Below, piece by piece: positions 1-64,000 of a stretch of DNA of 64,000 nucleotides. This DNA is from Neptunomonas japonica DSM 18939 (GTDB lineage Bacteria; Pseudomonadota; Gammaproteobacteria; Pseudomonadales; Balneatricaceae). Below the pieces are notes generated by a model that searched no databases, was not told the origin of the DNA, and was given only the letters and a program-made list of their open reading frames with translations. Each line of letters opens with the position of its first letter. The stretch's first letter is position 1. Location of the stretch: positions 1 through 64,000 of the forward strand of contig NZ_AUGR01000019.1 in assembly GCF_000422765.1 (NCBI RefSeq). The letters are read 5' to 3'. Both the position numbers and the translations under genes were made by a program.

Positions 1-110
1 ATCCTGATAAAGCTTTTGTAGCTTCGTCCTGACAAGCGCCCACACGAATTATCTGACCAATCTGTTAAAGAGCGCTTGAACGTGTCGTTCAAGTGAGGCG
101 CATATTCTAC
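1..110 (-). promoter_or_regulatory. rRNA operon leader with boxB-like hairpin and boxA (operon continues off the left edge)
   Basis: Read on the minus strand, a perfect 8-bp hairpin (CTTGAACG/CGTTCAAG, 75-93) is followed by CTCTTTAACA (63-72), which matches the boxA antitermination element of enterobacterial rrn leaders. The boxB-then-boxA order is that of rrn leaders, and the sequence after it also resembles the E. coli rrn leader. The 16S gene itself is not in the window; I infer that it begins just left of position 1. Confidence 0.8.
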
Positions 111-131
111 CGAACGCCTCGCTGGTGTCAA
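104..131 (-). promoter_or_regulatory. rRNA operon promoter P2 (proximal)
   Basis: On the minus strand there is a consensus -35 TTGACA (126-131), a 16-bp spacer and a -10 TAGAAT (104-109), followed by a GC-rich discriminator (ATGCGCCTC). A GC-rich discriminator is typical of growth-rate- and ppGpp-controlled stable-RNA promoters. It reads into the boxB/boxA leader. Confidence 0.8.
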
Positions 132-290
132 CCTTTATTTTGCAACTTTCTGAAACTCATTTGGCTGCAAAACCAGACACCAACTACTAATCTAAAAACC
201 TTGAAAATATGTTAATTATCAAGAACTTAAAAACCAGCACCTTCTCATCTAAGCCACCCTTTTGAGGGGCTTCCTTGGGAAGAGGTGCGC

Positions 291-318
291 ATTCTACAGA
301 CACCTCTAAAGGAGTCAA
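291..318 (-). promoter_or_regulatory. rRNA operon promoter P1 (distal)
   Basis: The minus strand carries -35 TTGACT (313-318), a 16-bp spacer and -10 TAGAAT (291-296) with a GC-rich discriminator (GCGCACCTC). It lies 187 bp upstream of the second, near-identical promoter, so this is the usual tandem P1/P2 layout of rRNA operons. Confidence 0.75.
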
Positions 319-377
319 CAGCAAACATCAAATAAAGTTATTTTTTGCACAAACAGCTCACCGACCATCTTATGAAT

Positions 378-449
<72 letters not shown>

Positions 450-528
450 GTCTAATCAGAAACACTAAGAAGCGTAATTAGATTTAGCGAAAGCGGAATA
501 TGATATGAAATTCAATAGAAGGATAATA

Positions 529-615
529 TGGTGCCCGGAGCCGGAATTGAACCGGCACGCTCTTTCAAGCGCAAGATTTTAAGTCTTGTGTGTCTACCAA
601 TTTCACCATCCGGGC
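529..615 (-). tRNA. tRNA-Leu (anticodon UAA)
   Basis: The minus strand folds as an 87-nt class II tRNA. The acceptor stem GCCCGGA/TCCGGGC is followed by an encoded CCA (529-531). The anticodon loop CTTAAAA gives UAA, there is a long variable arm, and the T loop is GGTTCAATTCC. It lies just upstream of the rRNA promoters on the same strand and has its own promoter. Confidence 0.95.
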
Positions 616-706
616 TGGATGCTCTAATGCAAGCTTCTGCTAGAGTAAAGAACAGAATTTAAGCGCTTGGCTTGTTTAATATTCTGTGTCTCAATGAGAT
701 GCGCGT

Positions 707-734
707 ATTATGCGAATATTTAAAATTATTACAA
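707..734 (-). promoter_or_regulatory. Candidate tRNA-Leu promoter
   Basis: The minus strand shows -35 TTGTAA (729-734), a 16-bp spacer, -10 CATAAT (707-712) and a GC-rich discriminator (ACGCGCATCTC). The design is like the two rRNA promoters and it reads into the tRNA-Leu gene about 90 bp downstream. Confidence 0.6.
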
Positions 735-839
735 GTGTTTTATTTCAAAATCTTAGAAAAAATTTAAGAATTATTACTAACGCTGATTTTCTAGTCAGTT
801 GTATACCAATCCGAGAGCATTATTCACCGTAATATCCTA

Positions 840-1340
840 TTATTTTAGCAACTTACTGAGATCATCTAAACCTTGACCAATCGCACTTTTCATCTCTTTT
901 TGCTGTTCGTTCAATAACTTCGTTCGTGCAGCCAATGCTTTATCAGCTTCACCGCTCAATGATAATAAAGCTTCAGAACTAGAAATACTTTCCTGAAAAA
1001 CACCATTTTTTAAAATTTCGCGCTGCACCTTAATGCTCTCTTCTTCAACCTCCCCTTGATCAGTAACATGCTCAAGGAAGCTATTCACAGCAATAGATAA
1101 ATCTTTCACTATTTGCACATCTGGTTTTTCCAAATTCCGAGTCACCTTTGCTCTTAACTCAGGTATTTCAGGAATACGCAAAATGCTTCCTTTGCGAACT
1201 TTACTCAGATCACGCAATTGAGGGTTAGCTTTGAGAATTTTGCTTTCAACATTTTTACGCTGATGCGCGGTTAGACCGGCAAAAAGATTATCAGCTATCT
1301 CGGTAATACTGGATTCACCACGAAAGGTTGCGATAGACAT
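840..1340 (-). CDS. LysM-like small protein at the end of the eCIS operon
   Basis: This 166-residue protein is the last gene of the eCIS operon, only 11 bp after the beta-helix protein. Residues about 10-60 contain a LysM-like pattern: a helix, then ILKANPQLRDLSKVRKGSIL and IPE, resembling the 'xxxNPxL...Gxxl.iP' core of LysM modules. The rest is predicted to be helical and charged, ending in a possible amphipathic helix. There is no signal peptide or membrane segment. LysM-type folds are common in baseplate hub proteins, and the position suggests a structural or accessory role in the particle. I see no enzymatic motif, and the exact role is unknown. Confidence 0.7.
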   Translation of the reverse strand: MSIATFRGESSITEIADNLFAGLTAHQRKNVESKILKANPQLRDLSKVRKGSILRIPEIPELRAKVTRNLEKPDVQIVKDLSIAVNSFLEHVTDQGEVEEESIKVQREILKNGVFQESISSSEALLSLSGEADKALAARTKLLNEQQKEMKSAIGQGLDDLSKLLK

Positions 1341-1351
1341 AAATACTCTCC

Positions 1352-4300
1352 TTAAAAGCCAATAATATTTGTCAGATTAATATCTAAAGGCACCGAGCTA
1401 CCTTGAACAACAATGGGGCCTGTGCTTGTGTTTCCCATCACAATCGCTTTTCTGGAAAAAGGTTTAAGGTGTAACGAGTCTTGCTCTAATGCTCCAATTA
1501 AATAATTATTGCTGGCATTAATCGTAACGGCGCTAATATCAGCCAGTAAATACTGTTTACCTCCGTCCCCGCTAACTTCACAGTAGTTATCGGCAAACAG
1601 ACAACTCTGAACCTGCTGGCACTGATTAAGCACCACTTCTGTCAGCTGTCCTTTTAAATGATTACCACGAATAATGACCGATGCTGGCAACTGCATTACG
1701 ATTGATACGCTACTGGCTGTAAGCAGATACACCTGTTGAGCCTTTTCTGCGGTAATAAATGAAGCATCAGCCTGATATCGAAATGCTTCTTGCTGTGAAG
1801 ATACATTAAGTGCCTGCCATCTAATAGGTGTAGGCTTTTGGCTGCTATCACCGAGGCGTTCCACATGGTTTCCATCAAATGAAAGGCTATCCAAGGGTGG
1901 AATGATATGCACAGCATTCACTAGAGCCGAGCTGCTGATTCGATCTGGGCCAATCGCATAAAAGCGGTTACCCGCTACTCTAAGCTGCGTTATTGCGCCA
2001 GTACGCAGTGCATCAACACCTAGGCTAGTAATGGCCTGTACTGCCACATTGGAAATAACATTATCTAGGACATCACAACGTGTAATGCGGATCAACTGCA
2101 CTGCCGCAAAAGCTCGTTCTTCACTATGAACCTGTAATCCAAGATGATGACACCGATTCCCTCGTATCAGCATCAATTCAGCACTAGCATCTTCACTCAT
2201 GACCAAAGCGCCAAGGCCAATTTTTTCAATACTGTTATCTGTGATTGTAATGCCTTGCATTCGAGCATTAACCGCCACAGCATTGCCATCTAATAACGAT
2301 AAACTGTTAGCCGTAATACTAACCTGATCAATGGGGTCCGGGCCAAGTCCTTGTTGTAATACAACCCCATGACCACTCTTCTTACCGGCACCACTTATTT
2401 TATTATTTCTGATCGTTAAAGATCCCACACCAGCTCGTATACCATCACCGCTACTAGTTATCGTATTGTCAGTAATAATCATCTGAGAACGCTCTAACAC
2501 TGCTCCCGTGACAACAAGCGCGGCATCACTACCCGCTAGCATTAGATTTGTATCGATATGAGTGTTGCCAAAGTGCAGACTAATTGCATCAAAGCTTATT
2601 GCCCGCTGGCTACAGAACATCAGGTTTTTTTCTATGCAAAGCTCAGCACTCATCACAAAATTGCGCTTTCCCTTACTAACAGTGGCGATGCCACGTTCAG
2701 CAACAATGGCACATTGGCTAATATTTGCACCTAAAACCAAACCTGACAGGCCAATACCGATACTGGTACTACGCTCAACTGCAAGCCCAAGTATGTTGAT
2801 ATGATCAAGGTGTAGATCAACAACATTATGTGCAGCAATTACACTACTAGTACCCGACTTACCCGCCGACGCGATAGCCGTAAAGTTTTCAAGTGTTACA
2901 CCTTTGCAGTCCGCAATTTCCAAAATCTCACCTGGTTCAGTCCCCACCAGCAAAGAAGCCCACCCTTGACCTTTTACTGTCAACGAGCGTGCACCTGTCA
3001 TGCTTAAAGGACGATCGATATTATAAGTACCAATGTCCAAACAGATGGAACCTCCGGTATCTTTGATAGTGTCGATCGCCTGTTGAATAGTTGCTGTGCC
3101 ATTATTATGATTTTCGGCAGTCACACACACCGTACAACTACAATCCTCTCCATCAAGAATAGCGGGCCATAGAGTTCTAAAATCGGTTTCGTTATTAGGA
3201 AAATCAACACGCGCTAATCGTGTAAAGTGATGGTGTACGCCTAACGGAGCAGCCTTATCAAGCAGTTCAATACTGGCATCTGTGCTGCGTGCAGCAAATA
3301 CCCAGTGATCTCCACTTTTAAATTCACCGCCTGAAGGGTATAGGTCTGGGTTTGAGTCTAGATCAAAAGACACCACAATACCGTGCTCAAGAAATATAGC
3401 GCTGGCCGATGGCGGAATAAAGATATCGCCAGCACTGGACGGGCTATTTAAGTTATGAACGTCACTGCCATCTTCACGGCGTACTAAGCCTGATTGATCC
3501 CAACGAACAACCCGCGTATTACGTTTAGCATCTGTGGCATTATTACCGCCCACAGGAAAATGGCTAGAGTCTGCACTACTCGTAGGCTCAGCCGGTAAAG
3601 GCTGATCAAATGTAAGAGTACGGGCAGTCTCATCAACACCACCTCCTGTGCGAATACGACGTAGCTCACCTGGTAAGTTATTCAGCTCACGCCAGTCATC
3701 CGTCACTTCAACCCAATCGCCATCATTAAAACGCAGTAGGTCATCACGACCAATACTCTCTAGCGTGATTCTGTCACGCTCGGAGTTAATATGTGTCACA
3801 CGCGAAGCAACCGTAGCATTATCGCGAGACCATTTAAAAGTGGCGACACCCAAAGGCCCTCCTGTATGCACTTCAACCCGATAGAGTTGATTTTCTAACC
3901 CTCTATACCCGGCATCAGGAGATATCAAACATGGGTTACCTTCCTCTACTGGGGGTGCACTAATTGCCGTTGTTACGCGTCCAGCTGAAGGCGCTATTGC
4001 TTCACGCCAACCGGGAATATCTTCACCTAAGCTATCTCTTGAAATATTACCTACATCTTCCAACACCTTGACTTGCCATACTGTTTGTCGGCGTCCTGTG
4101 GTATCCACACCTATAGCTGATTCAATGAGATCGGGCTGCTGCAATGCGCTCACATCGCGCTGCCACACATCCACATACACTAGATGAGGTCCCCCGCCAG
4201 GTAATGCATCACGATCAAAGCTCGCAGATGGATAAGCACGTCGATAAGGCTGACGAGTAAAATCAACGTTGGCAGTACCGTTCAGTTCTGCTAGTTGTGC

Positions 4301-4594
4301 ATTCCAAACATAGGGTGGACCACCATGATTTTCTGCTAACAAGCCATCAACATAGATACGCCCAGCGCCAATACTCAGCGCGCCACCCGTTGCCTCAATA
4401 AGAAAACCATCATGTGTTGTGCGTGGAACAACACTGCCATTGAATGTATCTAGCGTGCCTGCCTGTAGTCGGCGCGCCAATTGCGCAACCCACTCGTTCC
4501 AATCAGAGTCCAATTGGACACGGCCTTGCTGCATGACAACGCCCAAGAAATCCTTACGGGCATCAAAACGAATGCGGCTTAGATCGAAAGTCAT
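1352..4594 (-). CDS. DUF6519 / right-handed beta-helix protein, candidate tail fibre or receptor-binding protein
   Basis: This is a 1080-residue protein. The N-terminal part (about 1-480) matches the DUF6519 family of phage-tail-like loci, with the opening pattern DLSRIRFDARKDF and VQLDSDWNEW. From about 500 to 960 it is built of repeated short units of the 'I.xNxI...g' type (NNTITSSGDGI, NNKISGAG, NRCHHLG), typical of a pectate-lyase or NosD-like right-handed beta-helix. The CTVCVTAENHNNGTATIQQA segment resembles the start of a pectate-lyase-like fold. It follows the gpI-like gene by 13 bp. By position and fold it is the best candidate for the surface-binding fibre. No hydrolase motif is certain, so glycan cleavage remains possible but unsupported. 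Confidence 0.8.
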   Translation of the reverse strand: MTFDLSRIRFDARKDFLGVVMQQGRVQLDSDWNEWVAQLARRLQAGTLDTFNGSVVPRTTHDGFLIEATGGALSIGAGRIYVDGLLAENHGGPPYVWNAQLAELNGTANVDFTRQPYRRAYPSASFDRDALPGGGPHLVYVDVWQRDVSALQQPDLIESAIGVDTTGRRQTVWQVKVLEDVGNISRDSLGEDIPGWREAIAPSAGRVTTAISAPPVEEGNPCLISPDAGYRGLENQLYRVEVHTGGPLGVATFKWSRDNATVASRVTHINSERDRITLESIGRDDLLRFNDGDWVEVTDDWRELNNLPGELRRIRTGGGVDETARTLTFDQPLPAEPTSSADSSHFPVGGNNATDAKRNTRVVRWDQSGLVRREDGSDVHNLNSPSSAGDIFIPPSASAIFLEHGIVVSFDLDSNPDLYPSGGEFKSGDHWVFAARSTDASIELLDKAAPLGVHHHFTRLARVDFPNNETDFRTLWPAILDGEDCSCTVCVTAENHNNGTATIQQAIDTIKDTGGSICLDIGTYNIDRPLSMTGARSLTVKGQGWASLLVGTEPGEILEIADCKGVTLENFTAIASAGKSGTSSVIAAHNVVDLHLDHINILGLAVERSTSIGIGLSGLVLGANISQCAIVAERGIATVSKGKRNFVMSAELCIEKNLMFCSQRAISFDAISLHFGNTHIDTNLMLAGSDAALVVTGAVLERSQMIITDNTITSSGDGIRAGVGSLTIRNNKISGAGKKSGHGVVLQQGLGPDPIDQVSITANSLSLLDGNAVAVNARMQGITITDNSIEKIGLGALVMSEDASAELMLIRGNRCHHLGLQVHSEERAFAAVQLIRITRCDVLDNVISNVAVQAITSLGVDALRTGAITQLRVAGNRFYAIGPDRISSSALVNAVHIIPPLDSLSFDGNHVERLGDSSQKPTPIRWQALNVSSQQEAFRYQADASFITAEKAQQVYLLTASSVSIVMQLPASVIIRGNHLKGQLTEVVLNQCQQVQSCLFADNYCEVSGDGGKQYLLADISAVTINASNNYLIGALEQDSLHLKPFSRKAIVMGNTSTGPIVVQGSSVPLDINLTNIIGF

Positions 4595-4607
4595 AATCTG
4601 TACTCCC

Positions 4608-6683
4608 TCACGATTCGTAAAAAATTCCGGCGTTCATGCCTACCCGCAAATATTCTGCCAAACGAATATGCAGGTTAGTTTCACGCTGAGAAGCATATAA
4701 ATGGTGAAATGCACCCATTTCACTTTCATCATCTGCACCACTCGCAATTTGATCTACAGTGCTGCTGGATAGCTGACCATAAGTAGCCGTACCGTAATGA
4801 AGAGAAGTAAAATGCGGAACAATACTCTGCTCAGTCTGTAGCGAATCAGGTTGGCAACGATAACGTGCAGGCACAATCGAATTAAATGGCAGCCAAGAGA
4901 AGCGCACACACCCCGCTTGTTTACGCTCTACCCTAACGGGACTGACCCAACTATCGCCACTAGCAAGTGCTGAAACTAAAATACTATTTGATACTAATGA
5001 AAACTCACTCGCATGCACCTTGCCCACCACCGTACAAGCAACCAGTGATAACTCTGCTCCCGGTGCTTCACCATCAACCGCAGCAAAAGCGACATTTTCT
5101 GGCATGTTCGCATCGATAAAACTATCTTCTGCATGTACTTGGCTACGCGCATGCGTTCTAACGGCACCAATAATTGAGCGATCAACCTGTACTTTCAGCC
5201 CAGCAAGTGCGCTCTCTAGACTCGCCTCACCACTGTGCTGTACAGAACCATCAGTGTTTAATGTAATACCTGGAACTAATGTCGTGTGCAAAATATGAAG
5301 CTGAGAAAGAGCATTACCCAGCTCATCAGGAATCACTATCGGCGCACCACTCATTAACAGCCCATTTAGCGTGCAACCACTATTACTACCACCACGAATT
5401 ACCATCCCAGCCACTTCCAGCACGGGTCGACGATTATTCATTGCACGAATTTCCACATGACCATTTGCGACCACATTTATATCTAAGTTCTCGCTATAAC
5501 GGCTGTTATCAGTAATTTCAATGACACCATCACCACTAATATCCAATAACGCCGCGGCCAGTGTTGAGTGGTCATCCGGCACGCGTACTACTTGTGTACC
5601 CACTAAAGGCGTTAGCAAGCTTTCGCCACGCTCATATTCGCCACCACCCACATCCGTACTGAAACCTTCATACCACGTCAAACGCACATCGACAGGATCA
5701 TTCACATCCGCCGGTAATGCTACGCGGCCAAGTACAGGATCGATGGCATAATTTCCTGAAGATGGAGGGCTATTTGCCCAGGTAGCACCCTCGTCGCTTA
5801 AGTTACATACACGAATTTTATCTCGTTCAATCATCACACCATCAATTCTCAGCACAACACTGGGCGCTGGGTTGTCCTGCGGCTCTCCAGCACTGGGGCG
5901 CTGGGCAACATAGCGTTCCAAATACCGGTTCATACGCCGCCGAGATAACGGCAGGGGAACATTATCTGGTTCAGCTAGATGACTAATGTCATCTTCTGCT
6001 TGCGGGTAATTGTATAAAGGTACGTCATAACCAAGCGGGTTTATGTAGTATCGATGCGGGCCCGCACGATAAGCAGGCGTTTGAGAACGTGGATAGGCTT
6101 TTATACGCCACAGGTGCAACCCGATATTCAGTATATTATGGCGCCCCAGAGACTCTACACGACGAACATTAATCGTCCGATTAGCCGTTTCAAATCCTGT
6201 TCCAATCCACTCTAGAGCTTCACTTTTACGCAGATCGGGTGATTGTAAATTATGCGGCCTTATATGATTCATATATTGCGTGGTATTAATACGCTGAAAA
6301 TATTCAACCACGCGCGCATCCCACGCCGTTACATCCCTTGCTAATTGTTCAAGCACCAGCGCTGTACCTTTACGCCGTCGTAATGCAATAGTATGTGCCA
6401 CTTCTGCACGTGGGCTTGCCACCTTAGCGACTACGCTATGTAAACTATGGTAGCCAATAAGGTCTCCTATATAAGGCACTATCCAGTCGGCACACGTCTC
6501 AATAAAGAGGTCATCGTAAAGCTGATCTAGGCTCTCCTCTGCCACATCAATTTGCTCTGCTAACACAACAACTAACTCTTCTAACGGGCCACGTTCAAGA
6601 CCAAGAGACTTAGCCAATTCGGCATCACGGATACGATGAATCGCCGGTAACAATTCAAACAGTTTTTGTGCATCAAAACTCAT
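4608..6683 (-). CDS. Phage tail protein I-like baseplate protein (eCIS)
   Basis: This is a 691-residue protein. Its N terminus (about 1-200) has the P2 gpI-like pattern found in tail-like loci: FELLPAIHRIRDAE, then a helical segment and DWIVPYIGDLIGYHSL, RRRKGTA and a trailing Trp-rich section. The remainder is beta-rich with a likely small beta-helix region (about 370-520). It overlaps the upstream baseplate gene by 4 bp, which suggests translational coupling. In P2, gpI sits at the baseplate edge next to gpJ and the tail fibre. The same order (J, J, I, fibre) is seen here, so it probably links the wedge to the DUF6519 protein. Confidence 0.82.
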   Translation of the reverse strand: MSFDAQKLFELLPAIHRIRDAELAKSLGLERGPLEELVVVLAEQIDVAEESLDQLYDDLFIETCADWIVPYIGDLIGYHSLHSVVAKVASPRAEVAHTIALRRRKGTALVLEQLARDVTAWDARVVEYFQRINTTQYMNHIRPHNLQSPDLRKSEALEWIGTGFETANRTINVRRVESLGRHNILNIGLHLWRIKAYPRSQTPAYRAGPHRYYINPLGYDVPLYNYPQAEDDISHLAEPDNVPLPLSRRRMNRYLERYVAQRPSAGEPQDNPAPSVVLRIDGVMIERDKIRVCNLSDEGATWANSPPSSGNYAIDPVLGRVALPADVNDPVDVRLTWYEGFSTDVGGGEYERGESLLTPLVGTQVVRVPDDHSTLAAALLDISGDGVIEITDNSRYSENLDINVVANGHVEIRAMNNRRPVLEVAGMVIRGGSNSGCTLNGLLMSGAPIVIPDELGNALSQLHILHTTLVPGITLNTDGSVQHSGEASLESALAGLKVQVDRSIIGAVRTHARSQVHAEDSFIDANMPENVAFAAVDGEAPGAELSLVACTVVGKVHASEFSLVSNSILVSALASGDSWVSPVRVERKQAGCVRFSWLPFNSIVPARYRCQPDSLQTEQSIVPHFTSLHYGTATYGQLSSSTVDQIASGADDESEMGAFHHLYASQRETNLHIRLAEYLRVGMNAGIFYES

Positions 6684-9600
6684 GGCAGCACCTCCAACTC
6701 TATTTCATCCGATATCGTTAGCATTTCGGCGGGCAAAGGCTGCTCAAACAGAGAGGCGACCGGCAAGGATGCGAACAAACGCGGTTCAACAGAAGACGCC
6801 GCCGTTGAAAGGCGGTTCAGACGAGTAAGATGCACACCCTCTACCCCGCTTATAGCCTGCGCAACCGCGATGACTTCATCAGCGGATACTGTTTGCCCAA
6901 GGCTACGTTGAGCAAAACCAAAATGGGTACGCAAAGCAGCATCAACGCTATCAAGCACCCTTTCTACTTCATGCCCTGCCTGCACTTTGATTGATAAACG
7001 GCAACGAAAACGCACATGCGAAAAGTTAGTAATTCGTAATGGTACTAAAGGGTCTCCGTATGTGGTTAATGCATCACGTAAATTACGAAACGTATCACTA
7101 CTTTCAGGAACAAGTGCTCCATCAATACCTGCGATGGTTAGGAACATACCCCGGGCAGGGCCCACCGAAATCCACAAAGCATGCGCCTTATCAATACCAG
7201 CAAAAGCACGTGAAAAATTAGCGTAATCATTTTCTGAAACAACACGTTCAATCGTAAGCACCGTCAGTGGGGCATTGCTTCGAGCTCGTAATAATGACTC
7301 AACATTCTCGCCACCGGTAGCCGCTTCAGGGTTAACTACTTCACTTACTCCGAGAGGGCGTGATAGTAAGGTTGTCAGTTGGCCGGTTTCAATATTACCC
7401 GCCGTACCAATACCTTTACGGTAGCTAGCCCTCACATTACTCTCGCCACTGGGTAAACGCGCACCTTCACTGCCATCACCAAAATTTATCTTTGTAACTG
7501 CATCATCACTGTGGAGCGTCTCATAGACTCGAGCATTTGGGGGTGCGCCATGTAACATAGGCACTTCTGACCACAGAACATCATTGACCCGCAGCTCTAA
7601 TGTTGAACTGCGCCCGCTAGGCGTGTTGGCACTGATATAAGTCAGCGGTTTCTGATTCAGCACGAAGCTTTGATCAGCCCGGCCACCATCGCCACTGCCC
7701 AACATAACTTCAACCGATTCACCATGAGTGGCTGGAGCAACGTTGGCATTGATCCGTGAGCTACTTCTTGCGTAAACATGCTGTGTCGCACTTGTTAATT
7801 TTAAATAGCTGCGATCACGATCACGCGTCACTGCATCATCGCTATCCGCTAAAAAGATGACTTCAGAGATAACGGCGTCTTCTTCACGCTCAGTATCCAG
7901 CATAAAATCTGCACCGCTGAGTTCCACCTGTCCGATACAAGCATCTCGGTCTTTCAACGTCAGCTGAAATCTAATACCTCTTCTGCCTATTAGCCGTGCA
8001 AAACCTCTGGGGGATATATAGCTGGGTGTACCGCTATTCAAGCGCAGTGGTGCTACCATTAGCATCAGGCTATCGCCTTCTACTAACGGCCGCTCTGTAC
8101 CGTCTTCACAGTACAGTACAAGGTTCATAATGCCTCTTGCCATGACAATTCGCTGACGTTTACCACTTATTGCGAGTGGTTGTTCAGGTATTAACGCTTC
8201 GACATGCCCGGCCAAGGCAATAGCCTCACCATAAACCGGAAAATCAAGTGGAACATGTGCAAGCGGTAGCTCTTCACTATCTACACGCACACTTAAACTA
8301 CGAACCGCATGTTCAAATTCGGTGGGTAAACGGCCCTCTGGCAATTCGCCTTTTAATCCTAGCCGAGTAGTTTGTCCTGACATTAAATATTCAGCGCGGC
8401 TCGCTGCCACCACGCTATTGATTTTATACAGCTCAATGGAATTAGGCACCGACAACAATGCCCAACTACCAGCGACCACCGAATCATGCACACGGCTCAG
8501 ATCAATCTCATCAGGGGTACGCACTAACGGAGCTCGACGGCCAGAAGTGACCACGATTTTACCTACAAGAGCCCGATCTACATCAACAACAATACTTTGA
8601 TAAGCAGCCTCAGCAGCATGTCGAGGTGCATTCAGTAGCGCCTCGGCATCTTCAACCATTGGTAATAGCTGCTCAACCAACTCAAGCGGCACCTGCAAGG
8701 ATGTTGGCATAATCGACTCTATTTGAGCCATCATACTACCTGAAGCAGATTCACTAATGGGAGGGCCTCCTGCACGCATAACCCCAACCGCTGCAAAATG
8801 GCGCGCAACTTCGGCAATGCTTTCAGGGGTAGCAGGCGGGAAAGGTGCAGGCAAATTACGCGCAATGGTCACGGCTGTACTAACAAGCGCAGCAACATCA
8901 GCGGTCGCCGCTGCTCCCAATGCAGCCACCCCTGCAGAATGAGTGAGCTCTTTCATCTCTACAGCAGCATCACCTAATGCCGCTAATGCCTCTGCGGGAT
9001 TAAGCAACGCAGCTGTATCAGTGATACCTGACTGTGCTTCGCGTGCCATTTTGGCAACATCTTGCCCTAATTTGGCAAACATAACACCAGCAGAACTAGC
9101 GATTTCATCCTGTAATTTTTGAACCAATTGAGCAATATCAGACCCGGCAGCAAACAGCCCTTCCGTCCACAGTTTCACGTCTGCAAATATCCCAGAAAGA
9201 TTAACTAAGTCTGCAAAATCTGCATTTGTGAGCTCCTCACCTATTGAGCTTCTTATCTGGTCAACCACTTCTCCCATGATAGATGCAGTAGAGCTCAAAT
9301 TAATAGTAGAGGGAATATTGCCAATTTCAGAAGAGGCTTGCTGCAATGCTGCAGTAGCCCCGGCCAATCCTTCATCCAAATTATCCAAAGCATTAACGGC
9401 ACTTTCGAACCAGTTATTACTACCTTCTAATTCATATTTTACATCTGTTATAGCCTGAACAGCCTCATCAACTGCGTCACTCCACACCTTCTCTAAACCC
9501 GGCAATACCGCTACTGGAAAGTTGCCCTGCCCAGTGCTCAACGTATTTATCAAATCATCTAAAACGGCTTTAGCAATATCAAGACGATGAATCAAACCTT

Positions 9601-10984
9601 GCTCAGAAAGCTCATGAACTTTGTTGGGCAAACCCACAAGACTGTCGGCAATACCTTGCTGGTAAAAATCCCGAGCGAATACTTTTATCAAGTCATTGCC
9701 ACTGATTTGCAGCGCTTGTAAGGACTGGCCCTGAGCAAGAATCAATGTGCGCGCACGTTGAGTGACCTCATTCACGGCTAAATTCGCCACCTCAGAGAGC
9801 CCTTCAGCACTTTCACGAGCCATGCTCATGGCTCCCTCAGCAATTTTCCCACCCGCCATCACCACACCCGTACCTGCAGTCGCGGCTCGATGCATAGCCA
9901 TCGCGGCGGCACCATGAGCGGCGCTATTAGCAGCGAGAACAATGTCATCGACGGTGGCTGCGATGAGTGTTTCAGATAACTCAGCGCTACCACTGCGCCG
10001 CTCAGGAAAAACAGGAGCTCGCACGCTAAAATCTGGCCACTCCTGTGTATCTTCTGGCCGCTGAAGTTCATCAGCACTTAACAGCCCAATGTAGTCAGCC
10101 TTACTGTCATCTGACAAGCTTCGCCAGTCAGGAGCTGTATGACCAAATGCTGCAGCACGGGTCCGAAAAGTATAAATCTGAACACTCTCATGGGCGGGTA
10201 ATACAAAAGGCCGTGAATGGCCAAGCCCTAGCTGCCAACTCACTCTTGTTAACCCACGCGCTGTATCGGTCTCTAGCGCGGTTATTACTCTTACATCCCA
10301 ACGTTCTCCCTGTGGATCTCGCTCCTGCTCAGCGCCGACAATGAGAATTAAGTCCCCCACTATCAGTCCTGTATCAATTCCCTCTAACCACAGCTGAGTA
10401 TCACCAAATACAGGCGTTTTAAATTCATTCTGCTGGACATGTATTGCATTCCATTCAGCACGGGCTCTGGCTAACGAAACGGTCTCAAATGTTTGAGCTT
10501 GTTCATCTTGCCCTGGTACGCTTTGCACGCGAGTGCCGATTGGAATGTCAATCGCAGGTGCGACTGAACCCGGCACACTTTGAAGCGTAAATGCCAAATG
10601 TGTACTAGCAGCAACCCCAGGGGCCAATTGGTACCCAATAAGTCGCGCCATCTCACCTACCGATAGACGCTCGGTTGCTGTTCGTAAATAATGTTCATGA
10701 GCAAAACGCTCAGTATAAAAACTCAACACGTCCAATGAGCAAGCCAACCCATCGGCGATAGCAATAGTGAAATCACTACTCTCACGTGTAGTAAGCGCAG
10801 CCAATGCAGGATAGTTTTCACTTGATAAACGGGCTTGTAAAGACTCATAAAAGTCTTGGTGCCTGCCAATCCGGTAAGTGAATTGCAGCAACCCCGGTGG
10901 ATTATGTAATCGGCGCGGCGTTATTACATTCACACCACTGCAGCAACCACAATCAGACTTATTTCTGTCATGTCCGCTCATCAT
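6680..10984 (-). CDS. Putative baseplate assembly protein (gpJ/gp6 type) with a large helical insertion
   Basis: This 1434-residue protein is much longer than its 857-residue neighbour of the same general family. The N terminus (about 1-330) and the C-terminal half (about 830-1434) show the baseplate-wedge pattern: LTTRESSDFTIAIADGLAC near the start, INFGDGSEGARLPSGESNV, YRKGIGTAGNIETGQLTTL, and a C-terminal VRFRCRLSIKVQAG domain. Between about 340 and 800 lies an Ala/Leu/Glu-rich, predicted helical stretch with few prolines, unlike the flanks. It overlaps the upstream wedge gene by 4 bp. The role is by analogy with Afp11/12 and T4 gp6. The helical insertion could serve as a ruler or cage element, but that is speculation. 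Confidence 0.85.
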   Translation of the reverse strand: MMSGHDRNKSDCGCCSGVNVITPRRLHNPPGLLQFTYRIGRHQDFYESLQARLSSENYPALAALTTRESSDFTIAIADGLACSLDVLSFYTERFAHEHYLRTATERLSVGEMARLIGYQLAPGVAASTHLAFTLQSVPGSVAPAIDIPIGTRVQSVPGQDEQAQTFETVSLARARAEWNAIHVQQNEFKTPVFGDTQLWLEGIDTGLIVGDLILIVGAEQERDPQGERWDVRVITALETDTARGLTRVSWQLGLGHSRPFVLPAHESVQIYTFRTRAAAFGHTAPDWRSLSDDSKADYIGLLSADELQRPEDTQEWPDFSVRAPVFPERRSGSAELSETLIAATVDDIVLAANSAAHGAAAMAMHRAATAGTGVVMAGGKIAEGAMSMARESAEGLSEVANLAVNEVTQRARTLILAQGQSLQALQISGNDLIKVFARDFYQQGIADSLVGLPNKVHELSEQGLIHRLDIAKAVLDDLINTLSTGQGNFPVAVLPGLEKVWSDAVDEAVQAITDVKYELEGSNNWFESAVNALDNLDEGLAGATAALQQASSEIGNIPSTINLSSTASIMGEVVDQIRSSIGEELTNADFADLVNLSGIFADVKLWTEGLFAAGSDIAQLVQKLQDEIASSAGVMFAKLGQDVAKMAREAQSGITDTAALLNPAEALAALGDAAVEMKELTHSAGVAALGAAATADVAALVSTAVTIARNLPAPFPPATPESIAEVARHFAAVGVMRAGGPPISESASGSMMAQIESIMPTSLQVPLELVEQLLPMVEDAEALLNAPRHAAEAAYQSIVVDVDRALVGKIVVTSGRRAPLVRTPDEIDLSRVHDSVVAGSWALLSVPNSIELYKINSVVAASRAEYLMSGQTTRLGLKGELPEGRLPTEFEHAVRSLSVRVDSEELPLAHVPLDFPVYGEAIALAGHVEALIPEQPLAISGKRQRIVMARGIMNLVLYCEDGTERPLVEGDSLMLMVAPLRLNSGTPSYISPRGFARLIGRRGIRFQLTLKDRDACIGQVELSGADFMLDTEREEDAVISEVIFLADSDDAVTRDRDRSYLKLTSATQHVYARSSSRINANVAPATHGESVEVMLGSGDGGRADQSFVLNQKPLTYISANTPSGRSSTLELRVNDVLWSEVPMLHGAPPNARVYETLHSDDAVTKINFGDGSEGARLPSGESNVRASYRKGIGTAGNIETGQLTTLLSRPLGVSEVVNPEAATGGENVESLLRARSNAPLTVLTIERVVSENDYANFSRAFAGIDKAHALWISVGPARGMFLTIAGIDGALVPESSDTFRNLRDALTTYGDPLVPLRITNFSHVRFRCRLSIKVQAGHEVERVLDSVDAALRTHFGFAQRSLGQTVSADEVIAVAQAISGVEGVHLTRLNRLSTAASSVEPRLFASLPVASLFEQPLPAEMLTISDEIELEVLP

Positions 10985-13554
10985 TTTCCTCCGTGCAACT
11001 CTAGTCGCAGCACTCCGTGCTCAGGGAAGTTAGGATTATTATCCAGACGTGCTATTTCCAACGGCCCCAAATCCATATAACCATCGGCTAATGGTTTAAG
11101 ATCTTGCTGACTTTGGCGCTGAAATCGCGTTACTTGCACAGAATCCACACCAGCAACACTCCGGGCTGCCGCATATATCGTACTGAGATAAACAGTTTGG
11201 CCAAAGCTGAAATTATCGGGATGAAACAAACCTAATGTACCGTCGCTGCGCACTGAGCTACTCAGCACATCTAGCAACACCTGGCGAACATTACTGCGAA
11301 AATAATTAACGTTCACACACACCAAGATGTCAATTTCAAGTGACACATGTACCGGATCATTAACGTGTACATCGTGGCCCGCCATGCGATACCTATCTAA
11401 ATGTTCCACTACTGTGGTATCGAAACTACCCTCTTTAACAGAGAATCCTTTGTTTCGATCAACCGTTGTGAACACCGTATGCCAACTACCCGTCCAACGC
11501 AGCCTACTACTGGCTCTTTGAACACCGCCAAGCCGTTCGACAACCTCCGAATAGTCTGCGGGAGTAACTGCTCTCTCTTGTGTACGAAATGCATAGGGAG
11601 CATGCCGTTTAACCTCTTGGCGACTTTCGGGAGCCCGACCTCCACGTGCAGGCAAAAAGTTTGTCACACTTGTGATACGGCCCTCACTGCTGACCAAGTG
11701 CACAATACTGCCCGCCCCCACATTGCCTTGCGGTCCATTACCTATCCGATAATGGGCTGTGAAGACGGTTCCGCTATCCGGGCGCCGGCCATGTACATCA
11801 TCACCAAAGCGTATTTGAGCCGTGCCACCATCTTCACTTTCTAAGACAAAGTGGGTATCGATAGCATCGCTTGATAGCAAATCTCGACGAGCATGCCAGC
11901 TAGACGTTGTATCAATTAGTGTGGCAACCGGCAGTGCATCTTGCGTGCGCCACTCAAATACAGAATGCGCACTAGCCTCTGAGTCAAACAGCACCCACTC
12001 ACTATGGCCAACGCCGAGTTCAGAATAATTTTTTAAACTATGCCCTTGGTATGTAACAGGGCCACTCGCTAAGTGAGGTTGAAAACGTACCGGTAAAGGT
12101 TGTGGTGGTTGGTCATTACACCCGCTCTGTTTTTCAGGGGGGTAATATAAGCGTGAGGCTGGTACTGGCTCAGTAGGGTTATCTGAAATGCTAACGCCGT
12201 GATCTACTAAAACATTGTTACCAAAAGCCAAGCTAACATTTTCAAGTAATGCTCCGCCATGAGCCTCATCACTTTGTGCGGATAAGCACAGTGGAAATGG
12301 CATGGCATCATCTTTATACCAATTGATTTCAGTAATAGGTGAATCATCTAACGGGTCAGTAAGGGGGGCGCCCTCCTTAAAAGCGTTAACATAGCGCAGG
12401 CGCACTGCGTGTCGATTCTGCGGATTGGCATCCTCAACTACACCACTTTGCGCCCCCATCATTTCCCGAAAGATCAGCACACTACCTACTTCTAAATCAG
12501 GCCAATGACCTCGAAGTGTCGCTTGGACTGCACCTACCGGCAAACAACAGCTAGCATCTCCCCACGTATAAAACTCAAACTCATTATGCTCTGACCTAAG
12601 CGTTAAAGAATGCATAGGCTCAAACACTGCTGGATTTGCCTGTAATGCCGTACGCTCCTCAGGAGAACCCGACAACATACGTACCGGCACACTAGGCACA
12701 TGTGTATAGAAGCGAATATCTGCGGGCAACGCAAAAGCGCTCCCCTCATCGACATGAAAATGTAACCATGTTCGAGCATTACACCCCTCATGCATATGAT
12801 AATCCACCAGCAGTGCATGCCTTCTGATGCTCGTACGCCGACGTGCTGTGTGCAAGTATGCTTCGGTGCTGATAGCATCCAGATGATAATGTTGGAAATC
12901 CCCCACATAGGCGATGAGTTCTGCCATCGTACTTGCCATATCTGCCGGGCTGCGATCACGCCACCCCGGCATCTGGCGGCTCAGCCGGTCAATGACAAGA
13001 CGGCGTATGCTAGAAAAATCGCGCGCTAAATAGTTAATATCAGGTGCATTAGTTAGATTCTCAGAACAATCACTTTTGTCTGCACAATCAAAATCGCTAG
13101 GGCACTCAACTTTAAATGTGAAATTGATCGCCGATAAGCGCGGGTCGAAACCGTTTAGCGGCTCATCGTTAACACTGCTTTTAACCAATGTCAGTTGATA
13201 ACCCGAAAAATCACCGCTGCTTCCGGTGCGTATTAAGAGCAAATGATCAGCGTCAGGGAGTGCTGTAAAGAACGCCTGTTCGGCCAGTGAAATATCCGGC
13301 AATGCAGGCGGTTCACTCGCAATAGCGACCCACTCCACCGTGATATGACGAATTCGCTCTCCCCCCTCAATGCGGATATTTTCAACGCTTAACCCGGGAG
13401 GAACAGGTTTTAACAACCGTAGCATTAATGTCTGCTGGCGCGGGCTGCCTGCAGGGGCATCAAGATCCAGAACCTCAAGCCAGTCAATACCATTGAGTGT
13501 TGCATGGGCCTCCACGGCAGCACGTCGGTTCTCTTCACAACAGGTGTAAATCAT
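10981..13554 (-). CDS. Putative baseplate assembly protein (gpJ/gp6 type)
   Basis: This is an 857-residue protein of the 'putative baseplate assembly protein' family found in phage-tail-like particles. Diagnostic segments are DINYLARDFSSIRRLVIDRL and AELIAYVGDFQHYHLDAIS in the first third, then IRFGDDVHGRRPDSGTVFTA, YRIGNGPQGNVGAGSIVHL and FRTQERAVTPADYSEVVERL. The last part (about 740-857) is the small alpha/beta domain with VSLEIDILVCVNVNY. Its start codon overlaps the stop of the gp25-like gene by one base. It is expected to form wedge heterodimers with the next gene product around the hub. Confidence 0.88.
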   Translation of the reverse strand: MIYTCCEENRRAAVEAHATLNGIDWLEVLDLDAPAGSPRQQTLMLRLLKPVPPGLSVENIRIEGGERIRHITVEWVAIASEPPALPDISLAEQAFFTALPDADHLLLIRTGSSGDFSGYQLTLVKSSVNDEPLNGFDPRLSAINFTFKVECPSDFDCADKSDCSENLTNAPDINYLARDFSSIRRLVIDRLSRQMPGWRDRSPADMASTMAELIAYVGDFQHYHLDAISTEAYLHTARRRTSIRRHALLVDYHMHEGCNARTWLHFHVDEGSAFALPADIRFYTHVPSVPVRMLSGSPEERTALQANPAVFEPMHSLTLRSEHNEFEFYTWGDASCCLPVGAVQATLRGHWPDLEVGSVLIFREMMGAQSGVVEDANPQNRHAVRLRYVNAFKEGAPLTDPLDDSPITEINWYKDDAMPFPLCLSAQSDEAHGGALLENVSLAFGNNVLVDHGVSISDNPTEPVPASRLYYPPEKQSGCNDQPPQPLPVRFQPHLASGPVTYQGHSLKNYSELGVGHSEWVLFDSEASAHSVFEWRTQDALPVATLIDTTSSWHARRDLLSSDAIDTHFVLESEDGGTAQIRFGDDVHGRRPDSGTVFTAHYRIGNGPQGNVGAGSIVHLVSSEGRITSVTNFLPARGGRAPESRQEVKRHAPYAFRTQERAVTPADYSEVVERLGGVQRASSRLRWTGSWHTVFTTVDRNKGFSVKEGSFDTTVVEHLDRYRMAGHDVHVNDPVHVSLEIDILVCVNVNYFRSNVRQVLLDVLSSSVRSDGTLGLFHPDNFSFGQTVYLSTIYAAARSVAGVDSVQVTRFQRQSQQDLKPLADGYMDLGPLEIARLDNNPNFPEHGVLRLELHGGK

Positions 13555-13919
13555 TAGCCACCTCCTTGTTGGAAGTTTTCCTGATAACGCATCCCCGTAC
13601 GACGAATCGAATACTGAATATTCACAGATAAACGTGAATCAACCGCTCCAATCTCGACCAGTTCAACCGTAATAAGGTCAGCCATCCATTGCTGCAGCGC
13701 ACTTTGAACCAAAAACTGAGTAGTAGCGGCAAGTTCAGGGCTATTGGGTGCAAAAACTAACTCTCGTAAGCCACTACCAAAATCCGGTCGCATGACTCGC
13801 TCACCCGGCACCGTAAATAAAACCTGCTCGATTAAGCCACGAATCCACAATGCCTCGTCATCATCAAGGGTTCGACCACGGCCATCAAACTGTAAGGGAA
13901 AGTGAACATGTAAAGTCAT
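13554..13919 (-). CDS. GPW/gp25-like baseplate protein
   Basis: The 121-residue product begins at the Met giving MTLHVHFPLQFDGRG, which has a GGGAG Shine-Dalgarno 6 bp upstream; a longer in-frame start at 13985 would overlap the PAAR gene. The core pattern is that of gp25: LWIRGLIEQVLFTVPGERVM, then RPDFGSGLRELVFAPNS and a C-terminal VNIQYSIRRTG strand. T4 gp25 and P2 gpW attach the sheath to the baseplate. The gene sits between the PAAR-like tip and the wedge genes, matching the afp9/afp10 region of the Serratia antifeeding prophage. One-base overlap with the next gene suggests coupling. Confidence 0.9.
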   Translation of the reverse strand: MTLHVHFPLQFDGRGRTLDDDEALWIRGLIEQVLFTVPGERVMRPDFGSGLRELVFAPNSPELAATTQFLVQSALQQWMADLITVELVEIGAVDSRLSVNIQYSIRRTGMRYQENFQQGGG

Positions 13920-13921
13920 TG

Positions 13922-14242
13922 TTAGCTCCCTATCACACGTGTTTGTGCTGACACAGGCATCAGCGGTGTACCATTGGGGACACAAATGGCCTGACTATCC
14001 ATCAGTAGTAACGGTTGCCCGTTAGAGAGTACTCGTGTCGCTGCCATTACCCATTGGCCCGTGATGCATGGAACAGGGCTTCCTGACACATTAAATGGGC
14101 AACCCGCAATCATATAGGGCGAACTCATGACAACTGAGGGTTGGCCACTTACCATAACTCTTGGATTCGGCACTGTTGGCGTAGCCGTACCGCCGTGTGC
14201 GCATAACACGGTTGCGCCTACATGCAATATGGGTCCTGGCAT
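13922..14242 (-). CDS. PAAR-like spike tip protein
   Basis: This is a 106-residue protein rich in Gly, Pro, Val and Ser, organised as short beta turns: MPGPILHVGATVLCAHGG, NPRVMVSGQP, GCPFNVSGSPVPC, ATRVLSNGQPLLL. This is the pattern of PAAR-repeat or PAAR-like proteins that sharpen the VgrG/gpV spike. Four cysteines and one histidine near the ends could hold a metal, as in known PAAR tips. It is next to the spike gene (2-bp gap) and overlaps the region before gp25, as afp10/pvc10 do. Confidence 0.85.
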   Translation of the reverse strand: MPGPILHVGATVLCAHGGTATPTVPNPRVMVSGQPSVVMSSPYMIAGCPFNVSGSPVPCITGQWVMAATRVLSNGQPLLLMDSQAICVPNGTPLMPVSAQTRVIGS

Positions 14243-14243
14243 A

Positions 14244-14753
14244 TCAGATCACCGTTAGTGCGCCGTTATTAATCGTCACAGAGGGGCCGACCAGCGTAAT
14301 CACTGCCCCCTTGCCATTCTGCATATAAATACCCGTGTCATTCACAATAAGAGAGGCCCCCGTTGTGCTCTTCAACATGATGCCGCCTGTTGGCCCTGGC
14401 ATATCCGATATCGTCATGCCATTTTGCAGCGGTGTTTGAAATGTAATTGCCGGTGTCGTTGGTGGGGTAAGCAGCGCCAGTGCAGGAATTTCTGCTGTAC
14501 TGCCCCAAAAGCACCCCACCCAGATAGGGTAATCCGGGCTACCTTGCTCAAACTCAACCCAAACACCCGAACCAATAATGGGTAACGCCACCATGCCGTT
14601 TTGAATTCCCGCCAGTGGTACACAAGGCATCGCCCAACTGGTAGGCACCAAACCGGCCACATCCGGCACCTGTATTTGCAAGCGCCCTTGCTGCATCGGG
14701 TCGATATTATTGAGTACCACACCACGGTATTTGCCAAAGTAGGTTTCACTCAT
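14244..14753 (-). CDS. Phage baseplate assembly protein V-like spike (gp5/VgrG OB-fold)
   Basis: This is a 169-residue protein. The N terminus (YRGVVLNNIDPMQQGRLQIQ) and GVWVEFEQGSPDYPIWVGCF are the classical gpV/gp5 OB-fold signature. The C terminus has repeated beta strands (MLKSTTGASLIVNDTGIY, VTLVGPSVTINNG) expected for the triple-stranded beta-helix of the spike. It overlaps the gpD-like hub gene by 4 bp. Together the two correspond to a split VgrG: hub plus spike. It should trimerise and carry the PAAR-like tip encoded immediately downstream. Confidence 0.92.
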   Translation of the reverse strand: MSETYFGKYRGVVLNNIDPMQQGRLQIQVPDVAGLVPTSWAMPCVPLAGIQNGMVALPIIGSGVWVEFEQGSPDYPIWVGCFWGSTAEIPALALLTPPTTPAITFQTPLQNGMTISDMPGPTGGIMLKSTTGASLIVNDTGIYMQNGKGAVITLVGPSVTINNGALTVI

Positions 14754-15889
14754 ACAGGCACCCTCGGCGTAATCGAGATCAAACCATTACGCGTTAAACT
14801 AAAACTCTGTTTAAACTCACCTCGCTTAAGTGTGCTGGTCACACTTCTTACGTAATAAAGCCCGTCATAAGCAACACCGACACCACGCACGCCGACGAGC
14901 TTGCGAGGTTTAAGAATATTTCCATAGCGCAGTACATCTAAGCTCCCTGATCCGGTCACCGCATCTTGTGATGTTTTAGCCTCATCCAGCCCTTTAGAGA
15001 GTGCTTGCATAGGGTTCATTTTTGCGGTGTCTTTCATAAATTTGATATTAGCGACCGGGGCAGGTAACACACCCAATGGTGGTTGCAGTGGGTTGATATT
15101 GGGGACCGGAATAGGGATCGGTGCGCGCGTCAGTTGGTTTTGGATATAAACTATCGGCAAAACACCTTTAGTAGGATCAAAGTTAAAACTCAGTGATTCC
15201 ACATTGCTATGCGCATCCATATCATGATTAAGTGCAGGCTGCGGCGGCCCTATTTTTATTTCAGGACCGAAATAGGCGATATTGGTTAACGGGACTTCTC
15301 CTGGTTCTATGTAGAACACATATCCCACTTCACTGGCTAGCTGCTGCAAGTATTCTAAATCGGTGCCTTGGTGTGCAGGTATTCGTTCAACCGGAATAGG
15401 TACATCGGGAAACAACGCAGGGATGGGCAGTGGAATAATGCCAAAGGCTGCATATTTAGCGCAGATCAGCGCGACTCGGGCTGTAATAGGCATGGCAGGA
15501 TAGGGAAGCCCACTAAAATCGATGAGCCCCATGACTTTCGTTAAATCATCACCTGTCACCGTGATATTACCGGGCTGGCCATTTTGCCCAGCTTGCACCT
15601 CAACATTGGTGACAACACCATCAAACAAAGGACGCGGCCTACCATTGAGTGTAACTATCAACACTACACGTAATGGTGGTGTACCCACACTGGTATTTTG
15701 TCCCACCGCAATTAAAAAAATCGTGTTCAGTTCTGATTTACTATGAACCTTAAAACGTAACTGAAAACCACTGGATGAATCAGCAGCACTCGTTACCGTT
15801 GCCTCTTCGAGCGCATTAATCATCATGGCGGGCACAGGAATAGGCACCACAGGCCCAATCATCAGGCTCATATGCACAGCACTAGACAT
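14750..15889 (-). CDS. Phage late control D (gpD/gp27)-like baseplate hub protein
   Basis: This is a 379-residue protein. Family features are FDGVVTNVEVQAGQNGQPGNITVTG near residues 95-120, then a domain with HQGTDLEYLQQLASEVGYVFYI, the standard 'tdleyLqrLAee.gy.f.v' segment of gpD/gp27/VgrG hubs. The C-terminal strand-rich part includes YDGLYYVRSVTSTLKRGEFKQSF. It overlaps the LysM gene by 8 bp and the spike gene by 4 bp. The trimer should form the hub that joins tube symmetry (6) to spike symmetry (3). Confidence 0.9.
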   Translation of the reverse strand: MSSAVHMSLMIGPVVPIPVPAMMINALEEATVTSAADSSSGFQLRFKVHSKSELNTIFLIAVGQNTSVGTPPLRVVLIVTLNGRPRPLFDGVVTNVEVQAGQNGQPGNITVTGDDLTKVMGLIDFSGLPYPAMPITARVALICAKYAAFGIIPLPIPALFPDVPIPVERIPAHQGTDLEYLQQLASEVGYVFYIEPGEVPLTNIAYFGPEIKIGPPQPALNHDMDAHSNVESLSFNFDPTKGVLPIVYIQNQLTRAPIPIPVPNINPLQPPLGVLPAPVANIKFMKDTAKMNPMQALSKGLDEAKTSQDAVTGSGSLDVLRYGNILKPRKLVGVRGVGVAYDGLYYVRSVTSTLKRGEFKQSFSLTRNGLISITPRVPV

Positions 15890-16250
15890 CCGCGCCTCCC
15901 GATACTCCTTCAGGCAAGGTAATACGCAAACGTTTACCCAAACCCAAAGCCTCTATCAGTTCATCGGGCCGCATCGCACCATTCGCATCACAGATACCCC
16001 AATACTGTTGAGAGTCACCCAAGTATGTTGCTGCAAGATTATCTAAACGATCGCCTTCCACTATTTGATGCTCTTGTAAGGTAGCAAAGTTCTCTGGTGG
16101 TGGAATAAAGCGCCGCCGGACATAGGTAATCAGCTCACCATCAGGTTGCGCCCATTGAGCGGTATCCAAACCGCGATAACGGCTACCCGGCGCAAAAGCC
16201 GAAGTACTCAGCGCATTCGCTTGCATGAATGCTTTAATGGGATCAATCAT
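15882..16250 (-). CDS. LysM-domain hub/tail protein (gpX-like)
   Basis: This is a 122-residue protein with a clear C-terminal LysM module: EHQIVEGDRLDNLAATYLGD, then QQYWGICDANGAMRPDELIE and GKRLRITLP. In P2 gpX and Afp7 such a domain belongs to the tube-baseplate adaptor, not to peptidoglycan binding. It overlaps the preceding tube-like gene by 4 bp and the hub gene by 8 bp. Together with that gene it appears to represent Afp7 split into two polypeptides. Confidence 0.88.
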   Translation of the reverse strand: MIDPIKAFMQANALSTSAFAPGSRYRGLDTAQWAQPDGELITYVRRRFIPPPENFATLQEHQIVEGDRLDNLAATYLGDSQQYWGICDANGAMRPDELIEALGLGKRLRITLPEGVSGGADV

Positions 16251-16903
16251 GGTATGCCTCCTATCCCTAGTGCATCAAAACCAAAAGTTGCGGCTTTCTT
16301 CGCTAACTGCTCACGTGACTGCAGGTAGGCCATAAATAAACCACCACCTTTGTGGTCAAAGCCCAAATCATCAATCGTTAGCACACGTAACCCAAGATTT
16401 ACTTTGGCCCTTAACGGATTCAAAGAAGGATCAAAGGCCTCCTCAATAATTGAAAACTCAGTGACTTGCACTGGCACTATTCGACTGGCACCCCACACAA
16501 ACAGCGTTAGCGCTGACTCCATGGGAGCAATTTCCAACGTGCCGGCATTAGCTAGCGCCTTATTCGCCAACAAGCTAGCACTAGCGGGGTTTATTAAGGC
16601 TTCCAAGAGAGCCAATTGCGGCGCTACACCAAACTCAACTACAGACTGATGCTGCTCCGGAAATTCCAACTGATCAGCAGCATCAATCTCTGCTTCCAAC
16701 TTCAGTGTTTCTGACGCAGGGCCTTTAAGGCGTAAAACTTCAGATTGGGCGGCGCCGTCTCCCATCCGTTGCGCCTGAAAGGTACGCGTTAATGTTCCTG
16801 GGTTGTATTGCAGCGAAATAACTCGCAGTACCCGTGCAGATGCAGGGTCAACCAACACAATACCGCCTTTAATAACGCGGGGAGAATTTGGAAAAGTCGT
16901 CAT
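16247..16903 (-). CDS. CIS tube-like hub adaptor protein (Afp7 N-terminal type)
   Basis: The preferred start gives MTTFPNSPRVIKGG (218 residues), with an AGGAG Shine-Dalgarno 10 bp upstream. A start at 16933 would run into the end of the subtilase gene. The fold pattern is that of tail-tube or hub adaptors annotated as 'CIS tube protein': ISLQYNPGTLTRTFQAQ, then a beta barrel with LTLFVWGASRIVPVQVTEFS and AKVNLGLRVLTIDD. The next gene supplies a LysM domain. In Afp/PVC these parts are fused (Afp7/Pvc7) and sit between the tube and the spike hub. Confidence 0.82.
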   Translation of the reverse strand: MTTFPNSPRVIKGGIVLVDPASARVLRVISLQYNPGTLTRTFQAQRMGDGAAQSEVLRLKGPASETLKLEAEIDAADQLEFPEQHQSVVEFGVAPQLALLEALINPASASLLANKALANAGTLEIAPMESALTLFVWGASRIVPVQVTEFSIIEEAFDPSLNPLRAKVNLGLRVLTIDDLGFDHKGGGLFMAYLQSREQLAKKAATFGFDALGIGGIP

Positions 16904-16910
16904 CCAGATG

Positions 16911-19418
16911 TCACTCCTGTGTGGTTGATACAATCCTTAAAGCCCAGTGATTCAACTTACCCTGATCAACACCGGCGTGATCCGAGACCTTCAGTTTCCA
17001 AACGCCTTTAACCGCTTCACCCTGAAAAACCTGCAGCGCACTCGCATTTGATAAACTATAAATTCTAATCACATTATTGGCAGAGCCACCGATACGGTTG
17101 TGTAGTAACACAGAAGTAGCGCTTGGGGAGGTCAACTCCACTTTTAAATCACCCACATAGGTATGCGTGATATCCAACGAAACTTCGATGCTATCCAGAT
17201 GTCCGGTTTTTGAAACAGATAATGAACGCTCAATACCGCCTTGGACATTATCGGGAATAATCATACCCGGGCTCTCTTCAACCACAATTGAGGTATCTGT
17301 TTGCCCTTTAATCTCTAACGACCACGCTTTTAATCGACCACGGTCCACCAGCGCCAGATCCTGAATATGCAGTGCCCACTCCCCTTTAACCGACTGCCCT
17401 ATTAACGCTAATAAGCCTGGAGTCGAGGTGTTATCAAACTCAACGTGGAGATCATTACCACTACCACCAGTACGATCATGTAACGGTACAACCGAGCCTG
17501 AAGGTGATATTAGAGAGACGCGTAAGTCACCAATATAGGTATGGCTGATATCTACGTTGACCTTGATTGATGCCAACGCAAATTCACGCGTACAGACAAT
17601 TCTATCCTTTATACCTCTCTCGTTATTATCGGGAATACTTCGATCCGGAGTAGAGTCACCTTGAAAGGTTTTATCTCCCACCGGCAGATTACGGCTTAAC
17701 GCCTCAGCGACTACCGCATTGGCATCCACACGCCCATGCCCAAACCATGGGCTCCAGCTACCCTCGGGCTCTCCTGTGTCTATGAAAGCACCGTTATCAA
17801 AAGGGGATACCGGTGATACATCCCAATCCGTGTTCATATCGAAATTAGCGGGTGGCGTACGGGGGTAATCGCTGAAATCAAGGTCTTTAGATGCGGTCTG
17901 TTTAAGTATGGAAATAACCTCAAGCGCACTTAAGCTAGGGTTTGCAGAAATGGCCAAACCCGCGATACCGGCAACGAGAGGCGTTGCACTGGATGTACCA
18001 CCAAAACTATGGGTTACACCACCTGATTCACCGGTTGTTGTGGTGATACCTAAGCCCCTCACTGTCATGCGGTAATAGGCATGGCTATTACTGGAAGGTG
18101 CGCACACACCAATCCCTGGGCCATAATTTGAGTAATGGCTGCGTCTCGCTGTACTCGCCAGTGCAGCAATATGCATCACACCCGCAATGCCCACTAAATT
18201 ATTACGAAACACGCGCGTGGTTCTTACTCCCACCCAGACAAGCGCACCACCTTGCACTTCAACCCCATGATCATAAGGGACGGGCTGAGTAGCCGTATGA
18301 TTAATCAAACAGTTTTCATTTCCTGCGGCCCAGAGAAACACAATCCCCTTACCACGCCGTCCGCCCGTTAAGGCCAGTGATTTAATCCGATTGATAACCG
18401 GCAAAGCCCAAATACTGGTCGGCACACCGCCCCATGAGTTGGACATCACATCAGCTTTATCAGCAATATAGTTAAGTGTGGTCAACAGTTTTGAGTCACT
18501 AATAAATAAAGAAGGCCCCGAAGATTCCCACTGAACCGGTAACAGCTGGCAACTAGCCGCAGCGCCCACAGTGAGCACCGAGTCAATCTCCCCACCGATA
18601 ACACCACAGCACGATGTCCCATGATTAGATCCTGTTTTGTACATTTGCTGAGGATCTGCATCAATATCCACAGCCGTTACCAAGCGCGACCCACGAAAAT
18701 ACCCCCAGGATGCAAACTTATCAGGAGAATCAAAGTCGTGGTGATCCAGCTTGCAACCATCATCGGATACAGCAATAACAACTTCATCGCTGCCAAATCC
18801 ATCGAGCAACCCCCAGGAGTTTTCACATAAGGCACTAGAACGCGCATCAAAATCTGGGTTATTCAAATGCGTATGTAAATGCCACTGCCGGGCATAATCA
18901 GGATCAGTTGGAATAGAGAATTGTTCAGCATTCATACGCTGATTTAAGTCATGCTCAGCGGCTTCAAGTAAGGGCTCTTCTTCGGTAAGTTTCACTACCA
19001 ATTTAACGGGATTCATTCCGGTATGGTTAGTCAACTGAAACAGATAATCACGGTCACTGTAGGTAGCCGTTTTTATCAAACCATAACGGCCTGCAAAGTC
19101 ATCAACCTGCTGATCTGTCATGGCTTGCTTGAAAGTAACAAAGATGCGATCCGTGATTAAAAACTCAGACCCCGAATCTGCCTCGTAATACGCATGGTGG
19201 GTTGGTGCAACAACACGACTACGTGACATCAAAGCATCAAGCTCAGCTCCACTAGTATTAATACGTGTTGATGCCGAGGAAACCTGTTCTGAGGATGCAA
19301 TGGCATCATCATCCAAATCGGTGGGCAGCGCTCTCACTACCATTTGTTCAGGATTCTTTTCCAGTGCGACCTTCTGGCCACCACGATAGGTATAGGTTTT
19401 AGCTGACTTTTTCATCAT
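16911..19418 (-). CDS. Subtilisin-like (S8) serine protease with two P/proprotein-convertase domains, eCIS-associated
   Basis: This is an 835-residue protein. The propeptide-like N terminus has no signal peptide. The S8 domain (about 175-560) has the complete triad: Asp219 in VSDDG, His266 in NHGTSC and Ser476 in GGTSSATP, plus the oxyanion Asn367 in AAGNEN. Two P domains follow (about 590-700 and 720-835), each with the HTYIGDL/HTYVGDL motif and a WALHIQD/WKLKVSD-type strand. The start has AGGAGA 4 bp upstream. It lies inside the structural operon, between the DUF4157 proteins and the hub genes, so I infer a payload or maturation protease of the particle, not a classical secreted enzyme. An unrelated proteolytic role in the producer cell cannot be excluded. 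Confidence 0.9.
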   Translation of the reverse strand: MMKKSAKTYTYRGGQKVALEKNPEQMVVRALPTDLDDDAIASSEQVSSASTRINTSGAELDALMSRSRVVAPTHHAYYEADSGSEFLITDRIFVTFKQAMTDQQVDDFAGRYGLIKTATYSDRDYLFQLTNHTGMNPVKLVVKLTEEEPLLEAAEHDLNQRMNAEQFSIPTDPDYARQWHLHTHLNNPDFDARSSALCENSWGLLDGFGSDEVVIAVSDDGCKLDHHDFDSPDKFASWGYFRGSRLVTAVDIDADPQQMYKTGSNHGTSCCGVIGGEIDSVLTVGAAASCQLLPVQWESSGPSLFISDSKLLTTLNYIADKADVMSNSWGGVPTSIWALPVINRIKSLALTGGRRGKGIVFLWAAGNENCLINHTATQPVPYDHGVEVQGGALVWVGVRTTRVFRNNLVGIAGVMHIAALASTARRSHYSNYGPGIGVCAPSSNSHAYYRMTVRGLGITTTTGESGGVTHSFGGTSSATPLVAGIAGLAISANPSLSALEVISILKQTASKDLDFSDYPRTPPANFDMNTDWDVSPVSPFDNGAFIDTGEPEGSWSPWFGHGRVDANAVVAEALSRNLPVGDKTFQGDSTPDRSIPDNNERGIKDRIVCTREFALASIKVNVDISHTYIGDLRVSLISPSGSVVPLHDRTGGSGNDLHVEFDNTSTPGLLALIGQSVKGEWALHIQDLALVDRGRLKAWSLEIKGQTDTSIVVEESPGMIIPDNVQGGIERSLSVSKTGHLDSIEVSLDITHTYVGDLKVELTSPSATSVLLHNRIGGSANNVIRIYSLSNASALQVFQGEAVKGVWKLKVSDHAGVDQGKLNHWALRIVSTTQE

Positions 19419-19463
19419 TAGTCTCCTAGCCCAGTAAATTTTTATTCATATATTTCTATGCTG

Positions 19464-21140
19464 TCATCGTCGAAAGAGCTCACTAGCAAACCGAGCATAA
19501 GAGTCTGCATTGTTGAGCGCCCCCCGCCCTGTCAGGCGTATACCGGGCAAAAGCTCATCGACAGTCTCGAGCGAACAACCGTTAGTTCTCGAGCAGTATT
19601 CGAGATCATTGGTTAGGTCGCCCACATGACTTGCCTCGTGAAGAATGGTGTCTGCTAGTTCGATATTATCTACATTGAATCCATGGGCACACACCACCAC
19701 GGGGCTTCCGAAGATGATGGCATGCGCCCCGACATATCCGGATGTTGTGGAACTGTCGCAAGGGGCCGTGCCCTGCGAAACACATTTGTAAGTTGGGCCA
19801 CCAGAGATTGCTCTGAGCGCGGCGGTGTAGCCCTGATTAATAAGCCAACGTCGATCAAAAGCACGAGATCCGAAGAACTTCTGCAGTAGCGCTTCGTCGG
19901 GTGAGCCCCGCCTCATTCCTGAGATAGCTGCTTTGGCGTTCTCACCCATCCGTCGGGCCAATGGAAAGGCAATTCCGAGCCGTTCCCTCTGGTTTTCTGA
20001 ACAGCCGTCCGTTGCTGGAAAGTTACGCTCGAGCTCTCCCTTAATCGTCTCACCGGTGAACTCGTAGCTAGACTCGACTAATAGCAGGGCAACACTTCGA
20101 TTCAGTGTTCGTTGTCCCGCATTGGAGTTTTCGGTGATGCAGTTTTGGATCAGCCCTCCTGTCGCTGACGTAATCCGCGCCTGCAACGGTGCCGGTAGAA
20201 TAGATAAGACAGCCTTAGCTCGTTGCTCACGTAATGATTGGTTGGCGGCCTCACTTCCCTGGCAATCAGAGAACCCCTTGATCCGCCACTTTTTCTTGTC
20301 GGTCTGAGCGTTTGTGAGGAAGCGTGTCCAGTAGACGGTCTGTCCAAGGTTCGATTTGATCGCAGCACTACCGATGTTGAAGTTGGCGATCAAGGCACCC
20401 TTCTCACCCGAGGCTGGAATGATAAGTTGCGGAAGAAAGACCATCGGACCGCCATGAGCAACTTGTCGCTCATTTTTCTCTCGGGATGGGCACGCCTTTC
20501 CAGACATTCTAGGGGGATAGCAATTCGCATATCGCTGGATGATGGAATGACTAGAAACTACGGCAGTCTCTTGAAAAACTCTTTCTTTACTCCTCCGTTG
20601 TAATGGAACACTCGCGTTATAGATTGACTTAGTAGTAACTTGACCAGCTTCCGCCACTTGTAACGCTTTTTCCCCCATCACATCCGCTTCATGCTCTAAC
20701 CCCTTGTCATCATTAATTAACACGCCCTCTGTCTGTATCGTCGGCTTCACTCGCCCCTGCATCTGCTGGACAACATGCCACCCCTCATGTGCAAGATGCT
20801 TCTCTTGACCTGAGCCAACATGAATATCTTGTCCTTGCGTATAGGCTAATGCATTAATTTGACGTGTCTTTGAAGAGTTCCTATGCACTCGTACGCCAGA
20901 TAAATCAATTCCAGAAAGGGCTTCCAAGCCAGTCCTTAGCAAGCTAGGTAAACCAACGCGACTACCCACTAGCTCCTTATTTTCTTGGCTTTGTGTTGCT
21001 ACAGAACTATTTTTTTTGTTACAAAAACCACACTGATCATTTGCTGCAATATGCTGGCCACACGCACACTTACGTTGCAATACACGAGGCGCTGCCCGGT
21101 GCCGCGTATTACTTGTTTTGTCCATGCGCTCGTGACTCAT
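19464..21140 (-). CDS. DUF4157 protein with OmpA-like region and C-terminal M35-like metalloprotease motif (candidate eCIS effector)
   Basis: This is a 558-residue protein. Near the N terminus is a zinc-ribbon-like motif, RKCACGQH with a paired CGFC (residues 23-40). The DUF4157 core follows at about 65-130, with HEGWHVVQQ (118-126). A central segment (about 230-350) resembles an OmpA-type domain (IKGFSDCQGSEAANQSLREQ). The C terminus has HEASH (501-505) followed by NNADSYARF (Asp546), the layout of aspzincin/M35 peptidyl-Lys metalloendopeptidases, where His, His and Asp bind zinc. DUF4157 is a known hallmark of eCIS cargo loci. I infer a toxin with a loading head and a protease tail. Substrate and delivery are not shown by sequence. 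Confidence 0.85.
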   Translation of the reverse strand: MSHERMDKTSNTRHRAAPRVLQRKCACGQHIAANDQCGFCNKKNSSVATQSQENKELVGSRVGLPSLLRTGLEALSGIDLSGVRVHRNSSKTRQINALAYTQGQDIHVGSGQEKHLAHEGWHVVQQMQGRVKPTIQTEGVLINDDKGLEHEADVMGEKALQVAEAGQVTTKSIYNASVPLQRRSKERVFQETAVVSSHSIIQRYANCYPPRMSGKACPSREKNERQVAHGGPMVFLPQLIIPASGEKGALIANFNIGSAAIKSNLGQTVYWTRFLTNAQTDKKKWRIKGFSDCQGSEAANQSLREQRAKAVLSILPAPLQARITSATGGLIQNCITENSNAGQRTLNRSVALLLVESSYEFTGETIKGELERNFPATDGCSENQRERLGIAFPLARRMGENAKAAISGMRRGSPDEALLQKFFGSRAFDRRWLINQGYTAALRAISGGPTYKCVSQGTAPCDSSTTSGYVGAHAIIFGSPVVVCAHGFNVDNIELADTILHEASHVGDLTNDLEYCSRTNGCSLETVDELLPGIRLTGRGALNNADSYARFASELFRR

Positions 21141-21168
21141 TCGCTTTTCCCAATCTTAAGTTGATTAA

Positions 21169-22134
21169 TTAAGCTGAATCTCCACCACTATCTCTAATGC
21201 CCGCTTCATTAAGTAACGCAATAACAGCGGCAGCGGCGGCTGTTCCTAAGCCACCAACAATCAGTCCAAACTCGCATGCGCCTGAGGCAAAACAAGCAAT
21301 AATCGCTGCTGTAGCCGCAGCGCCCAATAACACGGTTATCCAATAAGGCAAATTTACAGGAGTGGGTGCATCACCGGACTGATCCCTACAATTACAGCCA
21401 AATTTCATACCACCCCATTGGCACATTCCTCTACGGCCGGCAGGCGTGGTGCATCTAGCGCCATTACAATTGCGGCCAGTTCGCCCTGCACATCCCACTC
21501 GCTGAATAACTCGTGAGACCTGACCATTAGTCGATTGCTGGACTACATGTGTTAATTCATGCGCTAATAAATGCCGCCCTGTAGATGTACCAGGCGAATA
21601 CTGATTAGCTCCAAAGACCACATCACTACCAACGGTGTAAGCTCTAGCATTAATAGCATTGCTTGATTCAGCTGCTTTATCACCGGTATGAATACGCACG
21701 CTAGAAAGATCTAATCGTGTGAGAGGTTTTGCTTGTTCACGTACTGATGAAAAGTGAAGAGGGCTTGAAGGTAAAGTATCAGCCACTTGATCTGCTTCTC
21801 TTTCATAAAGACTATCCGCTGCACCCAAGCTCAAACTACTTGCAGCAACGCCTCTTTGAGCTGAGCTTATCGGCGCACTCACTAATGTTTGTGCTAGGTG
21901 CTGCTCCATAAAAGAGCGCGTTGCTGCATCTAAAGGCTCCCCAGCTGAATGCAGCTCATCGTATACCGAAGCAGGAATGTGATTAGCTTGGGCATTCTTT
22001 TTACTACATGTTTCACATGGGCCGCTCGCGCTCTTGTGCTGACCACAAGCGCATTTTCGCAGCAAAATGTGCCCTGCCAGTAACGCCGTTGATCGATCAA
22101 TTTGCTTAGTTTGAGGTGCATATAACATTGTCAT
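21169..22134 (-). CDS. DUF4157 protein with Cys-rich linker and C-terminal hydrophobic segments (candidate eCIS effector)
   Basis: The start at 22134 (MTMLYAPQ) overlaps the stop of the previous gene as ATGA and has GGGGG 8 bp upstream; a TTG start 15 bp earlier is less likely. The 321-residue product has the same N-terminal motif as its neighbour, RKCACGQH plus CETC (27-43), a DUF4157 core ending in HELTHVVQQ (192-200), a Cys-rich linker (213-250, seven Cys) and two hydrophobic stretches (about 265-286 and 289-309). The last feature suggests membrane insertion or pore formation, which is inference. No catalytic motif other than DUF4157 HExxH is visible. Confidence 0.82.
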   Translation of the reverse strand: MTMLYAPQTKQIDRSTALLAGHILLRKCACGQHKSASGPCETCSKKNAQANHIPASVYDELHSAGEPLDAATRSFMEQHLAQTLVSAPISSAQRGVAASSLSLGAADSLYEREADQVADTLPSSPLHFSSVREQAKPLTRLDLSSVRIHTGDKAAESSNAINARAYTVGSDVVFGANQYSPGTSTGRHLLAHELTHVVQQSTNGQVSRVIQRVGCAGRTGRNCNGARCTTPAGRRGMCQWGGMKFGCNCRDQSGDAPTPVNLPYWITVLLGAAATAAIIACFASGACEFGLIVGGLGTAAAAAVIALLNEAGIRDSGGDSA

Positions 22135-22400
22135 TTTCTGATCCCCCAATACACTGCATCACCAACTCTCTCACCAATACTGCTGGCATTTTGACTGCGG
22201 TTAATGGAAATAGGATAGGTCTTAATATATGGATTGCTTGTAAAGGGTAATAGCGTTTCTGTGCTTGCTTGACACGGCAGCTGCTCCCTTAATTTGGTCT
22301 CCAAAGCAGCAGTCAACGCTGCACTTAGCGTTTGTGTCTGGTGCGCCTGAATATCAATACCATCCAGTACCAGTGTCTCTATATGCAAATTAATACTCAT
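22131..22400 (-). CDS. Small conserved-context protein of the eCIS operon
   Basis: This 89-residue protein is encoded between the AAA+ ATPase and the first DUF4157 gene, overlapping both by 4 bp. It begins with a beta-type segment (INLHIETLVLDGIDI) followed by a helix (TLSAALTAALETKLREQL) and a polar tail. Small proteins at this place occur in other phage-tail-like loci. There is no signal peptide or known motif. A chaperone or adaptor for the DUF4157 cargo is possible from its position only. Confidence 0.7.
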   Translation of the reverse strand: MSINLHIETLVLDGIDIQAHQTQTLSAALTAALETKLREQLPCQASTETLLPFTSNPYIKTYPISINRSQNASSIGERVGDAVYWGIRK

Positions 22401-24475
22401 GCGACCGTCCCCACCGACTTACCCCACCAAAAGTCTGACTCTTTAGCGGGGCGTTCCAGTTTTTTGTACTCGCTGCGGGCTGCACTTAACACGAGTGGCA
22501 TACTAATTTGTGAGTTTTGCTGGGCCGCCAAAAATGCAGCATTAATGGCCACGTTATGTATATTCCCGCCTGTGAGGCTCAGCTTAGCAAGATGCTGATA
22601 ATCGAGTGCTCCATCAATTGGAGTTTGTGTAGGAAACACTTTTTTCCATATATCTGCGCGTTGCTCGATAGCGGGGAATGGGAAATCGACAATAAAACGC
22701 AAGCGCCTTACAAACGCTTTATCCAATGCACTTCGCATATTACTGGCAAGAATAGCGAGACCTCGATAGGACTCCATACGCTGTAGAAGGTAATTGATTT
22801 CAATATTGGCATAACGGTCGTGACTATCTTTTACCTCAGTGCGTTTACCAAACAGTGCGTCGGCTTCATCAACAAATAAAATGGCGCCGCTATCTTCTGC
22901 CGCATCAAACAGCTTGCGAAGATTCTTTTCCGTTTCTCCAATGTACTTGCTCACTACCGATGATAGATCAACCCGATACAGATCAAGCTCAAGCTCATTT
23001 GCTATCACTTCAGCAGCCATGGTTTTCCCGGTTCCGCTTTCGCCAACAAATAAAGCATTAATGCCTAAGCCACGGTTCATTTGCTCACGAAACCCCCATC
23101 CTTCATAAACATGATTGCGATACGCCACCTGACCCACAATTTGCCGAAGCAACTCTGTTTGCTCCTGCGGCAATACCAGTTGGTTCCAGGTAGCTTTACT
23201 ATCAATTCGTTGTGCTAACTTTTCCATACCGGCGCGAGCAGAAACACGACAGACATCCCATAGCTCGCCATTTAAAGCCGTTTCACTTTCTTTACAGCGC
23301 TGCAAAGCTGCGTGAGCCAAAGCGTAAATATCATGCTGTGAAAAAGAAAACTGCTCTGCCAAACGTTGGGAGTGCCCGTCGTTAGATTGCTGCAATGCAT
23401 TACTCCACAGTTGCTGCTGCTCTTGTGGCGTTGGCTTACTGATATCAATTGAGAGGTGCTGCTCAAACCCTGCCCCCCTACTTCCCTCAATACTGACAAA
23501 AGTAATTCCTTTGTTATGCTCCAAAAAACGTTGAAGTAAGTGCTTTTCAGAATCACTGCTACTAGACACATCAAGATATAAAGCGAGCGGCATTAAATAA
23601 GATTCTCTCTCCCAAAGGCGCCTAAAGGCTTCGAAATCACCGTTACTACTGGGGAATGATTGCAAATTGATAGAAAAGAGATTCACATCTAGAGCAGATG
23701 AGACACGCTCAGCCACTAAACGTTTACTGGCAGAGTCATGCCCTAACAACTCAATAACAGGTATTTTATTACTGCCAAAGCTCACTTGCAGTGCAGCAAC
23801 AACTTTCTCAACCTGCTCCTGTTGAGAAAGGGGTAACGCATAACCTGCATTCAACTGGACATCAATACCATCCAACAAAGAGGACAAACGATCATCAAGA
23901 TAGCTCAGCCCTTTAATATAATTAACAATTCGCTCGTCTGCCCCAAGTGCGGCGCTCGTTAACGTCTGTGTTCCTGGTTGGTTAATCTCTAGTAGTCGCC
24001 AATATCGCAACGGCGCTTGAGGAGTTAATACATTCCAATCAGGGTCATCAAAAAGTACAAAACTTAACGCAAATGTTGGGTAGGGTTTATTACGGTCATT
24101 TTGCGCTTTAGCGCACAACTCACCAATACCAGTGTCGAGCTCCATCGCTGTACACAGTGCTAGCACCTGAGTATCAAACGTAGATAAGCCTAAGGCTTGT
24201 GATAACAACACCATGGCAGGAGGAGGGTCGTTTGCTTCCAGCGTCACCATAGCTTGATGGGCTTTATCTACCTCATCGTCTTTGGGAGCATGATCATGAC
24301 CAAGCGTAATTTGTGTCGCTTTTTTACGGCTAAACCAAGCACTCCATGATTTAACTTGGGCTTCACTTTTAGGTTCAGTTTTATGAACGGCCTGCTGTAA
24401 TACCAAACGCAGCCATATCAACATGGCTGATAAGTATTGTTCATTGATACTAGCCCAGTCCGGATGTTGTTTCAT
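22397..24475 (-). CDS. Tandem AAA+ ATPase of the eCIS (Afp15/Pvc15 type)
   Basis: This is a 692-residue protein. The C-terminal AAA module is intact: Walker A GESGTGKT (478-485), Walker B ILFVDEAD (532-539), sensor region LAILASNMRSALDKAF and an arginine-finger area FVRRLRFIVDFPFP. An N-terminal AAA-like domain (about 210-400) has a degenerate P loop (GHDSASKR, 245-252). Degenerate-plus-active tandem AAA proteins of this type are encoded in most eCIS loci and are thought to act in assembly or cargo handling, by analogy with Afp15/Pvc15. It overlaps both neighbouring genes by 4 bp. Confidence 0.92.
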   Translation of the reverse strand: MKQHPDWASINEQYLSAMLIWLRLVLQQAVHKTEPKSEAQVKSWSAWFSRKKATQITLGHDHAPKDDEVDKAHQAMVTLEANDPPPAMVLLSQALGLSTFDTQVLALCTAMELDTGIGELCAKAQNDRNKPYPTFALSFVLFDDPDWNVLTPQAPLRYWRLLEINQPGTQTLTSAALGADERIVNYIKGLSYLDDRLSSLLDGIDVQLNAGYALPLSQQEQVEKVVAALQVSFGSNKIPVIELLGHDSASKRLVAERVSSALDVNLFSINLQSFPSSNGDFEAFRRLWERESYLMPLALYLDVSSSSDSEKHLLQRFLEHNKGITFVSIEGSRGAGFEQHLSIDISKPTPQEQQQLWSNALQQSNDGHSQRLAEQFSFSQHDIYALAHAALQRCKESETALNGELWDVCRVSARAGMEKLAQRIDSKATWNQLVLPQEQTELLRQIVGQVAYRNHVYEGWGFREQMNRGLGINALFVGESGTGKTMAAEVIANELELDLYRVDLSSVVSKYIGETEKNLRKLFDAAEDSGAILFVDEADALFGKRTEVKDSHDRYANIEINYLLQRMESYRGLAILASNMRSALDKAFVRRLRFIVDFPFPAIEQRADIWKKVFPTQTPIDGALDYQHLAKLSLTGGNIHNVAINAAFLAAQQNSQISMPLVLSAARSEYKKLERPAKESDFWWGKSVGTVA

Positions 24476-25677
24476 ACGATAACCACTTCCATTGCAGCGT
24501 CAAAAACAGGAGGAGTTACACTTTTATTGATCAATAAACTATCGATGCCATCGATACGTAAGCGAACATGACGAGTACCCACCGCAGCGCTTTCAACGAT
24601 GAAGTTCACTGTATTAGTCGATGCGGGGTGTGCTTGAGCAAGCACTTCTTTACCGCCCAATAATAAGCTTGCACGCTGTTGTGGCAAGATATTCGGGCTG
24701 CAAGTCAATGTTAATGCCACTGCGCCCACACCATTGCGCGCTACGGGATTAGGGGGAGCAATTGACAATATTTGGGGGGCAATCGTCAGTGGGTATATAT
24801 TTGTTACACTCTGCCCACCTACCTTATTAATAACAACCTCGACTGCATAAACCCCTACTCGCCAACCAGCAGGAGCATTAGGGATATCCACACGTAACTG
24901 TGTATCGGTTCCACCCGCCATTACTGCTATCTCAACCGGGTTGGCAAGGTTCTGGTGATTAAAACGTACCCTGCTAGCACCACTGAGATGGTGCCCTTTA
25001 AGTAATAATGAATCTCCCAATACTGCACTTTCCTGCTGGCTAAGCAGTTCTATCTCAATAAGAGCTGGGTATGGCGGAATCAGACTGGCCTGCGCTAACA
25101 CGCCCTGATCGGCTTCGCCTCTGGTTAAAACCGGCAATGGCGTAGCGGTAGGACGAGTGCTTTCAATCAGCACCAAGGAAACCTCATATCCCACTGACAA
25201 CCTATATTCTGCCGACTGAAAGCTAGCCCATAGTTTAGACATCTCATCTAATGACAAGCCATCAGCGGTAATACGAATACGTTCAGTCTGATGGTGTAGA
25301 TTCGAGTCTGGCATGATACCAATGATATCTGTCGGGCCTAAAATTGGATGATCATGTAAAAGACTCATTAACTGCCCCATCAACTGCTGGCCAGAAATAT
25401 CATCATCATTAGCACCGTAAGCAGTAATGAGATACTTCAGTGTTAATGGCATTGGCGGATACGCACTCTCTCCATTGCGGCTCGTACCGGGCAGTGGTGA
25501 ATTATTAAATGCAGTGTTAACTTGTGTGCCGTACAGAAAAATATTGATCTGTTCATCATCACCGCTACGCGCTTTACTAGGTGGCTGCGTCGTGATTTTA
25601 GCTTCATTATCCACCAGTCCATGTAACAAGCTTTTAAGTGTTGCTGTGACAGTGGCTAATGCCGCGGGGCTACTCAT
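24472..25677 (-). CDS. DUF4255 (Pvc16-like) tail terminator protein with C-terminal Ig-like region
   Basis: This is a 401-residue protein. The N-terminal 190 residues match DUF4255/Pvc16: INIFLYGTQVNTAFNNSPLPG, YPPMPLTLKYLITAYG, and LMGQLMSLLHDHPIL. This domain is the tail terminator that caps the tube and sheath (Afp16/Pvc16). The C-terminal half (about 205-400) is beta-rich with IPT/TIG-like strands (GDSLLLKGHHLSGASRVRF), an extension also seen in many type II-like loci. It overlaps the upstream repeat protein and the downstream ATPase gene by 4 bp each. Confidence 0.9.
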   Translation of the reverse strand: MSSPAALATVTATLKSLLHGLVDNEAKITTQPPSKARSGDDEQINIFLYGTQVNTAFNNSPLPGTSRNGESAYPPMPLTLKYLITAYGANDDDISGQQLMGQLMSLLHDHPILGPTDIIGIMPDSNLHHQTERIRITADGLSLDEMSKLWASFQSAEYRLSVGYEVSLVLIESTRPTATPLPVLTRGEADQGVLAQASLIPPYPALIEIELLSQQESAVLGDSLLLKGHHLSGASRVRFNHQNLANPVEIAVMAGGTDTQLRVDIPNAPAGWRVGVYAVEVVINKVGGQSVTNIYPLTIAPQILSIAPPNPVARNGVGAVALTLTCSPNILPQQRASLLLGGKEVLAQAHPASTNTVNFIVESAAVGTRHVRLRIDGIDSLLINKSVTPPVFDAAMEVVIV

Positions 25678-26648
25678 CCTTGCCTCCGGCGATCACGCTG
25701 TTCTAAATAACTTTCTAGTGTCATGGTATTCACAGGTTTTTTACGAGTATTAACCTGCGGGGCCGTATTCTCTGTTACGGCACGTACGTCAACGCGTCCA
25801 ATAGTGACATTGATCACCGGCTCAACACTTGCGACTTGACTCTGTGTCTGCCAGCGCTGTTGTAACCCAGAACGCAGCTCTGCCAACCAATCTGGCGTTT
25901 GTAATTCTCCAGTCGATATATTCTGCTCACTTAGTGCTTGCTGTTTAACATCAGGCTTACCCAATACAGAACTAGCTGACTGGCTAACAAGCTTTACTGG
26001 CTCACGTAGAGGTGATTGATCGTCCGTATTTATATTTGTGACTGAATGTGTGTTTGTACTTAAGCTCTGCAGGACGGTTTGTATACGCTGATTAAGAGCA
26101 TGATCAATGATTAGCGGTGGCTGTTTCTCTTCTGATAATGATTTCTCTTCTGATAATGATTTCTCTTCTGATAATGATTTCTCTTGCGATACTGATTTTG
26201 TTTTTCTATTACTCTTAATAAATGGTGCAGAAAGTGGCCCATCAAACGAGCCTTTTTCAAAAGAAGATTCAATTGAGCTATTAAAAAGCGGCTCTTGGTT
26301 TTTCTCCAAAGAGTTGGTCTTAAAATGAGCGTTGTGCAGATTAAGCTCTGGGTTTTTTTTATGTGTCTCAAGACTATAGTGGTTATGCAAAGGGGCTTTT
26401 TTATTTGGTTCAAGGGTGCTTTGCTCTTGCGGCCACATGTTTGCGGATAACTCACTCCTTATATGTACCGAATCATCACTTGGTTCATATGGTGAGTCAT
26501 TCTCTTGTACAGACACAGGAGCGTTTTCTTTAAAGCTTTTTTCTTCAAACCTTAATTGCAGGCGCGGCTGAACGATAAGCCTAATGCTCGACTTCGCTTG
26601 AGCATTATCGGATTGATTGCGCACTACTAAGCTCTGAAAGTAATCCAT
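25674..26648 (-). CDS. Low-complexity eCIS linker protein with SLSEEK repeats
   Basis: This 324-residue protein is largely polar and low in complexity, likely disordered in the middle. Residues 150-175 contain one imperfect and three perfect six-residue units (SVSQEK, then SLSEEK three times), encoded by an 18-bp DNA repeat. A folded segment is likely at the C terminus (WLAELRSGLQQRWQTQS and VEPVINVTIGRVDVRAV). The 'INVTIGRVDVR' strand is often seen in small proteins of phage-tail-like loci. The function is unknown. Its position between the hub chaperone and the terminator suggests an assembly role. It overlaps the terminator gene by 4 bp and abuts the chaperone gene. Confidence 0.7.
   Translation of the reverse strand: MDYFQSLVVRNQSDNAQAKSSIRLIVQPRLQLRFEEKSFKENAPVSVQENDSPYEPSDDSVHIRSELSANMWPQEQSTLEPNKKAPLHNHYSLETHKKNPELNLHNAHFKTNSLEKNQEPLFNSSIESSFEKGSFDGPLSAPFIKSNRKTKSVSQEKSLSEEKSLSEEKSLSEEKQPPLIIDHALNQRIQTVLQSLSTNTHSVTNINTDDQSPLREPVKLVSQSASSVLGKPDVKQQALSEQNISTGELQTPDWLAELRSGLQQRWQTQSQVASVEPVINVTIGRVDVRAVTENTAPQVNTRKKPVNTMTLESYLEQRDRRRQG
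26125..26196. repeat. Four tandem 18-bp repeats inside the linker-protein gene
   Basis: Three identical copies of TTCTCTTCTGATAATGAT (26125-26142, 26143-26160, 26161-26178) are followed by a fourth with three mismatches (26179-26196). Each unit encodes SLSEEK on the minus strand (SVSQEK in the diverged copy). The unit is a multiple of three, so copy-number change would keep the frame. Confidence 0.97.
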
Positions 26649-27385
26649 TACGCCCCCATCATTCCTAGATAGAGTTGCCGACGTACTGGACTCAAACTCA
26701 ATATTTGCTGCTCACTCCAGCCATACCCCACCGCCAATTTATAAACGGTTTGCAGCGTCCGCTCAGCCCAGCCGTTAACCTCTTCCCAGAGAAAACTGGC
26801 GATATCAAATAATACCGTCCATTCATGAGAGCACTCAGGGCATGCAAGGTTAATGCGTATATCCGCTTGAGGGTCTAACTGCTCAATACGCTCCATCAGT
26901 GCTTGAACAATCGTCTCTGGTAAATGCTCAGGTTCATAATCAGAACCTTCACGTTTTGCCTCTAATACACAATAAGATAACAATTGCTGCTGTGTTGATA
27001 ATGCACTCTTACTGTTTACAACCGACGCAATATCCAAACTATTGGGTAAGCGGAACTGCAGTTGATACGCCTCTTGCTCAAGCTCAAAGTGTTGATCACT
27101 GGCGTGCTTGCCATTAGGAACCATGAAGTCGGATAAATTATTTTGCCACTCCAGTTGTTCATCGCATGAAGGGCATGCCGACCTGTTTAACAGTAACTGC
27201 CCAAACAAACGCTCGCGTAACTGCATCAGTAATAGGTCGCGCTGCCCTATGCTCAGCTTTGCTAGGCTGTCTGAGTTTATTTCTGGAAACGCAGCAGCCA
27301 ACAACATTAAGGCACGTTGCAACAAAGGTTGGTTAAGCCCTTGCTCCCATACGCTAAGCAGCTCGTCTGCGTTTAGAGATTTCAT
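26648..27385 (-). CDS. T4 gp26-like baseplate hub assembly chaperone with zinc ribbon
   Basis: This is a 245-residue protein. Two CxxC pairs (Cys71/74 in CPSC and Cys182/185 in CPEC) probably form one zinc ribbon. The start, LLSVWEQGLNQPLLQRALMLL, and the segment IGQRDLLLMQLRERLFG fit the 'T4 baseplate hub assembly chaperone' type of protein that is common after tube genes in phage-tail-like loci. The C-terminal part is helical (FLWEEVNGWAERTLQ, LAVGYGWSEQQILSLSPVRR). It lies 6 bp downstream of the tube gene. The function is by family analogy. Confidence 0.8.
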   Translation of the reverse strand: MKSLNADELLSVWEQGLNQPLLQRALMLLAAAFPEINSDSLAKLSIGQRDLLLMQLRERLFGQLLLNRSACPSCDEQLEWQNNLSDFMVPNGKHASDQHFELEQEAYQLQFRLPNSLDIASVVNSKSALSTQQQLLSYCVLEAKREGSDYEPEHLPETIVQALMERIEQLDPQADIRINLACPECSHEWTVLFDIASFLWEEVNGWAERTLQTVYKLAVGYGWSEQQILSLSPVRRQLYLGMMGA

Positions 27386-27391
27386 CAGCCA

Positions 27392-27922
27392 TTACCCAGC
27401 TGCTGGCTCAGTGAAATCAGGTTCGACAGGCTCAGACACATCATAATCACGCTCCCAACCTTCGTTTTCTAACTTCAAAAACTGAATCGCAACAGCACTA
27501 CCACTGGCATCCAGCTCGGGTAAGGCTTGATACTCAGACACCCAACAACGAAACACCTTGTACGCTATGGCCAATTGACCCGCTTCGTTGTACATCTCGA
27601 TGACGATATCTTTACGAAAATCTTTAAGGGATACTTCAGCGCCTAGGCCTGAACCGAAATTCCATACCTTATTGGCCCACTGCTCAAACTCCTTATCGTG
27701 AGTAACACCTCGCTCTAGCGTGATTGCTTCAAATTTTGTTTGCCCCGGCGACTTACGCTCTGTACTAGGATCTCCTCCTTCTCGATGAGTGATCGGTTCA
27801 TTAGTGCGTTTAAGCGCGCCTACTTTGCTAATACCTGCGACATATTTTCCATCCCACCTCACACGAAACTTGAAGTTCTTGTAGGGATCAAATCGTTGTG
27901 GATTAACACTAAACTGAGCCAT
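27392..27922 (-). CDS. Tail tube protein (T4 gp19-like) of the eCIS
   Basis: This 176-residue protein has the family pattern for conical tail tubes: FDPYKNFKFRVRWDG, then VAGISKVGALKRTNEPITHREGG, FEAITLERGVTHDKEFEQWA and a C-terminal CWVSEYQALPELDASGSAVA. It starts 11 bp after the sheath stop. The monomers should stack as hexameric rings to form the inner tube. Only one tube gene is seen here, in contrast with Afp/PVC loci, which have two or more. Confidence 0.95.
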   Translation of the reverse strand: MAQFSVNPQRFDPYKNFKFRVRWDGKYVAGISKVGALKRTNEPITHREGGDPSTERKSPGQTKFEAITLERGVTHDKEFEQWANKVWNFGSGLGAEVSLKDFRKDIVIEMYNEAGQLAIAYKVFRCWVSEYQALPELDASGSAVAIQFLKLENEGWERDYDVSEPVEPDFTEPAAG

Positions 27923-27933
27923 GATTTACTCCT

Positions 27934-29826
27934 TCAAACCTCAAGTTCACCAGCGATCTGCTGGAATTTGATAATGACAAATTCAGCAGGTTTCAGTGGG
28001 GCAAAGCCAACCACAATATTGACAATGCCTCGGTCAATATCATTCTGTGTGGTGGTTTCTTTGTCGCACTTAACAAAGTAAGCCTGCCGCGGTGTCATTC
28101 CCTGAAAAGCCCCTTGGCGGAAAAGGTTGTGCATAAATGCACCAAGGTTCAGCCGAATTTGAGACCACAATGGCTCATCGTTAGGCTCAAACACGACCCA
28201 TTGGGTACCGCGATATAAGCTCTCTTCTAAAAACAGCACTAAACGGCGCACTGGAACATACTTATACTCATCAGCCTGCGCGTCTGCACCTTTCATCGTG
28301 CGGGAACCCCAAATCACTTTTCCATAGGTAGGAAAGGTTCTCAGAGCATTCACACCCACAATGTTCAGCTGGCCGTTTTCAATATCATTCATCACAGGAC
28401 TAATAGCCGCCACGCCATTTATCGTTGCATCCGTGCCTGCGGGTGCTTTCCAAATCCCTCGCGTACTATCGGTACGGGCAAAGACACCTGCCACAGAACC
28501 CGAAGGTGCCATAGCACGCGCCCTAAAGTTATCAAGCGGATCAGAGACCACCACAGCAGGGAAGTACACCGCCGCGTTGCGAGACTGAGAAACACCATTT
28601 GCCCAGGTGCCAATGTCCGTTAATATCTGGCCGCTTGGAGGGTCAACAATATAAAAGGCCCGCTCATCTTCACAGAGCTTTATTGCTGCCTGGATTAATG
28701 GGTCAGCCTGAACCGGCGGTAAATCGCGGCTTTCAGGAATCGACAATAGATTAAACAGATCGACATCAAGCAATGCATAAATGCCAGTTTTAGAGGCAGG
28801 ACTACCGATAAGCTCGAGCGCACCTCCTTTGCTTCCATCACTGCCCACACTCTGCGGTAACCCCCCACTGACTACATTCGGCCGATGCTCTGAATCTCCT
28901 GTAAATTCACGGCCACCACTTGCCAAACCTAAGCTAATAACCGACGCTAAACCTCCTGAATCACCGACGGCCACAACCACTGAGGATGACTCACTCACCG
29001 CCAAAGACGCTATTCGTAAGCTGCCATTGCCTGTTACATCGCCATCAAGACCAGACTCCACAGCCACCATTCGTGTTGCGAGCCCCGCTGTTGCAATGGC
29101 TGAATTAACATCTGTCAGTAATGCACCGATATCAGCATAATTGGATGCCAGTATTAGCGAGAATGCTTCGCCTCCGTCCACCGACCCTGACAATAGATTG
29201 TTAGTTAGTACCAAGGGAAACGTAATGCTTTGACTGACAGCAAATCCGGAAGCGGCAAAGACCAAAGGCGCTTGTGTTACTTTAATTGATGCAGAAGCCG
29301 CATTCACAGATGCCACTGCGTAATTTGGTGAGTTGGGATTAAGGCTAAGGTTACGGTGTGTTTCAAGGACCACCGTTTGAGGAGCACCGCCTGAAATCAC
29401 AGCTTGTGATACCACTAAATTAAAATCAGCATCAGGGTTACGTGTGCCTGAATGCTCAACACTCATTCGCAGATCATTACCCCATGCGCCAGAACTCGAT
29501 GCTGCAATATCTAAAACCTGTCCAACCCCATCACTCAACTGCCAACTCGCTGCAGCTTGCCCTGAAGCAACTCGCACCACATAAGCTTGGCTCCCACCAT
29601 TAGAGAAAAATTGCCTAACAGCATAAGAAAGTGGGCTATCTCGATGCAGCCCACCATGGCTTCGTTCAAAATCCGAAAAGCTACTAATAAACGTTGCCTT
29701 ATCTAGTGAGCCTTTACTCGTATAGCCAACAAAGGCAGTAATCGATGTGGCGACTCCGGCGATAGTTCGCACACCGCTGGGTATCTCTTCAATATAAACA
29801 CCGGGATATGTGAGAGAAACTGGCAT
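27934..29826 (-). CDS. Contractile tail sheath protein of the eCIS
   Basis: This 630-residue protein is a typical phage tail sheath. The N terminus YPGVYIEEIPSGVRTIAGV is the sheath signature, with FVGYTSKG and FERSHGG next, followed by a beta-rich insertion (about 140-330) that likely faces outward. The C-terminal domain has RRLVLFLEESLYRGTQWVVF, GAFMHNLFRQGAFQG and a terminal strand that would join neighbouring subunits. It is the only sheath gene. The tube gene follows after 11 bp. The start has a Shine-Dalgarno (AGGAGTAAGGA) upstream. Confidence 0.96.
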   Translation of the reverse strand: MPVSLTYPGVYIEEIPSGVRTIAGVATSITAFVGYTSKGSLDKATFISSFSDFERSHGGLHRDSPLSYAVRQFFSNGGSQAYVVRVASGQAAASWQLSDGVGQVLDIAASSSGAWGNDLRMSVEHSGTRNPDADFNLVVSQAVISGGAPQTVVLETHRNLSLNPNSPNYAVASVNAASASIKVTQAPLVFAASGFAVSQSITFPLVLTNNLLSGSVDGGEAFSLILASNYADIGALLTDVNSAIATAGLATRMVAVESGLDGDVTGNGSLRIASLAVSESSSVVVAVGDSGGLASVISLGLASGGREFTGDSEHRPNVVSGGLPQSVGSDGSKGGALELIGSPASKTGIYALLDVDLFNLLSIPESRDLPPVQADPLIQAAIKLCEDERAFYIVDPPSGQILTDIGTWANGVSQSRNAAVYFPAVVVSDPLDNFRARAMAPSGSVAGVFARTDSTRGIWKAPAGTDATINGVAAISPVMNDIENGQLNIVGVNALRTFPTYGKVIWGSRTMKGADAQADEYKYVPVRRLVLFLEESLYRGTQWVVFEPNDEPLWSQIRLNLGAFMHNLFRQGAFQGMTPRQAYFVKCDKETTTQNDIDRGIVNIVVGFAPLKPAEFVIIKFQQIAGELEV

Positions 29827-29853
29827 GTCCTTACTCCTCTACCTTTGATTCCG

Positions 29854-30123
29854 TTAATGTTTTTGCTCGCCATGAACTGGGGTTGAGTCAAAGTACAAGT
29901 ACTTACCGTCTAGGTTGGTTGTTCGCTTTATACGAGATTCTGAAACCAGATAATCCAACGCCTGCTGCACTAACAAAGATGACTCCTCAATACGCTGCTG
30001 TGGCAACCACCACTTCGTAATACCATCAATAGTGTCGACCCCTTGTGGGTGATTACCCAGATAGCGCCTGATTTCACTAGCGATGCGCATTACTTCGATA
30101 TCATCATTGTGGTTGCTTTGCAT
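29854..30123 (-). CDS. Small leader protein of the eCIS operon, possible winged-helix type
   Basis: This is an 89-residue protein, the first gene of the operon, 27 bp before the sheath. Predicted segments: a helix (IEVMRIASEIRRYLGNHP), a second helix (VDTIDGITKWWL), a third (LLVQQALDYLVSESRI) and a beta hairpin (RTTNLDGKYLYFDS). This is a compact winged-helix-like layout. It may be a small regulator or a structural cofactor. I do not recognise a named family. Confidence 0.75.
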   Translation of the reverse strand: MQSNHNDDIEVMRIASEIRRYLGNHPQGVDTIDGITKWWLPQQRIEESSLLVQQALDYLVSESRIKRTTNLDGKYLYFDSTPVHGEQKH

Positions 30124-30146
30124 ACCTGACTACTCATTTTCGTTAA

Positions 30147-30187
30147 AGCAAGATTGATACTATTTAATCAATTCAAGATACATACCA
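30147..30187 (-). promoter_or_regulatory. Candidate sigma54-type promoter(s) of the eCIS operon
   Basis: Two imperfect -24/-12 matches lie just upstream of the first operon gene on the minus strand. TGGTATG-TATC-TTGAA (30172-30187) keeps the -24 GG but has A for C at -12. TAGTATC-AATC-TTGCT (30147-30162) has a perfect TTGCT but lacks one -24 G. Each misses one nearly invariant base, so neither is certain. A dedicated sigma54 activator gene next door makes one of them plausible. Confidence 0.35.
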
Positions 30188-30330
30188 AAAAATAACTCAT
30201 TGATTTTTAATGAATTAAGTCTTATCAATCATTTTAACTGGGGGAAAAATGACCCGGCTAACTCGTGATCTATAAGTTCTTGTATTTAACTGGTGAAAAA
30301 TTCTTTAGTTAATACATACGTTTGAATAAA

Positions 30331-30390
30331 GTGGGGTTGTCTTATAACGAGGTGGGTTGCAGCCTATGCAGGTGGGTTACTTTTAACCCA
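30331..30390. promoter_or_regulatory. Three phased 10-bp repeats with a perfect inverted repeat: candidate activator binding sites
   Basis: GTGGGGTTGT (30331), GGTGGGTTGC (30351) and GGTGGGTTAC (30371) share GGGTT and start exactly 20 bp apart. The third is the left side of a perfect inverted repeat TGGGTTA-CTTT-TAACCCA (30373-30390). They lie about 145-240 bp upstream of the putative sigma54 promoters and downstream of the activator gene stop, the usual distance for enhancer-type sites. The hairpin has no T-tract after it on either strand, so a terminator is less likely. Confidence 0.6.
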
Positions 30391-30456
30391 GAGAGATATA
30401 TCGTTATGATTTAGGTAAGGAATAAGCGTTAGATAAAACTATGAAGAAGCAGAAAA

Positions 30457-31824
30457 CTACCTGAGACCATGCTTTTTGATTAACTTGCCTAACGAGCGCC
30501 GTTCTTTACCGGCAAGCCGAGCCGCTTGCGAAACATTCCCGTCGGCTTTTGAAAGTACATGCATTAAGTAATTTTTTTCGAACGCGCCTACAACTAGACT
30601 TTTAGCTTCATTGTAATCCACATCCCAATTAACACCGGAAATATTAATACTTTCATTTTCTTCAACCCATTGAGCAGGTGGTGATAACAGAATTGCCGTG
30701 CTTTCTGTCTCAAGAAAGGCTCGCAGTAAAACATTCTCTAACTCACGTACATTACCCGGCCATAAGTACTGACGCATCCAGGCATAGCAACCTGCGGATA
30801 AATGCTTTTCTTCCCCTCCGTGCTCTAGCATAAAACGCTTTATTAGATGATCCGTTAACAGTGGAAGATCATCAGTGCGTTCACGTAAAGATGGCATAGT
30901 AACTTGCATAATATTGAGACGGTAAAATAGATCTTCTCTAAAAGTACCGGCTTGCGCCAATTCTGCTAAATCGGCATTGGTCGCTGCGATCAAACGCACA
31001 TTGGCTTTTACATAACTCTGCGAGCCAAGTGACCGGTACTGATGATCTTGTAGAAAACGCAACAATGCCACCTGAGACTTTAAAGACAACGAATCAATCT
31101 CATCTAAGAAAAGCGTGCCTCCTTCTGCCTGAGCGACTAAACCTAACTGGCTCCTTTTAGCATCCGTATAAGCACCCTGCGAATGGCCAAACAGCTCATT
31201 TTCAAAGATATCTTCGGGTAAGGCACCGCAATTAACTGGGATAAAAGGCTGTGCGTTACGCCCCCCCATATAGTGTATAGCACGGGCTGCGAGCTCTTTC
31301 CCTGTGCCTGTTTCACCCATCAGTAAAACAGAAACATCGTGCTTTGCTGCCTTTTGAATACGTGAGAGCGCTTGCGAAAAAACCGGAGAGTCCCCAATAA
31401 AGTTCATCTGAATAAAGGCTTGCTTAAGCTCAGTATCCAGTGACTTTTCCCCCGTAGGCTTAGTGCTGTTTTCCAGCATTCGGCAAAAACGATAACTAAT
31501 CTCTTCGGCGCTGCATGGCCATGTCATCACATCATGGCAGCGATCAATAATACGCCGCTGTTTAAAGCCACTAATGTCATCCAAAATACATAATTTAGGA
31601 AGGCCACCCAGCTCATCAAAATACTGGCATACTTCAAGATTTGATGCCTGTTCTTCAGAAATAAACACCACAAGCGCGCTGCCCAGTTCTGCTTGAGTTA
31701 AGCACGTCCAATCCTCTGGCCATATAACATTAATATTATATGGCAAGGTATCTAGCGCCGCTTTTAACTCTCTAAAACGCTCTGGCGTCGAAAAAGGTAC
31801 TACCGTTATCAGACCCGTATCCAC
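30457..31824 (-). CDS. Sigma54-dependent transcriptional activator (enhancer-binding protein), likely eCIS regulator
   Basis: This 455-residue protein starts at GTG with AAGGAG 8 bp upstream. Residues 1-120 form a receiver-like domain without a recognisable phosphorylation pocket. The AAA+ domain (about 140-370) has Walker A GETGTGKE (170-177), Walker B GGTLFLDEID (235-244) and WPGNVRELEN. The sigma54 contact loop is GAYTDA (217-222) instead of GAFTGA. A Fis-type helix-turn-helix ends the protein (NVSQAARLAGKERRSLGKLI). The gene is immediately upstream of, and co-oriented with, the eCIS operon. I infer that it switches the operon on through the phased repeats. Confidence 0.93.
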   Translation of the reverse strand: MDTGLITVVPFSTPERFRELKAALDTLPYNINVIWPEDWTCLTQAELGSALVVFISEEQASNLEVCQYFDELGGLPKLCILDDISGFKQRRIIDRCHDVMTWPCSAEEISYRFCRMLENSTKPTGEKSLDTELKQAFIQMNFIGDSPVFSQALSRIQKAAKHDVSVLLMGETGTGKELAARAIHYMGGRNAQPFIPVNCGALPEDIFENELFGHSQGAYTDAKRSQLGLVAQAEGGTLFLDEIDSLSLKSQVALLRFLQDHQYRSLGSQSYVKANVRLIAATNADLAELAQAGTFREDLFYRLNIMQVTMPSLRERTDDLPLLTDHLIKRFMLEHGGEEKHLSAGCYAWMRQYLWPGNVRELENVLLRAFLETESTAILLSPPAQWVEENESINISGVNWDVDYNEAKSLVVGAFEKNYLMHVLSKADGNVSQAARLAGKERRSLGKLIKKHGLR

Positions 31825-31856
31825 TTCTATTCTCCTTTAGAAAGTGCGAAGTAAAG

Positions 31857-32843
31857 TCAGCTTTTTTTCTTTGAGCTTAAAATCGACGTGCGACGATCTT
31901 CATCATCAGGAAACACGCGCCCAGATAATAAACACGCAAAGATGTGTTTAAAAACCTTACCCGGTGATCCCTTTCGACTGCCCGACCTAAAATACGAATG
32001 CCCTTTTGGTCTATCGTAACTGTTGTTTACATCGTCACAATCTACTGAATAGACATTTTGCGGTGTCTCATCAATTTTTTCTGGCCCTGTGTGCCCTAAC
32101 CTTCGTGAAGCAATTTTATTTTTTAGATTAGATATTTTACTCGCACGCAGCGCGAGATCATCAGAAGCGTGATAAACAATTACGTTACGCGATGCATGGC
32201 AAATCACCTCTCCCTTTTCGCCTTCGTGCAGTGTTTCATTGACCACATCCGCCGCCACTAAAAACGTATTTCTAAAAATAAGCGGCACACCTTGAGGAAG
32301 ATCGTACTTCTTCCAAACAGATAAGGTTTCACGAAGAACTCGGTTACCCATAGAGTGCGCCAAAACGTTAATACGCTTGAAGCAAGGATTATCACTAGGA
32401 TTTAGCTTTTCATCACTGCGCCATGCTAAAAATTTCTCAAGTACACGCGCAAAAGGAAAACCACTCTGATCGGCTGCTTTTTGGTCATCCCAATAATCCT
32501 TCACAACCCCGAGGTCGTTATCACATGGCCAGATCAAGGGGATCACCAGAACTTCTTTCTTTTTCTGCTTATCGCACAACTCACGGAACTCTTGTGCAGC
32601 TGCAAATACATCTTCGGGGAGATTAGAAAAACCATGAATGTAGATAAGAATCTGACGATATTTGGATTTTTTAAGACGCGTTAAAAAATCAATACTACCA
32701 ATCTCGGTGTATTCTTTTTCGTCCGTACGCTCACAGAAAAACACCGAATTACTTGACGCGTTATTTTCAAGATCAAAATCGAAAATACGGCCAATTTCAG
32801 TTTCTATGTTTTGTTTAGGAAATCGATTCGTAATAAATAGCAT
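31857..32843 (-). CDS. Alpha/beta hydrolase (DUF900-like) next to the eCIS regulator
   Basis: This is a 328-residue protein. It has the fold elements of DUF900-type serine hydrolases: ILIYIHGFSN (oxyanion strand, residues 65-74), VIPLIWPCDN, and the nucleophile elbow AHSMG (Ser164), followed by ADVVNETL and a C-terminal VYHASDDLAL / GHTGPEKID region likely to supply the Asp and His. There is no signal peptide. It is 32 bp upstream of the sigma54 activator gene on the same strand, so the two may be co-transcribed. The substrate is unknown. A lipase/esterase role or an accessory effector role is possible. Confidence 0.82.
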   Translation of the reverse strand: MLFITNRFPKQNIETEIGRIFDFDLENNASSNSVFFCERTDEKEYTEIGSIDFLTRLKKSKYRQILIYIHGFSNLPEDVFAAAQEFRELCDKQKKKEVLVIPLIWPCDNDLGVVKDYWDDQKAADQSGFPFARVLEKFLAWRSDEKLNPSDNPCFKRINVLAHSMGNRVLRETLSVWKKYDLPQGVPLIFRNTFLVAADVVNETLHEGEKGEVICHASRNVIVYHASDDLALRASKISNLKNKIASRRLGHTGPEKIDETPQNVYSVDCDDVNNSYDRPKGHSYFRSGSRKGSPGKVFKHIFACLLSGRVFPDDEDRRTSILSSKKKS

Positions 32844-33363
32844 CCCGCCTCCTAAACTGAGAAGCCTCTAGGAAGTAACGGACCGTGAATAGCCTTGCCG
32901 CGGTATCGTTACGCGTCTCAGTTCAATTTATTATAATTATCAGATGCGCATGCTGTATGTCGTACTTACATAAAATAAGAATGACAATACACTCATGTAT
33001 AAAGAAGGGATTAATGAAGATAAGACAGTATTTGCCTTAGCTGATAACAAGCATGCACATTATCTTTGCTGCATTAACTTCAACTGCTAACACCAAATCT
33101 CGTAGACCAGATTGCTCGGCACTGCACGTCAATTCAAGCAAACGTTTGATTTTTACAACTAAAGTATAATAAAAAAACGTCATTCTTATCTCGAACGCAG
33201 TGATGCCTGCCCCACTAACAAACACCTTAAATAAACATTTTTCGTGACAGTTACGCTCTAAACACAAATAAAAAGACAGAAAATCGAACTAAAATCCATA
33301 ATACTGTCAAAAATGGACTACATTTAATAAGAATGGAAAATAAAAAAAGCTTGGAGCTATGAA
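32844..33363. other. Intergenic region without recognised genes
   Basis: This 520-bp AT-rich gap lies between the hydrolase gene and a small plus-strand ORF. A 76-codon minus-strand frame at 33037-33267 is not supported by composition or a ribosome-binding site. No RNA gene, repeat or clear terminator was seen. Confidence 0.6.
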
Positions 33364-33498
33364 ATGAGTTACAAAATATTTAACAAAGATGGACGCCCTG
33401 TTGGCGATATCCACTCTAAAGAAATGAGTTTAAAAGCAGCCAAGGCACTAGCCGAAAAATGGTTTGGTGAAGGCAGCTCAGTTAAAATAGATAAATAA
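33364..33498 (+). CDS. Small hypothetical protein (44 aa)
   Basis: The ATG at 33364 has GGAG 7 bp upstream and is followed by 44 sense codons, MSYKIFNKDGRPVGDIHS and on to SSVKIDK, then TAA. The translation is soluble-looking, with a strand at the start and a helix (LKAAKALAEKWFGEG) at the end, and it has no long hydrophobic run. A GC-rich hairpin lies just downstream (33512-33546). I do not recognise the family. The ribosome-binding site and balanced composition make it a fair gene candidate just outside the prophage. Confidence 0.5.
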   Translation: MSYKIFNKDGRPVGDIHSKEMSLKAAKALAEKWFGEGSSVKIDK

Positions 33499-34051
33499 GA
33501 ATATCGATTCACCGCTTGGGCAAACGATACAACTTCGCTCAAGCGGCCCGCTTAAAAAGCCCATTTAAAGCTGATATCCAACCTCGATACTAACTCCCCT
33601 GAACTAATTCAATTGATTAATCACGTCTTTAAAATCATCAGTGGCACAGTAACCTAGATAAACCGTGCACTGCTCTACAAAAAGGGGGAATTGGCGTGGC
33701 ATGCAGCGTAATCGCTCCGATGGAAATACGCCATAGTTCTAGTAACCAGTTAGCAATCGGAGCCCTGTTCCTAAACCAATAGCACACCACAAAAAAAGTA
33801 TAGGACAAATCTTAATTGCTGCCACAAAATCCAATCTAAAGTTTATCAGTCATGAGTTCACAGAGTGGTGTGATCTAGCACCTTTATTGGCACATATATA
33901 AGCGGGAGTATCTGAAATTAAGCGGGAGGTTGTGGGCGAAGAATACGTGGGGTGTAGGCAAGTATCGATAGAATGAGTATAAATTTAGCCTAGTAAGAAT
34001 TTAGCGCACCGCATCTGCAAGACTTAATGATTTGGCGCACTTTTTGTCACT
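33499..34051. other. Intergenic region likely containing the left end of the Mu-like prophage
   Basis: There are no plausible genes. A hairpin CCGCTTGGGC/GCTCAAGCGG (33512-33521 with 33537-33546, one G-T wobble) follows the 44-aa ORF. At 33998-34010 (AATTTAGCGCACC) and 34029-34041 (GATTTGGCGCACT) a related 13-mer occurs twice, with a weaker copy near 33885-33895. Repeats of this kind near the repressor gene would fit transposase-binding sites at a phage end. The exact boundary cannot be set without the other end. Confidence 0.45.
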
Positions 34052-34480
34052 TCAGAGCTTACTGTTCAACTTCTCTAGCTTGCCATCGATCCTCGCAAAC
34101 GCAGCCTTCATGGATTTAAGATCATTGAATCGTCGAAAGTACTTATAACTTATCCCTCCAGCGCCCGCCCAAATAAACACGCAAAGGAGAGAGTGATAGG
34201 AAGCACCCCTAGAGTTTACAAATTCTGCGAAATGCGGAACCAATTCTGCAGCTGAAAACATCATAAACACAGCAAAAATAGCTCTAAAGGAGCTACGGCT
34301 CATTTGAACACTTGAGCGCTTCATCCCCTCAAGATGCTCTTTCTCATATGTAAGCATCTCAATATCAGAAAGGATGTTCGACCTTTTTAGTCTTTTATAA
34401 TATCCATGTCCTACTAGGACAATAGCACCACCCAGAATGCCTATAGACAAATTTTTAAAATCTTCAGGACCTAATTCCAT
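34052..34480 (-). CDS. Small membrane protein co-oriented with the prophage repressor
   Basis: This is a 142-residue protein with three hydrophobic segments: about 10-28 (LSIGILGGAIVLVGHGYY), 65-85 (AIFAVFMMFSAAELVPHF) and 95-113 (LLCVFIWAGAGGISYKYF). The C terminus is charged and helical. It lies 14 bp downstream of the repressor gene, so it would be made in the lysogen. Lysogenically expressed membrane proteins in this position are often involved in superinfection exclusion, but nothing in the sequence proves that here. Confidence 0.75.
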   Translation of the reverse strand: MELGPEDFKNLSIGILGGAIVLVGHGYYKRLKRSNILSDIEMLTYEKEHLEGMKRSSVQMSRSSFRAIFAVFMMFSAAELVPHFAEFVNSRGASYHSLLCVFIWAGAGGISYKYFRRFNDLKSMKAAFARIDGKLEKLNSKL

Positions 34481-34494
34481 TTATACTCTTTCCT

Positions 34495-35166
34495 TTATAT
34501 ACACCAACTTGCTGACCACACCACCTGGCCAATAACTTCAATCTCTTCTATACGATCCTTTGGTACAGACATAGCCTTGTAAGCCTTGTTAGTACTGATG
34601 ATATCTATCCCATCAAACGTGCGCTGTAGACGCTTAGCGTATAAATGCCCGTCCAAACGAATCACATAGATCCCCTCTCCTTTTACATCAGTCTTAGAGT
34701 GATCAACCATTACAGCATCACCATCAGATAGATCGCCTTCCATTGAATCACCATCAACACGGATGGCTGATAGCATTTTAGGGTCTAAGCCTTTCTTCCT
34801 TAAAGAGTAGCTAGTAAAGGCCAGCTTAGTCAGGACTTGAGCATTCTCATTCCATGAACCGTTACCTGCACTGCACTGCGCATCATAAAGCGGCACAAAG
34901 TCATACTCTTGAATATGCTCAGCACTATCACTTTCAGCACTATTATCGCCTATCGCAAGCCAGGTCACCGAAACACCTGTCGCATTAGCAATAGCCACCA
35001 ACGTTTCAATCTTGGGACTGCTCTCTTCCGCAATTATTCGGTATAGCTGCGCTTCAGATATATCAATCATTTTTGAGAGACCACGCTTACCACCAACCTT
35101 GGCAGCAGCCTCTTCAATGCGCGTTCCGATTCCATTCGTATTAAAAGGAACTGGTGAGTCATTCAT
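34495..35166 (-). CDS. Prophage repressor (HTH plus S24/LexA-like peptidase)
   Basis: This is a 223-residue protein. The N-terminal helix-turn-helix (about 13-65) includes LSKMIDISEAQLYRII and PKIETLVAIANATGVS. The C-terminal S24 domain has the self-cleavage Ala100-Gly101 (CSAGNG), the nucleophile Ser141 in GDSMEGDLSDGD and the general-base Lys178 in HLYAKRLQ. The layout is that of LexA/CI repressors that autocleave after DNA damage, unlike Mu c itself. It is divergent from the ner-like gene, with operator-like repeats between them. It probably controls early lytic transcription and lysogeny. Confidence 0.92.
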   Translation of the reverse strand: MNDSPVPFNTNGIGTRIEEAAAKVGGKRGLSKMIDISEAQLYRIIAEESSPKIETLVAIANATGVSVTWLAIGDNSAESDSAEHIQEYDFVPLYDAQCSAGNGSWNENAQVLTKLAFTSYSLRKKGLDPKMLSAIRVDGDSMEGDLSDGDAVMVDHSKTDVKGEGIYVIRLDGHLYAKRLQRTFDGIDIISTNKAYKAMSVPKDRIEEIEVIGQVVWSASWCI

Positions 35167-35232
35167 TTTTGATAAACCTTTTCAGTTAAAAGTACCGGAA
35201 CATCAAACACTTAGCGCAAAAAAGACAGACAC

Positions 35233-35290
35233 CTATCATAAATAAGAATAGGAACTATCATAAATGCTTTGCATGCCTATCATTTATGAG
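35233..35290. promoter_or_regulatory. Three phased operator-like repeats between repressor and ner-like gene
   Basis: CTATCATAAAT (35233), CTATCATAAATG (35255) and CTATCATTTATGAG (35278) are spaced 22 and 23 bp apart. The third contains a TCAT/ATGA inverted arrangement. They sit in the divergent intergenic region between the repressor and the ner-like gene, where operators are expected. Binding has not been shown; this is based on repeat structure and place only. Confidence 0.65.
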
Positions 35291-35354
35291 TTAAATTAAT
35301 TGCAAATATGAATGATTGTGACTAATTACAACTCACTAACGCAAGGCCAAAAAA

Positions 35355-35642
35355 ATGAGCAAGCCAAAAACTCACTCAACAATAAAAGATATGCACCACC
35401 AAGACATCATGGCTGCTATCCGTAAAAAAGGAGCCAGTCTTGCCGGACTGGCCCGCCATCATGGGTATAAAAACCCGAGAACCCTTAATAGCGTGTTTCG
35501 TGCGCCCTATCCAAAAGCCGAACGAATCATTGCAGAGTTCCTTGATATGCGACCTGAAGACATATGGCCATCGCGCTATCAAGGCAAACGTGGTTTCAAG
35601 TCTATCACTGAAATCGCTGACAAGCAGCTTCATATCGCATAA
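35355..35642 (+). CDS. Ner-like DNA-binding protein
   Basis: This is a 95-residue protein. The pattern MHHQDIMAAIRKKGASLAGL, ARHHGYKNPRTLNSVFRAPYP, KAERIIAEFL and PEDIWPSRY matches Ner/Nlp (SfsB-type) lambda-repressor-like helix-turn-helix proteins of Mu-like phages. In Mu, Ner represses early and repressor transcription to allow lytic growth. The gene is the first one on the early strand and faces the repressor. No upstream alternative start is needed, as the ATG has nearby AAGG. Confidence 0.88.
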   Translation: MSKPKTHSTIKDMHHQDIMAAIRKKGASLAGLARHHGYKNPRTLNSVFRAPYPKAERIIAEFLDMRPEDIWPSRYQGKRGFKSITEIADKQLHIA

Positions 35643-35754
35643 ATGCATTGTGAGTCTCTCCTGATTGCTTAGATATAGCCTAATCACGAGAAGCCAACAG
35701 GCATAGAGACAAAACCGTTTTTTGTTTGGAACAACGATTCAGGTAATAGCCCCA

Positions 35755-36234
35755 ATGGCCAAGATCAATTGGAAAAAAGAACGCGGAACAAGTATGCGCC
35801 ATGCAATGGAACTCTGTATCCGATACGCAAAAGACGCGCATAACTTATCCGTCGATCACATAGCAGACCTGATGGGAGAAGCGAGCCACTTCACCCTCTA
35901 CAAATGGCTTGAATCAGGAAGAATGCCCGCTATCAAAATCCGACCGTTTGAACACGCCTGCCGCTGTGACTACGTCACCTATTACTTAGCCTGCAGTGCG
36001 AACAAACTTGTCATAAACATGCCGACAGGGCGTAAAGCAGAGCATAAAGAACTAAACGAACTCAGCATTTTTAGCCATACCGTTATCGCGCAGCTTATTA
36101 GCTTTTGGGAAGGAAAAGAAGAACAAGAAATTATCATCCAATCGATCACTCTCTTAATAGAAGATCTTGCCCATCAACGTGGCAACTTAGCCAAACAGCA
36201 GCAACCAGAACTCAATCTGGAGGCTCCAGAATGA
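35755..36234 (+). CDS. Early regulatory or accessory protein upstream of the transposase
   Basis: The ATG at 35755 is preferred because AGGTAA lies 8 bp upstream; the frame can also be opened by TTG at 35722. The 159-residue product contains a predicted DNA-binding helix pair (IADLMGEASHFTLYKWLESGRMPA) similar to excisionase/MerR-like helices, then a cysteine-bearing helix (FEHACRCDYVTYYLACSANK) and a helical tail. It ends in ATGA overlap with the transposase gene. A small regulator between ner and A is common in Mu-like phages. The exact role is unknown. Confidence 0.75.
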   Translation: MAKINWKKERGTSMRHAMELCIRYAKDAHNLSVDHIADLMGEASHFTLYKWLESGRMPAIKIRPFEHACRCDYVTYYLACSANKLVINMPTGRKAEHKELNELSIFSHTVIAQLISFWEGKEEQEIIIQSITLLIEDLAHQRGNLAKQQQPELNLEAPE

Positions 36235-38258
36235 AACACTGGTTTACCGCCACAGAACTCACAATCATCGAAGGCCTGCCCAGCACCGAGCGAGGCATAA
36301 ACAAACTCGCTGAACGCGAAAGTTGGGAATCTCAAAAACGCACTTTTGGTAAGGGCTATGAATACCACATCAGCAACCTGCCAACCGATGCCCGCAAAGC
36401 ATTAGAAGCGCATGCCGTTGAACAACTATTACCTAGCTTAGCAACAAACGACGTACCAGCCACAACCGATACTGCCCTCACTCAACGCCAGCGCGAAGCC
36501 ACTGATGCACGCACTACGATTGTTCGCACGATTGAAAGCATGAACAAACAAGGCATCACTAAAGAAGCCGCTATGACGACTTTATTGTCACAAGCCGCCA
36601 TGGGTGCGTTAGAAGATAGCAGCCCCGTGTTAGACAAAGCCTTACGTATGGCAAAAGACACACGCGGCAGAGGCGACAACCCTTACCCCAGCGTACGCAC
36701 ACTTAAACGTTGGTTATCGCCCACCACTAAAACACTCGCCCCTAAAGGCAAACGTGAGCTAGTGATACCTGACTGGGCCGCGACTTTTATGGCCTGCTAT
36801 CAGCGACCTGAAAAGCCCAGTGTTGAACATGCTTACCGTGAGTTTGAAAAGCAGTGGCCCGATAACACGCCCAGTGTACATGCCGTTCGCCGCTTGCTTA
36901 AAAAGGTCGGTAACGTCAGCCGCGAACAAGGCCGTATGGGTGCGCGTGAGATCAAAAACCTCATGCCCTTTGTACGTCGTACTTTTGAGCAACTGGTACC
37001 GGCAGATATCTACACCGCCGATGGTCATACCTTTGATGCTGAAGTCTCTCACCCGCGCCACGGTCGCCCGTTTCGCCCTGAGATCACCACCTTTATTGAT
37101 ATCGCTTCGCGTAAAGCCGTTGGTTATTCCGTTGATTTAGCCGAGAGCGGTATTGCTGTATTGGATGCCTTAATCGATAGCTGCACCCACGCCGTACCCG
37201 CCATGCTGTATGTCGATAACGGCTCCGGTTATTGCAACGCCTTATTAAAAGACGAGGCGATTGGCGTACTGGCCCGTTTAGGCACCGATATTCGTCACTC
37301 ACTGCCTTACAACTCTCAGGCTCGCGGCGTTATCGAGCGTGTCCATCAAACCCTTTGGATTGATGGTGCTAAATCCATTGCCGGATACATCGGTAAAGAC
37401 ATGGACCGCGAAGCCGCCCAGCTGCAACACAAGCTCAGCCGTAAAGCGATTAAAGAGAGTGGTAAAACCCACCTCTTAGGGTGGGAGAACTTTATCGACT
37501 TTTGTGAAGACCGCATGGACTTCTACAACACCAAACCACATGCCTCACTGCCCAAGATTACCGACACAGCCGGTAAACGCCGTCACATGTCACCCAACGA
37601 GAACTGGGCCATGCATCAAAGCAAAGGCTGGGAAGCGCACCTATTAACTCAAGACCAAGCCGCTGATGTGTTTCGCCCACGCGTTACCCGCAAAGTTCTG
37701 CGCGGTGAGATCCGTCTACTCAATAACCGCTACTTCAGCCGTGAGCTAGAAGAGTTTCATGGAGACAGCGTGCAAGTGGCCTTTGATTTTCGTGATGCAC
37801 AGTACATCTGGGTATATGACCAAGAACAAGGCCGCTTGATCTGTAAAGCCGAGTGGAACGCCAATACCGCTCACTACATGCCGATGAGTTACATCATGCA
37901 GGCCCGTGAAAAACGCGCTGATGCACGCCTAAAACGCGTTGAAGTGAAGATCGACGAGATAGAAGCCGAACGTCGCGGCAGCTATGCCCTTGATCAAAAC
38001 ACACCCACGTTTATACCAGGCATAGGCAACGTTCACGACATACAAACGCGTATCAAAGCTAAGCAACAGCCCGAGGTTATCGAAATAGGAGTAAACGGCC
38101 TACGGATGCCAGAACAGATGACGCCAGACGAGCGCCTGCAAACCTATCAAGCCTATGAGAGCGGCACAACGGTACCGGAAGAACATCGGCGCTGGGTAAC
38201 AACCTACCCGCGCTCGAAAGAATACAAATCGCTAACACAAAGATTCGCAGAATTTTGA
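36231..38258 (+). CDS. A: MuA-like DDE transposase
   Basis: The start at 36231 (MKHWFTATELTIIEGLPST) overlaps the previous stop as ATGA, with GGAGG upstream. The 675-residue product is close to Mu A in length. An N-terminal winged-helix DNA-binding region is followed by a domain with a DDE triad: Asp264 in YTADGH, Asp329 in YVDNGSG and Glu369 in GVIERVHQTLW. A Mu A beta-barrel domain (about 470-580) and a helical C terminus follow. Mu A binds the phage ends, cuts and joins DNA in replicative transposition. Operon partners downstream are MuB-like and other early genes. Confidence 0.95.
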   Translation: MKHWFTATELTIIEGLPSTERGINKLAERESWESQKRTFGKGYEYHISNLPTDARKALEAHAVEQLLPSLATNDVPATTDTALTQRQREATDARTTIVRTIESMNKQGITKEAAMTTLLSQAAMGALEDSSPVLDKALRMAKDTRGRGDNPYPSVRTLKRWLSPTTKTLAPKGKRELVIPDWAATFMACYQRPEKPSVEHAYREFEKQWPDNTPSVHAVRRLLKKVGNVSREQGRMGAREIKNLMPFVRRTFEQLVPADIYTADGHTFDAEVSHPRHGRPFRPEITTFIDIASRKAVGYSVDLAESGIAVLDALIDSCTHAVPAMLYVDNGSGYCNALLKDEAIGVLARLGTDIRHSLPYNSQARGVIERVHQTLWIDGAKSIAGYIGKDMDREAAQLQHKLSRKAIKESGKTHLLGWENFIDFCEDRMDFYNTKPHASLPKITDTAGKRRHMSPNENWAMHQSKGWEAHLLTQDQAADVFRPRVTRKVLRGEIRLLNNRYFSRELEEFHGDSVQVAFDFRDAQYIWVYDQEQGRLICKAEWNANTAHYMPMSYIMQAREKRADARLKRVEVKIDEIEAERRGSYALDQNTPTFIPGIGNVHDIQTRIKAKQQPEVIEIGVNGLRMPEQMTPDERLQTYQAYESGTTVPEEHRRWVTTYPRSKEYKSLTQRFAEF

Positions 38259-38328
38259 GGGTCGGGGCTAAGCGCAGCAACGCCGCCCCGATGCTCACTC
38301 AAACGCTAGAGAAAGGAGCACTAAAAGT

Positions 38329-39063
38329 ATGAACACACACGAATACATGGTCAATGGTATTGCCGACATCACTAACTTAGGTCTGTGCGATGTCGCGCTT
38401 GAACGGGCTATTTCACGCACCAGCAGTTTGCCTGGCATGGTCTGCATGTATGGCCCGTCCGGTTTTGGGAAGTCGGTATCGGCCACCCACGTTGCTAACC
38501 GCCGCCGTGCTTATTACGTTCAGGCCAAAAGCGTCTGGACTAAAAAGGCCACACTCAAAGCGATCCTTCTAGAGATGGGTGCCCGCCCATGCTCAACGAT
38601 CCCCGACATGCTGGATCAAGCCGCCGAAGAACTGGCCAAGTCAGGCAGGCCTTTGATCATCGATGAGATGGATCACCTGGTCGACAAAAACTCAGTCGAA
38701 CTGGTACGCGACCTATACGAAGCCAGCCAATCCGCCATCTTACTGATTGGCGAAGAGCAGCTGCCTAACAAGCTTAAAAAGTTTGAGCGCTTTCATGGAC
38801 GGGTATTAGCGTGGGTGCCTGCGCAACCGGTCACTTTAGAAGATGCCTGCAAACTCACACCGCTGTATGCACCACATATCGAGATAGCGGAAGACCTGAT
38901 CGCTCACATTGTGCAGCTATCGGGCGGCAGTGTTCGCCGTGTCGCCGTCAATATGGAGATGATCCAAGAAGAAGCCAACGCCACCGGCTGGTCGAGTGTT
39001 GATAAAGCGACGTGGGGCAAACGTGAACTCTATACCGGCGAAGCGCCGAAGCGTCGGATCTGA
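38329..39063 (+). CDS. B: MuB-like AAA+ target-capture ATPase
   Basis: This is a 244-residue protein with Walker A GPSGFGKS (42-49) and Walker B LIIDEMDHL (109-117), plus a sensor region GEEQLPNKLKKFERFHGRV. It is shorter than Mu B (312 aa), lacking the N-terminal helix-turn-helix, as in several B3-like phages. Mu B binds target DNA and stimulates the transposase. It lies 70 bp downstream of the transposase gene, the standard early-operon order. Confidence 0.92.
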   Translation: MNTHEYMVNGIADITNLGLCDVALERAISRTSSLPGMVCMYGPSGFGKSVSATHVANRRRAYYVQAKSVWTKKATLKAILLEMGARPCSTIPDMLDQAAEELAKSGRPLIIDEMDHLVDKNSVELVRDLYEASQSAILLIGEEQLPNKLKKFERFHGRVLAWVPAQPVTLEDACKLTPLYAPHIEIAEDLIAHIVQLSGGSVRRVAVNMEMIQEEANATGWSSVDKATWGKRELYTGEAPKRRI

Positions 39064-39070
39064 GGTCGCC

Positions 39071-39697
39071 ATGACAGACATGACTCAACGAAAAGGACAC
39101 CGCAAACCTGCCCAGCTAGAGATGATTGGCGGCAAGTCAGCGCGCCAACGGGTATGGGAAGAACTCCGCAAAACCCAAGGCAAGGAGTTTACTGCCCGCC
39201 CTCTCTCGCGGGATGCCAATGTGGATCTTGCCGCATTAAGGACGTATTTCAGTTGCCTGCAAGCCGGAGGCTATATCACTCACAAGAGCGGCGGATTGTT
39301 TGAGAAACGCATCTACATATTAGTGAAGGACACCGGTATAGAAGCGCCGCGTCTCAACCGCAAAGGCCAGCCAATACAGCAAGGCCAAGCAGCAGAATGC
39401 ATGTGGCGAACACTGCGCATGCTAGGCCAGTTAGATGCAGCGCGACTAGTCGCACATGCCTCTGCAAGCGGCATCGATATCGCCCTTAAATATGCCAAAA
39501 GTTATCTGTATGCACTCAAGCGGGCGGGTTATCTCCACGTCATCAAGGTAGCGACCCGTAACAGCCTAGAAAGCTATTCGCTCAAACCCCTAATGAACAC
39601 AGGCCCACGGCCACCCCAGGTGCAGAGCGTTAAAACCGTCTATGACCCTAATCTCAATAAAGTGATGTACGCCGAAGACCCACAGGAGCTGCTATGA
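39071..39697 (+). CDS. Early protein with predicted winged-helix repeats
   Basis: The ATG at 39071 follows a GAGG and sits 7 bp after the MuB-like stop. An earlier in-frame ATG (38996) would lie inside the MuB gene. The 208-residue product shows two similar helix-rich units: RQRVWEELRKTQGKEFTARP with SCLQAGGYITHKSG, and ECMWRTLRMLGQLDAARLVA with YLYALKRAGYLHVIKVA, both winged-helix-like. Homologs of this kind occur in the early operons of Mu-like phages, but no function is recognised. It overlaps the next gene by 4 bp. Confidence 0.72.
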   Translation: MTDMTQRKGHRKPAQLEMIGGKSARQRVWEELRKTQGKEFTARPLSRDANVDLAALRTYFSCLQAGGYITHKSGGLFEKRIYILVKDTGIEAPRLNRKGQPIQQGQAAECMWRTLRMLGQLDAARLVAHASASGIDIALKYAKSYLYALKRAGYLHVIKVATRNSLESYSLKPLMNTGPRPPQVQSVKTVYDPNLNKVMYAEDPQELL

Positions 39698-40074
39698 AAC
39701 CCATGACTCTAAAAGAAACCGTCAAAACTGACATCAGTAACTGGGGCACACAACCTCCCCACTTCATACAGCTGCTGGCCAATGCCGTATCCGAGAGCGA
39801 CCGCACTCAAGTCGCGCATCGCTTAGGCATCTCACGCACCAGCGTTAGCTTGTTGTTGAGTAACAAATACACCAGCCCCTCAGTAGGGAAAATGAAAACC
39901 CGCGTGATGGATGTACTCGGTGCGATTCAATGCCCTGTGATGGGTGAGATCACCGCTGCACAGTGCCAAAAACACCGCAACGCGAAATTCACGCCGTCTA
40001 ACCCGCAACGTGTGGCGCTGTATCGCGCCTGTCAAACCTGCCCGAACAACCTGAAATGTGGAGAAACAGCATGA
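39694..40074 (+). CDS. HTH protein with C-terminal cysteine cluster
   Basis: This is a 126-residue protein. The N-terminal half has a helix-turn-helix (RTQVAHRLGISRTSVSLLLSN). The C-terminal third carries five cysteines (IQCPVMGEI, AAQCQKH, YRACQTCPNNLKCG) that might bind zinc or an Fe-S cluster. It overlaps the previous gene by 4 bp and the next as ATGA. It looks like a compact phage transcription factor. The target is unknown. Confidence 0.75.
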   Translation: MKPMTLKETVKTDISNWGTQPPHFIQLLANAVSESDRTQVAHRLGISRTSVSLLLSNKYTSPSVGKMKTRVMDVLGAIQCPVMGEITAAQCQKHRNAKFTPSNPQRVALYRACQTCPNNLKCGETA

Positions 40075-40361
40075 GCACTTATTACGTTATCGACTTACAA
40101 CGCACCGATATTAAAAAAGGCATCGTGGTGTTTCTGGCCCAAGACATGAAAACACGTACGCGCTTCTTAGAAGAGGCAGGCACCTTTATGGAAGAGTTTA
40201 TTAATGAAAACTTAGAGCGCTTTGATAACGGCAGCACCACACGCGCCATGTTAACCAGCGCCATCAAATCTAGCAGCCGCACCATTGTGCCATTACATAA
40301 TTTGGACGTAAGCACGCTGCTCCTCTCTCACAAAAATATGACTCAGAGGCAAGCTATATGA
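40071..40361 (+). CDS. Small early phage protein
   Basis: The ATG at 40071 overlaps the previous stop (ATGA). The 96-residue product (MSTYYVIDLQRTDIKKGIVV, then a helical middle with FLEEAGTFMEEFINENLERF) has no known motif. It ends in a 4-bp overlap with the DUF3164 gene. Function unknown; part of the early operon. Confidence 0.7.
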   Translation: MSTYYVIDLQRTDIKKGIVVFLAQDMKTRTRFLEEAGTFMEEFINENLERFDNGSTTRAMLTSAIKSSSRTIVPLHNLDVSTLLLSHKNMTQRQAI

Positions 40362-40978
40362 ACCAGCAACTCAATATTCCAGCGGGTTACTTAAAAGATA
40401 ACCTGGGCCGTTTAGTCCCTATTGAAAACGTGGAAGCGATTGACCTCGAACGCCATGAACTCGTGTTAGCGCTTGTCACCAAGGCCAAAGAGCTGCAGCA
40501 AGATATGCTCAAGTTCAAGCTTGATGCCTTTGGTGATGTCGCTGCCATGGTGGATTTATCGCTGGAACAGTACGGCGTAAAGGTAGGCGGTAAGAAAGGC
40601 AACGTTAGCCTGACCAGCTTTGATGGTAAATACAAAGTACAGCGCTCTATTGCTGAGCACATCACCTTTGATGAGCGCTTATTAGCGGCCAAAGCCTTGA
40701 TAGATCAATGCATCCACCGCTGGACAGAAAACTCTGGCACCGAGATCAAAGCGTTAGTCGAGCAAGCCTTCCAAGTCGATAAACAAGGCAACCTCAGCAC
40801 CACCCGTATTCTCGGCCTGCGTCGTATCAAGATCGATGACAAAGACTGGATAAAGGCTATGGAAGCCATTGCCGATTCTATCCAGATCACTGGCAGTAAA
40901 TCCTATATACGCCTGTACGAACGGTGCGGTGATACCGATCAATTTAAACCTGTGTCGTTGGATCTGGCAGCGCTTTAG
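40358..40978 (+). CDS. DUF3164 family protein
   Basis: This 206-residue protein has the family pattern AGYLKDNLGRLVPIENV, DLSLEQYGVKVGGKKGNV, SLTSFDGKYKVQRSIAEHI and the C-terminal SIQITGSKSYIRLYER. DUF3164 is found in early operons of Mu-like phages and is of unknown function. It is sometimes mislabelled as a sulfate transporter in databases. It overlaps the upstream gene by 4 bp and is followed by a stem-loop. Confidence 0.88.
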   Translation: MNQQLNIPAGYLKDNLGRLVPIENVEAIDLERHELVLALVTKAKELQQDMLKFKLDAFGDVAAMVDLSLEQYGVKVGGKKGNVSLTSFDGKYKVQRSIAEHITFDERLLAAKALIDQCIHRWTENSGTEIKALVEQAFQVDKQGNLSTTRILGLRRIKIDDKDWIKAMEAIADSIQITGSKSYIRLYERCGDTDQFKPVSLDLAAL

Positions 40979-40999
40979 AGAATTAAATATGAAGAAAGG

Positions 41000-41028
41000 G
41001 TTGGGGGGCTGTTTCAGTAGCCCCCAAC
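41000..41028. terminator. Stem-loop between converging genes
   Basis: GTTGGGGGGCT (41000-41010) pairs with AGCCCCCAAC (41019-41028) around an 8-nt loop, with one bulged G. It lies 22 bp after the DUF3164 stop and 4 bp beyond the stop of a small minus-strand ORF. No clean U-tract is present, so termination is a guess from position. Confidence 0.5.
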
Positions 41029-41031
41029 AAA

Positions 41032-41163
41032 TTACGCGATAAAGTACCTCAAGAAAGGAAACGAACACTCAAAAGAGGTTCGACCATTATCAGTAATGGA
41101 AACTTCCATACCATTGGGGTATTTAACGCATACTGTTCTAGGTTTTTGTATTATTAATCTCAT
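41032..41163 (-). CDS. Small minus-strand protein (43 aa) inside the early region
   Basis: The ATG at 41163 has GGAG 8 bp upstream (AAAGGAGCTCATATAATG). The translation starts MRLIIQKPRTVCVKYPNG and ends FPFLRYFIA, with a stop 4 bp before the stem-loop. It is antisense in direction to the phage operon but does not overlap any gene. The strand-rich pattern looks like a small regulator or toxin-type peptide, but I recognise no family. Confidence 0.45.
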   Translation of the reverse strand: MRLIIQKPRTVCVKYPNGMEVSITDNGRTSFECSFPFLRYFIA

Positions 41164-41487
41164 TATATGAGCTCCTTTATTTTATTAAAACAAACGAGGC
41201 GAACTGCCTCATCAAAGTGGACTTAAGAAAATCCACTTTGAGAAGGCAGCCGCACTAATAAACATCCCACTAGCTCCCATATAGTACCAGTAAGATTCTG
41301 CAAGTGAAGGGAAATTTTAAATAACTGGATGAGGATTAAATGCGCCGCGCCTTAAACAAAGGCGCGGACTTCTTATACCACCGGGCACGTTCCTTATGCT
41401 CACCGGTTGTCGCTCCAGGATCACCTTAAAGCTAGCCAAATTTTGCTTATATAAATATAGGAAAAATTCCTAAAAGGAACACTTTCG
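41164..41487. other. Gap upstream of the GemA gene with two strong inverted repeats
   Basis: No gene was found. CTGCCT-CA-TCAAAGTGGA (41204-41221) pairs with TCCACTTTGA-GA-AGGCAG (41232-41249), a 16-pair hairpin with one internal mismatch block and a 10-nt loop. A second hairpin, CCGCGCCTT-AAACA-AAGGCGCGG, lies at 41345-41367. The palindrome TAGGAAAAATTCCTA (41458-41472) is close to the GemA ribosome-binding site. Regulatory or terminator roles are possible. Confidence 0.6.
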
Positions 41488-41916
41488 ATGACTGTAAAAC
41501 GCGACACCCCGCCAGCTAAAAACAACCGCAAGGCCATCACCGCCCGCATCCATATCGCAAAAAAAGAGTTGGGGCTGGATGACGAAACCTACCGCGCTAT
41601 GCTCAGCCAAGTAACCAAACACAACAGCTGCGCCAACATGCATATTAGTGACCTGTATAGAGTCATGGAGCACTTAAAAAACCTGGGCTACAAACCCGCT
41701 GCGCGTAAGTTTGGTAAACGCCCTAACCCACCCAAAGATAAAGCAGCCCTCATGGGAAAAGTAGAAGCATTACTGGCAAATAGAAAACTGCACTGGAACT
41801 ATGCGCATGCTATGGCGCAAAGGATGTTTAAAGTTGAAAAAGTAGATTGGCTAGATCGGGATCAGTTATGGAGGCTAGTAGCATCACTACAGAAACACGC
41901 ACACAAAAGCCATTAA
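41488..41916 (+). CDS. gemA: GemA-like (DUF1018) protein
   Basis: This 142-residue protein has the family pattern RIHIAKKELGLDDETYRAML, HISDLYRVMEHLKNLGYKPA and a C-terminal HWNYAHAMAQRMFKVEKVDW LDRDQLWRLVASL. In Mu, GemA modulates host gene expression late in the early phase. AAAAGGA lies upstream of the start. Unlike in Mu, it is separated from the early genes by a 500-bp gap with hairpins. Confidence 0.85.
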   Translation: MTVKRDTPPAKNNRKAITARIHIAKKELGLDDETYRAMLSQVTKHNSCANMHISDLYRVMEHLKNLGYKPAARKFGKRPNPPKDKAALMGKVEALLANRKLHWNYAHAMAQRMFKVEKVDWLDRDQLWRLVASLQKHAHKSH

Positions 41917-42059
41917 ACAATGAAGTTGTGCACAGGATCAGTTCTATTTTTCGTCAGGAGCAGCCGGTTATTATATCAAAGATAGCTGATATACAAGCCA
42001 TAATTTACCTAAGGTAACTAATTGGCATACTTTGGCTAAACAGTTGACTTGCTAGAGCA

Positions 42060-42668
42060 TTATTTTATTAGAATAAATTCAAGTGTACCTAAAAATTTTT
42101 TTGGATAGTTAAACTCACTCTCTCCTCTAGCATCAGCAATGGAATCCCCCAATTTTCCATGAAATTCAATCTGATATAAACCAGCCTCGGTCACTTCCAC
42201 AGCATACTGCAAATATTTCACCTGGCCTGCTAAAAGACTTGATGCACCAACAAAACCATATGCAGACTTCTCTTCATTTATTCCAGGAATCACTTTTACT
42301 TCAGTATGGATCCGATTTTTAAAATCGGATATCACACCATTTTTCATAACCACCTTTGCAACCCTAAGTGATTCCTTAGCTATGCCAATTTGGGCGTTCA
42401 AATTCCCTTTATTCTCAACTTCAATATAAACTATAATAAACCAAGCTTTGCGAGTTTCATCCTTCTTGACAGAATAATCCATAGATGTGATTATTATAGG
42501 CCTCTGAATTAACTCATTATTTAATTTCTGTAACTGCGCTTCAGCATTTTGAATTTCTAATCGAGCATCGAATATATAATATGTCCATAGCCCGCCTATG
42601 CAAAAATCCACGGTCATTACGATATTTCTTATCGTCTCTGAAATATTTTTTTTGTCTTCTAGTGTCAT
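42060..42668 (-). CDS. Membrane-anchored hypothetical protein (accessory gene)
   Basis: This is a 202-residue protein encoded opposite to the phage operons. One membrane segment lies near the N terminus (about 13-33, NIVMTVDFCIGGLWTYYIF), followed by a helix and a beta-rich soluble domain (IIITSMDYSVKKDETRKAWF, VYIEVENKGNLNAQIGIA). Its coding DNA is visibly more AT-rich than the phage genes. It starts the accessory zone between GemA and Mor. The function is unknown, and a lysogenic conversion gene is likely. Confidence 0.7.
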   Translation of the reverse strand: MTLEDKKNISETIRNIVMTVDFCIGGLWTYYIFDARLEIQNAEAQLQKLNNELIQRPIIITSMDYSVKKDETRKAWFIIVYIEVENKGNLNAQIGIAKESLRVAKVVMKNGVISDFKNRIHTEVKVIPGINEEKSAYGFVGASSLLAGQVKYLQYAVEVTEAGLYQIEFHGKLGDSIADARGESEFNYPKKFLGTLEFILIK

Positions 42669-42957
42669 ATAAAAACCATTCGCGCCGTAACCCTAACGCC
42701 ATGCTCCCCAGTAAATAAGGAGTAAAGCTAGTAGTTTATGCATGTGGAGCACTTTAGTAGTGCTGACAATCTGCTCGACTTAAAAATGCACCAATGACAC
42801 GCCCCATTGATACTTCCCTAGCAAAATACCAAACACACAAAGCAGTTTCAAGCTAGTATTTACAGATTATAATATCACCGCATACAAGTGTTGTGATAAG
42901 AGTAAAAGCTAATTGCTTTACATGCTGTCACGTTTAATTTATTTCAGGAGATATTCA

Positions 42958-43134
42958 ATGAATAGCGACAACGAAGAAAAAAAAACTTGCTACAGAGCTT
43001 ATTGCATTAGTCATGATTGGGAGGGAATGTCTCAGCATGAAGAGAAAGATGCAATAAAAGATTTAGAAAGCCATAAAAATGATCCTTCTAAGGGCCCTCA
43101 TGAAAACACTGGAATTACATCGTACGAATGCTAA
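42958..43134 (+). CDS. Small charged hypothetical protein (58 aa)
   Basis: The ATG at 42958 has AGGAG 8 bp upstream. The 58-residue product is rich in Glu, Lys and Asp (MNSDNEEKKTCYRAYCISHD) and has four cysteines. No hydrophobic segment is present. It lies in the AT-rich accessory zone, just before a mobile-element-like hairpin. No family is recognised. Confidence 0.6.
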   Translation: MNSDNEEKKTCYRAYCISHDWEGMSQHEEKDAIKDLESHKNDPSKGPHENTGITSYEC

Positions 43135-43155
43135 TTCATATCCCTCAGCATAAAA

Positions 43156-43214
43156 GGGGACGGAGGTATTTAAAAATGTACAAGTGTTGGTTAAAAAACA
43201 ATACCTCCGTCCTC
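43156..43214. repeat. Inverted-repeat element, MITE-like hairpin
   Basis: GGGGACGGAGGTATT (43156-43170) and AATACCTCCGTCCTC (43200-43214) pair over 15 bp with one mismatch. A 29-nt AT-rich loop separates them. The GGGGACGGAGGTATTTAAAA type of arm is reminiscent of short palindromic elements mobilised by IS200/Y1-type transposases. No transposase gene is in the window and I cannot see the copy number. Confidence 0.6.
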
Positions 43215-43322
43215 ATTATTTCTACAACAAGGGAATAATTTTGACATTTAATTTATATAAAAAGAAATCATCATGTCGTTTAAAGGCATAAGAATAAATG
43301 TTTAAATTAACAAGGAGTCTCT

Positions 43323-44525
43323 ATGAGAGATATTCGAATATTCTTCGGCTACAACTTTTTGTTATTGCTGCTAACTCTAACAAGCTGCCAAGTCTATGCA
43401 GATATAAAAGCGGACATTTTTGCTAAAGCTCGTATTGAACTGCTTCAGAACAGAATTGATTCACTTAAGGAACAAATAAAGTGCAAAAACGATTACCCAG
43501 AAAATTATAAGCAGCAAACTAACTGCATGAAAAAGCTCGCCGATACTTATATGAATATTAAACTCCCTGCATCTTTAGGAGATAAATTGGCGAAGCTAAT
43601 CAAGCCTGATGTGGGAAAAATTACAACCCAGTGTATAAATGAGTTAGGAGATGCAGCACTTCCAGCTGAAATTTCAAACTGCAAAGGAAAAACAGTTGGT
43701 AAATTTTTCCAAACAGTAGCTTTAATAAGATCTGGCACCGTCCCAGAATCATACTTTGATCCTGAATACTCGGAAAATGCAAATACAGATTTAACAAACC
43801 AGATGGGCGTTTTACAAAAACAGGTTGAATCCTTTCAAGAACGCCTTAGGCAGAAGGCCCTAGTCTTGTTCACGGACATGGAGTGTGAAGCTAGTGAACA
43901 AACGGATGCGTGGAAACGTAGGCCGGATTGCCAACATCGATATAACCTCGAAGCACCTGTAGGCTATCAATATTGCAAGTCAATCAGCGAGACAGGTAAA
44001 GGAAGCCGACCTAATAAAGACAATGCAGTAAAACTTACATGGGAATATATCTATTTTGACGATGTCGCTTTTAATGATGGTACGAAAAAAGTGAAAGGTC
44101 GATACGTCGTTACACATGCTACTGGTGGACCTTGGTATGACAAATATTCAGCTGTGTCGCGTGCCCAGGCGGTTATCCTTTTCACTAACATAAATTCTAG
44201 TAGATCTGGACTTATGAGTATCGGTTGTTATACCCCTCCTAAAGCAACCCTGCCTCTACCAGAAGCACCAACACCCGAGTCTTCTCCTTACATGGATATC
44301 AGCATGAATGTGAAGAATAATCCAGATGTTGCGCATACTGGAACTTTAACTATTAGTGCAGAAGGTGTTCCACCTTATTCTATCAATTATCTTGTAGAGG
44401 CATTAAGAGAGGATAAATGGCACGAAGTACTAAAAGGAAACATCAAACTTACTAAGCCCTCCAGCACAACTATACGTGATGTTTATTGGTATAAAGCAGA
44501 AGGATGGCGAGTAAAAAGGCTCTAA
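43323..44525 (+). CDS. Secreted or lipoprotein-type hypothetical protein (accessory gene)
   Basis: This is a 400-residue protein. The N terminus is a signal peptide (FGYNFLLLLLTLTSC), with a lipobox-like LTSC at 20-22 and an alternative signal-peptidase-I site after VYA. The mature part has coiled-coil helices and six or more cysteines in the first half, followed by a beta-rich domain (LTWEYIYFDDVAFNDGTKKV). A Pro-rich segment separates a C-terminal Ig-like part. It ends 50 bp before an attC-like site, so it may itself be the gene of an integron cassette. Function unknown. Confidence 0.72.
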   Translation: MRDIRIFFGYNFLLLLLTLTSCQVYADIKADIFAKARIELLQNRIDSLKEQIKCKNDYPENYKQQTNCMKKLADTYMNIKLPASLGDKLAKLIKPDVGKITTQCINELGDAALPAEISNCKGKTVGKFFQTVALIRSGTVPESYFDPEYSENANTDLTNQMGVLQKQVESFQERLRQKALVLFTDMECEASEQTDAWKRRPDCQHRYNLEAPVGYQYCKSISETGKGSRPNKDNAVKLTWEYIYFDDVAFNDGTKKVKGRYVVTHATGGPWYDKYSAVSRAQAVILFTNINSSRSGLMSIGCYTPPKATLPLPEAPTPESSPYMDISMNVKNNPDVAHTGTLTISAEGVPPYSINYLVEALREDKWHEVLKGNIKLTKPSSTTIRDVYWYKAEGWRVKRL

Positions 44526-44573
44526 ATTAAGATGCATGCACTGCACTTTGTGACGCTACATTCTAGCAATCTC

Positions 44574-44666
44574 ACATAACAAGGCAAATCCACTTGGACT
44601 GCCAAAAGCCGCGCCGCTCGTTCCTCGCTTTGCAGCTTTTGGCATACAGTGATTTACGGCGTTAGC
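44574..44666 (+). other. attC-like recombination site 1 (integron cassette site)
   Basis: The site starts with CATAAC (44575-44580) and ends with GTTAG (44661-44665), the R''/R' core pattern. Between them the two sides pair: TGCCAAAAGC (44600-44609) with GCTTTTGGCA (44635-44644), and AAATC (44586-44590) with GATTT (44651-44655). Unpaired bases offset the arms, as in attC hairpins. The crossover G^TT would be at 44661/44662. No integrase gene is in the window. Confidence 0.7.
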
Positions 44667-44680
44667 GAAAGGGGAATAAT

Positions 44681-44926
44681 ATGAAGAAAAAGCTAGATGC
44701 ACTATCTCCAATTGGAGATCCCATAATTTTAGACAAGCATTACACTCAAGTAATAACCTATATGTACCCTGGCCCTCTACCTTGCACATCCGGAATACAG
44801 ACAGGGTGTTCTGATATAGTTAATGCTGGAGATATATTAGGAATTGGTTCATTTTGCGATTATGCAGTAGTTTGTGCTGGATTAACTGTAACAATTTTCT
44901 ATAACCGCTTTTTACTTGGAACTTAA
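44681..44926 (+). CDS. Small hypothetical protein (cassette gene 2a)
   Basis: This 81-residue protein is encoded 19 bp after the crossover position of attC site 1, with AGGGG upstream of the ATG. It contains four cysteines and short hydrophobic stretches (YAVVCAGLTVTIFYNRFLL). A short PAAR-like feel (DIVNAGDILGIGSFC) is present but not enough to call a family. It shares a cassette-like unit with the next gene. Confidence 0.6.
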   Translation: MKKKLDALSPIGDPIILDKHYTQVITYMYPGPLPCTSGIQTGCSDIVNAGDILGIGSFCDYAVVCAGLTVTIFYNRFLLGT

Positions 44927-44944
44927 ATAAATTTTGGAGTTATA

Positions 44945-45292
44945 ATGAAAAAAAATATTTTTATAGCAATACCATTTATCATGTTTACAGTTAGCGCCTC
45001 ACTCTCCTATGCTGCATCACCTAGCCGAGGAATAGGTTCGCCAGTAGTTCCCGTTGATAAATCCACTGGTTCTCTTAAAAAAGGAAAACCTGCGGTAATT
45101 TTGAAGAAATTACCAGTATCAACAACTGTTCATTACGATAAGTTCGGGCAGGTAAAAAGCACAACTACAGAGTATAAATGGAAACCACAAATTCCAGAAA
45201 AAGGGAAACCTGCAATTATCCTGAAAAAATTACCTGTTAGTGAAACAGTAAAAAATGGAAAAGTAATAAAGAGAACGTACGAGCATCGCTAA
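44945..45292 (+). CDS. Secreted repeat protein (cassette gene 2b)
   Basis: This is a 115-residue protein with a signal peptide (IFIAIPFIMFTVSASLSYA, cleavage after YA). The mature part has two copies of KGKPAVILKKLPVSTTV (second copy KGKPAIILKKLPVSETV), separated by a Lys/Thr-rich linker. The stop codon TAA is part of the R'' sequence of the next attC-like site, as in many integron cassettes. Function unknown. Confidence 0.7.
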   Translation: MKKNIFIAIPFIMFTVSASLSYAASPSRGIGSPVVPVDKSTGSLKKGKPAVILKKLPVSTTVHYDKFGQVKSTTTEYKWKPQIPEKGKPAIILKKLPVSETVKNGKVIKRTYEHR

Positions 45293-45376
45293 TGTGCCGT
45301 TTTTGTGTATTGGCTTCGCCAATTCTTACACAAAAACGTCCCACCATTTCACGCAGCTTACTTAGGCGTTAGTTGC
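45286..45376 (+). other. attC-like recombination site 2
   Basis: R'' TCGCTAA (45286-45292) is the exact complement of the cassette start TTAGCGA (44662-44668), as expected for a cassette whose ends come from one circular site. The central hairpin is perfect: CGTTTTTGTGT (45298-45308) with ACACAAAAACG (45328-45338), topped by TTGGC/GCCAA. R' GCGTTAG lies at 45366-45372, with crossover G^TT at 45368/45369. Confidence 0.75.
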
Positions 45377-45390
45377 TAATGGAGTAAGTT

Positions 45391-45948
45391 ATGGAAACTA
45401 AAGATATATTAATGTTAATAATTGGAGCTTATGGTGCAATTTTATCAACATTTTTGCTTGTTAAGGGGTTATTAAGTAACCGTCCAAGTTTAACCTTTAT
45501 ACATGAATTTGGTTCAAATGAAGATGGGTTTTATATTGAAATTATAGCGACTAACTCTAGTGATAAGCCAATAGATTTAGTCTCATTAAGTTATTTTTTG
45601 GGAGCATCTAAAGCTGAGCGAGAAGTATTATCAGGACATACAGTTTCTCTTGAGCCTCAAAAAAGTCATAAATTTAGAGTTTCACTAAACAAAGAAGTTG
45701 AATTGACTTTATTGATTGAAGAGTTTCTCTTCAAAACGTCACAAGGCAAAGAATTACCGTATAAATTAAATCGTTCAATTTTTGAGGATTTAAGAATGTA
45801 CATATTCCTGAGAGACACACCTGAAATATTTTTAGCACTTGAAAAGCTTAATAAACTTCATACTGAAATCGAAGTTCAATCAGAAAAAGGGCTGAAGGAA
45901 GCTGATAATCTCATTAAGCAATTCGAATCAATTGGAGAAAGCAACTAA
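45391..45948 (+). CDS. Membrane-anchored hypothetical protein (cassette gene 3)
   Basis: This 185-residue protein starts 22 bp after the crossover of attC site 2, with GGAG upstream. One hydrophobic segment (about 6-28, LMLIIGAYGAILSTFLLVKG) is followed by a beta-rich soluble domain and a helical C terminus. GCAACTAACGC at 45941-45951 overlaps its stop codon and is the exact reverse complement of GCGTTAGTTGC at 45366-45376, which flanks the gene upstream. This is the cassette-end signature. The protein itself has no known motif. Confidence 0.7.
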   Translation: METKDILMLIIGAYGAILSTFLLVKGLLSNRPSLTFIHEFGSNEDGFYIEIIATNSSDKPIDLVSLSYFLGASKAEREVLSGHTVSLEPQKSHKFRVSLNKEVELTLLIEEFLFKTSQGKELPYKLNRSIFEDLRMYIFLRDTPEIFLALEKLNKLHTEIEVQSEKGLKEADNLIKQFESIGESN

Positions 45949-45960
45949 CGCGGCGTTGTG
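45941..45960 (+). other. Degenerate attC-like site 3 (collapsed)
   Basis: GCAACTAACGC is followed directly by GGCGTTGTGC. It holds an R''-like and an R'-like core (AACGC/GCGTT) with almost nothing between them, instead of the usual 50-120-bp stem. I infer a deleted attC that closes the cassette group, or the recombination point with phage DNA. Confidence 0.45.
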
Positions 45961-46003
45961 CCCTATTCGATATACCTATTAGAAAGACGCCACATATATA
46001 AAA

Positions 46004-46222
46004 ATGAGAATATCTAAAAAGAACCAACTAAAACTGAAAACCACTGCACTGCTATTAGTGACATTGTTTTTAATGATAGTAGGGGCAGATTATGTCGCCG
46101 ACTATTTTGGCGGCAGTGGTCATGTCCCTGAATGGGCTTACTACCTATCTATGATATCTTTTGCAATACCAGTCTCTTATGCCGCTAGTGCTTGTGTAAA
46201 AGCGTTTGACGATAATGATTGA
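46004..46222 (+). CDS. Small two-segment membrane protein
   Basis: This is a 72-residue protein with two hydrophobic segments (about 14-32, LLLVTLFLMIVGADYV, and 44-62, YLSMISFAIPVSYAASACV). A Lys-rich N terminus points to an inside-first topology. It lies after the collapsed attC-like site, before the Mor gene. No Shine-Dalgarno is obvious. A holin-like role is conceivable because of its place and length, but the sequence does not prove it. Confidence 0.55.
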   Translation: MRISKKNQLKLKTTALLLVTLFLMIVGADYVADYFGGSGHVPEWAYYLSMISFAIPVSYAASACVKAFDDND

Positions 46223-46312
46223 TAGTAGAGAATAATTCGAAGTCATAATTTTTCCGCTTTAGTTTCTAAACAAACAAAACCGCCAACAAATAATATTTTT
46301 TTCTAACGCGAC

Positions 46313-46350
46313 GCCCCCTTACACTGAACAGCATCACTCGGGGGCTGTTC
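46313..46350 (+). promoter_or_regulatory. Interleaved stems upstream of the Mor start (possible pseudoknot)
   Basis: GCCCCC (46313-46318) can pair with GGGGGC (46340-46345), and GAACAG (46326-46331) with CTGTTC (46345-46350). The two stems interleave, so they either form a pseudoknot or exclude each other. GGGGG lies 8 nt before the Mor ATG (46353) and is the only SD-like sequence there, so pairing would cover it. Confidence 0.45.
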
Positions 46351-46352
46351 GT

Positions 46353-46805
46353 ATGACAACTCAAATCGCTCAATTACAAAGCTTGCTGCCTGCTTCTATC
46401 CATGAAGTGGCAACAGTCATTGGCATGCCTGCGACATTGCGGCTGGTCGAGCGTTTTGGGGGTACTACCCTGCCACTCCCCACCGGTGCTAACCGAAATG
46501 GCCGCATTTATTTACGTGCGCTCGCTAAACAGATTGGCGATGATGATGCACAAAAACTAGCTCACCACTGTGCCGGTGAACCACTCTATATCCCCCGATG
46601 TGATGCCGCCTTACGACGCATCCGAGACTTAAGTATTTGTGATCAATTTGATGTCATTGTGCGTGAAGGAATAACAGCCAATAAGGCCGTCGTGAAGCTA
46701 GCTCTAGAATATAAACTTACAGATCGCTGGATATGGTCTATCCTTCAGAAAAAGGCATTACATTCTTTCAACCAACCCAGTTTAGAATTGGACCTCTTTT
46801 CTTAA
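46353..46805 (+). CDS. Mor family middle/late transcription activator
   Basis: This 150-residue protein matches the Mor/C activator family of Mu-like phages: a helical N-terminal part (LPASIHEVATVIGMPATLRL VERFGG), a beta strip with GRIYLRALAKQIGDDDAQKL and a C-terminal helix-turn-helix with GITANKAVVKLALEYKLTDR. Mor activates the middle or late promoters. In this element it is followed by a small protein and then by accessory genes, not by a lysis cassette. Confidence 0.87.
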   Translation: MTTQIAQLQSLLPASIHEVATVIGMPATLRLVERFGGTTLPLPTGANRNGRIYLRALAKQIGDDDAQKLAHHCAGEPLYIPRCDAALRRIRDLSICDQFDVIVREGITANKAVVKLALEYKLTDRWIWSILQKKALHSFNQPSLELDLFS

Positions 46806-46831
46806 ATACCAGCATTTTGCACGGAGGCAAT

Positions 46832-47173
46832 ATGTTTAAAGTAATCACATCAGATGATCATACGCACCACTTCCGCTATAACCCTCAAAACCAAATGCTC
46901 AGCGTTAACCACAAAGCCAAGCAACGCAAAGGCGTACCCATCGATAAAATCCTCCACGGCCAACATCTACATTTAAGAGACACCATCTTCCCGTTCTGGG
47001 GTAATAACGAAGCAGGCGTTAGCACCGGCCCAGGCACAGAAGCTTATGCGGCTACCCAGCAACTTGGTGCTGAAGAAAGAAACATCGAAGCACGGCGCTT
47101 CTTAGGATTAAGTGCAGAGGATGAAACAGAGGTAATCGAGATCATGAACCAGTTTTTAACTGACGGCGTGTAA
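46832..47173 (+). CDS. Small phage protein downstream of Mor
   Basis: The ATG at 46832 has GGAGG 6 bp upstream; longer in-frame starts lie inside the Mor gene. The 113-residue product (MFKVITSDDHTHHFRYNPQN, later QLGAEERNIEARRFLGLSAE) is soluble and mixed alpha/beta, with no known motif. It belongs to the phage and precedes the KAP module. Confidence 0.7.
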   Translation: MFKVITSDDHTHHFRYNPQNQMLSVNHKAKQRKGVPIDKILHGQHLHLRDTIFPFWGNNEAGVSTGPGTEAYAATQQLGAEERNIEARRFLGLSAEDETEVIEIMNQFLTDGV

Positions 47174-47301
47174 GGCGTTTTAAGGGCATGGATCAGTAAA
47201 GGCGGCTGTTGATACGTATTTAGTCTGGAAAGGATTTCTAACGCGGGTCTAACGGGGTAGGCTAATGTTTTTCATCAGATATCCATAATGCAAGGAAGTA
47301 C

Positions 47302-48675
47302 ATGAAGTATCATATCCCGGATGATTACGCTGTTTTTGAAGAGTATGGTTTTAATAACAACAACGATACCTTTAAACGAAAAGAAGTTGCAGATAGCCTT
47401 ACTAGCATCATTAGTAATTCAGACGACTCGCTTGTTATTAGTTTGGATGCTCCGTGGGGCGAAGGAAAAACAGCCTTTCTTCATATGTGGCAGAAAACAT
47501 TAAAAGACCAACATATTCCAGTAATCTATTTTGATGCTTTCAAAAATGATCATCATCAAGACCCATTCCCACCACTTTCAAGCGCTATATATGAACTTGC
47601 AAAAGAAAACCAACTATCAGGTGATGAAACTGCGAAGGCTTTCGCAGAAGGTGTTGGTAAGTTTCTAAAATCAGGAGTGATAGTTGGTTCTAAAGCTCTG
47701 ACTAGAATGGCTGCTCACCAACTATTTGGCGAGCCAGGGTTTGAAGGCATCGCAGAAGGTTTGTCTGATGACATATCAAATGAAATTGTGATTGGTGAAA
47801 AGTTCCTCAATTCCTATACAAACCAAGAAGCTACTATGCAAGCTTTTAATAAGTCACTGACAGTACTTGCTCGAGATCTATTAGATGAAAGCACAGTAGA
47901 AGGAGCTCCTACAGCTTCAAAAAACATTATTTTCATTATTGATGAACTAGACCGCTGCAGACCAGATTATGCTCTCGCTCTTATTGAATTAATAAAGCAT
48001 GTATTTTCTGCACAAGGGGTTTGTTTTGTATTGTCCATGAATAAACCCCAACTAGCTGAGTCTTTGAAGGTGATTTATGGAGCAGGTTTTGACTCACTTA
48101 CGTACTTAGATAAATTTATTCACATAACTACATCTCTACCGAAAGTCGGTGCTGATCAAGAAAAGCAGATATTTGTAGTTGATTACATAACCAATGCAGC
48201 TGCCAGCGCAGGCATAGAGCTCTACACTAACGATATAGATTTATTTAGACACTATTTCCATGCTTTAAACCTACCGTTAAGAGTAATGAACAAGTCAATA
48301 ATCAATTTCGGAATATATAACACGGTCAAAAAACACGAAATACTAAGGCATCCATCCGTTATTAAGATAACAATTGGCCTGTGTGTGCTGAAAGCTTATA
48401 AGCCAGATGTCTTTGAATACCTTAGTAATTTGCCTTTAACAAAAGAGTCTTCTGCATATGAGTTTTGCAAAGATAAACTTCCTCACTCTTTCTTTAGTGA
48501 CAAAGCAGGGAAAGATTGGCAACAAATTCTTAATGGGCCAAATAAACCCAGCCCATTAAGCCCTGATGGAAAAAGTAGAGCCGCATCATGGAGCAACTTG
48601 AACCCAGAGTGGTCGAGCTATAACAAAATGATTTATGACATATGCAGACCACTTAAATACTTTAATGTAGCCTAA
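47302..48675 (+). CDS. KAP family P-loop NTPase (accessory, candidate defence gene)
   Basis: This 457-residue protein has Walker A APWGEGKT (50-57) and Walker B IIFIIDELDRCRPDYA (209-224), followed by an LSMNKPQLAESLKVIYG sensor segment and FDSLTYLDKFIH. This order is typical of KAP NTPases (Kidins220/ARMS and PifA family). No membrane segment is inserted between the Walker motifs. PifA-type KAP proteins exclude phages, and KAP proteins recur in phage-borne defence loci. It lies in the position of Mu lysis or packaging genes and is probably a cargo gene. Defence is inference. Confidence 0.85.
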   Translation: MKYHIPDDYAVFEEYGFNNNNDTFKRKEVADSLTSIISNSDDSLVISLDAPWGEGKTAFLHMWQKTLKDQHIPVIYFDAFKNDHHQDPFPPLSSAIYELAKENQLSGDETAKAFAEGVGKFLKSGVIVGSKALTRMAAHQLFGEPGFEGIAEGLSDDISNEIVIGEKFLNSYTNQEATMQAFNKSLTVLARDLLDESTVEGAPTASKNIIFIIDELDRCRPDYALALIELIKHVFSAQGVCFVLSMNKPQLAESLKVIYGAGFDSLTYLDKFIHITTSLPKVGADQEKQIFVVDYITNAAASAGIELYTNDIDLFRHYFHALNLPLRVMNKSIINFGIYNTVKKHEILRHPSVIKITIGLCVLKAYKPDVFEYLSNLPLTKESSAYEFCKDKLPHSFFSDKAGKDWQQILNGPNKPSPLSPDGKSRAASWSNLNPEWSSYNKMIYDICRPLKYFNVA

Positions 48676-48803
48676 CCCCCTTGCTCCTTAACGTCACCCC
48701 TGCTCTTTTACAAGACTGCAGAAAATATTTTTCAGAGAAACTTACATCTGATAAAAACCTAAGGGGCTTAAAATGCACATCATATTTTTTTTTGAGAAAA
48801 AAG

Positions 48804-49784
48804 ATGCCTGAAGATAACAATATAAATCATTTAGATAACCCTCTAAGTGCTTGGAAGTTTCTGAAATCACCTAGTAGCTATAAATTTTTCAACTTGGGAA
48901 AAAGTATACTAGCATCGTGGGTAGGACTAATTACGGTTGTCACTTTAGTTATTTCCGCAATATTCACGATTACTGTTATACAATCAGTTTCATTAACAAG
49001 TGGTCACGTATCTACAATTGGAGATTTTATTTCTGGAATAGCAGGTGCTCTAGCATTTCTTTGGCTTGTTCACGGCTATCGAATGCAAAGAGTAGAGCTG
49101 CAACTACAAAGAAAAGAATTAGAATTACAGAGACACGCTCTAAACAACCAAGTAACTGAATTAAAGCAAATGTCTAAATTTGCCTCTTATGAACAAATAA
49201 ACAATTTACTTATAGATGCTAAAAAAGATATTCCTCTCGACACAGACATACATACTTCATTATCCGAATTGAAACGCATTCTCGCAAGTGAGCCTGTTAA
49301 ACAGCAATTAGAGGCACAGTCTATCTTTGGACTTCCATATGAAAAGTTCGACGCCCAATATATTGACCAGCTCAATACAGATGTCTTTGAAAAATACGTA
49401 CCGTTAGAAAAGTACTTTTCAAAGCTGAAAATGGCTATATCTGTATGTGTCTCTGCTGAACAAATTGATGATAACTCTAATTCAAATAATGATCTAAACA
49501 ATGACGTTCTTCCCGTTATCAATAAGCACCCGTTTCTCAAAGAGTACTCAAATAGCTATTCAGAGTGGTTATCATTCGAACGTGAGTACACAGGCTTGTT
49601 GTCTGCAGTTAAGCTGGTTAGTTCATGTTCTACTTTTTTAGGTGATAGGCCTTATTGGAATGAAAAACAGATCGCCGAAATGGAAAATAAAATCAGCACT
49701 CTAGTCCCGTTGATAGCGGAAGCTCGCTTACCAAGTCCCGAAATCATTTCTGTAGCTATAGAAGCTATTAAAAAACCTGAATAA
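48804..49784 (+). CDS. Two-segment membrane protein with coiled coil, partner of the KAP NTPase
   Basis: The ATG at 48804 (MPEDNNINHL) is preceded by a GAGAAAAAAG stretch; an upstream TTG (48681) could add 41 residues. The 326-residue product has two membrane segments (about 35-60, WVGLITVVTLVISAIFTITV, and 72-88, IAGALAFLWLVHG), then a coiled coil (QLQRKELELQRHALNNQVTE) and a helical soluble domain. It lies 128 bp after the KAP gene on the same strand. A KAP ATPase with a membrane partner resembles membrane-acting defence pairs. The role is inferred. Confidence 0.72.
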   Translation: MPEDNNINHLDNPLSAWKFLKSPSSYKFFNLGKSILASWVGLITVVTLVISAIFTITVIQSVSLTSGHVSTIGDFISGIAGALAFLWLVHGYRMQRVELQLQRKELELQRHALNNQVTELKQMSKFASYEQINNLLIDAKKDIPLDTDIHTSLSELKRILASEPVKQQLEAQSIFGLPYEKFDAQYIDQLNTDVFEKYVPLEKYFSKLKMAISVCVSAEQIDDNSNSNNDLNNDVLPVINKHPFLKEYSNSYSEWLSFEREYTGLLSAVKLVSSCSTFLGDRPYWNEKQIAEMENKISTLVPLIAEARLPSPEIISVAIEAIKKPE

Positions 49785-49814
49785 TCACCCACTGAACCCC
49801 TTCCTCTAATCCCT

Positions 49815-49842
49815 TGCCGCTAGATTCAATAATCTGGCGGCA
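49815..49842 (+). promoter_or_regulatory. Hairpin abutting the protease start codon
   Basis: TGCCGCTAGATT (49815-49826) pairs with AATCTGGCGGCA (49831-49842) over 12 bp with one U-G wobble and a CAAU loop. Its last base is the A of the protease ATG. The only SD-like bases (GGCGG) are in the stem. It could be a translational switch or the rest of a deletion boundary. Confidence 0.5.
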
Positions 49843-50957
49843 TGAAGACATCAAACCCTTACCCTCTTGCCATACTAAACACCACAGCCGAACCGGTTGC
49901 GGTGCTTTCGCTCGACTTAAACGCCGATGCTAATGGCTGGCAGCAGCTGTTACCCGCTGGGCTCTTTCGTGCTGTAGACGGTCGCCCATTTGATGTACCA
50001 GGTAACCATTGGTTTATTGATGCAGATGTAGCCGCCCACCTTATCGCGCTAGCTAACCAACGCACTAACGACCTCGTCATTGACTATGAACACCAGACTC
50101 TTAAAGCAGAAGAGAACGGCGAACCTGCGCCCGCTTCTGGCTGGTTTAAAGCAATGGAATGGCGCGAAGGTTCCGGCTTGTGGATAAAGCCCAAGTGGAC
50201 ACCTCGCGCTACCGATTTCATAAAAAACGGCGAGTACAAATTCCTCTCTGCCGTTTTCCCTTACGACGCTACCACCGGACGCCCATTGCGGCTGCATTCG
50301 GCTGCGCTAGTTAATCGCCCTGGCATTGATGGCATGCAAGCCGTTGAAGCGCTGGCGGCGCTTTCCCTCACTTCTACACCTAAACCCACTATTACAACGG
50401 AGCATTCTATGGATGAGCTATTAAAAGCAATGCTGGCACAGCTAGGCATTGTTGTTGAAGACGGCAAAGAACCCGATAACGCCGCTGTACTGGCTGCGCT
50501 CAGCGAACTGCAAACAAAAGCAGGTACCGCTGGCACGTTAGCTACCGAAGTTGCAGCCCTTAAAGCTAACGATAATGGCGGTTCGGTAGACCCAGCCAAG
50601 TATGTACCGGTCGAGGCGGTACACCAGTTACATGCACAAATTGCGGTGCTATCGGCTGAAGGCGCGTCCACTCAGCTGGATCAGGTTATCGATAAAGCTA
50701 AACAGGAAGGCCGACTCGTTCCGGCGATGGAGGCTTGGGCGCGAGATCTGGGTAAGCAGGATCTGGCAGCTCTGCAATCCTTCCTGGATAAATCACAACC
50801 CATTGCAGCGCTGGCGGCGATGCAAACCACCGGCAAAAAACCGGATGCAGACAACACCGACCCGCTCGCCACCCTCAGCGAAGATGAAAAATCTGTATGC
50901 CTCGCGACAGGTGTTTCAGAAGCGGACTACCTGAAAACCAAAAAAGGTAATGCGTAA
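49842..50957 (+). CDS. I: Mu gpI-like prohead protease with scaffold domain
   Basis: This 371-residue protein has the Mu I protease pattern in its first half: LVIDYEHQTLKAEENGEPAP ASGWF, EYKFLSAVFPYD and LRLHSAALVNRPGIDGMQAV. The second half is the Ala/Gln-rich scaffold region. As in Mu, an in-frame start (50409) would give the scaffold alone. This starts the head module. Terminase, portal and gp30/F genes, which precede it in Mu, are absent. Confidence 0.92.
   Translation: MKTSNPYPLAILNTTAEPVAVLSLDLNADANGWQQLLPAGLFRAVDGRPFDVPGNHWFIDADVAAHLIALANQRTNDLVIDYEHQTLKAEENGEPAPASGWFKAMEWREGSGLWIKPKWTPRATDFIKNGEYKFLSAVFPYDATTGRPLRLHSAALVNRPGIDGMQAVEALAALSLTSTPKPTITTEHSMDELLKAMLAQLGIVVEDGKEPDNAAVLAALSELQTKAGTAGTLATEVAALKANDNGGSVDPAKYVPVEAVHQLHAQIAVLSAEGASTQLDQVIDKAKQEGRLVPAMEAWARDLGKQDLAALQSFLDKSQPIAALAAMQTTGKKPDADNTDPLATLSEDEKSVCLATGVSEADYLKTKKGNA
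50409..50957 (+). CDS. Z: Nested scaffold protein (Mu Z-like), in frame within the protease gene
   Basis: ATG GAT GAG at 50409 is codon 190 of the protease frame and has its own Shine-Dalgarno, CGGAG, 6 bp upstream. The 182-residue product is highly helical (MDELLKAMLAQLGIVVEDGK, LIDKAKQEGRL) and fits a capsid scaffold. The nested I/Z arrangement is established for Mu. Here it is supported by the internal ribosome-binding site. Confidence 0.78.
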   Translation: MDELLKAMLAQLGIVVEDGKEPDNAAVLAALSELQTKAGTAGTLATEVAALKANDNGGSVDPAKYVPVEAVHQLHAQIAVLSAEGASTQLDQVIDKAKQEGRLVPAMEAWARDLGKQDLAALQSFLDKSQPIAALAAMQTTGKKPDADNTDPLATLSEDEKSVCLATGVSEADYLKTKKGNA

Positions 50958-51352
50958 TGGCTGCTTTAAATAAGAACAGAACGACCCGCCGCCGCGAGAC
51001 CCATTTAAACAATGATCCCGTGGCCGGTGGTGTTCAAATTTTCTCAGGGGCGTTGCTCGTTTTGAATACCAGCGGCTTTGTTGAGCCTGGCACAACGGGC
51101 ACAGGATTACGGGTTCGCGGGGTTGCTCAATATCCATCGGATAACCGAAACGGTATTGATGGTGCGGGTTTGATTGAAAGCATTCGCGGTGCCCATTTGT
51201 TCAAAAACAGCGGTGATATCACGCGGGCTGATATCGGCTCCTCTGCTCACATTGTGGATGACCAAACCGTATCAGCCAACGCGACCGGTAAGTCTCTGGC
51301 AGGTCGCATTGATGATGTAAGTGCAGACGGTGTCTGGGTGTTCATCGAGTAA
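50957..51352 (+). CDS. Head decoration-like protein
   Basis: This 131-residue protein starts at the ATG in the TAATG overlap with the protease stop. It is beta-rich and has the pattern RRRETHLNNDPVAGGVQIF, ALLVLNTSGFVEPGTTGTG and DDQTVSANATGKSLAGRIDD seen in capsid decoration or DUF2190-like proteins that follow the protease in Mu-like phages. The role is inferred from position and fold type. Confidence 0.75.
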   Translation: MAALNKNRTTRRRETHLNNDPVAGGVQIFSGALLVLNTSGFVEPGTTGTGLRVRGVAQYPSDNRNGIDGAGLIESIRGAHLFKNSGDITRADIGSSAHIVDDQTVSANATGKSLAGRIDDVSADGVWVFIE

Positions 51353-51391
51353 CCGTTCGATAAGCCTTTTAAATAAATTCAGGAGAACCTA

Positions 51392-52285
51392 ATGGACGTT
51401 AATGCTCAAAACCTCAGCATCTTAAACACGGCTGTAAACACCGCATTCAATAAAGCATTCAGCGGTGCAGAGTCGATGTATAAGAATATCTGCACGATTG
51501 TTCCTTCAAAAACATCAGCAAATACATACACATGGCTAGGTAACTCAAGCCAGATTCAAGAGTGGATCGGGCCGCGTGTTATCAACCGCCTTAAAAACCA
51601 TGACTTCACCATCAGAAACCGTAAGTTCGAAAAGACCGAAGCCATCCCCAAGGATGCTATCGATGATGACGAGTATGGCACCTACATGCCGCTCTTCGAA
51701 CAGATGGCCGTTAACGCCAAAGAGTTTCCTGATCTGTTGGCATTCCCTTTATTGAAAAACGGATTTACTGAGCTGTGTTACGACGGCCAACCTTACTTTG
51801 ATGGCGACCACCCTGTCGGTAATGACGGTGAAGAAGTCTCGGTCTCTAACATGCAGGCAGGTTCTGGTGAGCCTTGGTTCCTGATGTGTACCAAGCGTCC
51901 TTTAAAGCCATTGATTTGGCAGGAACGCCGTCAATTTAACATCAGCTTTAAAACTGATCCTAAAACGTCAGATCACGTCTTTATGAATGACGAGTTTATC
52001 TGGGGTGTTGATGGTCGTTGCAATGTTGGTTTTGGTCTTTGGCAGCTAGCGTTTGGCTCTAAGGCAGAACTGAATGCAGACAACTACGAAGCCGCAGATG
52101 CCGCCATGATGTCGTTCAAAAATGATGCAGGTTCGCCACTGGGGATCGTTCCCAACCTGATGGTAACGGGTCCTAAGAATAAGGCCAAAGCCAAGAACCT
52201 CTTAAAAGTTATGAACACAGCTAATGGTGCAAGCAACCCCAACTACGAAAGTGTAGAGCTGCTCATCGTTCCTTGGTTGGCATAA
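51392..52285 (+). CDS. T: Major capsid protein (Mu gpT-like)
   Basis: This 297-residue protein matches the Mu-like major head subunit: LSILNTAVNTAFNKAF, then ICTIVPSKTSANTYTWLG, IQEWIGPRVINRLKNHDFTI and the C-terminal NYESVELLIVPWL. Its length is near that of Mu T (305 aa). A strong AGGAG lies upstream of the start. It lies in the standard order after protease and decoration genes. Confidence 0.95.
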   Translation: MDVNAQNLSILNTAVNTAFNKAFSGAESMYKNICTIVPSKTSANTYTWLGNSSQIQEWIGPRVINRLKNHDFTIRNRKFEKTEAIPKDAIDDDEYGTYMPLFEQMAVNAKEFPDLLAFPLLKNGFTELCYDGQPYFDGDHPVGNDGEEVSVSNMQAGSGEPWFLMCTKRPLKPLIWQERRQFNISFKTDPKTSDHVFMNDEFIWGVDGRCNVGFGLWQLAFGSKAELNADNYEAADAAMMSFKNDAGSPLGIVPNLMVTGPKNKAKAKNLLKVMNTANGASNPNYESVELLIVPWLA

Positions 52286-52349
52286 GCCGCGCACCCTTTA
52301 TGTAGGCGGGGCTTAGCCCTGCCTCCTGTTACTCAGGAGAGATAATGAA

Positions 52350-52718
52350 ATGCCTAAGAATACTCATGCTAGTCACATCCGTATTATCGCCGCTGTGCAA
52401 GGCTTTCGCCGTGCCGGTATTGCGCATCCGGCAGAGCCAACCACTTACCCCGTATCTGACTTTTCCAAAGGACAACTGGAGCAGCTTCAAAGCGAGCCGC
52501 GCCTGGTCGTGGAGTTTGTCGAAGCGCCTGAAGCAGATCAGGCAGACAACGAGGAAGGGTCCGTGGGGCCGGACGGTATGGGTGCAAAGCTAGAAGACAT
52601 GACCGTGGCACAACTCAAAGAGATTGCTGCTGCCGGTGAGATTGCAGGTTTTTCCAGCATGAAAAAAGACGCGTTGATTGAAGCGATCAGACTAAAACGC
52701 GATTGGATGGGGCAGTAA
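52350..52718 (+). CDS. Mu gp35-like head-region protein with SAP/HeH-type C terminus
   Basis: This is a 122-residue protein. The N-terminal part (IIAAVQGFRRAGIAHPAEPT) matches the HI1506/gp35 type found after the capsid gene in Mu-like phages. The C-terminal 45 residues (MTVAQLKEIAAAGEIAGFSS MKKDALIEAI) form a helix-extended-helix (SAP/Rho-N-like) module that may bind DNA. AGGAGA lies upstream. Confidence 0.8.
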   Translation: MPKNTHASHIRIIAAVQGFRRAGIAHPAEPTTYPVSDFSKGQLEQLQSEPRLVVEFVEAPEADQADNEEGSVGPDGMGAKLEDMTVAQLKEIAAAGEIAGFSSMKKDALIEAIRLKRDWMGQ

Positions 52719-52721
52719 CCG

Positions 52722-53144
52722 ATGTACGCCGTTAAAACAGACATGCTGACCCGCTTCGGTGAGGAGGAGCTGATCCTCCTTACCGATCACGATGCCGACG
52801 CGGGTGTGATTAATGATGCCATGTTAAATCAAGCATTGGCTGATGCCAGTGCCGAGATCGATGGCTACTTAGGCGGACGCTATACCCTGCCCTTGCCCAA
52901 CATACCGGCAGTGTTAGTGCGTATTAGCTGTGATATTACCCGCTATTTACTGCATGACGAACATGCGCCTGATCGCATTAAAGAGCGCTACGACGGTGCA
53001 GTGAGTTTTCTTAATAAGCTAGGTAACGGCTCAATTAGCTTAGGCATGCCCGATGAAGGCGACGCCAGCCCTAGCAATAACACCGCACAAATCAGCAGTG
53101 CTGGCAGTGTGTTTGGTCGTGAGTCGAGCAAGGACTTCATCTGA
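52722..53144 (+). CDS. DUF1320 (Mu gp36-like) head-tail adaptor
   Basis: This 140-residue protein has the DUF1320 pattern TDMLTRFGEEELILLTDHDA, LNQALADASAEIDGYLGGRY and CDITRYLLHDEHAPDRIKER. It is expected at the head-tail interface. It overlaps the next gene by one base (TGATG). Confidence 0.9.
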   Translation: MYAVKTDMLTRFGEEELILLTDHDADAGVINDAMLNQALADASAEIDGYLGGRYTLPLPNIPAVLVRISCDITRYLLHDEHAPDRIKERYDGAVSFLNKLGNGSISLGMPDEGDASPSNNTAQISSAGSVFGRESSKDFI

Positions 53145-53566
53145 TGTACTTGCTAACGGATAACTACCTCATTGCAGAAGATCACCTGGTGCAACGCCTC
53201 GCTACTATCGAGGGCTTGCGCAAGGTGTATCGCAGTTGTGATCTGGCCGAGATGAAAGAACGCGGACAAGTCACGCCTGCAGCCCATGTGATCTATGCCG
53301 GTGATGCTGTGCCAAATACCGCGCAAGGCGGTGTTTCGGCACACGTCACTCAAACATGGATGGTGGTCATTACCGTTAGTTTACGAGACCAAAGCAAAGC
53401 GGGGCCGCTCATGGCTTCCGTGCTGAGCGAGATGGCTGGCCTACATGGTGATCTGGGCAACTTTGTGCGGGTCAACGCCCCCTCTCGCCCAGGCTTCTCA
53501 AATGGCTTTGGCTATTACCCGATTGCCTATCAAATCAAATTCAAAACCAAAGGAGCCCTCAAATGA
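53144..53566 (+). CDS. Mu gp37-like tail completion/terminator protein
   Basis: This is a 140-residue protein that starts within TGATG of the preceding stop. A helix (LVQRLATIEGLRKVYRSCDL), a central VIYAGDAVP strand, a TQTWMVVITVSLRDQ strand and a C-terminal YYPIAYQIKFKTKG strand resemble tail-terminator/DUF1834-type proteins in this position. It overlaps the tail tube gene by 4 bp. The function is from order and fold type. Confidence 0.75.
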   Translation: MYLLTDNYLIAEDHLVQRLATIEGLRKVYRSCDLAEMKERGQVTPAAHVIYAGDAVPNTAQGGVSAHVTQTWMVVITVSLRDQSKAGPLMASVLSEMAGLHGDLGNFVRVNAPSRPGFSNGFGYYPIAYQIKFKTKGALK

Positions 53567-54309
53567 GCGGACTACTCTTAGCAGGCGATGTGTATTTTGA
53601 TCGCTTTGATGCCACCGGAAACTCAACAGGATTAGTCGGGCCGTTGAATGCCACACAGCTGCAGATCAACACCCCGTCTGAATCCAAAGATCGCTCCTCT
53701 AAAAAGAAACTCTCGTACGGCCAAGCCTTAGACAGTGTCACCATTGCTCAGCCAAGCGAGTTAGCGATCGCGTTTGATGATCAACCCGCTGAGATGCTGG
53801 CCATGGCCTTACTGGGTGAGACTGATACGATTAATCAGGGTGCAGGAAACGTAGCCGATGCGGTTGTCAGCGTATTAGCTAAAGGCCGCTGGACAAAGTT
53901 AGTGCATAGTAATCTGGCCGAAGCAGGTATCAGTGCAAAGCTGGCCTCAGATGATAGCCCCGTCAGTGCAGCCGCTTATGAGATTAACTATGCCGCTGGT
54001 TTAATCCGCGCTGTGGCCGGAGGTGTATTAGAAGCAGGCGTTGATATCAAGCTCACCTACGATCACGCAGCCATTGCAGGCTCTCGTATTAACGGCGGTA
54101 TTCGTCCCACCATTCGTGCCCGTATCTTCCTGGACGGTATCAACTTAGCCACCGGCTTACCCGTTAAGTGCGACATTCCCGAAGTCTCGCTGGCACCCAC
54201 CGCCGCAGTCGATTTGATGGCCAGCGAGTACGTCACCACCACGCTCGGCGGCAAGGTTCTTCTGCGTAATGGTGAAACCGCCCCCTTCTATCTTGATCAA
54301 GAAGACTAA
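53563..54309 (+). CDS. Major tail tube protein, siphovirus type (B3/D3112-like)
   Basis: This is a 248-residue protein starting in ATGA overlap. The beta-rich pattern (LLLAGDVYFDRFDATGNSTG, then LKGRWTKL and AAYEINYAAGLIRAVAGG VLEAG) and the absence of any sheath gene in the prophage indicate a non-contractile tail tube protein. It is unlike Mu gpM. This places the tail with transposable siphoviruses of the B3/D3112 type. Confidence 0.8.
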   Translation: MSGLLLAGDVYFDRFDATGNSTGLVGPLNATQLQINTPSESKDRSSKKKLSYGQALDSVTIAQPSELAIAFDDQPAEMLAMALLGETDTINQGAGNVADAVVSVLAKGRWTKLVHSNLAEAGISAKLASDDSPVSAAAYEINYAAGLIRAVAGGVLEAGVDIKLTYDHAAIAGSRINGGIRPTIRARIFLDGINLATGLPVKCDIPEVSLAPTAAVDLMASEYVTTTLGGKVLLRNGETAPFYLDQED

Positions 54310-54315
54310 TCCGCC

Positions 54316-56397
54316 ATGGCTTTGCGCGAAACAGCACTCTCCATTGTTATTAGGGCGCGTGATCTATCCAGCAATGTGCTGGGTAGATTTCGGCGTGCGA
54401 TAAACGGTACCGGCGAAGCGTCTGATACAGCGGGACAGCAAGTTGAGAAGTTAACCCGAAGAGTCATCGCCCTCGCTGGAACTTACCTGGGCATCAATGC
54501 GCTGAAAAAAGCCATTGGCGGCATAATTGGCACCGGCGCTCGGTTCGAGCAGCTCGAAACCCAGATCAATTCCATGATGGGGTCTATTGAAGCCGGTGAA
54601 GCAGCCACGGCTTGGATTAAAGACTTCGCTTCTAAAACCCCGACCGATCTTGCCGGTGTAACCGAAGGCTTTATTAAGCTGAAAGCTTTGGGTATCGATC
54701 CAATGAATGGCAGCTATCAAGCCATTATCGATCAAACCTCTAAGCTAGGTTTTACCCAGGAGAAAATGGAAGGCGTCATTCTTGCCGTAGGCCAGGCATG
54801 GACAAAACAGAAACTCCAGCAAGAAGAAGCAAACCAGCTGATCGAGCGTGGTGTACCGGTGTGGGATCTGCTCGCCAAAGCCACCGGTAAGAACACAGCC
54901 GAACTACAAAAGCTTAGCTCTGCAGGTAAGTTAGGTCGCAAAGAGATCAAGTTGTTCATTGATGAGATGGGCCGATCTTCTCAGGGCGCAGCTGCTGAAC
55001 AGATGCGTACCTGGAACGGCTTAGTTAGTAATATTAAAGACTCTTGGACAAACTTCGTCGGTCAGATCGCCGATGCCGGTATCTTCGACTTTGCTAAAGA
55101 TCAGCTTACAGAATTGACCGTACTGGCAGCAAAGATGGCCGCCGACGGTCGTTTAAAAGAGTACGCCCAGCAGATCTCTGATTATTTGGTGAAGGTAGCA
55201 ACACGCACCAAAGACTTTGTTAATGATGCGGTAGCCAACTTCGATCTCATTGTGAGCGGTGCTGAAAAAACAGTGGCAGGATTCTCGCTGATATTTAACG
55301 GCTTTACCGCAGGCGTTAAAACTATCGCTGGGTCTGTGTCTTCTGCGATATCTGTGATCCTGAGTTCATTAGCCAGCGGCCTTGAAGCCGCACAGCTGGA
55401 TGACGCTGCCGCGAACTTACGCATCAAAGCCGGTGCCATGGCGGCGGTGAGTGATGCATTTAAGAAAGAACTAGAGCAAGATTCAAAAGATATTAAAGCT
55501 GCCTGGGACACACTCAACAATCAAAGTTTTAACGGTGCAAAGCAGGCGGTAAAAAGCCTCTCTCAAACAGTCACTCAAGAAAAAACAAAACTGGTAAAGA
55601 GCTTTGAAGAGATTGCCAGCAAGGCAGACTCCAGCAGCGAGCAGATTCGTAATGCCTTTATTAACGGTATCCACACCGCTAAAACTGAATCAGACGTCAA
55701 AGCGCTGGCGAGTCATTTTAGTGAGCTAGGGGCCGAGGGTCGCGTCTCAGCCGATCATATTGTTCAAGGGTTAGATCTGGTCTCCGGTGCGTTAGATAAA
55801 ATCGCCACGAAAGCAGAGAGTGCCAAAAGTGCCGTCAACGGTATTAGCACTTCAACTCAAGGCATTAAAGATCATCTCACGGCGCTGGATGAGGCCGCTG
55901 AAGCACAGGATAAGAAAGCCTCAACCACAAAGAAAGACTCTAAAACCATTGAAGACAACACCGACGCCACCGATAAAAACACCGAGTCAGTGCGCGCCAA
56001 TCGTGGTGCCGCGCTAACCCTTGCAGGCCAAACCGGTGCGGCATGGGATGCGGCCAGTGAGCAGATGGGGGCAGCGTATGACCGGTTAACCGATGGCATG
56101 TCACACGCTGTGAGTAAGTTTGGTAGCTTGCCGCGTGCAGCGTTCTCCTATGTGAAAGACTTTGCGGATGCCTATTGGCGTGCTGAAAAAGCCGCTGTGA
56201 GTTTGCAAAAGTCCTATGACAACCAGCAAGCCTCACTTGAGCAACATCTCACCAGCCTGACAGAAGCCGATACCGTCACCGCTGCCATGGTGGCCAATGC
56301 CGAACGTGCCGTTAATTCCTATGACTTATTGGGTGATCAGCAGCTCAGCCCGTTACGTAATGCTATCTCAGCCATTAAGTCAGATATGGAAGCTTGA
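54316..56397 (+). CDS. Tape measure protein
   Basis: This 693-residue protein follows the tube gene by 6 bp. The N-terminal tape-measure domain (about 75-270) includes INSMMGSIEAGEAATAWIKD, IKLKALGIDPMNGSYQAIID and AGKLGRKEIKLFIDEMGRSS. Hydrophobic segments (about 325-356) and long helices with Ser/Ala/Lys repeats make up the rest. It sets tail length by analogy. The following small protein may be its C-terminal continuation. Confidence 0.9.
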   Translation: MALRETALSIVIRARDLSSNVLGRFRRAINGTGEASDTAGQQVEKLTRRVIALAGTYLGINALKKAIGGIIGTGARFEQLETQINSMMGSIEAGEAATAWIKDFASKTPTDLAGVTEGFIKLKALGIDPMNGSYQAIIDQTSKLGFTQEKMEGVILAVGQAWTKQKLQQEEANQLIERGVPVWDLLAKATGKNTAELQKLSSAGKLGRKEIKLFIDEMGRSSQGAAAEQMRTWNGLVSNIKDSWTNFVGQIADAGIFDFAKDQLTELTVLAAKMAADGRLKEYAQQISDYLVKVATRTKDFVNDAVANFDLIVSGAEKTVAGFSLIFNGFTAGVKTIAGSVSSAISVILSSLASGLEAAQLDDAAANLRIKAGAMAAVSDAFKKELEQDSKDIKAAWDTLNNQSFNGAKQAVKSLSQTVTQEKTKLVKSFEEIASKADSSSEQIRNAFINGIHTAKTESDVKALASHFSELGAEGRVSADHIVQGLDLVSGALDKIATKAESAKSAVNGISTSTQGIKDHLTALDEAAEAQDKKASTTKKDSKTIEDNTDATDKNTESVRANRGAALTLAGQTGAAWDAASEQMGAAYDRLTDGMSHAVSKFGSLPRAAFSYVKDFADAYWRAEKAAVSLQKSYDNQQASLEQHLTSLTEADTVTAAMVANAERAVNSYDLLGDQQLSPLRNAISAIKSDMEA

Positions 56398-56792
56398 CCG
56401 ACTCATTAGAGAACACCGTTGGCAGCTTGCAGGATGAGCTGGATCGCCTTAATGGGGATGCCGTTGCCATTGAAGACCGCGCTTATCAGAAGAAACGTGA
56501 CGCCCTGGAAGAGCAAGCCGACCTAGCCGCTAAACAAAACAATAGTGATGCCAGCGGTGAAGCCCGCGAGGCGTTACGCCTGTTAGAAAAAACCTACCAG
56601 ATCAAACGTAGCCAGGCACAAGAGCAGCAAACACAAAACCAGCAGACACCTAACGCCCAAGGATTACCCAGCAAAACGGTACGTGTTGAGTTTCAAAACG
56701 CTACCGGTGGCAGCTATACCGGTGACTTTGATAATGACGGTGCAGCGCAACTTTTGGCACAACTTGAAGGCGCGAGATTTGTATCCTCATGA
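56394..56792 (+). CDS. Tail protein downstream of tape measure, TTG start
   Basis: This is a 132-residue protein whose TTG start overlaps the tape measure stop (TTGA). It has no further Met, so no ATG start is available. The protein is helical and Gln-rich (TVGSLQDELDRLNGDAVAIE, EQQTQNQQTPNA), with a beta C terminus (VRVEFQNATGGSYTGDFDN). It could be a separate small tail protein or a -1-frame C-terminal piece of the tape measure. It overlaps the next gene by 4 bp. Confidence 0.65.
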   Translation: MTDSLENTVGSLQDELDRLNGDAVAIEDRAYQKKRDALEEQADLAAKQNNSDASGEAREALRLLEKTYQIKRSQAQEQQTQNQQTPNAQGLPSKTVRVEFQNATGGSYTGDFDNDGAAQLLAQLEGARFVSS

Positions 56793-57148
56793 ATACCTTA
56801 GATGCGATTACCTTACCTGATGATCTGGTCTGGCCCGACGAGCTGGAATGGTCGCCAGTAGAGCAAACAATCGACTACGCCACAGGCGGGATGTTGATTA
56901 TCCAGGAAGGTGTTAAACAAGCCGGACGCCCTATTAATTTGAGCGGGTTAATCACGCGCAGCGTGCTGCTCAATCTGCGCACACTGGCCGCTACACCGGC
57001 AGAACATACACTCACATTCAATGGCCAGATCTACACCGTGCGCTTTCGTTATGCCGACGGCGCTATTGCCGCCCGTGAGCTGGTTGGTTATGCCGATCCA
57101 GACGACCACGACTACTACGAAACAACTTTACGCTTTATTGAGGTTTAA
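56789..57148 (+). CDS. Small distal-tail-type protein
   Basis: This is a 119-residue protein in ATGA overlap with the previous gene. The pattern ITLPDDLVWPDELEWSPVEQ, MLIIQEGVKQAGRPINLSGL and AEHTLTFNGQIYTVRFRYAD is that of a short beta-sandwich protein seen after tape measures in B3-like phages. It is likely part of the tail tip. Confidence 0.78.
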   Translation: MNTLDAITLPDDLVWPDELEWSPVEQTIDYATGGMLIIQEGVKQAGRPINLSGLITRSVLLNLRTLAATPAEHTLTFNGQIYTVRFRYADGAIAARELVGYADPDDHDYYETTLRFIEV

Positions 57149-57150
57149 CG

Positions 57151-59283
57151 ATGACCATTACCCGCGCCGATATTCACTTATTCAAAGCCCAGGACAACAC
57201 CGACAATGATAACGGCGGCGGATCGATGACCGGCGTTGAAGTGGTCGATGGTGAGATTAACAACCTCTTTCCTGATATATCGCGTCTAGACACCGTTAAT
57301 GGCGATGTGTCCATGCGCAAGCTGTTTCCTTCTGTGACGACTGACAACACCGATATCTACTATGGCGCGCATAGTATCGTTCGCAAAAACCCCGATGATC
57401 CCCGCGTCTCAGTGATACTGACCCATACAGACGATCCGCACGATACGCGCATCGAGGCGCAGCAACGTGTTGAGTCTTATATGTCACTCTCGTATGAAGC
57501 CATTTTTTACCTATACGGCAACCATATTCAGGGCATGAAAGCCCTCACATTTTTATCACGCCCTGAGAATGATTCGCCGGAAATTGGCGAGGTGTACGTG
57601 CTAACCAATGGCACCCACACGCAATACGTGCGCGTGCAAGCCGTGGATGATACCGAAGTATTGTTGAGCTTTTCTAACGGGGGAAGCTTTACCGATTACA
57701 AACGAAAGCTATCAATAGTCACCATCACGCAAGCGTTAGAGCATGACTTTGAAGGCTCTGCGTTTAGCCCTGCCGGTAATCTCTCCGATGTGCATACGTA
57801 TCATACGGCCATCGCCAACGCGACCAAGTTCTATGGCACCAAAACTCTCGCTGAAGACTTCACCACCAGTCAAACAGCCTTGGTGGTTGATTCGATACAT
57901 CAGCAGCTGGTGCCTTCAACGTTGCAGCAAACGCCGATGGTGAATAAGCCAGGCACGCCTGATTTAAATGTGTTGATCACAACGACAGACCTCAACAACT
58001 TCTCTAATATTTTGCCTAGCTATGCCAATAGATTCACAGTGCCTGTTCAAAATGTATATTTCGGCGCATCGAATAACTATGAGGATACATTAGAGACGGG
58101 CATGCCTATTGAGCCAGGTTCTCTGTCTACTCTATTTGGGGCTGTTGATGATGGCTCGGGCGTGTTGGTTGGAACCTCTTATGGATTCACGGCGCGTATA
58201 GACTATCTAACAGGGACTATTTATGGCAAGACAACAACATCAGTGGGTACGGCGGTAACACTGTATTTTAAGCCTGCAACGCTTGTCACGGTGCCCGCTA
58301 AGTTCACCTCGTTTATCGACATTACCACGCTTAATAACAGCCTGGTATTTGTTAAAAATATCTCGCCGCCTCCCTCGCCAGCCTCTCTACGTATCGATTA
58401 TCGAAGTGGCGGTAAATGGTATCGCATTGAGTCGAGTGGCTTGCTGGCATTAGGGGATGATCCCAGTATTGGCATAGGTGCTATTGCTTACAATGGCGAT
58501 GGAACAGCCACCGTGTCAGTCACGCTAGGTGCTGAGCCCGATGTAGGTTCAAAGCTTATCTATACCTGGGCGTCTGCATGGGGATATAAGAGCATCACCG
58601 GAACATATGACGCTAACAGCCGTTATGAAATCCAGCTCCCGCCCGCTGCTGAAAACATCAATAAAATCATGGTCAGGTTTACCGTAACTAACGGGTTTTC
58701 GACTACGACCCTTTGGGATGGTGTTTCATTTAACACAACGGTTGGTTCAGGATCGATCACGGCAACATTTGATAGCACGACCAACAAAATACTCATTGAT
58801 AAGTTTATCTATGCGGGCACAGAAGTTGTGCCGCAATCTTTTTATTATGACTACGATGTTGATGCGGGCGCAGGATCAGAGTTCACGCCGCAAACCACCA
58901 CGAACGTGCCTGATGGGGCTGGCGTTGTAACTGTCACGCTAGGGGCTTCAGTGACCGGTGGTGATTTTTATATCAGCTATCCATTAGTCATGGAGTACTT
59001 CGGCGTTAGCACCACCTTTACGGTAATGGTTAACCAGGCGGGGCAGATATTCTCACTGTCGTTAAGCGGTGGTGAGTATGTCAGTTTACTGTCTGTCTTC
59101 AATACACAAACGCCAACCCTCACCAATTTCACCGTCAATGCAGGCGCAGGCACCGTGGTGTTTCATCCTTCCGATGGCTTGTCCGGCCTTATTAAAACCT
59201 ACAGCGTCACAACGCCGGTCTACACAGCCCCCGAATCCGTATCACGCGACGGGAACAATAAACTCAATATTATGGGCGCTTAA
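57151..59283 (+). CDS. Large tail tip protein (B3-like)
   Basis: This 710-residue protein is beta-rich in nature, with a folded N-terminal part (VDGEINNLFPDISRLDTVNG, MRKLFPSVTTDNTDIYYGAH) similar to proteins of the B3/D3112 tail. Many Gly/Thr/Ser-rich strands follow. No enzyme motif is visible. It is 2 bp after the previous gene and 2 bp before the next, so it belongs to one operon. Confidence 0.75.
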   Translation: MTITRADIHLFKAQDNTDNDNGGGSMTGVEVVDGEINNLFPDISRLDTVNGDVSMRKLFPSVTTDNTDIYYGAHSIVRKNPDDPRVSVILTHTDDPHDTRIEAQQRVESYMSLSYEAIFYLYGNHIQGMKALTFLSRPENDSPEIGEVYVLTNGTHTQYVRVQAVDDTEVLLSFSNGGSFTDYKRKLSIVTITQALEHDFEGSAFSPAGNLSDVHTYHTAIANATKFYGTKTLAEDFTTSQTALVVDSIHQQLVPSTLQQTPMVNKPGTPDLNVLITTTDLNNFSNILPSYANRFTVPVQNVYFGASNNYEDTLETGMPIEPGSLSTLFGAVDDGSGVLVGTSYGFTARIDYLTGTIYGKTTTSVGTAVTLYFKPATLVTVPAKFTSFIDITTLNNSLVFVKNISPPPSPASLRIDYRSGGKWYRIESSGLLALGDDPSIGIGAIAYNGDGTATVSVTLGAEPDVGSKLIYTWASAWGYKSITGTYDANSRYEIQLPPAAENINKIMVRFTVTNGFSTTTLWDGVSFNTTVGSGSITATFDSTTNKILIDKFIYAGTEVVPQSFYYDYDVDAGAGSEFTPQTTTNVPDGAGVVTVTLGASVTGGDFYISYPLVMEYFGVSTTFTVMVNQAGQIFSLSLSGGEYVSLLSVFNTQTPTLTNFTVNAGAGTVVFHPSDGLSGLIKTYSVTTPVYTAPESVSRDGNNKLNIMGA

Positions 59284-59285
59284 TC

Positions 59286-60926
59286 ATGCCGACCACGTAT
59301 GTAACCAAACAAGTATCAAAACTGGTGGCTGAGAATATCGCGCTGGCTGCCCCCAACTTCACCTTTGGCGCTTCTCATGGCGCGGGAACGCTAGGACCTA
59401 GCGGGGTTAACTTGGTGAGTGCTACATCAAATAGCTCACTGGATAAGCCAGATATTGTCCTGCATGTGCCTAAAAATATCGTAGGTGAGCTAGCGTTTTT
59501 CTTCAATGTTGTCTCATACGTCACATTGGATGGCATTCTGTATAGCAACTTTAATCCGATCACCGGTATTGGTAAGGCGTGTGGTGCCTTTGATCGAGCA
59601 AACGGCATCATTAAAATAGCGGGAAGTGTCGCGGGCAGCTACGGCATGAGTCGAGATGATACCTTCAAAATCATCAGCATGACGGTGGATGAGTTCTCTA
59701 GCAGTAAACGCCCTGCAGGGCATATCTCCTTCAGAACATCGATTTCAAACGTGAACTCCAGCTCATTGCAGATACGCGGTAGCCGCTACCAGATCCAGCA
59801 AGTGGCCGATGTAGATGAAAGCGCCGTGCCTTTTAACACCGAAGACTTTACCGCTGAAACCGCTTTCACTGTCACCGTTGATGTGGCCACCAACATGCTT
59901 ATTGGTGATGCCCAGGTCGATGGTGACTTTGATGGCGCTAACGGTACGGTGACGATATTCGGCCTGAATGGCTGGGTTATTGATCCTGATTCCATCCGCT
60001 ACGATGCCGTATCTGAAGTGCGCATGCCGATGAATGCCGAGCTATTAGGGCTTAATCCTGTACGCCTACCCTCTACCGGAAAAGTCCCCGTCATCAATAA
60101 CGGGGATACCTTAGTGATTTTTAACGAAGAGGATCAAGTCGTGGTGCCGGTAGCCGGTGCAACCGTGAGTTGTGGCCGTGTTGATGTGGCGCTAATGGAA
60201 GTGATCGATTCCCAAGGGCTGAGGCTGGATTACCACCAATACACGGTTGACCGTGACTTAGGTGAGCTGACCTTTGAGAGCCCACTATCGCTTGTGGATA
60301 TATCGACCAACACTTTGATTGGCCCTTATAAGCTCGTTAACCGTATCGAAAATATGCGTCTCGCCAGCAACGTAGACATTACCGGCAACGTGTCAGTAAC
60401 AGCACCGCCAGACCGCGACTTCCCTGCAGGCTCAAAAGTGGGCAGTGCGCTTTTGTGGGGTGATACCGGCGCACGAGTGTTTAATTTCTTCCACCAAGAG
60501 AGCTGGAATTCTGGTTCTCCGGTTTGGTCAGACACCCGTATTGGTGATGACACTACAGCCAAATATGACGCCATCAATAATCCCTTTGAGATCGTCAATA
60601 AAGGCTCAATGTCTGAGCGTTGGACGATTCGTTTTATCAGCTCAATCAATATCCAAGTGATAGGCGAAAAGCTCGGTGTGGTGCTGGATAACCATTCAAT
60701 CTCTATTACAGACAACGATATCTCACCGATCAACCCAGCCACCGGCACGCCTTATTTTATTATTCGCCAAGCGGGTTTTGGTGCGGGATGGGTCACTAAT
60801 AATGTGATTCGATTTAATACCGACGGTGCTAGCCCAAATATGTGGGCGATACGCACAACACAACCAGGGGCAGCAACCGAAAGCAAAGACTCAATCGAGA
60901 TTGAAGTGCGCGGAGATGCTAACTAA
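59286..60926 (+). CDS. Tail protein (B3-like), beta-rich
   Basis: This is a 546-residue protein. Repeated beta strands and acidic loops are present throughout (NLVSATSNSSLDKPDIVLHV, VSYVTLDGILYSNFNPITGI), with a conserved-looking Gly-rich C terminus. It overlaps the following gene by one base. A structural tail tip or fibre-base role is likely from its context. Confidence 0.72.
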   Translation: MPTTYVTKQVSKLVAENIALAAPNFTFGASHGAGTLGPSGVNLVSATSNSSLDKPDIVLHVPKNIVGELAFFFNVVSYVTLDGILYSNFNPITGIGKACGAFDRANGIIKIAGSVAGSYGMSRDDTFKIISMTVDEFSSSKRPAGHISFRTSISNVNSSSLQIRGSRYQIQQVADVDESAVPFNTEDFTAETAFTVTVDVATNMLIGDAQVDGDFDGANGTVTIFGLNGWVIDPDSIRYDAVSEVRMPMNAELLGLNPVRLPSTGKVPVINNGDTLVIFNEEDQVVVPVAGATVSCGRVDVALMEVIDSQGLRLDYHQYTVDRDLGELTFESPLSLVDISTNTLIGPYKLVNRIENMRLASNVDITGNVSVTAPPDRDFPAGSKVGSALLWGDTGARVFNFFHQESWNSGSPVWSDTRIGDDTTAKYDAINNPFEIVNKGSMSERWTIRFISSINIQVIGEKLGVVLDNHSISITDNDISPINPATGTPYFIIRQAGFGAGWVTNNVIRFNTDGASPNMWAIRTTQPGAATESKDSIEIEVRGDAN

Positions 60927-61777
60927 TGCTACCAGGCGGTGATTTTAGTTATTTAATCAATAGTGCGGCTATGTCCGGCGCTCGCTCATATCCTGCTTGG
61001 GACTCAACCAATACGGCTCACGAATTTTGGGAAACAAACTTTGGCCCGATGATTAATACCGGCGCTTTTCGGTATGCAAAATCAACAGGTGCAGCCTCTA
61101 CGGGTGTTTGGGCTCAAGACATCAACACGTTTAATGTGGGCTGGGAACTTGAAGTCCATTGCTCTAACGGTACTTGGTCTAACGATAAGTGCGATTTTGA
61201 TATTGAGTTTTTAGATAACAGCAATAACGTTATCGCCGCACTTAGAGGCCGCGCAGATGGAAACTACCGCCACGGTTTATGGTATGGGCCAAGCCTCGCC
61301 TCACTCACCAAAGCATTGCAGTCGGGGTCATACCCAAGAACCAATGGCATTCTAACATTCAGTAATACGTCTATTATTTGGACGCACGACGCCGCAGACC
61401 CACACCAAAATCAAAGTTTTACGCTGGCAGGCGTTGATATGAGTTCGGTCGTTAGAATGCGGCTAACCAATATGCTGGCAACGTCAACCCATACGGGCGG
61501 TTCGGGCGGCAGTGCTAATGTCATATTTCAGATAGTTGGCGGGGCTGCTCAGTACAATTTATCGGGAACCGTCACCCAAAACGGTGTGCCTTTAGAAACC
61601 ATAATCAATGTCTATGATGCGCAAACAGGCCTGCTGCTTAAAGTACTTAATTCAGATATCACAGGGCATTATCAACACACCGTTGCAAGCCAAGCGCCCG
61701 TTTACTTAACAGCCATAGCGCCGCCAGGTTATAGACCGCTTTCGCACGGCCCTATCGTGCCGAAAGCGAGGCCGTAA
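60926..61777 (+). CDS. Tail protein with C-terminal carboxypeptidase-regulatory-like domain
   Basis: This is a 283-residue protein. The first part is a jelly-roll-like beta domain (NTFNVGWELEVHCSNGTWSN, DIEFLDNSNNVIAALRGRAD). The last 80 residues (YNLSGTVTQNGVPLETIINV, ITGHYQHTVASQAPVYLTAI) have the Ig-like fold of carboxypeptidase regulatory domains. Such domains often decorate phage tails and can bind surfaces. It overlaps both neighbours by one base. Confidence 0.75.
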   Translation: MLPGGDFSYLINSAAMSGARSYPAWDSTNTAHEFWETNFGPMINTGAFRYAKSTGAASTGVWAQDINTFNVGWELEVHCSNGTWSNDKCDFDIEFLDNSNNVIAALRGRADGNYRHGLWYGPSLASLTKALQSGSYPRTNGILTFSNTSIIWTHDAADPHQNQSFTLAGVDMSSVVRMRLTNMLATSTHTGGSGGSANVIFQIVGGAAQYNLSGTVTQNGVPLETIINVYDAQTGLLLKVLNSDITGHYQHTVASQAPVYLTAIAPPGYRPLSHGPIVPKARP

Positions 61778-62268
61778 TGAGTTATACCCCGCCGCTAGGT
61801 GATACGGTTGATTTTGAATTCAACCAAGACCCATCAATTGAGCCGACCTATCATGCATGGGTGCGCGGAACAGTGACCAAGTACAATGAGCCCATAGCAT
61901 TAAAGGTGACTGCCTTCGCTGTTTTGGGCTCCCCAAAGATAGTGGGTGAAGCCACTACCGACCCATTAACGGGCACGTATGAAATCGATGTCGCGCCGCA
62001 TATCGGTGAAGTGATGGTGGTTGCGGCGATGGACTATGGCGCGCAGTGGTCGCCTAATATGCTCATTCAACACGCGGGTAAGGTCATTCATCCGCCTGCA
62101 CCTAACCGCTATATCTATGTCTCTTTAGTGCCTGGCGTATGCGGCAGCGCAGAACCTAATTGGCCAACAAGCGGCAACATCACGTCGGGGGATGTGATCT
62201 TCACGGCACAGCCATTGTTTGAGCCGTTGGCCGGTGGGTATTTGAAACCCACTATCGAGATGAAGTAG
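61777..62268 (+). CDS. Small tail protein with carboxypeptidase-regulatory-like domain
   Basis: This 163-residue protein starts in the TAATG overlap. WVRGTVTKYNEPIALKVTAF and TDPLTGTYEIDVAPHIGEVM again give a carboxypeptidase-regulatory/Ig-like fold, followed by a beta C terminus (YIYVSLVPGVCG). The repeated use of this domain in adjacent genes suggests a tail adhesin module. It ends in TAGTG overlap with the next gene. Confidence 0.72.
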   Translation: MSYTPPLGDTVDFEFNQDPSIEPTYHAWVRGTVTKYNEPIALKVTAFAVLGSPKIVGEATTDPLTGTYEIDVAPHIGEVMVVAAMDYGAQWSPNMLIQHAGKVIHPPAPNRYIYVSLVPGVCGSAEPNWPTSGNITSGDVIFTAQPLFEPLAGGYLKPTIEMK

Positions 62269-63989
62269 TGCCCTTACTTATTGCGGGGGCGGCTTCTTCC
62301 TGGAAGAAGGTTGATACAACGGTGAGCGATGGTATATCTGCAGGCTACGAAAAAGCCACGCCACAAGATAAAACCTCCTCAATGGAATGGGTAAAGCCAG
62401 TGCCAAAACAGGCGCTAAATGCCTTGGCATACAAACCTATTCCGAAAGTCGATACTGGTACAGCGTTAGTGTTTGGCTCGATTATCAAAGCCATTGATAG
62501 TCAAACGCTGCACCCTATTGCGGCTATCTATCCGACGGATAATACAGACGGGCTAGCTTACGGGGATGTTATCCACCCCAATGATTTACAGGCATTCACC
62601 CCGTTTTATGGCGCGCTACCGGCTAAAGATTGTTTGTGGTCGCATGACTATCACTCGGTTTATCGCTTTAAAACTAAGCCTCATCGGGTTGTTTATGAGT
62701 TCTATATCCCCTCGTTTAATTTGGGGTATGTGGGGGCGACAGCGAAGCTCTCATTTAACTTTAAAGATCCTGAAACCAAAGAGCCTCACTCGTTGCTCTC
62801 TCCGGTTGATGGGAGTGCGAGCGCTTCATGGGATAGCACCAGAAAAGTAGACGCTTATACAAACACCCAATACGGCCATTCACGCCATCGTGCCATTATT
62901 GCTGGCCCATATCGTACCGTCTTTTTAGTGCCAGAACCTGAGCCAGTAGACCCTGATCCAGATCCAACAGACCCGCCCGTATTAGAGAAGGTAGTCCATA
63001 TTATGAACATTGTTAATTTAGTCTCGCTGCCAGATCTAACGCCTATCGCGTTTAGCCAGGCAACGCTCAGCCGCGATATCGACTCGTATGCCTGGACGCT
63101 TAATGCCAGTCTAATGAACCAGGCGAGTGTTGATCTTATCTCACCACGGGGCGGCATGATTAAAGAGATAAGGCTTACGATTAATGGCGATGTATGGGAG
63201 TTCTTTGTCTCTAAAATCAGCGAGACAGATCGCTTTGCGAATAAGACATGGACAGTGGCTGCCTACAGTAAAAGTAAGCTGCTCTCATCACCCTATAGCG
63301 TACAAAAGACACATACCGAAAGCAGTGGATCTACCGCCGCTCAGATAGCCACTAACGAGCTGTTTGGTAGCGGCTTTACACTCAACTGGAATGCGCCTGA
63401 CTGGTCGATCCCTGCCAATGTATTCAGCTACAGCGCCAAAGCACCCATTGCCTCAGTGTTGAGCCTAACCAATGCCATTGGTGCGGTGATTGTCCCGCAT
63501 CCTGCTAATAAAGAACTAACAGTAAAACCGCGCTTTACGCATTCGGCCTGGCACTGGGACAGCGCCACAGAAGACCGCACCATCCCTCGCGCACTGTTTA
63601 GCGAGATGTCAGAAGAGTATCAGCCACAAATCAAATACAACGCCGTGTACGTGGCCGGTCAAGAATACGGTGCATTGGCTAAGGTGAAACAACTGGGCAC
63701 CGCAGGCGATAGCCTATTACCCGATATAGTGGATAACTTGCTCACGGATGCCATTGCCAACACCGAGCGAGGCCGAATAGAACTCTCTAAATCTGGTCAT
63801 AAAGAAGTCTTCAGCGGGCGTATCTTCTACGACCAAGCGGCTGGTTTTGTGGATATAGGCGAGCTGGTAAAAATCGTTGCGGGCGACGGCACCAGCTGGA
63901 AAGGTGTCGCCACCGCTAACAGTATCGCTATCTCTAAAATGGGGGCCGTGGTGTACCAAAACCTAAGCATACTGAGGCACTACGAATGA
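62268..63989 (+). CDS. Tail hub/tip protein, gp27-like C-terminal domain
   Basis: The 573-residue product starts at GTG in the TAGTG overlap. The N-terminal half (about 1-230) is beta-rich. A Pro/Asp linker (residues 222-238, PEPVDPDPDPTDPP) joins it to a hub-like domain (about 250-573) with IRLTINGDVWEFFVSKISET, TWTVAAYSKSKLLSSPYSVQ and VKIVAGDGTSWKGVATANSI, similar to gp27/gp44-type tail hubs. It overlaps the next gene as ATGA. Confidence 0.8.
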   Translation: MPLLIAGAASSWKKVDTTVSDGISAGYEKATPQDKTSSMEWVKPVPKQALNALAYKPIPKVDTGTALVFGSIIKAIDSQTLHPIAAIYPTDNTDGLAYGDVIHPNDLQAFTPFYGALPAKDCLWSHDYHSVYRFKTKPHRVVYEFYIPSFNLGYVGATAKLSFNFKDPETKEPHSLLSPVDGSASASWDSTRKVDAYTNTQYGHSRHRAIIAGPYRTVFLVPEPEPVDPDPDPTDPPVLEKVVHIMNIVNLVSLPDLTPIAFSQATLSRDIDSYAWTLNASLMNQASVDLISPRGGMIKEIRLTINGDVWEFFVSKISETDRFANKTWTVAAYSKSKLLSSPYSVQKTHTESSGSTAAQIATNELFGSGFTLNWNAPDWSIPANVFSYSAKAPIASVLSLTNAIGAVIVPHPANKELTVKPRFTHSAWHWDSATEDRTIPRALFSEMSEEYQPQIKYNAVYVAGQEYGALAKVKQLGTAGDSLLPDIVDNLLTDAIANTERGRIELSKSGHKEVFSGRIFYDQAAGFVDIGELVKIVAGDGTSWKGVATANSIAISKMGAVVYQNLSILRHYE

Positions 63990-64000
63990 ACGTATTCTCA
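63986..64000 (+). CDS. Partial tail gene running off the right edge
   Basis: ATG at 63986 overlaps the preceding stop (ATGA) and opens MNVFS before the window ends. The tight coupling matches the other tail genes. Nothing more can be said. Confidence 0.6.

Follow-up and report, generated by a model that had tools for sequence, protein, structure and literature searches.

A defective Mu-like prophage of Neptunomonas japonica very probably carries the remnant of an integron cassette array, which comprises a cassette 1 without a start, followed by cassettes 2 and 3, and of whose attC sites the first is intact, the second degenerate and the third collapsed. The prophage lies in the 64-kb stretch of DNA analysed here (the window), part of contig 16 of a genome assembly that has 39 contigs and 4.39 Mb. 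Unless the array finds a carrier, integron cassettes move only inside one cell. Insertion of a Mu-like phage is almost random, and the phage packages all the DNA within it, so that cassettes in its cargo gap could reach new places and new hosts.

The integron integrase, IntI, recombines the folded bottom strand of an attC site with attI, another attC or a secondary site. We searched for such sites with a covariance model (R1) of 35 attC sites from integrons of the same genus and the same family, the window being left out. The integron loci around the integrases of family relatives had given 38 candidates in a structural scan, three of which were mis-ended or false and were dropped; in the alignment of the 35 remaining sites, 10 of the 16 pairs have changes on both sides (RNAalifold). 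A scan demanding 6 of 7 R''-R' pairs misses the first site of the window, and a looser one was used instead, since the R'' and R' of a single site come from two cassettes. With filters off, attC 1 (44575-44667, plus strand) reached 31.6 bits (E 2.2e-7), the top score in the 64-kb window, where the runner-up had 13.9 bits. On the bottom strand its R arms are paired, its spacers unpaired and its L arms paired with offset bases, above a 13-bp stem. The fold energy is ordinary (z –1.42; 16 of 200 shuffles are as stable). attC 1 is a genuine attC of the host family's own type.

The initial annotation described two attC sites with paired arms, R''/R' cores and offset bases, both of which an attC covariance model should recognize. 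This is true of site 1 in score as well as in fold and does not extend to site 2 (45284-45376, plus strand), which forms a strong hairpin (z –4.85) with unpaired R and L arms and fails with R1 (7.0 bits, E 10, span 45236-45374). Its R' is kept and its R'' reads CTAAT, not CTAAC, one base off, so that at best it is a degenerate attC. Site 3 (45940-45961, plus strand) is a collapsed attC, as had been claimed: no hairpin appears on folding, and its R'' AGCAACTAAC (45940-45949) is joined directly to GCGGCG|TTGTGC. Taken over R''/R', L''/L' arm pairing, offset bases, hairpin and model score, site 1 has the whole attC anatomy and sites 2 and 3 do not. An Rfam search of the whole window returned nothing at the cassette region and one tRNA only, and the DNA of sites 1 and 2 has no match elsewhere in its own genome.

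In a circular cassette the terminal R'' is complementary to the cassette start. Cassette 3 (45369-45955, plus strand) shows this as an exact 10-nt match between its ends (45368 / 45940), a length that 1 of the 229 GTTA sites in the window reaches. The ends of cassette 2 (44662-45368, plus strand) match over 7 nt (44662 / 45286), which is weak: 14% of 1140 TTA sites equal it, and taken alone the match is near chance. Matching ends, first put forward as decisive for both cassettes, hold for cassette 3 and are not decisive for cassette 2; the 11-nt inverted pair also claimed is real and measures 12 nt. The R'' of cassette 1 predicts a start that does not occur in the 4.4 kb upstream, even allowing one mismatch, and so this cassette is truncated or rearranged. 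How often the rule holds was assessed on 44 chosen R1 matches, from which 4 without a readable TAAC were removed. An exact 9-nt start lies upstream in 24 of the remaining 40, against 2.49 expected after swapping the R''; attC 1 of the window belongs to the other 16. The integron-type nature of the cassettes, as initially annotated, is borne out by the model match of attC 1 and by the ends of cassette 3.

The same two observations bear on the view that these are ordinary phage cargo genes with hairpins resembling attC. Such a view draws on site 2, a strong hairpin without arms, and on the cassette ORFs, which are without known relatives elsewhere in the genomes searched. It has to contend with the 10-nt end match of cassette 3 and with a site 1 that is matched by the model of the family's own attC sites, when a control of 1.25 Mb of IMG/VR sequence (the best 80 of 562 gemA relatives) gave R1 no match at E < 0.01 and a single one at E 0.28. 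We regard it as very improbable.

Truncated cassette 1 holds a 400-aa ORF with a signal-like N-terminus (43323-44525, plus strand); cassette 2 holds ORFs of 81 aa (44681-44926) and 115 aa (44945-45292, signal-like N-terminus), and cassette 3 one of 185 aa (45391-45948) with a membrane-like N-terminus. On the opposite strand lies a 202-aa ORF (42060-42668, minus strand), whose start is preceded by GTTAGGG (minus strand, 42697-42691). This may mark where a reversed, decayed cassette begins; R1 gives a non-significant 7.5 bits there (42691-42761, E 7.1). Searches of Pfam (E 0.1) and PADLOC (E 0.01) assign no family to the 202-, 400-, 81- and 115-aa ORFs; the 185-aa ORF has a weak RuvB_C match (E 0.039) and otherwise no Pfam or PADLOC family. 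Among 116 family genomes, the ORFs of 202, 58, 400, 81, 115 and 185 aa have no relative besides the window, bar one weak match (30% identity, E 8e-4, locus L094) that spans the 400/81 junction of the joined query. The sole further match in 369 class genomes is to the 202-aa ORF (26% identity, E 5.8e-6). The 185-aa ORF had zero matches in the search of genome contigs, the 400-aa ORF found just the same prophage in IMG/VR and none among plasmids, and the insert DNA has zero matches among phages. These searches revealed no integron elsewhere with relatives of the cassette ORFs, and hence no donor array. The insert also contains an inverted repeat, GGGGACGGAGGTATT / AATACCTCCGTCCTC, 29 nt apart (43153-43217), which we take to resemble repeats linked to REP-type transposases.

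The location in a Mu-like prophage, also part of the initial annotation, is confirmed by Pfam matches to Mu-transpos_C, GemA, Mor, Mu-like_Pro and Mu-like_gpT. The Mu-type transposase A gene (36255-38258, plus strand; phrog_310, E 1.2e-167; Pfam Mu-transpos_C and HTH_Tnp_Mu_1) has a product that shares 47% identity with the transposase of Pseudomonas phage MP42. The left phage flank of the cargo gap is the gene of GemA (41488-41916, plus strand; Pfam GemA, E 4e-25), with relatives in Neptunomonas sp. OB1 and N. antarctica. On the right, the insert is followed by a 72-aa phage gene (46004-46222, plus strand) and by the gene of the late transcription activator Mor (46353-46805, plus strand; Pfam Mor, E 4.4e-17; phrog_836, E 9.5e-38). 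DNA similarity to related prophages stops at 41909 and resumes at 46000, running on to 46736 at 78.7%, and an interrupted homologue of the 72-aa gene, 89% identical, stands beside mor in Neptunomonas sp. OB1 (G076:C40). By this comparison the insert would span about 41917-45999, from GemA to the 72-aa gene; the 42.0-46.2 kb given at first were too long on the right, where 46004-46222 is a phage gene. GC content is 36.9% in the insert versus 50.0% in the early genes, which supports a foreign composition.

The gemA-mor gap, 4436 bp in the window, measures 682, 669 and 3903 bp in three related prophages, of which one belongs to the same genome. Since these hold other genes there, the gap is a variable cargo locus. 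The initial annotation had proposed a comparison with prophages lacking the insert; an exact empty target site was found in none of the related prophages compared. A second low-GC cargo block (36.9%) lies in the same prophage ahead of the protease gene (47302-49784). It encodes a KAP-type NTPase (Pfam, E 8.3e-39; PADLOC PDC-S20, E 1.2e-77) and a 326-aa protein without an assigned family, and R1 finds no attC in it.

Behind mor, about 7.8 kb are missing in comparison with a sister prophage on contig 2 of the same genome (BLAST). In the sister this stretch holds the endolysin, small and large terminase, portal and minor head genes, and the deletion has joined the 3' part of a neck protein gene directly behind mor (46733-47173, plus strand; phrog_26, profile positions 145-228 of 321; BLAST against the contig 2 prophage). 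The window prophage does not have the lysis and packaging genes of a complete phage, and because it has lost lysis, terminase and portal genes relative to its sister we call it defective.

There is no integron integrase in the window, as had been noted, and the 8 integrase-model matches of the genome are all on other contigs. One end of contig 8 encodes an intact IntI, which scores 384.9 bits (cut-off 265) and shares 98% identity with that of Neptunomonas sp. OB1 (G076); two IntI fragments occur in other places. Contig 30 probably continues contig 8, since the 70 bp left of its first cassette are identical to the site beside that near-identical integrase. An intact enzyme encoded outside the prophage means that host IntI could act in trans. 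When 150 of 1004 first-look candidates of the genome were scored, at least 11 R1 matches at E < 1e-4 were obtained, the one in the window included, on contigs 4, 5, 7, 8, 11, 16, 23 and 30, with further matches beside them. A host that carries many cassettes at several places makes a cassette in a prophage less surprising. Matches to a simple pattern in a second Mu-like prophage and in a repeat-rich gene were taken as chance; the third such match (C7:32421) is weak with R1 (17.1 bits, E 0.49 for the genome). With one R1-positive site and no integrase nearby, the window holds a SALIN, defined in the accessible text of PMC12690207 as one attC without a nearby integron integrase. It does not hold a CALIN, for which at least two attC away from an integrase are needed, as just one site passes R1.

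Some isolated cassettes of the same genome have attI-like left flanks, namely L103:5686-5708, L104:5764-5788, L106:6659-6683 and L107:5473-5496 on contigs 23, 7, 11 and 5, respectively. No integrase was detected near these four loci (best tblastn match of five IntI proteins, E 0.75). The L103 flank differs at 2 of 28 bases from a Shewanella-type attI quoted in the available portion of PMC9892861. L104 and L106 have 252 bp at 86.5% in common left of the junction, as if the acceptor site itself had been copied. The integrase of the genome and the two fragments (L011:10100-10419, L013:1-330, L002) abut similar IS-like sequence at contig ends, and by eye a single IS family seems to have disrupted several integrons of the host genome.

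Among 27 gemA loci from genome contigs and 2 from IMG/VR taken together, R1 gave attC matches at E < 0.01 in two; the 80 further IMG/VR loci of the control had none. Few positives mean either that cassettes in Mu-like phages are rare or that the family-specific model misses other attC types. One of the two positive gemA loci is the window's own copy (L111); the other is a prophage of Amphritea atlantica C1R06 (L117) with an attC of 53 bits (E 3.7e-13), which has kept its Mu transposase, GemA, Mor, terminase and portal genes. Between mor and the next late genes it carries a single, complete cassette, which starts at 10201 after TTG|, ends in the attC and shows a 9-nt end match across 2332 bp. 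Its 755-aa ORF matches Pfam DUF87 (E 1.2e-7) and PADLOC HerA (E 2.4e-22). The cassette sits behind an attI-like site, a platform that perhaps arrived together with it. The window shows a worn-out case. Amphritea is a fresher example, whose complete cassette encodes a HerA-type ATPase, and PADLOC lists proteins of this kind under defence. By analogy, the Amphritea prophage supports cassette capture by a phage better than the window does, and from this case in a related genus it seems that integron cassettes can be harboured, and perhaps transported, by transposing viruses.

The array would have arisen in three steps. IntI, either that of the host or a relative, would first have assembled the cassettes, as attC anatomy and the ends of cassette 3 indicate. 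They would then have entered the cargo gap of the Mu-like phage, singly through IntI or as a block, and both prophage and array have since decayed, which is directly visible. If the phage was active after the second step, transposition would have spread the cassettes.

For this second step we slightly favour block capture, in which a piece of an array entered through an aberrant phage event or illegitimate recombination and IntI did not act on the phage DNA. The missing start of cassette 1 is our reason, and we put this route at a little under an even chance. A possible reversed cassette, back to back with the array (R1 not significant), would also fit it, as would the absence from the window of all 8 attI-type tails searched for. 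It is weakened by the Amphritea cassette, which keeps both ends, and cassette 1 may have lost its start later, through decay like that of sites 2 and 3. Alternatively, host IntI may have placed cassettes directly into phage DNA at an attG-like or attI-like site, a route we consider quite possible while leaning against it. Cassette insertion at attG sites was reportedly published by Loot et al. in Nat Microbiol in 2024, and like such insertions the cassettes here lie away from an integron platform in a cell that has an intact IntI. The right edge of the insert, GCGGCG|TT, fits the G|TT junctions that would bound a cassette inserted at attG into otherwise continuous DNA, and the complete cassette in Amphritea is favourable as well. 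Unlike in attG insertion, no intact left junction is preserved in the window, and the Amphritea cassette follows an attI-like platform that was possibly co-transferred.

Independently of the route, the prophage may already have been inactive when the cassettes arrived, in which case the phage never carried them. The loss of about 7.8 kb with the endolysin, terminase, portal and minor head genes speaks for such an order, and in the text available of Qi et al. (PMC9892861) the order of events is called unclear in their cases. The cassette-bearing Amphritea prophage, which retains transposase, terminase and portal genes, speaks against it, and we judge an early inactivation somewhat less likely than a phage still active. 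Capture by a transposable phage, as first suggested, is therefore apt as a description of what the window contains; it does not follow that the phage was active at that time, the prophage being defective now.

Cassettes in phages are already published. According to the accessible part of Qi et al. 2023 (PMC9892861), a survey of 10,705 phage genomes yielded 17 CALINs and 3 complete integrons, besides one integrase that had no cassettes, and in Shewanella the cryptic prophage M16-3 has a CALIN together with an attI of its own. Our case resembles those described there in having attC-bearing cassettes in phage or prophage DNA without an adjoining integrase, and differs from them in its carrier, a transposable Mu-like Neptunomonas prophage, and in its single intact attC. 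In that text 'Mu-like' appears once, in the reference list. The portion available of PMC8541194 gives M16-3 an integrase gene and names MuM16-1 and MuM16-2, not M16-3, as Mu-like. Several attC regions per genome, some without integrase, are described for Alteromonas in the corresponding part of PMC4119200; unlike here, these are chromosomal arrays without a link to a prophage. The window prophage shares a related transposase, GemA and Mor with Mu-like phages of the Pseudomonas MP42/JBD kind, and is unlike them in that its cargo gap holds integron cassettes and its late genes are deleted. Within the literature searched (Mu-like, integron and attC), as far as its texts were accessible, we found no earlier report of a Mu-like phage with integron cassettes.

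The attI-like platform seen in Amphritea is a multi-copy element of 300-400 bp, whose tail is attI-like and promoter-like (..TATTAAA.TG|TTA); one platform junction reads AATAATAAATTG|TTA. It occurs in Amphritea and relatives (L117:9900-10200, L222-L236, L253, L254, L262 and L270), and different cassettes follow it at different loci. In 6 of 8 distinct platform loci with an R1-positive attC, the cassette begins exactly at the platform and its ends match over 8-9 nt. A divergent gene of about 100 aa (MYRRSRKYQ...) lies in the platform and is present in 29 of 116 family genomes with up to 7 matches each, many of them broken. It belongs to no Pfam or NCBIfam family and is absent from the integrase loci examined, most of which have short flanks. 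If such integrase-less platforms are real acceptors, one integrase may load many places of a genome, and they may be a more novel lead than the window itself. One could go further and see in the Mu-like phages of this family of marine bacteria (Neptunomonas, Amphritea) regular cassette vehicles that host integrase loads in trans, partly through these multi-copy platforms, one of which rides in a prophage. Many acceptor sites for cassettes, phage-borne ones among them, would then depend on one integrase; we consider so general a scheme unlikely. Near cassettes of two platform loci (L223:2511-3161 and L224:2369-3172), ORFs look by eye like group II intron reverse transcriptases. In Neptunomonas sp. 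OB1 (L100, on G076:C40), a Mu-like remnant with mor is flanked on both sides by attC matches (3891-4003, 11327-11366, 11877-11963 and 12338-12401; E 4e-4 to 1.5e-11), and a cassette ORF beside phage tail ORFs there has a weak match to an aminoglycoside nucleotidyltransferase family (23 bits, cut-off 21).
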